From positions 1 to 35,643 of the IMG/VR virus record IMGVR_UViG_3300036790_000073: a stretch of 35,643 bases of DNA. One strand, given 5' to 3'. The stretch comes from a virus. Numbering within the stretch: position 1 is the stretch's first letter; each line of letters starts with the position of its first letter. Of the stretch, positions 1 to 35,643 are shown one piece after another. The notes under the pieces were generated by a model that did not search any database, had not been told where the DNA came from, and saw only the letters and a program-made list of their open reading frames with translations. The translations under genes and the position numbers were made by a program.

Positions 1-184
1 CGTACCCGTCCCCGTACCCGTACCCGTCCCCGGACCCGTACCCGTACCCGTACCCGTACCCGTCCCCGGACCCGTACCCGTCCCCGGACCCGTACCCGTC
101 CCCGTACCCGTACCCGTACCCGTACCCGTACCCGTACCCGTCCCCGGACCCGTACCCGTCCCCGTACCCGTACCCGTCCCCGGA
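1..184. repeat. Hexanucleotide tandem array, left copy (coding)
   Basis: About 31 head-to-tail hexamers of three types on the plus strand: cccgta, cccgtc and cccgga. On the coding (minus) strand they read TACGGG (Tyr-Gly), GACGGG (Asp-Gly) and TCCGGG (Ser-Gly). No stop codon appears in any of the six frames. The coding strand carries a GGG run every six bases, which fits the G3N3 pattern of a G-quadruplex. Bases 1..99 equal 35545..35643 exactly. Confidence 0.97.
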
Positions 185-361
185 CCACGCCCAAAGAGGA
201 ATTTTTAACGCCGTCAGTTCCTTCGGCGTTAGAATCCTTTCAGCCCACACCAATTCGTCGAACGAAAACGAACTGGCAAGCGCTCCAACCTTTGGCATTT
301 TGCACGCTCCGAAGAGAATGCAACGGATGGCGATGTCTTTGGTGACTTTTAGGAGTTCCAT
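1..361 (-). CDS. Gly-Tyr/Asp/Ser repeat protein, N-terminal part (continues across the window end)
   Basis: The ATG at 361 overlaps the end of the DUF6948-like gene by 13 bp and has GAGG about 10 nt upstream. The frame encodes 59 ordinary residues (start MELLKVTKDIAIRCILFGA, end IPLWAW) and then Xaa-Gly dipeptides with Xaa = Tyr, Asp or Ser from position 184 to position 1. The frame is still open at the window start. Removing the 99-bp terminal overlap continues it in phase at 35544 and ends it at 35411: 495 nt, 164 aa, with residues 60-149 being 45 dipeptides. Every glycine in this left-hand array is GGG. Small phage proteins ending in Gly-Tyr-Gly-Asp-Gly-Ser runs are known to me, but I know no function for them. 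The gene is real by start, coupling and frame; its role is unknown. Confidence 0.8.
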   Translation of the reverse strand, partial: MELLKVTKDIAIRCILFGACKMPKVGALASSFSFDELVWAERILTPKELTALKIPLWAWSGDGYGYGDGYGSGDGYGYGYGYGYGYGDGYGSGDGYGSGDGYGYGYGYGSGDGYGYGDGY

Positions 362-618
362 TTTTTCGCGGCCTCTTCGGTGACAGGTGTGACGCTCGTC
401 ACTTTGAATAATCGAAGCTCAGGCACTTCGGCACCGATCCGGCAATCGCTGTCTGGACCTTTGGAAGCAAGCCCCAAAAATCCGCCCATGCTACTGGCCC
501 AATAGATGCAATTTTTGACTTTGGATAACGTGATTTCGGCTGGCAAGTTCTTATCGTCCTCGACATACCCGAAGAACACACCTCTGAATTCCGTCGTGAC
601 GATGACTGGCTTTTTCAT
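349..618 (-). CDS. DUF6948-like phage protein
   Basis: 89 aa. ATG at 618 is preceded by AAAGGAGATTGTCAA, a strong ribosome site. It begins with a strand-rich VIVTTEFRGVFFGYV segment and has a central CIYWASSMGGFLGLASKGP and a late ELRLFKVTSVTPVTEEAA. This spacing (TTxxRGVFFGY, then YW, then GLAxxGP, then VTSVxxVTxEA) matches the small phage family I know as DUF6948; the family name is from memory. Its function is unknown. Its stop overlaps the start of the Gly-repeat protein, so the two are probably translated together. Confidence 0.75.
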   Translation of the reverse strand: MKKPVIVTTEFRGVFFGYVEDDKNLPAEITLSKVKNCIYWASSMGGFLGLASKGPDSDCRIGAEVPELRLFKVTSVTPVTEEAAKKWNS

Positions 619-638
619 TTGACAATCTCCTTTAGTTT

Positions 639-983
639 TTATGCGTTTTCCGCCGGCGGCGCCGGAACGTGCTTGATCACCTGGCCTTCGTTGTCGATCT
701 TATACTGAAGGTCAGACGGCAAGTTATAGGCTTTGTAGATGGAATCCCAAAACTCCATGTTGTTTGCCTGAAGCGTCGCCTGGGTCAGCTGGATTTTAGA
801 CATGAAGACTTTGTATTCCGACCAAAGCCGACGGTTCGTCATGTCCAGGTTCTTTTTCTTCAGCGTGTCTTCCGGCGAAAGCTTGGCCACGTTCACCCAG
901 GTGCCCTGATTGTGTTGGTGGTTGAAGCTCTCAAAAAACTTCATGAATCGCTTAATCTCGTCCGGCATATCGTTTTCGCTCAT
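639..983 (-). CDS. Hypothetical phage protein, 114 aa
   Basis: ATG at 983 is preceded by TGGAGGGAACACG, a good ribosome site. The product is hydrophilic, predicted mostly helical, with an acidic N-terminus (MSENDMPDEI) and a Pro/Ala-rich tail (VPAPPAENA). I see no signal peptide, membrane segment or catalytic motif and do not recognise the family. It lies just downstream of the hairpin-rich gap at 984-1306 and 20 bp upstream of the DUF6948-like gene, so it opens the last operon segment before the window end. Confidence 0.75.
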   Translation of the reverse strand: MSENDMPDEIKRFMKFFESFNHQHNQGTWVNVAKLSPEDTLKKKNLDMTNRRLWSEYKVFMSKIQLTQATLQANNMEFWDSIYKAYNLPSDLQYKIDNEGQVIKHVPAPPAENA

Positions 984-1306
984 CGTGTTCCCTCCATTAA
1001 AATTGTAGGCGGTGTCAGGTTGCTACCCTTTCGGGCAAGTCCACGGTCGCACTCGTACGATGGCCGCTTTCCTGCGCTCAACACACCGCCAAAAATACGG
1101 GTCTCTCCCCGCCGTCAAGCCGTTCCGTGTGATCGCAACGAACCGCGGTAGCTGGCATGCAAGCCACAACTCGTTGACATTAGTCCCCAGGCTTTCTCAC
1201 GACTCATCATCTCAGGCCACACTCTGGGTGCCATTGGTTAACCCACTATCCAGGCACAGACTTTATTGACCGCTAATTAGGCGATCTCAATGGGAAGTCG
1301 AGATTC
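984..1306 (-). other. Gene-free, hairpin-rich intergenic region
   Basis: No convincing reading frame on either strand for 323 bp, unusual in a genome packed this tightly. Read on the minus strand it holds several small inverted repeats: ATCTC/GAGAT near the upstream end, GTGCC/GGCAC, CCCAG/CTGGG, TGGC-TTGCAT-GCCA, CGGG-GAGAGA-CCCG followed by TATTTTT, and the strong 83-nt element at 1008-1090. A poor sigma70-like candidate (TTGAGA, 17 bp, AATAAA) lies at its upstream edge. The region may be a structured leader or non-coding RNA. I could not match it to a known riboswitch, ribozyme or tRNA. Confidence 0.5.
1008..1090 (-). ncRNA. Candidate structured RNA closed by an 8-bp stem
   Basis: On the minus strand GGCGGTGT (1090-1083) pairs perfectly with ACACCGCC (1015-1008) and encloses 67 nt. 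Inside is CCC-GAAA-GGG, a GNRA-type tetraloop hairpin flanked by TTG/CAA, and an 8-base palindrome TCGTACGA. The closing stem is followed by TACAATTTT and then the ribosome site of the 114-aa gene. The length and closed ends recall a tRNA, but no T-arm or anticodon arm fits. It could be a leader element or a small RNA with a weak terminator. Confidence 0.35.
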
Positions 1307-1486
1307 TTAAAACCCATCCGGCAATTTCCCGCAGTTGTCACCATTGCACGGGACCGTCGAAATCGACGCCCGCGTTCCGTCTTCGAAGTGCTGCGGTGTC
1401 GCGCAGCCGGCCATGATCAGGATGCCAAGAGCCAAAGCGATTCCTGCAAGCAAGAGCAGTGGCCATCCAGCGTCTTCAGTGTTCAT
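1307..1486 (-). CDS. Small predicted lipoprotein, 59 aa
   Basis: The ATG at 1486 overlaps the stop of the upstream gene as ATGA, so translation is probably coupled. One hydrophobic segment (residues 9-27, PLLLLAGIALALGILIMAG) ends in Cys28 within MAGC, which fits a lipobox. The mature part would be about 32 aa with two more cysteines. The N-terminus (MNTEDAGWP) is acidic, with no Lys or Arg before the hydrophobic core, which is atypical for a Sec signal; a plain membrane anchor is therefore an alternative. It could be an envelope-acting accessory protein. An Rz1 role is possible but no Rz partner is visible. Confidence 0.65.
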   Translation of the reverse strand: MNTEDAGWPLLLLAGIALALGILIMAGCATPQHFEDGTRASISTVPCNGDNCGKLPDGF

Positions 1487-1845
1487 AATTGCGCCAGGGA
1501 CGTTCCCAGCTTCAGGATCACGGCTTCCTGTAGTCCCACGTTCTTGCGCACGGCCGCGAATTCGTTTTCCATTTTGTTCATGTCAGCCACCGCTTTACGG
1601 TATTGCGATTCCGCGACGATCACTTCCATTTCGGTCTTATAGGTCTCGACCGCCGCCTTTTGCTTGGCTTCGCCGTCCGTGAAGTCCGCCGCTTTAGCTT
1701 CCAGGAACGCTTTGGCGAATTCGTATTCCTTGCGTGCCTTCACGTTTTCCCACTCCGTCCGCAAATCCTCCATAGTGATGGTCGCCATGTGGATGTGTGC
1801 GGGGTATTCCTGCAAGTCTTCGACGATCTTCTTGAGGTCGTCCAT
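1483..1845 (-). CDS. Hypothetical helical protein, 120 aa
   Basis: The ATG at 1845 overlaps the upstream stop as TAATG, favoured over a longer frame starting at 1881. The product is Ala/Lys/Glu-rich and predicted almost entirely helical, with an early MDDLKKIVEDLQEY helix and a long central coiled-coil-like stretch (about residues 20-105). It sits between the 229-aa coiled-coil protein and the lipoprotein at the end of the putative recombination operon. I do not recognise the family. Confidence 0.75.
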   Translation of the reverse strand: MDDLKKIVEDLQEYPAHIHMATITMEDLRTEWENVKARKEYEFAKAFLEAKAADFTDGEAKQKAAVETYKTEMEVIVAESQYRKAVADMNKMENEFAAVRKNVGLQEAVILKLGTSLAQL

Positions 1846-2534
1846 TAGTATGCCCGCGAAGCAACGTTCTTTTGCGACCACACGCGCACGCCTGGGTACT
1901 TCATTTCGGCTTTCAGACTGCGCGTCTGCTGGCCCAAAAATACGGTGTTGGCCTGGATCGCGCCAAGCGGCACTTTGCCAGCGGCGACGGCTTTCACAAG
2001 CTCCATGAGGTTCGACACTTCACATTTCCATTCTTCGCGCATCGAAATTCCAGAAACCTTTGGCGTCGCGGGCATGATGGGCGGCGCCACGTTGACAGGC
2101 TCTTCCAGGATAGCGTCAGCCGCGGCGTGGTCTCCGTTCTGGGCGTGTTGTTCGGCTTCGGCAAGCATCCGCTCTTCTTCGCGCTTTCGGGCCTCAGATT
2201 CGAGCCGGCGGCGGTCTGCTTCTAAACGGTCCTGCTCTTCCTGGTACCACTTGCCCATGGCTGGCTTCACAATGGCTTCGGCTTTGTCCAAAGGTTCGGC
2301 GTACTTGTCGCGTTCGGCGCCGGCTTTCTTCCAAGCGTCATAGGCGGCTTTGACAAAAGGGTCCAGGATTTCGCCCACACGCTTGCGCGCGGCTTTGATG
2401 GTCTGAAGGTATCGGGCGGCGCTTTCGTAAGTGCCTTGGTCCTTGATCGCTTCGGCCACGGCGATCGCCTGAGACGCTACCGGCGTGATCTCTTTTTCAG
2501 CTTGTGCGCCCAGCGTGACTAATTCATTTTCCAT
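1845..2534 (-). CDS. Coiled-coil protein of phage recombination operon, 229 aa
   Basis: ATG at 2534 is preceded by GGGGGAACCA and overlaps the exonuclease gene by 11 bp. Residues ~30-140 are a charged helical region with repeated E-R-K heptads (RLEADRRRLESEARKREEE). A compact C-terminal domain (~165-215) contains WKCEVSNLMELVKAVAAGKV and SLKAEMKYPGVRVW. From memory, proteins of this build occur beside phage annealing and exonuclease genes, and the order here agrees. No catalytic motif is seen; it may be an accessory to recombination. Confidence 0.8.
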   Translation of the reverse strand: MENELVTLGAQAEKEITPVASQAIAVAEAIKDQGTYESAARYLQTIKAARKRVGEILDPFVKAAYDAWKKAGAERDKYAEPLDKAEAIVKPAMGKWYQEEQDRLEADRRRLESEARKREEERMLAEAEQHAQNGDHAAADAILEEPVNVAPPIMPATPKVSGISMREEWKCEVSNLMELVKAVAAGKVPLGAIQANTVFLGQQTRSLKAEMKYPGVRVWSQKNVASRAY

Positions 2535-3153
2535 TGGTTCCCCCGATAGTTAATTTCACATTGTGATTGGCATTCCACCAGTACCCCGACGCAAAGCCGT
2601 CGATTAGAAATTCCTCGGCACGGTCCTTGTGTTCCTTCAGGTTATAGCGACCTTCCGCCGGCAAATAGAGCGCAAAGCGGCGAATTGCGCCTTCGTCTAT
2701 GATGTTCCGCTTTTGTCCGGCTGTCTGAAGCTGATGCCAGGCCATGACAGCCCCGCATTTGACTTCCACCAGGCAAAGCTGCGGGGCTTCGCCGAAGGTT
2801 CCCAAAAGGTCGATTTTGCAAGCGTACCGACCCGCTGGGTCTCCGTAAATCTGCTCGACTTTCTTCACGCGGAAATCCTTGTCGGACTTGAAGCGTAAAT
2901 ACTCATCCAGCCGGTGCAGGATTTTCGGATTCGAAAACTCGCTGGCCGCTGCGCCACCAAGTTCTAGGTCGTGAATGCCAGCATGGACGGCGCGCCCGAT
3001 TTCTCGGCCTTCTTCCGTGTAGTAGGTGTCGTCGATAAATCCCCAGTATTTCAAGAGTGCTGAAATACCAGGAATCGCCCGCGGACCTAGCCAGTAGGTA
3101 TGCGTCTCTTCGTCAAGCCGTAGGCTTGGCGTCAGCTGGGTTTGGTTGAGCAT
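2524..3153 (-). CDS. PD-(D/E)XK exonuclease, RecB/Cas4-like
   Basis: 209 aa. ATG at 3153 has GGAG about 10 nt upstream and overlaps the preceding gene by 41 bp; the longer frame from 3285 would only add sequence overlapping that gene. It contains GREIGRAVHAGIHDLELG (49-66), KIDLLGTF with Asp115, LVEVKCG with Glu130 and Lys132, and QLQTAGQ (141-147). These are the H, D, E-x-K and Q motifs of RecB-type nucleases used by phage exonucleases. Placement directly after a putative annealing protein supports a two-component (Red-like) recombination system. Confidence 0.85.
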   Translation of the reverse strand: MLNQTQLTPSLRLDEETHTYWLGPRAIPGISALLKYWGFIDDTYYTEEGREIGRAVHAGIHDLELGGAAASEFSNPKILHRLDEYLRFKSDKDFRVKKVEQIYGDPAGRYACKIDLLGTFGEAPQLCLVEVKCGAVMAWHQLQTAGQKRNIIDEGAIRRFALYLPAEGRYNLKEHKDRAEEFLIDGFASGYWWNANHNVKLTIGGTNGK

Positions 3154-3901
3154 TTGGCTTGGTCTCCGTGGGTTTAGGTTCTGCGACTGGCTTAAAGCAA
3201 GCCTGGTGAACGGCTTTCTTCGTGGTCGAATCGTACACGATGTCCGAATCCTTTTCGCCCTTCTTTTTACACTCGGCGCATTCAAACGGGAAGCGCGATT
3301 TCATGAGCTTGTAGCGGTTGTCTTCCTTGGCGGCGGCTGCGCCTTCGTTACCCGTCAATTCTTCGGCGGGCGTGGCTTTGTATCCGGCCAGGACCACGAC
3401 CCAGGCCAAGACATTTCGCAAAGCCTTCGCGCAAGCACGGGTCTGCGCCATCGACTTCAGCTGGAAAAGTGGCACCTGCTCTTCGCCCACTTTTTCCCGC
3501 ACACGCTGGCCCTGTACGGTCTTCCATTCGTACTTGGCGCGCACCGACCATTTGTCTTCGTCGTTCAAGCACATGGCTTCGGCGGCTGAAATCTCGTTCC
3601 CCGTGCGCACGTCCACCACAACGGCGCGCGCTTCAAATCCGCGCACGGCACCGTATTCGATGTACTGAGACGACGCCACTTTCACGGTCAGTCCGTAAAA
3701 CTTGCCGACCGTTTGCCAGTCCTCGAATTCCAAATACTGTTCACCGCTCATCATCACTTTGTTCGGCTTTTTGTCCAAAAGTTTCTTCAGGGAATTGGCG
3801 GCTTCGGTGGCTTCAGCGATCACCGCATCCGGCTTGCGTCCGACCGTCATGTCCAGCGTTTGAATCTCGCCCGTGTTTGGGTTTACAAGTTCTTGGGTCA
3901 T
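3113..3901 (-). CDS. Putative ssDNA-binding/annealing recombination protein
   Basis: 262 aa; ATG at 3901 has AGGAGAACCAATAAC upstream. The core includes GEQYLEFEDWQTVGKFYGLT (about 53-72), a beta-rich GFEARAVVVDVRTG, and a helical KSMAQTRACAKALRNVLAW near residues 148-166. The last pattern resembles the Arg/Ala-rich helices of Rad52/Redbeta-type annealing proteins as I know them; this is an inference, not an identification. Near residue 207 there is CAECKKKG with a later HQACF, a possible zinc site, and the end is Pro/Lys/Thr-rich. The downstream exonuclease supports a recombination role. Confidence 0.65.
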   Translation of the reverse strand: MTQELVNPNTGEIQTLDMTVGRKPDAVIAEATEAANSLKKLLDKKPNKVMMSGEQYLEFEDWQTVGKFYGLTVKVASSQYIEYGAVRGFEARAVVVDVRTGNEISAAEAMCLNDEDKWSVRAKYEWKTVQGQRVREKVGEEQVPLFQLKSMAQTRACAKALRNVLAWVVVLAGYKATPAEELTGNEGAAAAKEDNRYKLMKSRFPFECAECKKKGEKDSDIVYDSTTKKAVHQACFKPVAEPKPTETKPNAQPNPADAKPTA

Positions 3902-3902
3902 G

Positions 3903-4091
3903 TTATTGGTTCTCCTGGGCTTCTATTTTTTCCAGTTTTGTCTTTGAGTCGTTATCTAGTGCCGCGCGAATCGCGGACCAAACAAATTCCGCTGTCGACG
4001 GGAATCCCTGCTTCTTCGCAGAGCGCTCGACAAGGCTTTTTTTAGCGTTTCCGAATTTGCTTCCTGCATAGACGATTAAATTTGTGGCCAT
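3903..4091 (-). CDS. Ribbon-helix-helix-like transcriptional regulator, 62 aa
   Basis: ATG at 4091 follows AGGAGGTAAAATT, the strongest ribosome site near here. The protein has a short N-terminal strand (NLIVYAGSKFG), a helix (about 15-28), then GFPSTAEFVWSAIRAAL (29-45), similar to the second helix of CopG/Arc-type repressors. It ends with a charged tail. It is the first gene below a promoter with an 8-bp inverted repeat over the -10 and start site, a geometry expected for autorepression. I infer that it binds that operator and the related one at 6.09 kb. The fold assignment is by eye. Confidence 0.6.
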   Translation of the reverse strand: MATNLIVYAGSKFGNAKKSLVERSAKKQGFPSTAEFVWSAIRAALDNDSKTKLEKIEAQENQ

Positions 4092-4105
4092 AATTTTACC
4101 TCCTG

Positions 4106-4126
4106 TATAATGTGATGTACATTATA
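4106..4126. promoter_or_regulatory. Operator-like inverted repeat TATAATGT-N5-ACATTATA
   Basis: Perfect 8-bp arms at 4106-4113 and 4119-4126 with a 5-base spacer. One arm coincides with the -10 element and the other lies in the first transcribed bases, so a bound dimer would block initiation. The same half-site occurs at the 6.08-kb promoter. Confidence 0.65.
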
Positions 4127-4132
4127 TCATAA
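4114..4132 (-). promoter_or_regulatory. Extended -10 promoter for the regulator/recombination operon
   Basis: Minus-strand TATAAT at 4126-4121, preceded by TG one base away (TGATATAAT, extended -10), with expected start near 4114. The hexamer 17 bp upstream (GGCGCA at 4149-4144) is a poor -35, consistent with reliance on the extended -10. A 15-bp core, TATGATATAATGTAC, is identical to the 6.08-kb promoter. The leader is about 23 nt and contains AGGAGG. Confidence 0.7.
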
Positions 4133-4372
4133 TGCTTTATTCTTGCGCCAGTATTTCCAATCCGCCGAATGTCCTTTTATGGCTGGCTTGCAATCACATG
4201 GGCCAAAGTGACTGCCTGTCGCGCAGCCGCCGGACGTGGCTTCCAGGTGTTTGATCGCTTGAATGATTGCGCTCATGATTTCCATGAATCCTTCACGTGA
4301 CACATATTTTCTGGTCCACGCATCACGAATACGAAGTAAAACTGATAGGCATTCCTTTTCGATTTCGGTCAT
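4127..4372 (-). CDS. Hypothetical protein, 81 aa
   Basis: The start chosen is the ATG at 4372, which forms ATGA with the stop of the secreted protein and has TGAGG seven bases upstream; an ATG two codons earlier (4378) is possible. The product has helices (EIEKECLSVLLRIRDAW, FMEIMSAIIQAIKHLE) and a C-terminal GGCATGSHFGPCDCKP with three Cys and one His that could bind metal. Its last codons overlap the extended -10 promoter region of the regulator gene. Family not recognised. Confidence 0.65.
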   Translation of the reverse strand: MTEIEKECLSVLLRIRDAWTRKYVSREGFMEIMSAIIQAIKHLEATSGGCATGSHFGPCDCKPAIKGHSADWKYWRKNKAL

Positions 4373-5628
4373 TGGCATGCCTCAGTTAATGTGTCTTGTG
4401 GATGAAGAGTTCCGATATTGATGCTGGGTCCTTTCGTGTATGTGTTGTTGGTCATCGTCCAGCAGGTTAAGAACCAGGCTCCTTGCGGGACCTTAAGGAC
4501 ATTTTTGTTATCAAGTCCCATGGTGGCTGAGAAACTCGCCCCTGTGCTCGGCGGCGTGTTGCCAGCGATCGCACCAGGCGTGATGATGGCGAATGTTCCC
4601 GCAGTGCCCGTGATCGTGACAATGGCCGGCACGTTCCGCATCGTGAAGGATATCGGCCCATCTCCCGGATGCACAAGCGCCTGGGTAGGACTTGCGCTTT
4701 GCGTGCGATCGGCTACTGCAGAAATATAATACGAGCCGACGGGGAGACCTGGAAATTGGAAGGTTCCCGCTGATGTCGTCATGGCTGATTCAAACACCGC
4801 GCCTGAGCCGTTCCTCAATTCAATAGGAATATTTGCGAGCGGGATGCTGTTAGTTTCCGCGTCCTGCAATGTTCCGCATAGGACACCCGTTCCGCATGTG
4901 GGAGGAGTAGGAGGGCACGTCGGGCCGGTTAACGAGCACGTCGTCCCACAATTATCTGTTCCGCTCGTGGTTGTTCCACAAGCAGGAGGGAGCGCCGAGC
5001 AGGAGCCGTTCGACGTGCATGAACAAGTCCCGCCCGTTTTAGAGCAGCTCGTCCCGCAATTGTCCGTGCCGGTGGTCGTGTTTCCGCAAGCCGGCGCCGG
5101 AGCATTGCACGATCCATCCGTAACACAAGGAGGGGGAACAACGGGATTGCAACAAATAAATTGCGGACCCTCTCCGCATATTCCAGAGTTAAGAGTTGAT
5201 CCTGTTGTGACTTCACCACACGTCACGCCGCCCGTTGCATTGATGCAAAAGTCAGGAGGCAAGCACGTTGGCGTGGGGGGCGCAGTTGTCGTTGTCGTAG
5301 TGGTGGTGGTCGTCGTCGTTGTCGGTGGGGGAGGCGGCGCGGATCCTCCGCAACACACCGGGTCAAATTCTGCCGACCAAAAACCAGACGCCAGGCAAAA
5401 CTGTCCATTAGGAACGCAAACGGCTGTCGCGCCAGCAACGCAGGGGCTTGGTCCGGCAAAAAACCCGGCCAAACATAATCCAGTAGTGGATACGCATCCT
5501 GGCGGGATATTAGAAACCGATTCCCCGCAAATCGTCGCGGTCGTTGTAGGACATGAACCGTTTGCTGGGCAATCAGCCAGAACGCGCGCAGAAACCATCA
5601 AGGAAATAATGAACAATTTGATTTTCAT
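4369..5628 (-). CDS. Secreted Cys-rich protein with poly-Thr linker and Cna-B-like domain
   Basis: 419 aa. The ATG at 5628 forms ATGA with the upstream stop and has GAGGGGGG just upstream. A Sec signal peptide is clear (MKIKLFIISLMVSARVLA, cleavage before DCPANG). Then follow a Cys-rich domain (~19-95), a Pro/poly-Thr linker with 13 consecutive Thr (103-115), another Cys-rich part, and two related Cys modules (~168-238) each containing TDNCGT-x-C. About 250-332 looks like a carboxypeptidase-regulatory/Cna-B beta-sandwich (IPIELRNGSGAVFE, FPGLPVGSYYISA). Such architecture is typical of extracellular bacterial proteins and unusual for a phage. It may alter the host surface (superinfection exclusion, adhesion); that is speculation. 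Confidence 0.85.
   Translation of the reverse strand: MKIKLFIISLMVSARVLADCPANGSCPTTTATICGESVSNIPPGCVSTTGLCLAGFFAGPSPCVAGATAVCVPNGQFCLASGFWSAEFDPVCCGGSAPPPPPTTTTTTTTTTTTTAPPTPTCLPPDFCINATGGVTCGEVTTGSTLNSGICGEGPQFICCNPVVPPPCVTDGSCNAPAPACGNTTTGTDNCGTSCSKTGGTCSCTSNGSCSALPPACGTTTSGTDNCGTTCSLTGPTCPPTPPTCGTGVLCGTLQDAETNSIPLANIPIELRNGSGAVFESAMTTSAGTFQFPGLPVGSYYISAVADRTQSASPTQALVHPGDGPISFTMRNVPAIVTITGTAGTFAIITPGAIAGNTPPSTGASFSATMGLDNKNVLKVPQGAWFLTCWTMTNNTYTKGPSINIGTLHPQDTLTEACQ
5284..5322 (-). repeat. Trinucleotide tract coding 13 consecutive threonines
   Basis: A run of 13 ACN codons of mixed third bases on the minus strand, directly after five prolines, in the secreted Cys-rich protein. It is a linker. 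The unit is three bases, so length changes would not shift the frame. Confidence 0.85.
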
Positions 5629-5834
5629 CTGACCCCCCTCGTGCAAAAAGGACAATCACCGAGATGCCATATATAGTGCGGACGCCCGTTTGAGTAGTTA
5701 TCATCGACACCTTTTTTGGCCGTTTCGCAATCGTTCCAAAGAAGCCGGTGTATCAGGCAGAACTGGCGCTGGCATTCGTCCAGTCTTGGGCATTCCTGTT
5801 GTCCATGAAACCCATCGCTTTTAGTAATTTTCAT
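5625..5834 (-). CDS. Small Cys-rich, probably zinc-binding protein, 69 aa
   Basis: ATG at 5834 has AGGGGGTGATCGCT upstream; a GTG three codons earlier is less well placed. Cysteines fall at 15, 21, 26, 36, 61 and 64, with a final CPFC pair and several His, suggesting a metal-binding fold. It is translationally coupled (ATGA) to the secreted protein downstream. No known family recognised. Confidence 0.65.
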   Translation of the reverse strand: MKITKSDGFHGQQECPRLDECQRQFCLIHRLLWNDCETAKKGVDDNYSNGRPHYIWHLGDCPFCTRGVR

Positions 5835-5846
5835 AGCGATCACCCC

Positions 5847-6071
5847 CTAGTCCGTTCCTTTCTCGTAATGGCAAAGATCAAGCCATTGACCCAGCAGAGG
5901 AGATTCCCAGAGCAGGATCAGACGCCTTAAATGTGATACGTGGTCACAAACAGAAGGGCAAATATCTTCGAGCGGGAAGCCGCATGCTAAAGCGACATTG
6001 GCAATTTCGTCCGGGGCATAGCTTCGCAGGTGGCCATAATTTTTCTTCATCCATGCTTGGAATTCGTTCAT
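5847..6071 (-). CDS. Hypothetical protein, 74 aa, possibly leaderless
   Basis: The ATG at 6071 lies at the predicted transcription start of the 6.08-kb promoter, so the mRNA would have essentially no leader and no ribosome site. The internal ATG at 6050 (MKKNYGHLRS) also lacks a clear Shine-Dalgarno. The protein is helical with an AWMKKNYGHLRSYAPDEIAN segment and three Cys plus two His in residues 30-45 (CGFPLEDICPSVCDH). Family not recognised. Confidence 0.6.
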   Translation of the reverse strand: MNEFQAWMKKNYGHLRSYAPDEIANVALACGFPLEDICPSVCDHVSHLRRLILLWESPLLGQWLDLCHYEKGTD

Positions 6072-6105
6072 GGTACATTATATCATACATTATAATGTAA
6101 TGCAA
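6070..6105 (-). promoter_or_regulatory. Sigma70-type promoter with consensus -10
   Basis: Minus strand: -35 TTGCAT at 6105-6100, 17-bp spacer, -10 TATAAT at 6082-6077 with an extended TGATATAAT. The expected start is about 6070, at the ATG of the 74-aa gene. The whole spacer is palindromic (see the operator). It shares TATGATATAATGTAC with the 4.12-kb promoter. It should drive the 74-aa, 69-aa, secreted and 81-aa genes. Confidence 0.75.
6075..6099. promoter_or_regulatory. Operator-like sites in the 6.08-kb promoter
   Basis: A perfect 14-bp palindrome, TACATTATAATGTA, fills 6086-6099 between -35 and -10. A further ACATTATA half-site overlaps the -10 (6075-6082), four bases from the palindrome. 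The same half-site forms the inverted repeat at 4106-4126, so one regulator probably reads both promoters. Confidence 0.6.
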
Positions 6106-6131
6106 GGCCTAATTTGAAATGTTAATGGGTG

Positions 6132-6317
6132 CTAAGCGTCTGCTTTGATGGTTTTTACGTCGGGTAGTTTTAATCCAGGGCAGTGACATTCTTCATCGAA
6201 AACACAAAGTTTCGGGCCATACATGCTGTGATCTGCGTGTGTGTGCGGGCAGTTCTGGCATGGATAGCCGACCTTAATCTTCGGTTGTTTCTTCGGGAAG
6301 TTCTCGAATAATGACAT
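6132..6317 (-). CDS. Small Cys/His-rich, probably zinc-binding protein, 61 aa
   Basis: ATG at 6317 has AAGGAAAACACCGCC upstream and overlaps the preceding gene by 44 bp. Cys20-x2-Cys23, His25, His27, His30, Cys38, Cys44 and Cys46 make a compact metal-binding cluster (YPCQNCPHTHADH ... CVFDEECHC). One of several tiny Cys-rich proteins in this genome. Function unknown; it ends the transcription unit upstream of the 6.08-kb promoter. Confidence 0.7.
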   Translation of the reverse strand: MSLFENFPKKQPKIKVGYPCQNCPHTHADHSMYGPKLCVFDEECHCPGLKLPDVKTIKADA

Positions 6318-6765
6318 GGCGGTGTTTTCCTTTTGGATGCTTGGCCCGATCTATTGCCTGATCGACGGGATCGGTGGTGCGTTTTAAAACGAACGTGCGG
6401 ATGTCCTGCCAGAAAAGACCGACGGCGCCGGACGTGATGACGGCCACGATGATTTTGGTGATGTTGCCCCAGCCCGTGCGGCGGTCTTCCCTGCGGTCGA
6501 GCAGGGCCTTTATATCGTGGTGCAGACCTTTGTTCCCCAGGGCATCCATAAAGACGACCGCATTTAAGCGCCGGACTTCGGCTTCGACGTCTTCGATTCG
6601 ACCGATTAAGCCGGAATCGGTGTCGCCGTGTAAAAGCGAATCCTGTTCGTCCTGTGCCGCATCAAGCTTGGCCAGTTTTTCGTCTTGGCTGCGCTGGCCA
6701 GAATTTAGACTGGCTAGGTTTTCATCGACTCCATGGCGCCAATCGTCTCGTCGCTCATCGGCCAT
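6274..6765 (-). CDS. Coiled-coil protein with one membrane segment, possible holin-like
   Basis: 163 aa; TAAATG junction with the upstream gene. Residues 1-70 are charged and predicted coiled-coil (DEKLAKLDAAQDEQDSLL; IGRIEDVEAEVRRLNAVV). A basic stretch (DRREDRRTG) leads to one hydrophobic segment near 100-120 (ITKIIVAVITSGAVGLFW), followed by a basic tail. A coiled coil plus a C-terminal membrane helix recalls XhlA-type lysis accessory proteins, and its position after the virion genes fits, but this is inference. A virion anchor or spanin-like role is possible. Confidence 0.65.
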   Translation of the reverse strand: MADERRDDWRHGVDENLASLNSGQRSQDEKLAKLDAAQDEQDSLLHGDTDSGLIGRIEDVEAEVRRLNAVVFMDALGNKGLHHDIKALLDRREDRRTGWGNITKIIVAVITSGAVGLFWQDIRTFVLKRTTDPVDQAIDRAKHPKGKHRHVIIRELPEETTED

Positions 6766-7095
6766 TTAATCCTGGATATCAAGCAGATCTATCGGGGGAT
6801 ACATTGTGACTTGGGCAAGATTTCCCACGCGGTCGCATATTTTATTAAAGGTGCGGTCATCGAGGCCATGCCAAAGGTATTCGTGACTAGCCCTGGGGCC
6901 GATATATTTCAAAGTGATGCTTTCCTGTTTGTCTCGCCAGAAAATGTCCATGTGAACATGCGTCTGTTCGAATTGCCAGCGGAGCTGCACGGCTTCCCCG
7001 TTTTCAATTCGGTTTTCTTTCTTCCACTTCCGTAATTTATTGTCAATGATCCCCTCTAGCGAGGCGACCCAGTCTCGCATTCCAATTTTGTCCAT
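6766..7095 (-). CDS. Hypothetical protein, 109 aa
   Basis: ATG at 7095 has AAAAGGGGTAGTCA upstream. A basic helical N-terminus (DNKLRKWKKENR) is followed by a mixed alpha/beta body with HVHMDIFWRDKQ and KYIGPRASHEYLWHG. No membrane segment or recognised motif. It lies in the small-gene cluster between the DUF5675-type gene and the coiled-coil/TM gene, spaced 21 bp from the gene upstream. Confidence 0.7.
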   Translation of the reverse strand: MDKIGMRDWVASLEGIIDNKLRKWKKENRIENGEAVQLRWQFEQTHVHMDIFWRDKQESITLKYIGPRASHEYLWHGLDDRTFNKICDRVGNLAQVTMYPPIDLLDIQD

Positions 7096-7116
7096 TGACT
7101 ACCCCTTTTAAGGAAT

Positions 7117-7329
7117 CTATTTCGAGGCTTGAGCGGTGGCAGCTTTGACAGCGGCGAAAGCGATGCGCAAATCCGCGATGGCTTTTTCCACGTCCGCCCA
7201 AATGGTCTCGCCGTCTGCAATTTCAGCCCGTACGACGGGTCCGATTTCGGTGGCGACTTCCTCGACGACTGGAATGATTTTTTCAAGGGTGCTAATGCCG
7301 GTAAAGATTGCTCCGATTGGTAAAGACAT
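7117..7329 (-). CDS. Small amphipathic helical protein, 70 aa
   Basis: ATG at 7329 has AAAGGAGACCAAACC upstream. Alternating hydrophobic and acidic residues (LEKIIPVVEEVATEIGPVV) and an Ala-rich C-terminal helix (DLRIAFAAVKAATAQA) suggest an amphipathic helical hairpin. There is no run hydrophobic enough for a confident membrane span. Similar small proteins occur in phage lysis neighbourhoods, but I cannot assign a role. Confidence 0.7.
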   Translation of the reverse strand: MSLPIGAIFTGISTLEKIIPVVEEVATEIGPVVRAEIADGETIWADVEKAIADLRIAFAAVKAATAQASK

Positions 7330-7342
7330 GGTTTGGTCTCCT

Positions 7343-7747
7343 TTAGTTTGTTCCGTAGTCTTCGACGATTTTATATTTAATGTTCGGTTGATCCGTGATG
7401 GTCTTCACAAACCCGATCCAGGCGACCTTCGATTGATCAATGCAATCAGCCGAGAATTCTGCTTCTGTTCCAGTCGCCACACACCCTTCGAGCTGTGGCT
7501 TTGTGGGATCGGGACCGACGGGATAATTCGCCCAGTGGATTTCGATAGCGACTCGTCCAGGAACAATAATGTGGGGCATGATCTGTTGAAAATGGTCCGA
7601 CCACATAAAGGTCAGGTCGTAAATTCCTGGCGGGATCGCCATGGCTTTGTTTTCCAGAGTCACGCATTTGAACGGGTCGATGTCGACTGAGAGATTGCCG
7701 AAAATCCCGTCGCTCGATTTCGTTGTTCGTGTTTCAGTGATGATCAT
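7343..7747 (-). CDS. DUF5675-family protein, possible lysis-associated
   Basis: 134 aa. The ATG at 7747 has AGAGGACCAA upstream, better than the longer frame from 7855, which would overlap the neighbour by 122 bp. Family-like features are an early strand (ETRTTKSSDGIFGNLSV), TLENK, IPPGIYDL, IVPGRVAIEIHWANYP (61-76) and EGCVATG (87-93). His71 and Cys89 sit where the conserved IHxGN and GCI positions of DUF5675 fall. Members are found near phage lysis genes; the enzymatic role is uncertain. No classical endolysin is present, so this is the best peptidoglycan-related candidate. Confidence 0.75.
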   Translation of the reverse strand: MIITETRTTKSSDGIFGNLSVDIDPFKCVTLENKAMAIPPGIYDLTFMWSDHFQQIMPHIIVPGRVAIEIHWANYPVGPDPTKPQLEGCVATGTEAEFSADCIDQSKVAWIGFVKTITDQPNIKYKIVEDYGTN

Positions 7748-7931
7748 TTGGTCCTCTGGCTTGGTATAGCCGGTCCAATAAATGCGTCGGCTGATCGAAA
7801 TGCTTTTCCCTGGAATGCCCTTCAGGACAGACGTAAAGACGTCCCATAGGCTCATCTTGTACCAATTTCATAATGGCCCAGCACACTTGGCATTTAACAT
7901 CCTCTGGATGTGACCCATTGTTTGACGTCAT
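7734..7931 (-). CDS. Zinc-ribbon protein, 65 aa
   Basis: ATG at 7931 overlaps the end of the 568-aa virion gene by 38 bp, and its stop overlaps the DUF5675-type gene by 14 bp. Cys14-x2-Cys17 (CQVC) and Cys35 with His39 (CPEGH) form a plausible single zinc site. The ribosome site is weak, and the frame also extends upstream inside the neighbour. Short overlaps on both sides and the metal motif argue that it is real. Confidence 0.65.
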   Translation of the reverse strand: MTSNNGSHPEDVKCQVCWAIMKLVQDEPMGRLYVCPEGHSREKHFDQPTHLLDRLYQARGPNDHH

Positions 7932-9600
7932 TCGGGACCACACCGCCTTTGGAAAATCCTTGAATTGCATCGTCGACCGATTGGTCCGATTGATGGGCCA
8001 GTTCTTCAAAGAATTGTGGAAGCGTTGCTTTGGGATTGGCTTTGGTCCATCCCGCGACTTTGTTGGCGATGTTTCCGCCCAGACGATACCCGCCACGGTC
8101 CAAGCCTTCTTGGATTAAACGATTCGTCGCTGATCCAGGGGCGCCACGTCCGACCAAAGCTTTACGGCCGCCGGCGGCTAGTGCTTGTTCCAGTTTCTTG
8201 TGCGCACCAAAATCACGGAGACTGTCGGTAAACATCTTGCCTTCTTCGGTGTTGAATGTGGCCCGCGTGGCGTCATTGTTCATGCGCGCCAAAATGTTCG
8301 CGCCTTCAGTGGTCGGGCCAGGGTGCAGCCCCATTTTCGTGGCTGGGGTGGCCTCTGCATGCAGGTCGGTGGCCAGCTTTGCCATCTTCGAGAAAGTCGG
8401 AGTCTGTGCGGCCTTGTCGAATTTTGCCAGAACCTTATTCACTTCACCTGGGGCATCGATCCCGAATTTGTCTTCCAGCTGCGCTTTTAATTGGTCACGC
8501 ATGGCGGCAACGGGCGGCGCGCCACGCTTGTCGGCGATGTCTCGCAAAGCGCCAAGCTGTTCGCCAGCCTTGTTCATATTTTGTTCGACCATAGTTCTGC
8601 GGGAAGTGTCTGACAAGGACGGATCCAGGTAGCCTTTTTCGCGCGCATAACTGACCAAAGCTTTTCCTTTTTCCAAACCTTCGAATCCAGGACCCATGCT
8701 TTTGACCTGCCCAAGTTGCAAGCCGATATCTTTGCCGCCAAGCTTGGCCGACTCTTCATCCAAATAATTCCCGATCTTTTGAACGATGCCAGGCTTTTGC
8801 GCGAATTTCTGGCCCTTGCTTGCCATCCAGTCTTTCACGTCCTGCAAAGGGTCGGCCTTTGGAGGTGGTGGCGTAGGTGGCGGCGGCTCTTTCGGGATAT
8901 TTGGAAGCGGTTCGAAATTGGTGGAATTCGGCTGGCGTCCAGTTATCGGGATTCCTGCGGCTTCCAGGTCTTCGGCTGGCACGCTTGATCCCCAACCGCG
9001 CGCCTTCAGGTTCGGGTGCTCTGGGTCTCCAAAGACGTTATAAACGGACCGATCCGCCCCACCTGGTCCAAACTTGTCATTGTAAGCGAATAGCGCATGC
9101 GGGTCGCCAGTCTTGGCGCCAGGTTCAACGATGGGAAGTCCTTTCGGAGCTTCCGGCGGCATAGGAACGACCGCGGGCGGCGTTTCCGGGGGTACCTCTG
9201 GTGGTGGTGTTCCACGTGGAAGATTTTCTATGTCAGGAGCGCGAAGCTCATTTAAACCAGCAACGGCGCCAGCCGCATTCAATGTCTGTTGCACTGGATG
9301 CTCTTCGAAATAATCAATAGGATGCGTTATTGGCCGCGCCATGGCCTTGGCGTTTTCTACTGGATTGGAAAAGAAATCCTTCCCTTCTTTGGCGAGTTTC
9401 GGAAGCGCTGACGCAACATCACCAGACATAATATCGACTGCTGGACCTGAAGCCATATCGCCGAGACCTTTGGCGGTCTGTTTTAGGTCAGGAATTATAT
9501 TCCCAGCGGTCTTCTCTAAGAAAGACGGGTTTTCGTCATCAAAGACAACGCTTCCGTTGCCCGCCGGTGCAGCCGAATCATCATCGAATTCAACGGCCAT
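7894..9600 (-). CDS. Large virion/ejection-type protein, 568 aa
   Basis: TAATG junction with the upstream gene. An acidic N-terminus (MAVEFDDDSAAPAGNGSVVF) precedes a Pro-rich middle (PPPEVPPETPPAVVPMPPEA; PKEPPPPTPPPPKADP), and the C-terminal half (about 280-540) is mostly helical. No enzyme motif is visible. Size, composition and position at the end of three other large low-complexity genes match internal or ejection proteins of podoviruses. It could carry a membrane-interaction role during DNA entry. Assignment by context. Confidence 0.7.
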   Translation of the reverse strand: MAVEFDDDSAAPAGNGSVVFDDENPSFLEKTAGNIIPDLKQTAKGLGDMASGPAVDIMSGDVASALPKLAKEGKDFFSNPVENAKAMARPITHPIDYFEEHPVQQTLNAAGAVAGLNELRAPDIENLPRGTPPPEVPPETPPAVVPMPPEAPKGLPIVEPGAKTGDPHALFAYNDKFGPGGADRSVYNVFGDPEHPNLKARGWGSSVPAEDLEAAGIPITGRQPNSTNFEPLPNIPKEPPPPTPPPPKADPLQDVKDWMASKGQKFAQKPGIVQKIGNYLDEESAKLGGKDIGLQLGQVKSMGPGFEGLEKGKALVSYAREKGYLDPSLSDTSRRTMVEQNMNKAGEQLGALRDIADKRGAPPVAAMRDQLKAQLEDKFGIDAPGEVNKVLAKFDKAAQTPTFSKMAKLATDLHAEATPATKMGLHPGPTTEGANILARMNNDATRATFNTEEGKMFTDSLRDFGAHKKLEQALAAGGRKALVGRGAPGSATNRLIQEGLDRGGYRLGGNIANKVAGWTKANPKATLPQFFEELAHQSDQSVDDAIQGFSKGGVVPNDVKQWVTSRGC

Positions 9601-11195
9601 TATTTAATCGTCGCCATCCGACCGCCGATCGACACGCGGGTTCCGACTGGAAGTCCAGCGCCTTCGGCTTCTTCGACTGAATTGAACGATTTTACGCCTG
9701 TGGCTTCATTTTGCAGAACCTTTTGAGCATCGCGTCCAGAGGACGTTAATTGATTAAGCCCTTTTCGCATAATTCCTTGACCCGCAAGCGTTTTGGCCGC
9801 ATCCGCTTGGCGCGTTGTATCAGCTTCGTGGCGCTCGGCTTTTTGATTGGCAATCGTGGCGGCGACCTGCTGTTTCTGTAGGTCTAGCCCCTGAACCTTG
9901 ATCTGGCCCTGGAATTCCGTATTTAGCGCGTCCACGCCTTTGCCAGTAACATCGGCAATGAGCGACGCTGGCGCATGGCTTAGATCGATGCCGATTTTCT
10001 TGCCGACCGACGCATAGGCTTTCTGGGCGTACTTGGAAAGCGGCGAGTTCGGGTCTCTGGCTTCTAGCTTGTCAGCCATTTCGGCGGCTTTTTCTTGGTT
10101 CCCGCGGATAGTCTGCATCCCTTCGATGCCTTCCTTGGTCTTGTTCGCCAAAAGGTCTTCGGATTTGGCCAGGCCGCCTGGATTGACTTTACCCAGCGTG
10201 CCGCCAGATGCGATGGCATCGCCGATTCCTGCGATTCCAGCCCCGATCTGGCCGGTCTGTTGCTTCTGCCCCAAAAGCTTCATTAACCCCGCCTGTTGGT
10301 CAGGACCAAGGCCAAGCACCTTATTCGCGCGGTCCATGTAGGTCTGGTCCGTTGGCAATGGTGCCGGTGGGGGTACTTGGGCACCAATGGGCATACTTGG
10401 GGACGCATGGGCGACGGTCGCTGGCCCAGCTTGTTCAGTGTCGTTAGGCCCTGGGCCTTCGTCTGTCGGTGCCCCAGCTTCGGGCTCGACCATCGGATCC
10501 GCTGGCGGTGGCATTTGACCGTTCATCTTTAAAGTGTCGGAGTCTCCGCCATCGACTTGGAAATCGGATCCAGGTGTCGCGCCTCCAGTGTCGTAATTCA
10601 TGCCCATGCTTTTCAGCTGGGAAATGACGTCTGGCTTTTCTTCGGCTTCGGCGGCCATATCCTCTTCGTCCTGCTTGTACGGCGCCATGCTGTCTTCTTT
10701 GGGCGCGGGAACGATGCGCCAAGATTCGTCTGGCCGGCTTTCCTGGCGTTCCTTGTGGGCGTCTTTCACGAATTCCTTGATGTCTTCAGGAATGATCGCG
10801 GGATCGTCGTCATCTTCTCCAGCGGTGCCAGTTTCTGGTATCGTAGGCTCAGGGTTTGGATTGGACATGAGGCCATCGACTCCAGCGATCCCGCCTTCGC
10901 TCATCATTTGAACGTCTGCTTCCTGGCCAAACTTGTCCCAGGGTGCCCCGTGCTGATAGTTCGTTTCGAGACCTTTTCCGGCGGTATTGTGCAAATACTC
11001 TGGATTGGCCAGTCGGTCATTGGCATCCGCGCGTTCGCCCAAGACTTTCGCCAGACCAATTCCAGGAATTTGATCGATTAGTGTGCTTAAATTTCCTTCC
11101 TTTCCTGGAAGTCCGATTTCTTCACGGTTTCGTTCGACCGCTTCCATTTTTTGTTCAGGAACGCGTCCGCCTCTGGCATAAGCTTTGATTTTCAT
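9600..11195 (-). CDS. Virion/ejection-type protein, 531 aa
   Basis: The ATG forms ATGA with the upstream stop. The N-terminus is basic (MKIKAYARGGRVPEQKMEAV), the middle is acidic and Pro-rich (about 120-280), then come a Gly/Ala-rich stretch with GIAGIGDAIASGGTLG and a helical C-terminus ending GLPVGTRVSIGGRMATIK. The last segment resembles the short 'G-T-x-V-x-I-G-G-R' beta tail seen in some phage structural proteins. No catalytic motif. Assignment as an internal virion protein is from context and composition. Confidence 0.7.
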   Translation of the reverse strand: MKIKAYARGGRVPEQKMEAVERNREEIGLPGKEGNLSTLIDQIPGIGLAKVLGERADANDRLANPEYLHNTAGKGLETNYQHGAPWDKFGQEADVQMMSEGGIAGVDGLMSNPNPEPTIPETGTAGEDDDDPAIIPEDIKEFVKDAHKERQESRPDESWRIVPAPKEDSMAPYKQDEEDMAAEAEEKPDVISQLKSMGMNYDTGGATPGSDFQVDGGDSDTLKMNGQMPPPADPMVEPEAGAPTDEGPGPNDTEQAGPATVAHASPSMPIGAQVPPPAPLPTDQTYMDRANKVLGLGPDQQAGLMKLLGQKQQTGQIGAGIAGIGDAIASGGTLGKVNPGGLAKSEDLLANKTKEGIEGMQTIRGNQEKAAEMADKLEARDPNSPLSKYAQKAYASVGKKIGIDLSHAPASLIADVTGKGVDALNTEFQGQIKVQGLDLQKQQVAATIANQKAERHEADTTRQADAAKTLAGQGIMRKGLNQLTSSGRDAQKVLQNEATGVKSFNSVEEAEGAGLPVGTRVSIGGRMATIK

Positions 11196-12514
11196 GCGAC
11201 CCCCTGGTGATGCGCGTTCAAGGCCCGCATCGTGTCCAAAACCGCTTTCGGATGGATCGCCGGTTTTGCTTGCGGTCGCGGCAAGCTCCGTAAAAAGTCC
11301 ATGGCTGGCTGCATATTTCCTTTCATCGCCGGAATGGCGGCGGTACGCGGCAACATCACTTCGTCAGGCGACGCCGCGATTAACTGGGTGTCGTTGCGCG
11401 GGCTATCACCTGGCACCGTGGCTTTTCCTGGTATCGGTCCGCCTCTAGTCATGTTCATTGGACGCGAGACGCCGCCAGGAACTATTCGTCCGCCGGTAGC
11501 TGCTGTCGCTACGCCGCCAGTGGATCCGCTTGTGCTTACGTTCGCGTTTGGCACCGTTCCAGTATTGTTATTGGCCAAGGCGGACGCCAAAGAGGTGTAG
11601 GGATTTCCGCCCGCTTCAGCGGATGCCACGGTTCCGGCGGTTGAGATCAAGCCGCCAAGGATTCCGGCATTCTGCTGGCCGGTCTGGGTCTCCGTGTTTG
11701 CCAAATCATTGGCCCCCGTCACGCCAGCAGCGGCTTTGTTCAAAGCGTCCTGATAGGCTTGCTGTTGGGCCGCTGGCACCGATTCTTCCTGGGTCTGGGC
11801 AGTCACGGTGTTCTTGTTCGACACGTCTTGGGCATTGGCCAGATTCGCGGCTTTGGCGGCATTGGCTTCAGTCGTGTTTAAGTTCTCGACCGTCTGATTC
11901 TGCTGGGCGTTAAATTTGGCAATGGCATCAGCCGCACTGGCCGCGTTGGCGGTCTGCGTGTACTGTTGGCCCTGGACCTGGCCGCCTAAAGTGCCTTCCT
12001 GGCCCAAAGCGGCAAGTGCGCGGGCTTCAGCCGCGGCATTGGATTGCAAAGCGTTCGAATTGGCGGTGGTCGCATCGGTTGAATTTTCGGAAAGCTTTTC
12101 GGCAAGCTTCAGGCCCGAATTATCAATCCCTTGGGCTGAAAGCGATCGGTCGATGGCCGCATTATTGCCGGACTCGGTGGTTCCAAGCGTGTTTAAAATT
12201 CCCTGGATGTCGGCTTGTTCTTCGGCATCGTTTCCGCCGGAATTGACAATGTCCTGAAGCTGGCCAATCGTCGAAAGCTCGGTGTCCATCCCCGTGTTGT
12301 CGGCGGTTGTCGTGGCGAAAGCACTTTGTCCTTGAAGATAAGCCTGGGCCTCTTCGGGCGTCATGATTCCAGCGACGACGTACTGCTGGAGCTGCGGAAG
12401 TGTCAGCTGGGCCGCTGTCGGCGTCTGAACTGCATTCACATTGGCCAGTTGCGACTTTAGGGTATCGGCCGCCGCTGAATCTTCCCCGCCTGAAAAAAGG
12501 TCTGCTAAATTCAT
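11192..12514 (-). CDS. Virion/ejection-type protein, 440 aa
   Basis: ATG overlaps the upstream stop as ATGA. The first ~330 residues are Ala/Asn/Gln/Thr-rich and helical. Near 345-400 there is a GGRIVPGG, GGPIPGKATVPGDSPRND and ASPDEVMLPRTAA pattern, the 'GG-x-I-P-G ... GDSPxND ... SPxEVxxPR' signature I know from phage internal or tape-like proteins. It probably belongs to the core/ejection complex that moves into the host envelope with the DNA. Confidence 0.75.
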   Translation of the reverse strand: MNLADLFSGGEDSAAADTLKSQLANVNAVQTPTAAQLTLPQLQQYVVAGIMTPEEAQAYLQGQSAFATTTADNTGMDTELSTIGQLQDIVNSGGNDAEEQADIQGILNTLGTTESGNNAAIDRSLSAQGIDNSGLKLAEKLSENSTDATTANSNALQSNAAAEARALAALGQEGTLGGQVQGQQYTQTANAASAADAIAKFNAQQNQTVENLNTTEANAAKAANLANAQDVSNKNTVTAQTQEESVPAAQQQAYQDALNKAAAGVTGANDLANTETQTGQQNAGILGGLISTAGTVASAEAGGNPYTSLASALANNNTGTVPNANVSTSGSTGGVATAATGGRIVPGGVSRPMNMTRGGPIPGKATVPGDSPRNDTQLIAASPDEVMLPRTAAIPAMKGNMQPAMDFLRSLPRPQAKPAIHPKAVLDTMRALNAHHQGVA

Positions 12515-12720
12515 TTGATTTTTCCTTTTCTAGCCATCATTCCGATTGACGGGCTCTGTTTTTCCTGCATGTACTGTTTTAAGAGCGCCAGGACTTCCAT
12601 ATTCCCGTATTTCGGGTTTGCGTCCCCGAATTTCTTCAGGGCTTCCAAAATCTGCTGATCCGTGCCGTGCGGCATGGAGCTTCGAACGATTGGTAAAAGT
12701 GCTTGCGGATTGATCGCCAT
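12511..12720 (-). CDS. Small helical protein, 69 aa
   Basis: ATG at 12720 has AAGGGGCGATT upstream and lies between two ejection-type genes, overlapping the next by 4 bp. Two helices are likely (DQQILEALKKFG, NMEVLALLKQYMQEK), ending in a basic tail (MMARKGKIK). Location suggests a minor virion component or an assembly partner of the ejection proteins. Family not recognised. Confidence 0.7.
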   Translation of the reverse strand: MAINPQALLPIVRSSMPHGTDQQILEALKKFGDANPKYGNMEVLALLKQYMQEKQSPSIGMMARKGKIK

Positions 12721-12729
12721 AATCGCCCC

Positions 12730-14829
12730 TTAAAAGAGATGCCCGAAAAAACTTCCGATTTGGTCCGCTGCCGTTGTGATATCGCCTTCGATATTTTTCC
12801 AGACTTGTGGTGGAATCGATAAAGCACCAAGACTCAACGTATTGCCGGCGATCATTCCCAAGCTTTTCACGGGATTATCGACGATGTTCTGTTCGATGTT
12901 AGATGCGCCGTAAGCCGCCAGCGCCGCCGGTGGTAAAGCTTCTAGGGCGCCTGTTGCGCCAGCTGATCCAGCTTGACCTAATTGATACCCTACCGTAGTT
13001 GGTTCGCCAGCGACTGCGTCGGCAGTGCCAGCCGCAACACCGCTGGCGGTCGTCGGTATTGCACCGGCAGCAGCGGCGGCCGCATACGCATCAGCTAATC
13101 CAGCTCCGACTGCGGTAGGTGCCGCTCCCTCCGCCGACTGTTCTAGTCCTTGTCCTACCACTTGGCCGATCGGTGCGCCTGTAACGGGATCGGTGACCGT
13201 GTTCGGGCCATAGGTAATGGACGGTGCGCCAACACTTCCAAGCTTTCCAAGGTCGCCATTTATGGCATCGATCAAAGACTGATATGCGTTTTCCGTGTTG
13301 TCCACCCAGCCAAGGCTCTGCGCGATAGGTGCGACGGCGTCCCAGCTGGCATTTGGTGTGGATGCGACGATCTGCTGTTGCTTGGCCAAATCGGATTGCG
13401 CGGTCGCCAATTGTGTTTTCAGTTTCGCCACCGCATTCGGATCGACACCCCTTTGACCTTGAAGCTGGGCCAGCTGTGATTGGATTCCCGTAATCGTTTT
13501 CTGATCAGCGGTCGCGGCGGTCTGTGCTGGGACAGCGATCGTGTTGTAGTTGTAGGCCGCCTGTTCGGCTTGCGTGAAAGGCGCTACCGCTGAATTGATT
13601 TCGTTGCCAAATCCCGTCAGCTCATTGGATAGGGCCGACTCGACACCAGGCGCTTGCCCAAGTGCGTCTTGTAATTGCGTCGGCACGCTGAAAGTCTGCG
13701 CTTCATTTGCCGTCGATCCATTGATTGGAAGCGCGCCAGTGTTGGTATCGCCAAGCTGAATAAGTGCCGCGATATTGGCGTAGTCCTGTGGTGATGCGTA
13801 GGCCGCTTCATTTGGCATGGCGATGGATGCGATATTTTCAAGAGCCGCCATCGGATCGGTGCCGGCGGGGAATGTGACATTTGGATTCTGCGCTAAGAAA
13901 TTCTGAATAGCCGACGTGATGTCAGCGACCACGGGATTAATGGTGTTGACCGACTGATTGTATTCGTTCACCACGCCCTGAATGGTGTTCTGTTCGGTGT
14001 CAAGATTCGAAGCGACACTTCCCTGCGCGGAAGCCAGTGCGGCGGCTGCATCTTGCGCGGCGGTCGAAGCGTTCGTCGATCCTGTGGCGGCCAAAGCGTT
14101 TTCGTTGGTCGTGTCGGTTTGAAGCGTCGGTAAAAGGTTTGCAGCCGGCGTAGCGGCGGCCGCAATCGTGGCGGCGTTCGCTGGATTCTGATTCAAAAGA
14201 AGTGAGTCAAGATTATTGATTCCCTGGGTAGTCGGTCCTTCGACGCCCTGCAAAAGAGTTTGTACGCCCGTCGGTGTGGTCGCGTTGGCGGCCGTCGCGT
14301 TGGCGTTGGCGATTTCGGATTCCAAGTTCGCATACTGCGGCGCTTGAGTGAAGTCCGTCGGGCCAGCATAGGTGTCGTTTAAGTTCGCGGTGAAATTGGA
14401 AACGTTCTGGGGATTTTCCGCGACGACGTATGCGGGATTTTCAGAGACCGCGCTGATCAGATCTTTGTTCTCCGGCGTGTATCCGGCATTTACGGAGCTT
14501 GTGAAATTATCGGCTGCGCTCTGCGTGTCGGCGGCGGCTTGCGTGATCGGGGCCGATACAGTGCCAGCCACTTGCGTCGCCAGTTGCTGGGATTGCGGAC
14601 CATTGGCTGCCAAATAGGATGCGATGTTTTGAAATGGCTGGGACGGGTTGTTCGTGCCCGTGACTTGACCCGTGACGTTTCCCGCGCCGGTCGTTGTTAC
14701 CGCGCCGGCGCCGCCAGATGTGGCCGGCTGATTGGACCCCTGCGGCGACTGGACCTGATTTGGATTGGTCGCCGGATTGTTCGGGTTGTTTGGATCGTTC
14801 GGGTTATTGCTTGAATCTACCTGCGCCAT
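12730..14829 (-). CDS. Large low-complexity ejection-type protein, 699 aa
   Basis: TAATG junction with the upstream gene. The N-terminus is Asn/Pro/Gly-rich and disordered (SSNNPNDPNNPNNPATNPNQ). Most of the rest is Ala/Asn/Gln/Thr-rich helix. Around 560-660 is very Ala/Gly-rich and mildly hydrophobic (YAAAAAAGAIPTTASGVAAG; ALPPAALAAYGAS), possibly membrane-active. It ends GSFFGHLF. No cysteine-rich or catalytic motif was noticed. As the largest of four such genes, it is the best candidate for the main pilot/ejection protein. Confidence 0.75.
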   Translation of the reverse strand: MAQVDSSNNPNDPNNPNNPATNPNQVQSPQGSNQPATSGGAGAVTTTGAGNVTGQVTGTNNPSQPFQNIASYLAANGPQSQQLATQVAGTVSAPITQAAADTQSAADNFTSSVNAGYTPENKDLISAVSENPAYVVAENPQNVSNFTANLNDTYAGPTDFTQAPQYANLESEIANANATAANATTPTGVQTLLQGVEGPTTQGINNLDSLLLNQNPANAATIAAAATPAANLLPTLQTDTTNENALAATGSTNASTAAQDAAAALASAQGSVASNLDTEQNTIQGVVNEYNQSVNTINPVVADITSAIQNFLAQNPNVTFPAGTDPMAALENIASIAMPNEAAYASPQDYANIAALIQLGDTNTGALPINGSTANEAQTFSVPTQLQDALGQAPGVESALSNELTGFGNEINSAVAPFTQAEQAAYNYNTIAVPAQTAATADQKTITGIQSQLAQLQGQRGVDPNAVAKLKTQLATAQSDLAKQQQIVASTPNASWDAVAPIAQSLGWVDNTENAYQSLIDAINGDLGKLGSVGAPSITYGPNTVTDPVTGAPIGQVVGQGLEQSAEGAAPTAVGAGLADAYAAAAAAGAIPTTASGVAAGTADAVAGEPTTVGYQLGQAGSAGATGALEALPPAALAAYGASNIEQNIVDNPVKSLGMIAGNTLSLGALSIPPQVWKNIEGDITTAADQIGSFFGHLF

Positions 14830-15239
14830 TATTCCACCCTCAGAGTAATTTGATAGTTCACGCCGTTGGCCAGGCCCGTGATTGCCCCCACCATGATCGA
14901 CGTCCCGTCAAAAGACCAAAATACCTGCACGGCCGCCGTCGGGTATTGCTGGGTCGGCGTGTCAACGATCTGCACATTCACCACATCCACGCCCGTCGGG
15001 TCGCCTTGAATAGGATTTAAGAATGACGCCACATTGTTCGTCGGCGTCGCTGATCCCGTTACAGAGATCGTCACAAATCCCATGTTCAGGTTTTCGCCAA
15101 TCGTTAAATTTTTATTCAGCGCGTTGTACGTCGGAAACACAAACAAGTTCAGCGTGTTCAAAAATTGCGACTTAAACCACGTCGGCGCTTCTTTGTAATC
15201 GTCCGAATAGAACCGCTGGATCGACGGGGGCGATGCCAT
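14829..15239 (-). CDS. Tail-associated beta protein, 136 aa
   Basis: TAATG junction on both sides. The start MASPPSIQRFYSDDYKEAP leads to a beta-rich body (NMGFVTISVTGSATPTNN; AAVQVFWSFDGTSIMVGAIT; NYQITLRV). It resembles the small receptor-side or tail-associated beta domains placed after tail-hub genes in podoviruses. No family name is secure. Virion location is inferred from neighbours. Confidence 0.7.
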   Translation of the reverse strand: MASPPSIQRFYSDDYKEAPTWFKSQFLNTLNLFVFPTYNALNKNLTIGENLNMGFVTISVTGSATPTNNVASFLNPIQGDPTGVDVVNVQIVDTPTQQYPTAAVQVFWSFDGTSIMVGAITGLANGVNYQITLRVE

Positions 15240-15634
15240 TAGTATTGCCCCCCGCCCACTTTGCCGCGACGCATGGTGCGTGAAAATCGAATCGCATGTT
15301 TGTCAATCGCGTGCGACCCGCTGCGCACTTCCGCCGTTCGCATCACTCCGCAATAAAGATGGCGAGGATTGAACGCACCTTCGGGAAGTTCTGCCATACC
15401 GTACGTTAAAAAGATCGTCGCAATCGCGGTTCGCGTGTGGTCTTTACGACTGGCCGCCAGAGCTTCCGGCGTTAAGACTGCAGCCGCATTTAATTCACGA
15501 ACGCCGCCTTTACCGTCTGGCTCGTACATCTTCACGTCCGGCACGTGCGCCGGCTTAAAGATAAAAGTTTCTTTCACGTTGGCCGTAATGCGTTCTCCGT
15601 TCAAAAATTCCTGAGGACAAGTCGCGCACTTCAT
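15239..15634 (-). CDS. Hypothetical tail-module protein, 131 aa
   Basis: The ATG at 15634 overlaps the stop of the tail-hub gene as ATGA; the frame extends much further upstream only as an accidental opening inside that gene. The N-terminus MKCATCPQEFLNGE carries a CxxC pair; the rest includes KETFIFKPAHVPDVKMY and a basic C-terminus (RFSRTMRRGKVGGGQY). A metal site is possible but only one further Cys is seen (YCGV). Role unknown. Confidence 0.7.
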   Translation of the reverse strand: MKCATCPQEFLNGERITANVKETFIFKPAHVPDVKMYEPDGKGGVRELNAAAVLTPEALAASRKDHTRTAIATIFLTYGMAELPEGAFNPRHLYCGVMRTAEVRSGSHAIDKHAIRFSRTMRRGKVGGGQY

Positions 15635-18120
15635 CGGCTGATATCCGAAACGATGTCGTATGAAAGTGAGCAGCCCAAAAATTGGAAGTTTGACAGTGCC
15701 TGATTCAAACTTAACCCGACTTGCACCCAGTGTGCCAACATTTTTTGAATTGGCGGCGTGGTGGCAACGGCTTGCGTGAGCAAGGACGTTCCATTCCATG
15801 GAATTTGTCCAAAAGGAAATTCGCCCCAGTTCCCGTTTATTTGCGGCTTGATCGACCATGTTTCCGTGAACAAAGAGGCATCCGAAATCATGGACGCCGA
15901 AATCGACGTGAAGTTCGCATTCGAGAAATTGTAAATCACGCGCGAAAAGTTCTTCATGTAATGCGTGAAGTTTGCCGAAATCGGAGTCGTGACGACGGTC
16001 TGTTGGAACGGTGCTACGAGCGTGGCCGATCCATTGGCCCACGAGAAAAGATCGGTGACGGTCACGGTTATATGGACCACGTCCACCGCTGTCACGATTG
16101 ACGCGAAGAAGTTCTGCGACAACGTTTGGCCGACTTGGGCATGCGTGACGGACGTGAGCGTTACCACGAGGCCAGACGCACCCGTGATCGTCACGGGATA
16201 TCGATCATCACCAAAATCGAATCCGTTCGGGTTATAGGTCTTCACTTCCTGATAAAGAAAGTTCGTGTTATACGACGGTGTCAAATACAGTTTGTTGTCG
16301 GGCTGAAAACTCACCATGCCAGACGTGGGAGCGATCAGCCAATGCGTCCAGGCTTGGGTCAGCCAGTTATAGACGTATATTTGCGTCGCGGTCGTGTCGG
16401 AATTCTGAGACGGTAAACAAAGCAGGTATTCGCGCTCCGATTCATACGAAAGCCCGAAGGTCGCCGTCGGAAAGTTCGTGAGCGTCGAGATTTGAAGCAG
16501 CGCGCCTTCGATATTTCGGCTTTCGATGTTCACGCCAGATTCGGAAATGGAAACGACCATCTGCGACGTCATGGCAAAAATCGTGTTGTTCAGCGTGTAG
16601 GCCGAATCCGGCGCGATCAAAATAATCGTGGTGTCGAATGGTGTGACGGTCAGCTGTGACGGTGAAGTACCCGTAATGCGAAAGACGCCGTCTTGTTTCA
16701 TGACGACGACCGAATCACGCAGCGCGATCACGCGATAAATTGGTTTGTCGCCGCCACCGATGAAGATTTGGTTCGTGAGCGGGACGGCTTCGGGCTCGTT
16801 TGATTTCGACACCGATACCGCGTTCGGAAGCGAGTCATTCGAAGAAATGTAGGTCGATCCTGCTGTCGGAATCGTCGGCTGATACACCGCGCCATTGGAC
16901 GACGTCAAGTGAAACGCCGCCAGCGTGTAGTTCCGCGCTTGTAGGAAGATCAGGCCAGGCAAATCATTGTATCCGACGGGGTAGAACGCATAAATGCCAG
17001 TATTGGCCGGATATTCGTTGATGCAGGACACGAGATTCTTGGAAGTCGAATCGATATTTGTGCCAGGCGTTCCGCCGGTGACAACCTGAAAATTTCCCGT
17101 CGCAAAATTGTTTGACGACGCCGCCGTGTAGGTCACGCCGTTGATCACGAGCGTGTCGCCGACCGTTGGCGTCGTGATCATAGTGATGTAGATGTTTTGC
17201 AAGCTCGTGGTGTTGGCGTAAAAGGTCATTCCCTGAAAAGACGTGAAGTCTGTGGCCAAAGGCGGCGGGAAATTGTATTGCGTCGCACCTTCTTGGCTCG
17301 GGCTACCGTAAAAGGTCGCGCCCAAGAGTGAATCCGGCGTCACGTCCAAAATGGTAACGAAGCCAGCGGCCAAATCGCCACTGGTCGGGCTGTACTGCGC
17401 GGCCAGCTGCATGTTGTCCGTCGCCGGAACGCTTGACGACGTGGTTTGTAGCGCGCGGTATAGGTTCGCGGTGTAGGCGGTCGTGATTCCTGCGGGGATC
17501 GACGCCACGACCGACACGTTCTGATTGGCTCCGCTGGCATTTATGGCAATCGCGCGATAGCTTGGCGCGCCTTCGTCCAAATTCCCGTTGTCGTCGGTGT
17601 ATGACCATGTGAGCCGGTAGGCGGTCTGCGCCGGATTCAAAAGAAATCCCGATGCAGACGATCCCAGGGTCGCGGTCAGGTCGAGCGCTGGAGGAACGCC
17701 GGCCGGAATTGGCACGTGATTGATCGCGTCCTGTTTATAGACGCTGTTCGACGTCGTCATGTACCAGTTCTTATTGGCTTCCCCGCCGCGCAATCGCACT
17801 TGGCCGGAAGGCGGTGCGAAGGTTTCGGACATGGAATAGATCGTCCAGCTGGGGCTTGTCAGCGACGTCGAAAAATAAAGGTTATTGTCGGACGCGTGCG
17901 CGATCCATCCGTCTTGGTATTCAAAGAGAGAATCGACGAACTGATTGGTCGCCAGACCAATGGATGATCCGATGAATGTGATGCCCCGCCGCGACTGCAC
18001 GACGCCATCAGCGGAAACGACAACATTATCAGCTTGGACCAATGCGCCAGGAGGGACTTTAGAGTCCAGGGGATTCGGGAATGTGTAGAGTCCCGCAGTG
18101 CCAAGATCACCGATGTACAT
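15631..18120 (-). CDS. Tail tubular protein B-like / tail hub, 829 aa
   Basis: ATG at 18120 has AGGTGACGC upstream. The protein is beta-rich throughout, with an N-terminus typical of this group: a Pro-rich leader, then 'ALVQADNVVVSADGVVQSRR' (26-45) and G-ITFIG. Later blades include SDNNLYFSTSLTSPSWTIY, MKQDGVFRITGTSPSQLTV and YVYNWLTQAWTHWLIAPTSG. T7 gp12 and P22 gp10-type hubs have this length range and composition. It would form the tail tube or nozzle below the adaptor encoded just upstream. Confident as a tail protein, moderate for the exact homologue. Confidence 0.8.
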   Translation of the reverse strand: MYIGDLGTAGLYTFPNPLDSKVPPGALVQADNVVVSADGVVQSRRGITFIGSSIGLATNQFVDSLFEYQDGWIAHASDNNLYFSTSLTSPSWTIYSMSETFAPPSGQVRLRGGEANKNWYMTTSNSVYKQDAINHVPIPAGVPPALDLTATLGSSASGFLLNPAQTAYRLTWSYTDDNGNLDEGAPSYRAIAINASGANQNVSVVASIPAGITTAYTANLYRALQTTSSSVPATDNMQLAAQYSPTSGDLAAGFVTILDVTPDSLLGATFYGSPSQEGATQYNFPPPLATDFTSFQGMTFYANTTSLQNIYITMITTPTVGDTLVINGVTYTAASSNNFATGNFQVVTGGTPGTNIDSTSKNLVSCINEYPANTGIYAFYPVGYNDLPGLIFLQARNYTLAAFHLTSSNGAVYQPTIPTAGSTYISSNDSLPNAVSVSKSNEPEAVPLTNQIFIGGGDKPIYRVIALRDSVVVMKQDGVFRITGTSPSQLTVTPFDTTIILIAPDSAYTLNNTIFAMTSQMVVSISESGVNIESRNIEGALLQISTLTNFPTATFGLSYESEREYLLCLPSQNSDTTATQIYVYNWLTQAWTHWLIAPTSGMVSFQPDNKLYLTPSYNTNFLYQEVKTYNPNGFDFGDDRYPVTITGASGLVVTLTSVTHAQVGQTLSQNFFASIVTAVDVVHITVTVTDLFSWANGSATLVAPFQQTVVTTPISANFTHYMKNFSRVIYNFSNANFTSISASMISDASLFTETWSIKPQINGNWGEFPFGQIPWNGTSLLTQAVATTPPIQKMLAHWVQVGLSLNQALSNFQFLGCSLSYDIVSDISR

Positions 18121-18123
18121 GCG

Positions 18124-19083
18124 TCACCTGAAATTTGGAAACAGCGATGAAAGCGGCCACGCGACATTTTTATTGACGATCTTCTTGGACTGGCCTTTCC
18201 ATCGTGGCGTCAAAAGTGTTTTGGCGTCGTCCATCTGCGCCGACACTACTTTCGACATGGTGTTGAATCCGTTGGCGTTCTGCATGGATGTGAACACGCG
18301 CAAACATCCGGCATTGATCAAAAGCGGGTACAGTTCCAAGGGAAGCTGCGGCACGCATGTGGTTCCCGCTGGACAAAGCCACTGGCCTTTGACGACGGTA
18401 GAAGGAATCGAAGTCAGCGTGATCGATGTGCTGGCGATGTTCGTGATCAAATTGTCGTCGGACTGTGACGTGAACTGCGGCAAGTTGTTCACGATGTCGA
18501 CCATGGTGGATCCTTGCGTCCAGCCCGACGGCACTGATCCCACCGTCACCACGTTAGTCGTGTAATTCACCGTAAGAATTTGCGCGCAAAAGCTGGACTG
18601 CACCAGGATTGACGGGCGCCGCGCGTACTTAAATCGGATGATGAAGCCAGACGGATAAGGAAACGTCGTCGGATAAATGTTGAAGGCATCGTCTTTGGCA
18701 TACATCCCGCGCATGGAGGAAATCGGCACGAACGAATAGAAGGGCGCGACCTTTTGTTGTTCCGGCGCCAGCTGTGCGATCTCGACTTCGTTGCCGGACG
18801 AATCCACCAGGACGATGTCTTGCAAGCCACCCATGATCGTACGCTGCGGGACGATGTAGCTTGTGACGTTCGGCGCGATCAAGACGTCGTGGTACTGAAT
18901 CCAATAGGCTTCGCGGATAGACTGCACAAGCGCGCTGATCGTGGTCTGCTGCTCTTCGTTTAAGAACGCGACAATGTCGGCCGGCTGATAGGTGATCTGG
19001 GAATTAGGCAAAGCGGTATTGCGGTAGACGGATGCGACGCAATCGTCCACCAACATGTACGGCGATGGGATCGCCGATGCCAT
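18124..19083 (-). CDS. Tail tubular protein A-like / head-tail adaptor, 319 aa
   Basis: ATG three bases after the upstream stop. Early residues (MLVDDCVASVYRN; QPADIVAFLNEEQQTTISAL) look helical, as in gatekeeper/adaptor proteins (T7 gp11, P22 gp4 type). The middle is beta-rich (FYSFVPISSMRGMYAKDDAF; FIIRFKYARRP), and the C-terminal part is helical with KTLLTPRWKGQSKK. It is larger than T7 gp11 because of an inserted beta region (~165-235). Being directly before the hub gene supports a connector role. Confidence 0.75.
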   Translation of the reverse strand: MASAIPSPYMLVDDCVASVYRNTALPNSQITYQPADIVAFLNEEQQTTISALVQSIREAYWIQYHDVLIAPNVTSYIVPQRTIMGGLQDIVLVDSSGNEVEIAQLAPEQQKVAPFYSFVPISSMRGMYAKDDAFNIYPTTFPYPSGFIIRFKYARRPSILVQSSFCAQILTVNYTTNVVTVGSVPSGWTQGSTMVDIVNNLPQFTSQSDDNLITNIASTSITLTSIPSTVVKGQWLCPAGTTCVPQLPLELYPLLINAGCLRVFTSMQNANGFNTMSKVVSAQMDDAKTLLTPRWKGQSKKIVNKNVAWPLSSLFPNFR

Positions 19084-19086
19084 TCT

Positions 19087-19380
19087 TTAGCCCAGCTTCT
19101 TTAAAAGCTGATTGATGTAGCCGTCTTCTTCGTTGTGCGCGTCTTCGGGAATTTCTCCGACGGCTTCATGATCGTGTTCGTGCACGGGGTCGACGCAACC
19201 GTCTTCGTCGCATTCCTCTTCGGGCATGTCCTCTGAATGAGGGGATACGGTGATAGCGATTTCGACACCTTTGACGGGGCCCTTTTTCTTCAGGTCGCCG
19301 GCGGTGACGTCATCGACTTCGCCCATCATCTGATCGATGACGCTTTTTTTCAGGTCTTCGTCGTCCATTAAGTCAGTCAT
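19087..19380 (-). CDS. Small acidic protein, 97 aa
   Basis: ATG at 19380 has AAGGGAGCGTT upstream. Very acidic (MTDLMDDEDLKKSV; EDMPEEECDEDGCVDPVHEH), with two Cys and several His that might bind metal. No hydrophobic core of note, so it is probably disordered in part. It lies between the signal-peptide protein and the adaptor gene. It could be a chaperone or assembly factor for tail proteins; unproven. Confidence 0.7.
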   Translation of the reverse strand: MTDLMDDEDLKKSVIDQMMGEVDDVTAGDLKKKGPVKGVEIAITVSPHSEDMPEEECDEDGCVDPVHEHDHEAVGEIPEDAHNEEDGYINQLLKKLG

Positions 19381-19389
19381 AACGCTCCC

Positions 19390-20154
19390 TTAGTGCTCGA
19401 ATGAATACCGTTCGTTATCCGTCGCGGTGAACGTCACGGCGCCAGTGTCCGGCGGTGTCACTTTGAGCCGCAAATATCGGTGATTGGTAGGCCCAAGATC
19501 GTACAGAGCGGATCCACCGCCGATGACGTAAGTCGTGCTCGTAATCGCGGCGTTGTAGTTGCCGACGGTCGCATTAAAGAATGTGTTTTTATCGTCGGAC
19601 CATTGAATTTGGATACCGCCAGCCAGCGACACGTTCGTGAACGCCAGAGGGGCCAGCGTGTATCGGTTCGTTGAAGTCGAGCTGGAAGCCAAGACAACGC
19701 CAACGCCGGACTGAGCGAAAGCCAGCGTCGTTGAAAGTTTTATTGTCGATGATACACCAAGAGTGTTTGGGCCAATCACGCTAATGTAATAAGTCGTCAA
19801 ATCTACAAGACCCGCAATGGCAGTCGCAGCAGCAGTCGAATAAAGAACCTGTTGGCCCGTCGTAAAATTGTTTCCCGAAATGGTGATGGTCGGCGTGTTC
19901 AAGACAAAATTATTCGATCCGAAGTTCGTGGACACGGCCACGGTGTAAGACGAATAAGAGATTTGCATGGATACGCGGTCGCCCGTCGCATTCATGTCGC
20001 GCGTGAAGGTCTGCGCAACAGCGCCACCTTTTACGACGGCTGTCCCTTCCGTGCCAATGAACGGGCCGGAATACGCGACGCTCGAGGCGTGTGCCAAGGA
20101 AGCTACTAATAAAAGACCTGCGATCAAGACTGATTTCTTTAAAGCGTTGAGCAT
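19390..20154 (-). CDS. Signal-peptide beta protein within the tail module, 254 aa
   Basis: The ATG at 20154 has AAAAAAGGAGCCACTCAA upstream, better than in-frame codons further up that overlap the fibre gene. MLNALKKSVLIAGLLLVASL is a textbook Sec signal (basic start, Leu core) with cleavage after AHA. The mature protein is Ser/Thr/Val-rich and beta-stranded (VAVSTNFGSNNFVLNTPTIT; FATDN-type end TATDNERYSFEH). A Sec signal on a gene inside the virion cluster is odd. It could be a periplasmic assembly factor or a surface protein, or a structural homologue that acquired a signal. Confidence 0.75.
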   Translation of the reverse strand: MLNALKKSVLIAGLLLVASLAHASSVAYSGPFIGTEGTAVVKGGAVAQTFTRDMNATGDRVSMQISYSSYTVAVSTNFGSNNFVLNTPTITISGNNFTTGQQVLYSTAAATAIAGLVDLTTYYISVIGPNTLGVSSTIKLSTTLAFAQSGVGVVLASSSTSTNRYTLAPLAFTNVSLAGGIQIQWSDDKNTFFNATVGNYNAAITSTTYVIGGGSALYDLGPTNHRYLRLKVTPPDTGAVTFTATDNERYSFEH

Positions 20155-20170
20155 TTGAGTGGCTCCTTTT

Positions 20171-21811
20171 TTAAACATGAATAAACCAAAAATTAACTTC
20201 CGTGTAATTTGTATTCCCAGAGATTCCATTGGCCGCAGTTGGTGGAAAGGAAGAACCTGTTGAACCACTTCGAGAAAAGAAAACTGTGGTAGTGGTAGAC
20301 CCGTCCGTGATCATTCCCCCAGCATCGCTACTGGCATCCGTCAATTCTGTTTTAGAGCTTTGCCATAAACCGATTAAATCCTGGTTACTGCTCATGCCGG
20401 AACTAGCGTTGTAAAAAATAGTGAAGCTGTTCGGCAAAGAAATTGACCCCGTCGACGCCGTGACTGTCCCAGCCTGAAAAATGCCACTCACATAAACCGT
20501 ATCGCCTATCTGTTTCCAGCGAAAAGATACATTGGCAACCGTTCCGAAACCGACGATGGTCGGAGTATAGGAAGCCCAATTGGTAATGACGGGAACCTGT
20601 CCGAATGCGGCCGCATCTGTCGAAACTGTTCCGTTTGCCACGCCAGTGATTTTGTTGGCACCCATCGCGATCGTTGAGGCAGACATCGTGATCGCCCCAG
20701 CTCCGCCAGAGAATGTCGAAATGCCAGTAAAAGAGTACGCCCCAGGAAGCGTGTAGTTCCCAACATCCAAAACCACGTTCGCGGTAGTGATTGCATTCCC
20801 AGGATTCGGGATTGTGATAGCCAGGTTCGCGCTGCGGCTGGCCTGGGTCGCAATGCCAATGGTGATATTGTGGGCGTTCTGGACGTAGGTATCGTTTACG
20901 CTGGCCGCTGTGGCGGGATAAAGCGTGAGATTTCCGGCCGCTCCGCTCGTGACCGTTCCAGCTCCACCAGGAGCCCAGATTGTGTTTCCTGATCCATCCG
21001 TCTGCAAAAATTGATTGCTTGTTCCGTGCGTCGGTGGAAGGCTTAAGGTCCAGGATGTGGTCGAGTTTGTGGCCTTTACCGTGACCGTGTTCGTGCTGTT
21101 GTCGGTAAGGACAACGGCTTTGGATGAGGCTAAGGTGATGGAATTGGAAAAGTTCCAAGTTCCGGCAATCGTGTACGCCCCATGGTCAAGCACAAAGTTC
21201 GCCGATGATGCGACGTCTGGAATCGTATAGACCTCGGTCAAGGCCAGAGCGGTCGAAGAGATGACAAGCTGATTCGTTGTGCCTAAAACGATTTGGTTTG
21301 CGGTCGCCGTAAACGTGCCTTGCGTTCCTTTCACGGTGGATGTCGCCTGAATGGATCCTGGGGCGATGAAGGCGGACGGTACCGATAGCGTGACGTTGCC
21401 GGTTGGATTGGATGCCGTGATCTGATTGGCCGTCCCTAGGATCGAAAGAACGGGTGAGGCCGCAGCGGTGGCAATGATGTCGCCGTTCCAAAGCAGGTTG
21501 TTTGAACTGTCCACGGACAGCGCTAAGTCTGCGCTATTGGCCGCATTGCGCCAGTCAATCGAATCTGTGTTGGCTAGTCGGACTTGCCCAGTTCCTGCGA
21601 TGTTGGCGGTGACGGATTTATAGTACTTGGAAAGCAGACCAAAGTTTGTGCCGAAGGAAAGGTCCGCGGTCAAAGGCAACGTGCCCCCAGAGGCTTGATA
21701 AGCCCCCTGGGGGATTGCCACGAAGTAATTGGTCAGGTTTTGTCCCCAGTTGGATTCGCCGACGTCGGGGATGATGTAAACCGCGTTATTGAATGTGATC
21801 GACTCGGCCAT
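20171..21811 (-). CDS. Tail fibre / receptor-binding protein, 546 aa
   Basis: TAATG junction with the upstream gene. The start (MAESITFNNAVYIIPDVGES) resembles a virion-attachment domain. Repeats follow in which a strand pair ends 'YTIPDVASSANFVLDHGAYT' and 'NVVLDVGNYTLPGAYSF', typical of triple-beta fibre shafts. The C-terminus (about 410-546) has WASYTPTIVGFGTVANVSF, WKQIGDTVYVSGIF and SISLPNSF, a phage-fibre tip domain I recognise from similar genes. The host receptor cannot be read from sequence. Confidence 0.8.
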   Translation of the reverse strand: MAESITFNNAVYIIPDVGESNWGQNLTNYFVAIPQGAYQASGGTLPLTADLSFGTNFGLLSKYYKSVTANIAGTGQVRLANTDSIDWRNAANSADLALSVDSSNNLLWNGDIIATAAASPVLSILGTANQITASNPTGNVTLSVPSAFIAPGSIQATSTVKGTQGTFTATANQIVLGTTNQLVISSTALALTEVYTIPDVASSANFVLDHGAYTIAGTWNFSNSITLASSKAVVLTDNSTNTVTVKATNSTTSWTLSLPPTHGTSNQFLQTDGSGNTIWAPGGAGTVTSGAAGNLTLYPATAASVNDTYVQNAHNITIGIATQASRSANLAITIPNPGNAITTANVVLDVGNYTLPGAYSFTGISTFSGGAGAITMSASTIAMGANKITGVANGTVSTDAAAFGQVPVITNWASYTPTIVGFGTVANVSFRWKQIGDTVYVSGIFQAGTVTASTGSISLPNSFTIFYNASSGMSSNQDLIGLWQSSKTELTDASSDAGGMITDGSTTTTVFFSRSGSTGSSFPPTAANGISGNTNYTEVNFWFIHV

Positions 21812-22710
21812 TAAATGCCTTTGTGGTATGTCTGGACGTGCGCGTCCGTTCCCCCTGTGAAGAAGGTCGTTCCACTCCAGCTACCATTGGCCGCCGATTT
21901 GTTAACGGAAATGTTGTTCCCGATGGTGCCAGGCATCAACACAGTGACAGTCACAATACCGGTCGTGGTGCCAGTGGCGACTGCGCTGAAGAGCACCGAC
22001 GTCGCGCTGTTGGCATTGATCGCGGCCGCCAAGTTCTGGGCCGTTGCAAGTGCAGATCCGGCGACCACGAACTGAATAGAAGTTGGGGCGCTGGCCACAC
22101 CAGTGAAAGTCGTGCCGCCTACGGTAACGGTGTCGGCATTCGACAAGTTTGAAGCCGTGATCGTGAAGACGTCGGATGCGGACTTCGGACCAATCGTACC
22201 GCCTCTCATGGCAGATGACGGGGCCAGCGTCACGTTCGATCCAGACTGCGACCATGTGTAATTGCCGCCAGTCCCGTTGTTTAAAGCCGTGACAGTGACA
22301 ACGCCAGTCGTGGTGACGGTGCCTTTAGCATAAGATGCGCGCACGAGAGGGCCAAGCGTCACGTTCGAATTGATGGCGGCCACCAGATTTATGGCGGTCT
22401 GAAGGGCGGTCGTACCGATCTTGAACTGGCTGGCCAAGGTCGGCGTGGTCTTCGCGGTGAGCACGACCGAGTTGATCGTGATGGTGTCGGCGTCGGCCAT
22501 GTTGCCGGTAGCAATAGAGATCGTTCCAGTGCCTTTGGTCGGGCCAGAATTGACCGTGATAACTTCGGAGATGGCACCGATCGCTACCCCTTCGAAATGC
22601 TTTCCAATGTTGCGAAAGACGTTGGCGTACGAAACGTTGCTAAGGTTTCCGAAAAGTTTATCGTCGTACGTTTGTCCGCTGATGCTGAATTTGAACGGGG
22701 TGGTAGCCAT
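21811..22710 (-). CDS. Structural protein with duplicated beta domain, 299 aa
   Basis: ATG at 22710 has GCGGAGAACACACC upstream. Residues ~66-172 and ~184-287 are two copies of one domain: ADADTITINSVVLTA matches NADTVTVGGTTFTG, and TALQTAINLVAAINSN matches ALATAQNLAAAINANS, each followed by GVVTVTALNNGTGGN or GIVTVTVLMPGTIGN. The first 45 residues (TPFKFSISGQTYDDKLFGNL) are separate. It follows the capsid gene and precedes the fibre, so a head-decoration, neck or fibre-base role is likely. Confidence 0.8.
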   Translation of the reverse strand: MATTPFKFSISGQTYDDKLFGNLSNVSYANVFRNIGKHFEGVAIGAISEVITVNSGPTKGTGTISIATGNMADADTITINSVVLTAKTTPTLASQFKIGTTALQTAINLVAAINSNVTLGPLVRASYAKGTVTTTGVVTVTALNNGTGGNYTWSQSGSNVTLAPSSAMRGGTIGPKSASDVFTITASNLSNADTVTVGGTTFTGVASAPTSIQFVVAGSALATAQNLAAAINANSATSVLFSAVATGTTTGIVTVTVLMPGTIGNNISVNKSAANGSWSGTTFFTGGTDAHVQTYHKGI

Positions 22711-22781
22711 GGTGTGTTCTCCGCGGGGCGGTGCATCGATCTGTTATGAAGGCACGATCAAGCCTCTATAAATCCCAACAT

Positions 22782-22808
22782 CGCGGCCCCCGTTTCCAGG
22801 GGCGCGCG
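22782..22808 (-). terminator. GC-rich hairpin after the capsid gene
   Basis: Minus strand: CGCG, one bulged C, GCCCC, loop TGGAAACG, GGGGC, CGCG: nine pairs with one bulge, 17 bp after the capsid stop. There is no U-run behind it, so it is a weak terminator at best. It could equally protect the capsid mRNA 3' end. Confidence 0.45.
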
Positions 22809-22825
22809 GGTTAAGACTGTCTGGC

Positions 22826-24100
22826 TTAGTTCGTGCTTGGAACGATGCCCGTCCACTGAATGCTGTGGCTGGGTGCTTCCAAGTAGAACGCCTGGGAAGT
22901 GAACTCGGTGACCAAGACGCCGGTGAACACGCTGGAAGGCACATAAAGCGCCGGACCCGCGAATCCAGGAAGGTCGAAGGTCACATCCACCGATCCGATA
23001 CGTTTGCAGCGTTCAAGCGGCAAGCCGTACGCGTAGCCCTGTTTCACGAACGGATGCGAAACAAGCTGGATCAGACCCGTCGGACCGTAATACTCCAGCG
23101 CGCGTGCGCCGTTGTCCAATTTGCCCTGTTTGAACGAGCTATCGTACCGGCGGGCCGAAGAAGCTTCGACCACGCAGTTCGTGTAGTTCACGGGGTTGAT
23201 CAAGGTCGAAATGTCTTCGTCCTCAGCACCGCGCGCAGCCGCTAGGCCGACGCCGTCTTCGATCTTACCCAGAGACATGGCCACACCACCGCAAGGGAAT
23301 TGGTTTCCAGACCACACGCTGAAAGACGTGGTCGAGAGACCAAACAAAGTCGCCGGTGTTCCAGGCAAGGACGCGGTGATCCCGTGGACGCCCAGCATCT
23401 GGTTCCCGAAGGAATTGGAGATGTAAAGGTCCAGGAGCGTTCCGTTCAATGCCTGAAGGGTGGTCGTGTCGCCGGTCGTGCCGGTGACAAGAAGCGTTTG
23501 GTTCGGGATGTTCACGGCGGTCAGCGTGTATCCATTGGTTCCCACAAGCGATCCCGCGTTGTAGAAATTGATCAGGCATCCTTCGAAGCCAGACCAAATG
23601 GACGGCGCCCATTCCGCAGTCACGATGGTGACGGTGGAAGTCGTGGTCGACGTGTTGACAATGACCGACGTCTGGCCAAGGCCCTTTTGTCCGTACAAAA
23701 TGTCTGTCTCCAGCTGGCGCTTCATTCCCTTTTCAAGGGCCATGAGCGTGTACTTCGCGGCCGTCATAAAGCTGTTCTTGTTCGAGATCGTGCGTGCGAT
23801 CAAGTCGTTCGCCACGCCGTCTTGAAGGTTGATGTTCGAACCCGTCAAGAACGCATACTGCACCTGGGACGGAACGATGGTCTGGTAATTAGCCAGGCCC
23901 GCGCCGTAGGTGAAGCCGGAAGGAAGCTGCAAGAGGACTGGCTGATTCCACTGCGCGCCTTCGTGCTGATCCTGGGGAACGAAATCGACTTCTTTTTGGA
24001 GGATGCCGGAAACTGGAATTACTTTCTTGTTCACTTCGTCGTCGTAAACTTGCTTTACGAGACCTGCCGCATTGGTGAGTGTTTCGCCGTTGTTGGCCAT
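22826..24100 (-). CDS. Major capsid protein (HK97-fold candidate), 424 aa
   Basis: ATG at 24100 follows CAGGAGAATCTACA. Position after portal and scaffold and length fit a coat protein. The N-terminal arm (MANNGETLTNAAGLVKQVYD) precedes an E-loop-like region (VDFVPQDQHEGAQWNQPVLL). A long helix bears ARTISNKNSFMTAAKYTLMALEKGMKRQLE (two runs about 102-131). A Thr/Val-rich inserted domain covers ~150-230, and the C-terminal beta part is VLVTEFTSQAFYLEAP. The inserted beta domain recalls P22-type coat proteins. No sequence identity was tested. Confidence 0.8.
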   Translation of the reverse strand: MANNGETLTNAAGLVKQVYDDEVNKKVIPVSGILQKEVDFVPQDQHEGAQWNQPVLLQLPSGFTYGAGLANYQTIVPSQVQYAFLTGSNINLQDGVANDLIARTISNKNSFMTAAKYTLMALEKGMKRQLETDILYGQKGLGQTSVIVNTSTTTSTVTIVTAEWAPSIWSGFEGCLINFYNAGSLVGTNGYTLTAVNIPNQTLLVTGTTGDTTTLQALNGTLLDLYISNSFGNQMLGVHGITASLPGTPATLFGLSTTSFSVWSGNQFPCGGVAMSLGKIEDGVGLAAARGAEDEDISTLINPVNYTNCVVEASSARRYDSSFKQGKLDNGARALEYYGPTGLIQLVSHPFVKQGYAYGLPLERCKRIGSVDVTFDLPGFAGPALYVPSSVFTGVLVTEFTSQAFYLEAPSHSIQWTGIVPSTN

Positions 24101-24258
24101 TGTAGATTCTCCTGATGATCGACGTGGTGGGTTTTATGCGTCCGAATTATTTTCCCACTTGCTTCTTGTCGATCTCAGGAATGGTCAACCGGCGACGTTC
24201 CGTTTCGATCTGGCGTCAAGGATGGACTCGTCGTCGTCCTATGTTCGCCGAAATTGTT
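24101..24258 (-). other. Scaffold-capsid gap with possible frameshifted coding remnant
   Basis: 158 bp without an intact gene. On the minus strand one frame reads D-D-D-E-S-I-L-D-A-R, and the next frame continues R-Q-I-E-T-E-R-R-R-L-T-I-P-E-I-D-K-K-Q-V-G-K before a stop. A single missing base near GACGCC would join them. There is no start codon, since TAG lies directly before the first part. It may be a decayed or mis-assembled small gene. The ribosome site of the capsid gene lies at the downstream end. Confidence 0.35.
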
Positions 24259-25323
24259 TTAAATCCCGCCCAGTGATCCGTGCTGTCGTCGCCATTCGCG
24301 TTCCGACATGCCTTCGGTCCCTTTACCTTTTGAAAGGCTTCGTGCGGCTCTGCGAACGGGCGCTTCACCGTTGCCATTGGACGCCGCTTCTAGCTTGGGC
24401 TGCTCATGTTTAGCAATTTTATCAGCATTTTTCAAGGTCTGAATTTGCTCTTTGTTCAGTTTCTTGACGGCATCGTCACCAAATATTTTTCGGAATTGGT
24501 CGCTTGGCAAGAGTCCGTCCACGTACCGCTTGGCATAATGCGTGGCATGCGACATGTCTTCCACCGCGACGGCTTGCACGGCATCTTTGATGGTCCAGGT
24601 CGCACCATTTGATTTCTTTCCGGCGGCCAGGTAGTTCAAGACGCGCGTCAGCGTGAGTTTGTCCTTCGGTAAATGCGTGGCGTTTAATTCCGTGTCGATC
24701 TCGGTCAAAATCTGGCGATAGAGCTGGGTCTGCTTAACCTTCTTCTCGGCGGCTTCCTGTTCTTGTTTCACGCGTTCCTGCGCTTGCTTGTGCGTCTCGT
24801 TCTCGGCGCGAAGCCGTTCCAATTCGCGATCCTTCGGGTCTTTTGCTTCGTCGTCGATCAGCTTGCGCGTCATAGCGATGACCATTTGATCGGCTTTTTC
24901 TTTCCCGTAACGCCTGACCAAAAGCCCGTGCAAATCTGAATCCATGTTCTCGATCAAATTGGTGGAAAGCTTTTCTAGCTCGGCGGCCTTTTTCATGGCG
25001 GCTTCAGCGCCTTTGGCTTTCTGGGCCAGGGCAATGATTTCAGACTGGGTCGCTTTATATTCCTTCCCGTTCACCTTTAGGGTGAATGTCGGGTCGCCTT
25101 CGGCATTGGCTTCGCCGGTCGGCTCGACATCCGTGATTTCTGTCTTGGTGCCAGCGGTTCCAGCAGCGGCGGCGTCCACCTTCTTGGTATCGGCGACGGG
25201 TGCGACGGCTTTAGCGGCTGGCTTTGGTGCAGCGGCGGGTTTAACTGGCGGCGGTGCGACGGCGACTCCTGCGGCGGGTGCGGCTTCGGTGATGTTTGAC
25301 GGGGCGTTGTTATTGATCTGCAT
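24259..25323 (-). CDS. Scaffolding protein candidate, 354 aa
   Basis: ATG at 25323 has TAGGAGATTT upstream, 7 bp after the portal stop. An Ala/Pro/Lys-rich flexible start (VAPPPVKPAAAPKPAAKAVA) is followed by TFTLKVNGKEYKATQSEIIA (about 78-97), a motif common in podovirus scaffolds. A long coiled coil (~100-210) comes next, and the C-terminus is basic (RRAARSLSKGKG; SEREWRRQHG), matching the coat-binding end of scaffolds. Placed between portal and capsid genes, as expected. Confidence 0.8.
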   Translation of the reverse strand: MQINNNAPSNITEAAPAAGVAVAPPPVKPAAAPKPAAKAVAPVADTKKVDAAAAGTAGTKTEITDVEPTGEANAEGDPTFTLKVNGKEYKATQSEIIALAQKAKGAEAAMKKAAELEKLSTNLIENMDSDLHGLLVRRYGKEKADQMVIAMTRKLIDDEAKDPKDRELERLRAENETHKQAQERVKQEQEAAEKKVKQTQLYRQILTEIDTELNATHLPKDKLTLTRVLNYLAAGKKSNGATWTIKDAVQAVAVEDMSHATHYAKRYVDGLLPSDQFRKIFGDDAVKKLNKEQIQTLKNADKIAKHEQPKLEAASNGNGEAPVRRAARSLSKGKGTEGMSEREWRRQHGSLGGI

Positions 25324-25330
25324 AAATCTC

Positions 25331-27445
25331 CTAGTGCTGGGCCATTGGCACGCCGCCGGCCGGTAGTGGGGATGTGGGCATCGCTACTTTTTGTCCGCCG
25401 TTCATTCCTGCGGCTGCGCCTTGCGGTGCCATGCCTGGCTTAGGCATCGGCTTCGGTCCCGCCTGTGGGCTAGGGCCCGTCGGCTGGGACGGCTTGCCAC
25501 CAGGCGGAGCTGGCGATTGTGCACCACCCGCAATGTTCGGGATGTTCAGGAGCGCGCAAAGCTCTGGGTCTTCGGCGCTTAACTGCTTCCACTGCGTGAT
25601 GTGCTCCTGGATGTGTTCTAAGGCGTTGGCTACGATCTGATCGTTCAGGCTTCCTGGATCGTCGGTGTTTACCAGTTCGGGATTGGACAAAATCACCATG
25701 TGCTCTTTGATGAATAGTGGGTGGTTCTGGGTCTTGATCACTTTGCATTTCTTCCCCTGGGAAAGCAGTTCGTTCTCTTTGTAAATGCTCATCATTTCGG
25801 CGTGCGGACCCTGCGTCATGACCTTCAGGTTTCCAGTCTGGAGCACTTCGCCAAGGTCTTGCGGGCTCGTAATGAATCCGAAATCTTTGTAGAGGTTCGC
25901 CATTTCCATTTTGCCTTCTGGCGTCTGGAGCAATGGATTTCCCACGTTGATCGTCACGCGGTCAATTTGGTCGATGTCCTTGTTCGAAAATTCCTTCAGG
26001 TAGGCTTTTTCCATGTTGCCGGCAATCAGGCCAAGCCGCGGGATGGACGCATTGTCCTGAAGCAGTTCAAGCGTGGCCGATCCTAGCTGTTCAGCGAATT
26101 GGATGTAGGCCGACTTCACCAAGCTATTGAAGAGGATCGACTGCGTCGCGCGCAGAGCCAAGGCCGATCCCGATTGGACCGTCTCATCGTTCACGCCTTT
26201 GACAGTCGAATTCAAGCCGGCCAGCTGATGGTGGATGTTGATCAGCCAGTCCAAGAACGAATAGGCTTCCTTCGGCGTGGCCAAGAGCACAAGCGCTTTT
26301 GGTTCTCCGGCGCCGCCAGGCAATGGCTTGTACTTCAGGAAGTTCAGGCCGCCGGCAATGTCCGACGGTGACAAGTCGCACCCTTCCGGCATCAGAATGT
26401 TGATCGTGGCGAACGTGCTGATGTTCGTACAGATGGCGTTCACGACCACGTCGATCATGCGCTGGATCGACAAGCAATCGGCGAACGTGGTGTAACCAAA
26501 ATTGGTGGATCGCGTGTCTGAAACCATCATGGAGATCAGCGGCAATTTGCCTTTCTTGCTCGGTAACTTGTCGTCTTCCAGCACGATGTTCGACTGGATG
26601 TAGACGATCCATCGGCCAAATGGCAAGCTGGGGGTCGGCTTGTGCATGAAGTAATTGACGGTGATGTAATCGGATTTATCGGTCGACGCGTAGGTGATGC
26701 CGGATTCTTGGCGACTGGAGATTTCAAGCGATTCGTTCGAAATCATGGGGGCATAACTTGGATACTTTTTACAAAGATCATATTTGTTACGGTTCACTTT
26801 GCACAAAAACCATTGGTTTTTATCGAACTCGGTCACAAAACAATCTCGCACCACACAATTCGGAAGAACGGCGATATACTCCACGTCCCCCGTTTTCACT
26901 AGCTCTTTCGTGTCCGCATCCGCCGTCACATTATCCCCAGCAAATTCGTCCCATAACGCTAACACGTGAGCTTCGCCAAAGCCAAGAAGATCGCGCACGC
27001 CTTGCTTATCAACGTTATCGACGTGCTTGTGCTTTTGGTAGTACTCCAGGAGACCTTTCGAAAGTGTGCACTGAGCCTGGGATTTAAAATCGGTGTTCTG
27101 CGCGGCCGGTTCCCAGTCCAGGCGTTCGTTTGTGGTCATGGACACCACGTAGTCCATGTCGTTTCGATAGACGTTTACGGGTACGTTAAGAAGCTCGCCC
27201 TCAATACCGTAACGACTAATGCCGCCCATGATAAAAAGTCCATTGTTCAGCTGTTGGAAGGAATTGCGCCAGAAATAAAGCCGGCCGGTCGACGTGATGT
27301 ACTTAACAAACTGCTCTTGCTTGTCCCCTAAATCATTGATGCACTCTTCGGCACTCTTGCATGCAAAATACTTTTCAGCGACGACGTCATTGGCTTTCGC
27401 CTGGACTGCTGGGATCGTGTCGACGTCCTGGCTGATGGCTACCAT
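25331..27445 (-). CDS. Portal protein, 704 aa
   Basis: The ATG directly follows the TAA of the zinc-ribbon gene. Length is close to P22-type portals (~725 aa). It is helical/mixed with YFWRNSFQQLNNGLFIMGGI early, MTTNERLDWEPAAQNTDFKS (stem side), a central DTRSTNFGYTTFADCLSIQR and MIDVVVNAICTNISTFATIN, and a long helical wing before a C-terminal Pro/Gly/Gln/Met-rich tail (about 630-704). It would form the dodecameric DNA channel to which terminase and adaptor bind. The order terminase-portal-scaffold-capsid supports this. Confidence 0.85.
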   Translation of the reverse strand: MVAISQDVDTIPAVQAKANDVVAEKYFACKSAEECINDLGDKQEQFVKYITSTGRLYFWRNSFQQLNNGLFIMGGISRYGIEGELLNVPVNVYRNDMDYVVSMTTNERLDWEPAAQNTDFKSQAQCTLSKGLLEYYQKHKHVDNVDKQGVRDLLGFGEAHVLALWDEFAGDNVTADADTKELVKTGDVEYIAVLPNCVVRDCFVTEFDKNQWFLCKVNRNKYDLCKKYPSYAPMISNESLEISSRQESGITYASTDKSDYITVNYFMHKPTPSLPFGRWIVYIQSNIVLEDDKLPSKKGKLPLISMMVSDTRSTNFGYTTFADCLSIQRMIDVVVNAICTNISTFATINILMPEGCDLSPSDIAGGLNFLKYKPLPGGAGEPKALVLLATPKEAYSFLDWLINIHHQLAGLNSTVKGVNDETVQSGSALALRATQSILFNSLVKSAYIQFAEQLGSATLELLQDNASIPRLGLIAGNMEKAYLKEFSNKDIDQIDRVTINVGNPLLQTPEGKMEMANLYKDFGFITSPQDLGEVLQTGNLKVMTQGPHAEMMSIYKENELLSQGKKCKVIKTQNHPLFIKEHMVILSNPELVNTDDPGSLNDQIVANALEHIQEHITQWKQLSAEDPELCALLNIPNIAGGAQSPAPPGGKPSQPTGPSPQAGPKPMPKPGMAPQGAAAGMNGGQKVAMPTSPLPAGGVPMAQH

Positions 27446-27613
27446 TTATTCCCTCACCATAGCGTGCCATCCCTGATCGCACCCGCAGTAATGACAAACC
27501 TTCTTAACATCTTTGAACATAATCGGTGTTCCGAATTGAAATTGATGAGTGTCTGGCGTGCCGCAGTTTACGCATCGAAACCATCGCGTATAGTCTGGCT
27601 TTTGATCGGGCAT
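27446..27613 (-). CDS. Zinc-ribbon protein, 55 aa
   Basis: The ATG at 27613 overlaps the terminase stop (TAATG), and its TAA is followed at once by the portal ATG. Cys14-x2-Cys17 (CVNCG) and Cys40-x2-Cys43 (CHYCGC) are the two knuckles of a zinc ribbon. The tight coupling between terminase and portal makes it convincing despite its size. It may assist packaging; function unknown. Confidence 0.8.
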   Translation of the reverse strand: MPDQKPDYTRWFRCVNCGTPDTHQFQFGTPIMFKDVKKVCHYCGCDQGWHAMVRE

Positions 27614-29115
27614 TAAAGTTTCACCGCCCCATGTATAGCAGGTCTCATCTTTTTACGCAACTTATCGGCGTAACTGAATGCGGCTTTGTTCGGGTCTTGC
27701 GGCAATCGGTTCATCACCCAAGGCGGGATCACTTCGGTGCCAGGCAGTGTGGGGATTTGGAAAGTGTTCGGGATCGGGTTTGATTCCACGAGGTTTCGGA
27801 CCAAGTAGATAAGGGCTGCAATCGCGTCACCGTGTCCATAGGTCTTGCTCCGTGCGAACTCTTTCTTCAGATGGTCTTTCCAAACGCAGTTATAAAGTGA
27901 GCCAATCAGGAACGGGCAATCCTCTGAAATCACAATGCGAACGCCTTCCATGTACACGTTCACTTTGTTGGCCATCTCGACAAGCCGGCCTTTGTCCGTC
28001 GGGTAAAAAGAAATCTTGTGGGACTCTAGCAAGTCCATGGCCAGCTGGCCGCCGTTGGTATCGCACACACGCAGATACACTTTGCCGGAAATCTTACGAT
28101 CCGTTTCTATCTTTGTCAAATCATCACCGAAGCGTTTTGTCGTCTCACCTTTTGGCGCGACGCGTTCAAAGACCAAGTAAAGCGTGGCGTCCATGTAGGA
28201 ATAGAAGCCGCACAAAAGAACCTGTTTGTCGACGGTGCCCAAGTCCAATCCCTGAAACCATCGATAAAATTGATGCTCCGGCTTCTTGATGATTTCTTGC
28301 AGTGCCGGAACCGTGATGGTGTTTTTCACCTTATCGAATCCTGGAATGATCTTCAGCGATGTGTCGACCAAGCCGCGTTCGGCTAGGTACTCAATGCGCC
28401 ACGTCATGGACTTGGCGCCGCCGGCTTCGCGCATAAACGTTTCGATGATGTCGGGCGGGTAGTCGCATTCGTAAATGGACGAATGGAAGTAATAGCCGTC
28501 AAGCTCGGCCCTTTGGTAGTAGTCTTCCAGCGGATGGTCAGTGGTGGGCGGCGGCGTGCTTTGCGCTTTCAGGAATCCTAACAGCGGGTTTTCCTTGGCG
28601 GCTTTACCGCATGCCGGCATCATGACGTTGTCGATTAAGTCTTGAAGGTTGTCGACGCCGCGGGCTTCATCGATCAGTGCTAGTCCGCAAGTTCCTCCAC
28701 GGAGATCGTCATAACTCTGGTGATTCGATCCACGGACCAATAGACGTGAACCTGTTTCGGGAAATCGGAAAATGTTATCGGAAGCTGAATACGTGTACAG
28801 AAAATCCGACGGGGCTTTGCGAAGAATCTTTTTACGAATCGGCTCCAAATAGTCATCTAGCTTTTTCTCGACGGGCGCAATGAAGTATATGTCGGTCGTG
28901 AACTGCTGGGCGAACTCCACACCATCCAGGAATAAATCATAAGACTTTCCCCATCCACGATTGCAACACCCAAAGAATTTGCGGCTGATCGCTTTGGATT
29001 TGAGCCATGCCACACGTAACCGTTTCTGATGGGCTCGGCGTAGGTAAGAAAGCTGGCCCTTCTTCCAAGCTTCGCTACTCGCGCGCTGGGACTGACTCGG
29101 CGATAGCAGCGTCAC
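27613..29115 (-). CDS. terL: Terminase large subunit, 500 aa
   Basis: The start is GTG at 29115, overlapping the small-terminase candidate by 41 bp; its ribosome site is weak. The ATPase part has Walker A RGWGKS (53-58) and Walker B GLALIDE (144-150, catalytic Glu150). The nuclease part has Asp291 (GLDLG), Asp352 (VCDTNGG) and Asp430 (GHGDAIAAL), the three acidic positions of the RNase H-like domain. It is the motor that cuts and packages DNA into the prohead through the portal. Headful versus cohesive-end packaging cannot be decided from this sequence. Confidence 0.92.
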   Translation of the reverse strand: MTLLSPSQSQRASSEAWKKGQLSYLRRAHQKRLRVAWLKSKAISRKFFGCCNRGWGKSYDLFLDGVEFAQQFTTDIYFIAPVEKKLDDYLEPIRKKILRKAPSDFLYTYSASDNIFRFPETGSRLLVRGSNHQSYDDLRGGTCGLALIDEARGVDNLQDLIDNVMMPACGKAAKENPLLGFLKAQSTPPPTTDHPLEDYYQRAELDGYYFHSSIYECDYPPDIIETFMREAGGAKSMTWRIEYLAERGLVDTSLKIIPGFDKVKNTITVPALQEIIKKPEHQFYRWFQGLDLGTVDKQVLLCGFYSYMDATLYLVFERVAPKGETTKRFGDDLTKIETDRKISGKVYLRVCDTNGGQLAMDLLESHKISFYPTDKGRLVEMANKVNVYMEGVRIVISEDCPFLIGSLYNCVWKDHLKKEFARSKTYGHGDAIAALIYLVRNLVESNPIPNTFQIPTLPGTEVIPPWVMNRLPQDPNKAAFSYADKLRKKMRPAIHGAVKL

Positions 29116-29374
29116 GTTCTAAAGCTTTGATCAGGATTTGTGATTCGAGTGCGTTCGATAGGGAATCTCCAGGTGTGGCCGGAAGTGCTGGGACTTTCTG
29201 CATGATCAGTTCGGTTGCCCAGGTGATGATCTTAACGCGCGTCGGCGGGTCTTTTTCGATCTCTACTTCTTTGTGAGCAAGGCCAAGCCAGTGCGAAGCG
29301 TCGAGGTAGTTTTTATTCTTCGATCCCTCGACCCGTCCCTTTGGATTCCCGCTCTGGCCTTTCTTAAATGGCAT
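29075..29374 (-). CDS. DUF5681-domain protein, putative small terminase subunit
   Basis: 99 aa. The ATG at 29374 has AGGAAATCTACA upstream; a longer frame to 29428 lacks this. It begins MPFKKGQSGNPKGRVEGSKN, the 'F-x-x-G-x-S-G-N-P-x-G-R' signature of DUF5681, which occurs upstream of many terminase genes. A helical remainder (TRVKIITWATELIMQKVPAL) follows. Position directly before the large subunit supports DNA recognition in packaging. Confidence 0.75.
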   Translation of the reverse strand: MPFKKGQSGNPKGRVEGSKNKNYLDASHWLGLAHKEVEIEKDPPTRVKIITWATELIMQKVPALPATPGDSLSNALESQILIKALERDAAIAESVPARE

Positions 29375-29402
29375 TGTAGATTTCCTGTTGTTTGCAATGA
29401 GC

Positions 29403-29807
29403 TTACATCGCAAACGCTGATTTGGCAACGGCTGGCTTGGTCGGATCGATCTTGCGAGTCATGCCGACGTATAGTTCCAGCTTTTCCAAACGCGTCTTGA
29501 TCTCTGGCGATTCCTTCGTCTCCATGATTCCACCCACGACATGTTCGATGGCCTGGATTTGTTGGCTCATTTCCCCGTTGGATTCTCTCAGGTTGTGAAT
29601 GTCGGTCGCCAATTTCGATTCGACCGCTTCGAGCTTAAAAATCGTTTCACCCCTGGCGGTCGTGGCTACTTTGGCGATCAGTTCCGCCAGATAATCCATG
29701 CGCTTGTCCTGCTTCATGGCAACGGCCAGCACGTCTTCTTCGGTCGCCTTGACCTTCCATTTGTTGTCGATCCACTTCCCGATGCGCGTGATCAGTCCGT
29801 CGGTCAT
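29403..29807 (-). CDS. Coiled-coil protein, 134 aa
   Basis: The ATG at 29807 overlaps the upstream stop by 4 bp. A basic N-terminus (ITRIGKWIDNKWKVKATEED) is followed by a predicted long coiled coil (LEAVESKLATDIHNLRESNG; QQIQAIEHVVGGIMETKE). No hydrophobic membrane span. Located before the small-terminase candidate. Family not recognised. Confidence 0.7.
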   Translation of the reverse strand: MTDGLITRIGKWIDNKWKVKATEEDVLAVAMKQDKRMDYLAELIAKVATTARGETIFKLEAVESKLATDIHNLRESNGEMSQQIQAIEHVVGGIMETKESPEIKTRLEKLELYVGMTRKIDPTKPAVAKSAFAM

Positions 29808-30112
29808 TTTGGTTTCCTTTCCGTCATCTTGTGCGGGAACGCCAAGCGCATCAACTCAGGTTCGATGGCTGCCACAGCTGAAATGAAACTCGTGTTAGAC
29901 GGTCTGAGCTGTACCCAGGTCCCATATTCCAGTACCCAGGCCATCCAACCGCTTGATCCACGCCCTGTGATCTTAAAGTGCCATTCGTTGCCTGGAGGCG
30001 GTCCCCAGCGCATTGGCTCCGGTTCTGGAATCACCCGGCTAAGAGTATCGCTTTCCTGCTTTGGGACTTGTCCACCTTTCTGTAAGCGGGTTTTCGAAAC
30101 GGTCTTTGGCAT
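29804..30112 (-). CDS. Hypothetical protein, 102 aa
   Basis: ATG at 30112 has GGGAGCAGACTAACC upstream and overlaps the KTSC gene's end by 74 bp. A basic start (MPKTVSKTRLQKGG) precedes a compact body with MRWGPPPGNEWHFKITGRG and WMAWVLEYGTWVQLRPSN. Trp-rich strands suggest a small beta domain. Function unknown. Confidence 0.65.
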   Translation of the reverse strand: MPKTVSKTRLQKGGQVPKQESDTLSRVIPEPEPMRWGPPPGNEWHFKITGRGSSGWMAWVLEYGTWVQLRPSNTSFISAVAAIEPELMRLAFPHKMTERKPK

Positions 30113-30476
30113 GGTTAGTCTGCTCCCTCGGAAAATTCTCCAGTTTCGGAGTTTTGATTATGTGCGTGGTCGGGTGTTGGCCCTTGATGTTCTTCGAGTA
30201 ATAGCTTCCCTTCGACGGGTGCAGCTGCATCTCGGTGAATTGGTTCGGGTACACCTGGGCGTGTTGCCAGCTTGAACCCGTCTTGGTCGTAATAGTCATT
30301 CGCAGAGAAGAAGAGTCGTAGCTTACGGACTGGAGCCAAGACGAATCGGGCAAAGGCAGATGCGTGGTCGAAGCTGGGGTGTTCTTGATCCATTCGATTT
30401 GCGGTGGCTTGATAACTCCGTCGTCCTGAAAGGACGTTGCGGGCTGATTCGGATTTGTTGGCACGTTTCCTGGCAT
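30039..30476 (-). CDS. KTSC-domain protein, 145 aa
   Basis: ATG at 30476 has AGGAACAGGAAG upstream. Residues 44-101 (DSSWLQSVSYDSSSLRMTIT ... SYYSKNIKGQ) match the KTSC domain: a 'S-x-x-I-x-x-V-x-Y-D' start, 'L-x-I-x-x-x-x-G', 'Y-x-x-V/V-Y-P', then 'S-K-G-x-Y-(Y/F)-x-x-x-I-K'. The first ~43 and last ~40 residues look disordered. KTSC proteins occur in phages and may bind nucleic acid or act in lysine-tRNA synthetase tails; the role here is not known. Its frame runs inside the upstream 193-codon frame. Confidence 0.75.
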   Translation of the reverse strand: MPGNVPTNPNQPATSFQDDGVIKPPQIEWIKNTPASTTHLPLPDSSWLQSVSYDSSSLRMTITTKTGSSWQHAQVYPNQFTEMQLHPSKGSYYSKNIKGQHPTTHIIKTPKLENFPREQTNHAKDRFENPLTERWTSPKAGKRYS

Positions 30477-30696
30477 CTTCCTGTTCCTTTCGCCACTTTA
30501 AATGCTTCTCGTAACCTGGCGCCCAGTTCTGGACTTTCTTCATTCCGAAATAACACACGAACCGCCACTTGGCGATTTCAATATCGATCATGAAATCGTT
30601 TTCGGTCCCGCCTGAATACCCGAATTGCCATCCGCGGTGAACCTTGCGCTTCCACCATTTGGCCGGCACGGGGTCGACGTTTATGAAGAGCGCCAT
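30115..30696 (-). CDS. Hypothetical protein, N-terminal part well supported, long overlap with KTSC gene
   Basis: 193 codons from the ATG at 30696. Residues 1-75 look like a real domain (KWWKRKVHRGWQFGYSGGTE; MIDIEIAKWRFVCYFGMKK; PGYEKHLKWRKEQEDARKRA). From about residue 74 the frame runs for 362 nt over the KTSC gene in another phase and becomes less protein-like (basic, then Pro/His-rich). The true product may be full length, giving a genuine overlap, or an ancestral stop may have been lost. The start overlaps the previous gene by 16 bp. Confidence 0.55.
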   Translation of the reverse strand: MALFINVDPVPAKWWKRKVHRGWQFGYSGGTENDFMIDIEIAKWRFVCYFGMKKVQNWAPGYEKHLKWRKEQEDARKRANKSESARNVLSGRRSYQATANRMDQEHPSFDHASAFARFVLAPVRKLRLFFSANDYYDQDGFKLATRPGVPEPIHRDAAAPVEGKLLLEEHQGPTPDHAHNQNSETGEFSEGAD

Positions 30697-30938
30697 AACC
30701 TGTGCCAGCGCAGCTTCACGTAGGGCCAGAACGAAATCGGAAATCCCAGGAAGACGTCACCGTCCTGGTGATTGCACGTCAAGTAAACGACTCGGCATCC
30801 CGTGACTGAAACCTTCGCTGGCAAGCCTTTCAGCTTCGGCCAGTCCACGCCTGAAATCTCAAAGCTTCGCACTTGAACGGGCGGCTTTTCCCGCTTCTCG
30901 TCCTCATAGACAAGGACGTACCGTTCGATCAGTGTCAT
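30681..30938 (-). CDS. Hypothetical protein, 85 aa
   Basis: The ATG overlaps the upstream stop as ATGA. An alpha/beta product: MTLIERYVLVYEDEKREKPP, then VQVRSFEISGVDWPKLKG, VTGCRVVYLTCNHQDGDV and a C-terminal Trp/Arg stretch (WPYVKLRWHRLWRSS). No family recognised. Part of a string of eight overlapping small genes. Confidence 0.7.
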   Translation of the reverse strand: MTLIERYVLVYEDEKREKPPVQVRSFEISGVDWPKLKGLPAKVSVTGCRVVYLTCNHQDGDVFLGFPISFWPYVKLRWHRLWRSS

Positions 30939-31177
30939 GCCGCTGGCGGTGTTTCGCGGCGGTCTGGCATGGCTGCAAGCGGCAAGGGCGGCGGCGGAAC
31001 AAGGGACTGCATCTTTGCCGCTGAATCATCCCTGATGGCCGCGATAAATCCTTTGCACTCTTCAAGTCCCAGCGTGTGCTTGCCTGGGAAAAGGCCGATG
31101 TCGAGTAGTATCAAAATGTTCATGGCCACGCGGTGCGTGTTCTCTTGCAGGGCTCGGTCTTTTTGAATGTCGCTCAT
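30935..31177 (-). CDS. Hypothetical protein, 80 aa
   Basis: The ATG overlaps the upstream stop as ATGA. An N-terminal helical region (THRVAMNILILLDIGLFPGK) and GLEECKGFIAAIRDDSAAKM precede a Pro-rich C-terminal tail (PPPPLPLAAMPDRRETPPAA). No motif recognised. Confidence 0.65.
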   Translation of the reverse strand: MSDIQKDRALQENTHRVAMNILILLDIGLFPGKHTLGLEECKGFIAAIRDDSAAKMQSLVPPPPLPLAAMPDRRETPPAA

Positions 31178-31458
31178 ACTCTGTATTTCTCCTTGGTGTG
31201 GTATGCGGTCCCATCTCGATAACAGTACAACCGACTACATTTCAAATTGTCTATGAATGGCAAGTACCAGTGGTCGTAAAGCTTCTTCCGGCATCCCCAG
31301 CATACGCGCTCGGTGTAGGGCGTCGGCCTGAAGTGGTTCACTTCGGCCAGACTCTTGGGCCGCAAGAGCTGATACACGCCTTTGCCGTCCGCCAGCGGCC
31401 GCCCGACGTGCCAGTTCCCACCCTGGCCATGTCTGATGCTCGGCGTAAAACGCGGCAT
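31174..31458 (-). CDS. Small zinc-binding-like protein, 94 aa
   Basis: The ATG overlaps the upstream stop (TAATG). Cys53-x2-Cys56 (CWGC) and Cys74-x4-Cys79 could form a zinc site within RVCWGCRKKLYDHW ... LKCSRLYCYRDG. The first half is Arg/Gly/Pro-rich. The arrangement resembles HNH-type zinc scaffolds, but I see no clear HNH catalytic residues. Role unknown. Confidence 0.65.
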   Translation of the reverse strand: MPRFTPSIRHGQGGNWHVGRPLADGKGVYQLLRPKSLAEVNHFRPTPYTERVCWGCRKKLYDHWYLPFIDNLKCSRLYCYRDGTAYHTKEKYRV

Positions 31459-31829
31459 TACTTAACGACGGGAATTTCGGGCACTTCCGAAAGCACGGTC
31501 ACTTTGCCCTTAGCCAATTCCTCGGCTTCTTTTTTCTTGGCTTCGTCTTCCTTCACCGCTTTTTCGATGGCCTCGTTCAACAAATTGATTTCGGTGTCGT
31601 ACTCTTCTTTGGTGAACGTGCCTTTGCGATAGAGCAATTCCATTAAGGCGGTCCACATACGGTCGCGTGTCATGGCGTTTAAATACAATTCGTCGACGGT
31701 AGATTGTAGCTTTGTCATCCGCCGCAAGTGTTCGCCGATGTGGATGTCGATATTCTTAAAATTGCCGTCGATGTTGTGGAATGCTTTTCGCATTCGGTCA
31801 AACTCTCGGTGGATTTCTTCGCGGTTCAC
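31458..31829 (-). CDS. Helical coiled-coil protein, 123 aa
   Basis: GTG start at 31829 overlapping the upstream stop as GTGA. Strongly helical and charged: NREEIHREFDRMRKAFHN, GEHLRRMTKLQSTVDELYLN, and a C-terminal LNEAIEKAVKEDEAKKKEAE. No catalytic motif or membrane segment. Part of the coupled small-gene string. Confidence 0.7.
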   Translation of the reverse strand: MNREEIHREFDRMRKAFHNIDGNFKNIDIHIGEHLRRMTKLQSTVDELYLNAMTRDRMWTALMELLYRKGTFTKEEYDTEINLLNEAIEKAVKEDEAKKKEAEELAKGKVTVLSEVPEIPVVK

Positions 31830-31987
31830 TTTGGCTTTTCTCCGTTCAGCGGCACCGGCATGGGCGGTAGTCGCTTCTTTAATTCTTCGACGGTGCGTTC
31901 CAGCTTTTCAATGCGCCCGCGCTGTTCGCGTTCCTTTGCGGATTCGTTCGGGTCGCCAACACGGCTTTTGTTCGTGTCGATTCGCAT
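31826..31987 (-). CDS. Small charged helical protein, 53 aa
   Basis: The ATG at 31987 directly follows the TAA of the 34-aa gene, and the stop overlaps the next start (GTGA). A short coiled coil is likely (RGRIEKLERTVEELKKRL), ending in a Pro-rich tail. The tight coupling on both sides supports it as a gene despite its size. Confidence 0.6.
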   Translation of the reverse strand: MRIDTNKSRVGDPNESAKEREQRGRIEKLERTVEELKKRLPPMPVPLNGEKPK

Positions 31988-32092
31988 TTATGGACGCGGC
32001 GAGAAAATCCTATTGAGCACCCACGTGCCAAGTGCGTACCCAAGACCAAAAAAGAATCCGATTAAAAACCAATGCAAGATTTCGATTCCCAT
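31988..32092 (-). CDS. Single-span membrane peptide, 34 aa
   Basis: ATG at 32092 has AAAGGGGAATT upstream. Residues 5-22 (ILHWFLIGFFFGLGYALG) form one hydrophobic helix with GxxxG-like spacing; the C-terminus is basic (NRIFSPRP). Coupled to the next gene (TAA then ATG). It could be a holin- or antiholin-like peptide or a membrane-targeted anti-defence factor. Function not assignable. Confidence 0.6.
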   Translation of the reverse strand: MGIEILHWFLIGFFFGLGYALGTWVLNRIFSPRP

Positions 32093-32101
32093 AATTCCCC
32101 T

Positions 32102-32446
32102 TTAGGCGGCGCGTTCAAGAACGTCGCCATGCCAGTCTGATATTTCTTTTCTAAGACGCCACGCAATGGAATGGAACTTCGATGCGCGCCCCGCGTGACA
32201 CTCACACCGATCATTCAATACTTCGCAATCTGCGTAATGTGCTTCGCCTGATCCGGCCCCACATCCTTCGCATTTATAAGGCTTGGGGATCGGAAGCTGA
32301 CATGGGGCGTATGTCTGGGCTTGCGGCCAATAGCTGATGAAAGCCTGATTCGCAGCGTTCGCCGCGCTCGTCTGGGTGATCGTATTCGTTCCCAGATAAG
32401 CCAACCCGCTTAAAAGCCCGTAACCGAATGGCTCAGCCGTTGCCAT
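32102..32446 (-). CDS. Cys/His-rich protein, 114 aa
   Basis: ATG at 32446 has GGGGGCGGGC upstream and is preferred to a GTG at 32458. The first ~35 residues are Ala/Gly/Thr-rich. The middle has Cys59-x2-Cys62, His70, Cys74, Cys81, Cys83 and His84 (YKCEGCGAGSGEAHYADC), a likely zinc-binding cluster. A charged helix follows. It overlaps the upstream coiled-coil gene by 14 bp. No known family. Confidence 0.65.
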   Translation of the reverse strand: MATAEPFGYGLLSGLAYLGTNTITQTSAANAANQAFISYWPQAQTYAPCQLPIPKPYKCEGCGAGSGEAHYADCEVLNDRCECHAGRASKFHSIAWRLRKEISDWHGDVLERAA

Positions 32447-32852
32447 GCCCGCCCCCACGCGTAATGTCCACGTTCACATTCGGCAGCCGCTTCATGATCT
32501 CTTCGTAAGTGTGCTGGAATTTCTCCGAATGCTTTTCCAAAAGTGCGACGGTCGATTCGTGGAATTTCTTTTGCAGTTCGGCCGTGTCCTTCATGAACCG
32601 TTCCTGCAATTCCAGTTCCTTTTTCTTGGTGTCGATGAGAATTTTTTCCTCTTTCATCTTCACCAGGTGCGTGATCTCTTTTTCTTCCAAACCTTTTTTG
32701 TGCTCAAGATCGGCGATTTCTCGACGGAGTTTGTCGGCTTCGGCGCGCGCTAGACGGACTTCTTTGATCGAATCTTCACCAGTGCCAAGAGCTACGGACA
32801 CTTCTTCCTTGACGATGTTTCGGATTTGCCAGAGCTTCGGTATCCCAAACAT
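32433..32852 (-). CDS. Long coiled-coil protein, 139 aa
   Basis: The ATG overlaps the stop of the Acb2-like gene (TAATG). Nearly the whole length is charged heptad-like helix (RLARAEADKLRREIADLEHK; EITHLVKMKEEKILIDTKKK), ending in a Gly/His tail (ITRGGGHGNG). It might act with the Acb2-like protein or in virion assembly; neither can be shown from sequence. Confidence 0.7.
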   Translation of the reverse strand: MFGIPKLWQIRNIVKEEVSVALGTGEDSIKEVRLARAEADKLRREIADLEHKKGLEEKEITHLVKMKEEKILIDTKKKELELQERFMKDTAELQKKFHESTVALLEKHSEKFQHTYEEIMKRLPNVNVDITRGGGHGNG

Positions 32853-33091
32853 TATCCGCGCTCCGGCCGGTGGTCTAGTTCCCCACCATCACGAACGATC
32901 TGATCATCACGGATGGCTTTACCCGTCCACATGTAGGCTTCTTCCAAAGCCGTCATGACTAAAGAGGATTCGCGCGTCGAAGGTAAATTCTTGGCGCAGA
33001 ACAATTCGATTTTCTCGAAAAGTTCCTTCAGTGTTTCTTGTTTTGAGATGGCGATTTTGTCGTACTTAACGTAGCTGAATCTCTTGCTCAT
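32852..33091 (-). CDS. acb2: Acb2/Tad1-type cyclic-nucleotide sponge (anti-CBASS) candidate
   Basis: 79 aa; the ATG overlaps the upstream stop as ATGA. The build matches the phage Acb2 family, small all-helical proteins that assemble into hexamers and sequester cyclic oligonucleotide signals of CBASS (and related Thoeris signals). The N-terminus [11 protein letters not shown] carries Tyr7 and Tyr10; a Tyr near here contacts the ligand in known Acb2 proteins (from memory). The hallmark helix LEEAYMWTGKAIRDDQ (49-64) corresponds to the family's 'LEEAxMWxxKAIxxD' hairpin helix. Located among early-type small genes. The family call is by motif; binding is not shown. Confidence 0.75.
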   Translation of the reverse strand: MSKRFSYVKYDKIAISKQETLKELFEKIELFCAKNLPSTRESSLVMTALEEAYMWTGKAIRDDQIVRDGGELDHRPERG

Positions 33092-33285
33092 TTTTTGGTC
33101 TCCTGGGCTTCCAGCATTTTAGTAATTCTCTGCATGTCTCCGTTGTGCAAAAGCTTGTCCAAGTCTTCGCGGCACATCGGAATGATCGAATGCACCGCGA
33201 TCATCCACCCGCGCATACTGGCCACGCAGAGCGGACAATAATCACCGACAAGCCCTTCAATCGCTGGGCTAGACTTTGACGACAT
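33088..33285 (-). CDS. Small Cys-containing protein, 65 aa
   Basis: ATG at 33285 with GAAGG six bases upstream, overlapping the cold-shock gene by 17 bp. Cys17-x2-Cys20 (DYCPLC) and Cys38 with His32 nearby could form a partial zinc site; the remainder is helical ([20 protein letters not shown]). Coupled to the Acb2-like gene by ATGA. Function unknown. Confidence 0.65.
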
Positions 33286-33469
33286 TCGCGGCCTTCGGTC
33301 CCTTGTCGGACTTGGTCACCTCGAATTCCACTTTGTCGCCTTCTGCCAAAGACTTAAATCCGTTGCCACCAATCGCGCTGAAATGCACGAAGATGTCGCC
33401 GCCGCCTTCAGCCGCGATGAATCCAAAACCCTTTGCGTCGTTGAACCATTTGACTACGCCTTTTGCCAT
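33269..33469 (-). CDS. Cold-shock domain protein, 66 aa
   Basis: ATG at 33469 has AGGAGGATTAAGACA upstream, a strong site. A full-length CspA-type OB fold: [20 protein letters not shown] with RNP1-like KGFGFI (13-18) and RNP2 DIFVHF (25-30), then [12 protein letters not shown] and a normal C-terminus. It binds single-stranded RNA/DNA and may act as an RNA chaperone or antiterminator in infected cells. Close to bacterial homologues in shape, so acquired from a host is likely. Confidence 0.93.
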
Positions 33470-33473
33470 TGTC

Positions 33474-33560
33474 TTAATCCTCCTGTTCTATCTTCCACGA
33501 ATAATAAAAAATCCACGCGATCCATGCCGCCGCAATCTCACGCCGCCAGCCTAACACCAT
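33474..33560 (-). CDS. Possible membrane micropeptide, 28 aa
   Basis: ATG at 33560 lies inside the end of the VRR-NUC gene, and the frame closes three bases before the cold-shock ATG region. A short basic start (MVLGWRRE) precedes a hydrophobic run ([14 protein letters not shown]) and an acidic end (KIEQED), a common pattern for single-span peptides. There is no good ribosome site, and the length is close to chance. Reported because it fills the otherwise empty 68-bp gap. Confidence 0.3.
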
Positions 33561-33966
33561 ACGGATAAAGTTCACGAATCACATCAAACCATGATTCGGC
33601 GAAAAATGCGACGCAGCCAGCCAATTTTGCTTCTTCGATGAACCGAATTTGTGCAGGTCTTCGGGCACCGCCCGGGCGTTTGACTTCGATGTAAAGCGGG
33701 AAAGCAATATCCCTGGTAATGCTTATTGGCCCATAATGAATAATCTTTGGAATATAGCCAACCAAATCGGGGATCCCAGGTTCGTTTGGTCTCACCTTCC
33801 CACCCACTGCGCAATTTATCCGCACCACTCTGATCTTGGCTTGCAGCCATAGCCTCGTCACAATTTCCTTTAGCACGTGCTCTTCCAAAAGCACCGGCTC
33901 ATAAAGCTTGCGCGCTGGATTCCAGGCGACTTTAAGCGCGTGCGGCTTGCGCCGATAATTTTTCAC
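33538..33966 (-). CDS. VRR-NUC domain nuclease, 142 aa
   Basis: GTG start at 33966, overlapping the TM gene by 35 bp. The PD-(D/E)XK core is visible: an early helix (LLEEHVLKEIVTRLWLQA), GIPDLVGYIP with Asp67, LYIEVKRPGG with Glu94 and Lys96, and RRPAQIRFIEEAKLAGC with Gln106, followed by a strand and FDVI. This is the phage-type stand-alone VRR-NUC, thought to cut branched DNA. It may resolve recombination or packaging intermediates. Confidence 0.9.
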   Translation of the reverse strand: MKNYRRKPHALKVAWNPARKLYEPVLLEEHVLKEIVTRLWLQAKIRVVRINCAVGGKVRPNEPGIPDLVGYIPKIIHYGPISITRDIAFPLYIEVKRPGGARRPAQIRFIEEAKLAGCVAFFAESWFDVIRELYPYGVRLAA

Positions 33967-34069
33967 ACTTCGCCTTTTGTTTCATGCCCACGCAAAATCC
34001 TGAATAGTGCCCTAGCGTGAATCCGCATAAGAAGATCAGGACGGCAACAACCACTTCCATGGCGATCAC
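33932..34069 (-). CDS. Single-span membrane protein, 45 aa
   Basis: GTG start at 34069 overlapping the upstream stop as GTGA, with GAGG eight bases upstream. An N-terminal hydrophobic segment (AMEVVVAVLIFLCGFTLG) is followed by HYSGFCVGMKQKAKCEKLSA with a basic end, so the C-terminus is probably cytoplasmic. A longer upstream frame would lie fully inside the neighbour. Function unknown. Confidence 0.65.
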   Translation of the reverse strand: MIAMEVVVAVLIFLCGFTLGHYSGFCVGMKQKAKCEKLSAQAARA

Positions 34070-34404
34070 GTTGATTTCCTCATATTCTGCTGGCGAATCG
34101 CCACCATCTCTTCGTAGGTCATGTCCCTGTTCTCCTCGTACTCTTTTGGCTTCAATGATTCCACCGGCTTCACCTTCAAATTGCCGTACCGCTTGGCTTG
34201 GCCCATCCAAGACCACAAGAAGCGCGCGACCTGCTTCTTGGGCGCACGCTTGGGGTTTGAATCACACCAGGCATGTGCGGTATAAAGCTGATAAATAATC
34301 GCTTCTTCGCTTACCTGGTGCGCGTGTGCCCACTGCGGCACGAGCGACCACACCTTCATGGCGTCGATTTTGAATCGCGGCAATTTGTCGAAGTTTAAAT
34401 CCAT
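34066..34404 (-). CDS. Hypothetical protein, possible replication accessory, 112 aa
   Basis: The ATG overlaps the upstream gene by 10 bp. A helical protein: FDKLPRFKIDAMKVWSLVPQ, then YTAHAWCDSNPKRAPKKQVA and RFLWSWMGQAKRYGNL (about 62-77). The segment 'W-C-x-x-N-P-K-(R/K)-A-P-K-K ... F-L-x-x-W' is like the C-terminal part of some phage replication-organiser proteins. The similarity is by eye and weak. It is among the first genes below the main promoters, where an early function would fit. Confidence 0.6.
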   Translation of the reverse strand: MDLNFDKLPRFKIDAMKVWSLVPQWAHAHQVSEEAIIYQLYTAHAWCDSNPKRAPKKQVARFLWSWMGQAKRYGNLKVKPVESLKPKEYEENRDMTYEEMVAIRQQNMRKST

Positions 34405-34532
34405 GATCCTGCGATTTTTTTAAATTCACGATTTAATTTAGAAATCTCACGGACAGCTTTAAGGCGTTCCCGTCGTTCCTTACGTTGTCTGTGGTATTCC
34501 TGCTCGAATCTAATTCGTTTCTTGTTTGCCAT
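34395..34532 (-). CDS. Small basic helical protein, 45 aa
   Basis: ATG at 34532 with AGGGGACGG about 10 nt upstream. Strongly basic (MANKKRIRFEQEYHRQRKER; RERLKAVREISKLNREFKK), likely one long helix that could bind nucleic acid. It is the first supported gene downstream of the regulatory hub. A 143-codon TTG-start frame overlaps it in another phase and is judged spurious. Confidence 0.6.
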   Translation of the reverse strand: MANKKRIRFEQEYHRQRKERRERLKAVREISKLNREFKKIAGSWI

Positions 34533-34829
34533 GTCGTTACACCGTCCCCTGAGTCTGAGCAGTTGGGAGCAAGGACGCTGAAGATGTGTTCTTCAGTGTC
34601 ATTGATCTGATAATTAACTTTTTGACAGACCGGCGCGTCAGAGCCGGAAGCATCATGGGTAGTTAATGAACCATCCTCGTCCCCTTCGTCATCGCAGAGG
34701 GTCACAAGGCCACGTGGGATCGTTGGACTAAAACGACCGCTTATTCCACGCATGGATCGGACGGCAAAGCCGGATTGATCCCATTGTTTATAGTCAGAAA
34801 TTAACTCGGCAGGATTAGGCACTTGGAGG
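34533..34829 (-). other. Leader/intergenic region with hairpins, no convincing gene
   Basis: About 300 bp between the terminated RNA and the first small gene. Only a TTG-start frame crosses it, and that begins inside the terminator stem. On the minus strand three clear hairpins occur: a nested GGATC/GATCC with CGGC-TTT-GCCG near 34750, GGTCGTT-TTAGTCC-AACGATC near 34715-34735, and GAC-A-CTGAAGA-ACACA-TCTTCAG-C-GTC at 34574-34600. It may be an RNA leader controlling the early operon. Confidence 0.45.
34574..34600 (-). other. Long hairpin near the first early gene
   Basis: Minus-strand stem GACACTGAAGA / TCTTCAGCGTC with one A-C mismatch and loop ACACA, ten pairs. No U-run follows. It lies ~40 nt upstream of the 45-aa gene's start and could act as an RNA stability or regulatory element. 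Confidence 0.5.
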
Positions 34830-34891
34830 AAAAAACAAGGCCCCACCCGCTGCGCCAGAAACAACCGAAATCATCCTGGACGGGTGAGACC
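34830..34891 (-). terminator. Intrinsic terminator (11-bp stem plus U-run)
   Basis: Outer stem 34881-34891 with 34839-34849, then UUGUUUUUU at 34838-34830. The long internal loop with a second stem is unusual; a simple terminator would have a short loop. It ends about 65 nt from the promoter start. Confidence 0.6.
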
Positions 34892-34894
34892 TAT
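34830..34894 (-). ncRNA. Predicted ~65-nt small RNA or attenuated leader
   Basis: From a predicted start at 34894 the transcript reads AUA and then an 11-bp stem, GGUCUCACCCG (34891-34881) pairing with CGGGUGGGGCC (34849-34839), including two G-U pairs. A second stem CCAG/CUGG (34879-34876, 34858-34855) sits inside it, with a 17-nt loop containing UUUCGGUUGUUU. The outer stem is followed by UUGUUUUUU. Promoter, nested hairpin and terminator together define a compact unit. It may be an independent regulatory RNA, or an attenuator through which transcription must read to reach the early genes. Confidence 0.6.
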
Positions 34895-34927
34895 AGGGAA
34901 ATTTTATCATAGGTTGTCGGTTGTTTC
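34858..34927. repeat. 11-bp perfect inverted repeat spanning the promoter
   Basis: GAAACAACCGA at 34858-34868 and TCGGTTGTTTC at 34917-34927, 48 bp apart. One arm covers the -35 of the proximal promoter. The other encodes the loop of the small RNA. A short direct repeat, GGTTGT, occurs twice beside the promoter arm. It could be a two-site operator for looping, or a self-complementary RNA/DNA pair. Confidence 0.65.
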
Positions 34928-34929
34928 AA
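34894..34929 (-). promoter_or_regulatory. Sigma70-like promoter, proximal (hub)
   Basis: -35 TTGAAA at 34929-34924, 17-bp spacer, -10 TAAAAT at 34906-34901 with TG one base upstream (extended). Expected start at A34894. The TATGATAAAAT core matches the TATGATATAAT cores of the other two promoters at 9 or more positions. Confidence 0.7.
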
Positions 34930-34936
34930 TAGGCGC

Positions 34937-34972
34937 ATGGCGAATTGAACTAAACTTTTGCAGAAGTGTCAA
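34937..34972 (-). promoter_or_regulatory. Sigma70-like promoter, distal (hub)
   Basis: Consensus -35 TTGACA at 34972-34967, 17-bp spacer, weak -10 TTCAAT at 34949-34944, expected start near 34937. Transcripts from it would cross the proximal promoter and the small-RNA terminator. Confidence 0.5.
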
Positions 34973-35002
34973 CAGGCTAATCTCCGACGATAAATTACTT
35001 TT

Positions 35003-35257
35003 TCAACGAACGAAGCCCCCAGAAATCGGTCTTCTTTGGTTTTCTCGGATACGTTCGAATTCCTGGCTTAACAAATAGCGTTTGATCCAAAGATGCTGAA
35101 TCTTCGTCGAGATTCTACCACGCCGATTAATAGCTACGTCGATCGCTTTGTCCGCATCTTTTAAAAGCTCTTCGGCCTCATTGATAACGCTGTCGAGCGC
35201 TTCCATTTGCTCGGTGATTTGATCTTTTTTTTGTTCGTCAATTCCTGGAAAAGTCAT
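35003..35257 (-). CDS. Coiled-coil protein, 84 aa
   Basis: ATG at 35257 has ACGGAGGTATTCAG upstream, a strong site. Residues 8-50 form a charged coiled coil ([38 protein letters not shown]), followed by [20 protein letters not shown]. No catalytic motif. Last gene before the regulatory hub; it overlaps the 56-aa gene by 20 bp. Confidence 0.75.
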
Positions 35258-35408
35258 CTGAATACCTCCGTGTGATTAATGCTGCCCCAAAGGTGACGCC
35301 GAATCGGATTGTCGCATCCTTCACCGCTGACGTGACGGGTCCGATGCCAGCAATCCATTCGACGACTTCGATTTTCTCCTGCTGAGTTTGGGCCCACTTG
35401 ATTGGCAT
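35238..35408 (-). CDS. Hypothetical protein, 56 aa
   Basis: ATG at 35408, two bases after the stop of the Gly-repeat protein, with no clear Shine-Dalgarno, so it probably relies on translational coupling. [20 protein letters not shown] is helical; [20 protein letters not shown] follows. The end overlaps the 84-aa gene. Plausible but short. Confidence 0.55.
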
Positions 35409-35410
35409 GT

Positions 35411-35643
35411 TTATTTGATAGCAAGGATTCGCGCGGCGATATCCTTGCCGGACCTGGACCCGTACCCGTCCCCGGACCCGTACCCGTCCCCGTACCCGTA
35501 CCCGTCCCCGTACCCGTACCCGTACCCGTACCCGTCCCCGGACCCGTACCCGTCCCCGTACCCGTACCCGTCCCCGGACCCGTACCCGTACCCGTACCCG
35601 TACCCGTCCCCGGACCCGTACCCGTCCCCGGACCCGTACCCGT
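35411..35643 (-). CDS. Gly-Tyr/Asp/Ser repeat protein, C-terminal part (continues from window start)
   Basis: The same frame as the partial gene at 1-361 once the 99-bp overlap is removed. The repeat runs down to 35459 and is followed by Ser-Arg-Ser-Gly and [11 protein letters not shown], then TAA at 35413-35411. The transition codon AGG (Arg) replaces GGG in the last unit, suggesting the repeat degenerated at its edge. The unique tail of about 14 residues is predicted helical. Its good length and phase support a circular molecule. Confidence 0.8.
35459..35643. repeat. Hexanucleotide tandem array, right copy (coding)
   Basis: The same cccgta/cccgtc/cccgga hexamers. The last 99 bases equal bases 1-99 exactly, the signature of a circular or terminally redundant contig. 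Without the overlap the whole array is 270 bp, 45 hexamers: 26 Tyr-Gly, 12 Asp-Gly and 7 Ser-Gly units. Confidence 0.95.

Follow-up and report, generated by a model that had tools for sequence, protein, structure and literature searches.

A candidate bistable transcription attenuator with a promoter inside its antiterminator arm in a phage genome

Introduction

Phages use several RNAs that run from a promoter directly to a terminator, or that have a complementary arm lying outside their hairpin. Examples are the 6S RNA of lambda, which ends at tR', the CI RNA of P4 with its partner seqA, and IsrK of Gifsy-1. A related principle protects the insertion sequences IS10 and IS50 from outside transcription. 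RNA started outside the element holds promoter sequence that pairs downstream of the inner start, and its fold differs from that of RNA made from the inner promoter.

IsrK, a short RNA encoded by a prophage, stops at an intrinsic terminator; it also has an alternatively folded read-through form, and the short form acts on the long one (PMC4825925). The CI RNA of P4 is cut out of a longer transcript (PMC4825925).

Little is known of how phages without an identified host move from early to late gene expression. Here we describe an element in a 35.6-kb virus record whose parts all lie on the minus strand. We refer to the whole 35,643-nt stretch of DNA that was analyzed as the window. No antitermination protein was recognized in it. 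If the switch proposed below is real, then RNA folding and overlapping promoters alone would provide a compact early-to-late control. Such a layout can be searched for in other genomes even after its sequence has changed beyond recognition, and it can be tested in the tube.

Results

The minus strand has a promoter, a compact terminator hairpin and a U-run that together predict an RNA of about 63 nt (Table 1). This bears out the original prediction, which described a nested-hairpin RNA of about 65 nt running from promoter to terminator. The terminator stem, GGTCTCACCCG/CGGGTGGGGCC, is 11 bp long and unbroken as RNA, although what had been called a perfect stem includes two G-U pairs. Inside it, CCAG/CTGG encloses the expected 17-nt loop; in the minimum-energy fold, by contrast, the inner hairpin is longer and closes on a UUCG loop. 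The short RNA folds with a ∆G of -29.6 kcal/mol (z = -2.9), and none of 200 shuffled sequences was equally stable. When terminator-like hairpins were ranked, this one was the strongest on the coding strand. The GC-rich hairpin is directly followed by the U-run, as in an intrinsic (Rho-independent) terminator. No supported gene lies inside the hairpin, again as predicted. We rejected a gene starting within or directly after the hairpin because codon usage argues against it; the frame that begins just past the hairpin scores as non-coding. A short way past the terminator, where no gene is supported, we also observe a plus-strand inverted repeat, TGGGATC...GATCCCA (34715-34784), with a T-rich tail behind it.

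The promoter of the short RNA, P_b, had been described as a good sigma70-like site, and this holds. Ten of its 12 positions agree with the consensus and its -10 is of the extended type, with sigma70 rules assumed for the host. A simple sigma70 score computed over all positions places P_b at the top of the minus (coding) strand. The predicted RNA start lies seven bases beyond the end of the promoter (34901). Elsewhere on the minus strand, two strong overlapping promoters with a tandem TATAATGTA are found at 6077-6118. The ATG of the next frame (6071) lies 5 nt past their -10, which suggests a leaderless early transcript.

Table 1. Positions in the window of the predicted promoters, pairing arms and transcript.
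Feature	Positions	Strand	Remarks
P_a -35, TTGACA	34967..34972	-	proposed upstream promoter; inside 9-mer TTGACACTT
P_a -10, TTCAAT	34944..34949	-	17-nt spacer; poor hexamer; rank 5 on minus strand
15-codon frame, ATG...TAG	34891..34938	-	starts at predicted P_a RNA start, stops on arm b; putative leaderless leader peptide
Arm a, outer part, TGCGCC	34932..34937	-	pairs with 34851-34856
Arm a, core, GAAACAACCGA	34917..34927	-	pairs with 34858-34868; overlaps P_b -35 and spacer
P_b, internal promoter, TTGAAA-17-TGATAAAAT	34901..34929	-	start predicted near 34894; rank 1 on minus strand
Predicted short RNA of P_b	34831..34894	-	~63 nt; terminator hairpin including arm c, without arm a
Arm b, terminator stem 5' side, GGTCTCACCCG	34881..34891	-	RNA folding; terminator ranking
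Arm c, core, TCGGTTGTTTC	34858..34868	-	within terminator loop; complement of arm a
Arm c, outer part, GGCGCA	34851..34856	-	pairs with arm a outer part
Arm d, terminator stem 3' side, CGGGTGGGGCC	34839..34849	-	RNA folding; terminator ranking
U-run, TTGTTTTTT	34830..34838	-	sequence

Over 11 nt the terminator loop is a perfect complement of the promoter region, a feature absent from the original prediction. A false mir-30 match in the Rfam searches brought this long hairpin, which we call a:c, to light. Its 11-bp core is the longest perfect inverted repeat in the genome among those whose arms lie no more than 120 nt from each other. Past an unequal internal loop the helix is extended by a further 6 bp (TGCGCC/GGCGCA), so that arm a spans 34917-34937 overall and arm c 34851-34868. 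A third exact copy of GAAACAACCGA lies at 6281-6291, at the end of a 163-aa gene, and is probably a coincidence.

Because a:c is interleaved with the terminator helix b:d and the two are unable to nest, they have the anatomy of a terminator and an antiterminator: formation of a:c excludes b:d. This mutual exclusion, which is well supported by the computed helices, makes the locus read as a bistable attenuator. When each fold was enforced on the leader of the window, a:c reached -38.9 kcal/mol and b:d -30.6 kcal/mol. For RNA started upstream, a:c is the minimum-energy fold at every length from the synthesis of c through the U-run. Taken as a whole, the two leaders have folding energies that are only moderately unusual, with z values of -2.4 in the window and -2.3 in the relative described below.

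We searched for relatives with a profile of two portal proteins and found IMGVR_UViG_3300005664_000040 (pieces L007 and L008), whose portal is 36% identical to that of the window phage. It is the sole relative that reaches the attenuator region. Further profile searches with the portal and another structural gene returned this same record and no others, and searches with the terminase, an 84-aa gene and a 112-aa gene found no close relatives in the sequence collections searched. Gene order in the relative runs from a RecT-like gene, an exonuclease and small genes to RusA with further small genes, the terminase and the portal. This order continues across what in the window are its two ends, an argument for treating them as adjacent, though the record is classed as linear. 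In piece L007, a C5-cytosine methyltransferase gene (2342-3073) is overlapped almost fully by a second long frame of 237 aa on the same strand (2346-3059).

The ends of the window record (35425-35643 and 1-205) consist of imperfect CCCGTA/CCCGTC hexamer repeats, with 99 identical bases at both. Read on the minus strand, the repeats specify a (GDGYGS/GYGYGD)n tract linking MELLKVTK... to a further protein segment. They probably represent one repeat protein split by the record ends.

Between the recombination genes and the next gene, the relative has the same a-b-c-d arrangement (L008 545-452). Its arm a, GATACCCTGAGA (545-534), pairs over 12 bp with arm c, TCTCAGGGTATC (487-476), and this arm c sits within a terminator, CCTCCACGG...CCGTGGGGG-GTTTTTT. 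The gap from a to c is 48 nt in the window and 46 nt in the relative, and the overall lengths are 90 and 88 nt. The helices comprise 11 and 12 bp for a:c and 11 and 9 bp for b:d, respectively, with different bases. In both phages a:c is the longest repeat of its kind in the sequence examined, and the element occupies the coding strand of an intergenic stretch behind the recombination genes. The two phages have arms of unrelated sequence, so the pairing has persisted through sequence change. Coming from two genomes, this comparative evidence is good but not deep. The refuting outcome named in the original prediction, homologous phages lacking compensatory changes in the stem, was looked for within the limits of the data, and the one relative available does not show it.

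The a:c helix of the relative extends further through G-U pairs. Its two folds are nearly equal in energy, at -32.1 kcal/mol for b:d and -30.3 kcal/mol for a:c, with b:d slightly favored. In these models, near-equal folds are as expected for a switch that some factor would tip.

We scanned genomes for the layout, with the a-b-c-d order and an intrinsic terminator with a U-run required. The scan returned exactly one match per genome in the window phage and in the relative. Matches of at least 11 bp occurred in 6 of 2525 shuffled genomes (~0.2%). Ten control phages, well known or distantly related (382 kb), gave no match of at least 10 bp, one of 9 bp and one of 8 bp. A more distant Silvanigrella phage gave no match. 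In the record of that phage (L006), a run of frames of identical length occurs twice, at 9000-12900 and 18000-22000, a pattern suggestive of either a duplication of several kilobases or an artefact of assembly.

Alignment of the two leaders points to a second promoter, P_a, upstream of arm a. The 9-mer TTGACACTT (34964-34972) is identical in the relative and lies at an equal distance from arm a; sharing of this kind occurred in 13 of 3000 random pairs of stretches. The sequence 17 nt past this -35 region is TTCAAT in the window and GAAAAT in the relative. In both phages, RNA from P_a is predicted to begin on the opening bases of arm a. Since the -10 in the window is poor, P_a is a proposal. 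Conservation of P_b is not clear from the comparison: it is strong in the window, and the best site at its position in the relative has a score of 6.7 and ranks 70. Therefore, promoter choice may be peculiar to the phage of the window.

A search of Rfam, which the original prediction had also called for, was run at curated and permissive thresholds and yielded no matching family: nothing exceeded a gathering threshold, and only chance matches were seen. The C4 antisense RNA family (RF01695) likewise gave no match above its gathering threshold, and in one RF01695 search the control genomes were also unmatched, so this search by itself carries little weight. The window does have an upstream complementary segment of the kind that P4 CI RNA targets, and the searches bearing on kinship with CI RNA gave no Rfam match and no DNA match to phage records. 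We found no DNA similarity of note between the window and phages or plasmids. The exact a...c pattern is absent from viral contigs, and four matches to the 17-mer of the stem in viral contigs are chance matches in unrelated contexts. The claim that no RNA of this layout has been described in phages of this type stands for Rfam, but promoter-to-terminator RNAs and phage RNAs with an outside complementary arm are known.

Discussion

The most likely reading, on which our confidence is evenly divided, is that this locus is a bistable transcription attenuator that heads the operon behind the recombination genes, and that the outcome depends on whether the RNA includes arm a. In this model, b:d with the U-run would act as an intrinsic terminator and a:c as the antiterminator that excludes it. 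Since c is synthesized before d, RNA containing arm a can fold a:c first and read through. Transcripts beginning at or above arm a, at P_a or farther upstream, would form the antiterminator and continue into the downstream genes, which encode a VRR nuclease, a cold-shock protein, the terminase and structural proteins. P_b overlaps arm a, so its RNA lacks arm a and would fold b:d and end as the ~63-nt RNA. Promoter choice, or masking of arm a by anything, would then set transcription of the genes below. The two helices, their exclusivity, the ranks of the promoters and the conserved layout are results of the computation. Both promoters would have to be active, and folding would have to affect RNA polymerase, for promoter choice to act as the control; these steps, like the trigger of the switch and the role of the short RNA, are what we infer. 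Several results weigh against the model: two genomes have the element and the Silvanigrella phage gave no match, P_b is only weakly matched in the relative, the -10 of P_a in the window is poor, b:d is slightly favored in the relative, and the leader energies are only moderately unusual.

The original prediction offered either a small RNA or an attenuator. The attenuator is better supported, because an antiterminator matches the terminator and the relative has its own version of each; the short RNA is a prediction from promoter and terminator. That the terminator must be bypassed for transcription to reach the genes below it was half right, because transcripts starting at or above arm a would bring their own antiterminator. 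The phage encodes a CspA-family cold-shock protein (33269-33469), and none was seen in the records of the relative or the Silvanigrella phage. A phage cold-shock protein as the antiterminator of this site was rejected as a general answer, since the record of the relative has none.

A fuller version of this model is possible, although we think it unlikely. P_a would write the antiterminator into the RNA and open the late operon, and P_b would close the operon and free a short RNA that uses its loop to target the longer transcript. RNA and two overlapping promoters would then suffice for an early/late switch that reinforces itself. Compatible with the attenuator, and in our view unlikely, is that the P_b short RNA works in trans as the CI RNA of P4 does: its arm c loop would pair with arm a of nascent longer transcripts, free the terminator and silence the downstream operon. 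Between arm a and the arm c carried by the short RNA, complementarity is complete, with a predicted duplex energy of -31.5 kcal/mol and a cofold energy of -36.5 kcal/mol. P4 has a like upstream complement of 10 and 9 bp; in X51522 the upstream segment and its partner in the downstream RNA lie at 8487-8478 and 8378-8369. Its CI RNA is reported to promote termination via pairing with seqA and seqC (PMC4825925). However, the short RNA by itself has a stable fold (-29.6 kcal/mol) in which part of arm c is paired, and the relative has only a weak counterpart of the internal promoter. No integrase that would point to lysogeny was found, which leaves the need for immunity unclear. A ribosome could also choose the fold, if the ATG opens the P_a RNA and a leaderless leader peptide is translated from it. 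On arm a the ribosome would block a:c, and its position would pick the structure. This is quite unlikely, even though an ATG follows the P_a -10 at a distance of 5 nt in the window and 7 nt in the relative, the TAG stop of the window frame falls on arm b, and another strong promoter in the genome has its ATG at the same 5-nt distance past the -10 (6077/6071). The frames differ, having 15 codons in the window and 34 codons running through the terminator in the relative; neither a special-codon run nor, in the window, a Shine-Dalgarno sequence is present. By a rough estimate, an ATG near +1 in both phages would arise by chance about 1 time in 100.

That an ordinary terminator happens to lie beside a chance repeat, or that the arms are a pair of protein-binding DNA operators and not an RNA structure, we regard as decidedly improbable. 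The centre-to-centre distances of the arms, 59 and 58 bp, are also compatible with a conserved DNA loop. Yet a layout so rare in shuffled genomes is present in both phages, where the arm sequences are unrelated and c lies inside the terminator each time. The G-U pairs in the relative and the unequal internal loop in the window suit RNA, and for this reason the operator reading is disfavored. Most doubtful of all is a late switch of the lambda type, in which a terminator behind a constitutive promoter is overridden by a Q-like phage protein and a:c is secondary. The site does lie between recombination and terminase/structural genes, like PR'-tR' of lambda. However, a search that was positive in a control E. 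coli genome found no Q-family protein in either record, and the same scan finds no upstream complementary arm at lambda tR'. Such a switch would also leave the conservation of a:c in the relative unexplained.

Comparison with known systems

The attenuator that we propose shares most with leaders of the trp and riboswitch types, which have the same a-b-c-d order, the same opposition of a:c to b:d and a U-run past d. In contrast to those leaders, no known ligand, protein or leader-peptide signal is found here, and a strong promoter lies inside arm a, so that the start site can decide the fold. The P4 immunity system, with seqA upstream of the CI RNA, shares an upstream segment complementary to a segment in the downstream RNA. 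CI RNA is processed from a longer transcript, whereas the short RNA of the window would come from its own promoter inside the arm; P4 is unmatched by our layout scan, which demands an intrinsic terminator with a U-run. IsrK of Gifsy-1 likewise has short and read-through forms with alternative folds, but both come from one promoter, the partner segment is downstream and the effect is on translation.

The lambda PR'-tR' region (6S RNA) shares a strong promoter followed by a terminator before the late genes. It differs in having Q and in lacking an arm complementary to the tR' loop, and no Q-like protein was found here. In IS10 and IS50 the outcome is a block of transposase translation, whereas read-through of a terminator is predicted for the window. 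A literature search of partial coverage found nothing with a promoter-in-antiterminator-arm layout. In its proposed working mode the element is a terminator/antiterminator attenuator; its novel aspect is the strong promoter inside the antiterminator arm, which makes it a new variant of transcription attenuation.
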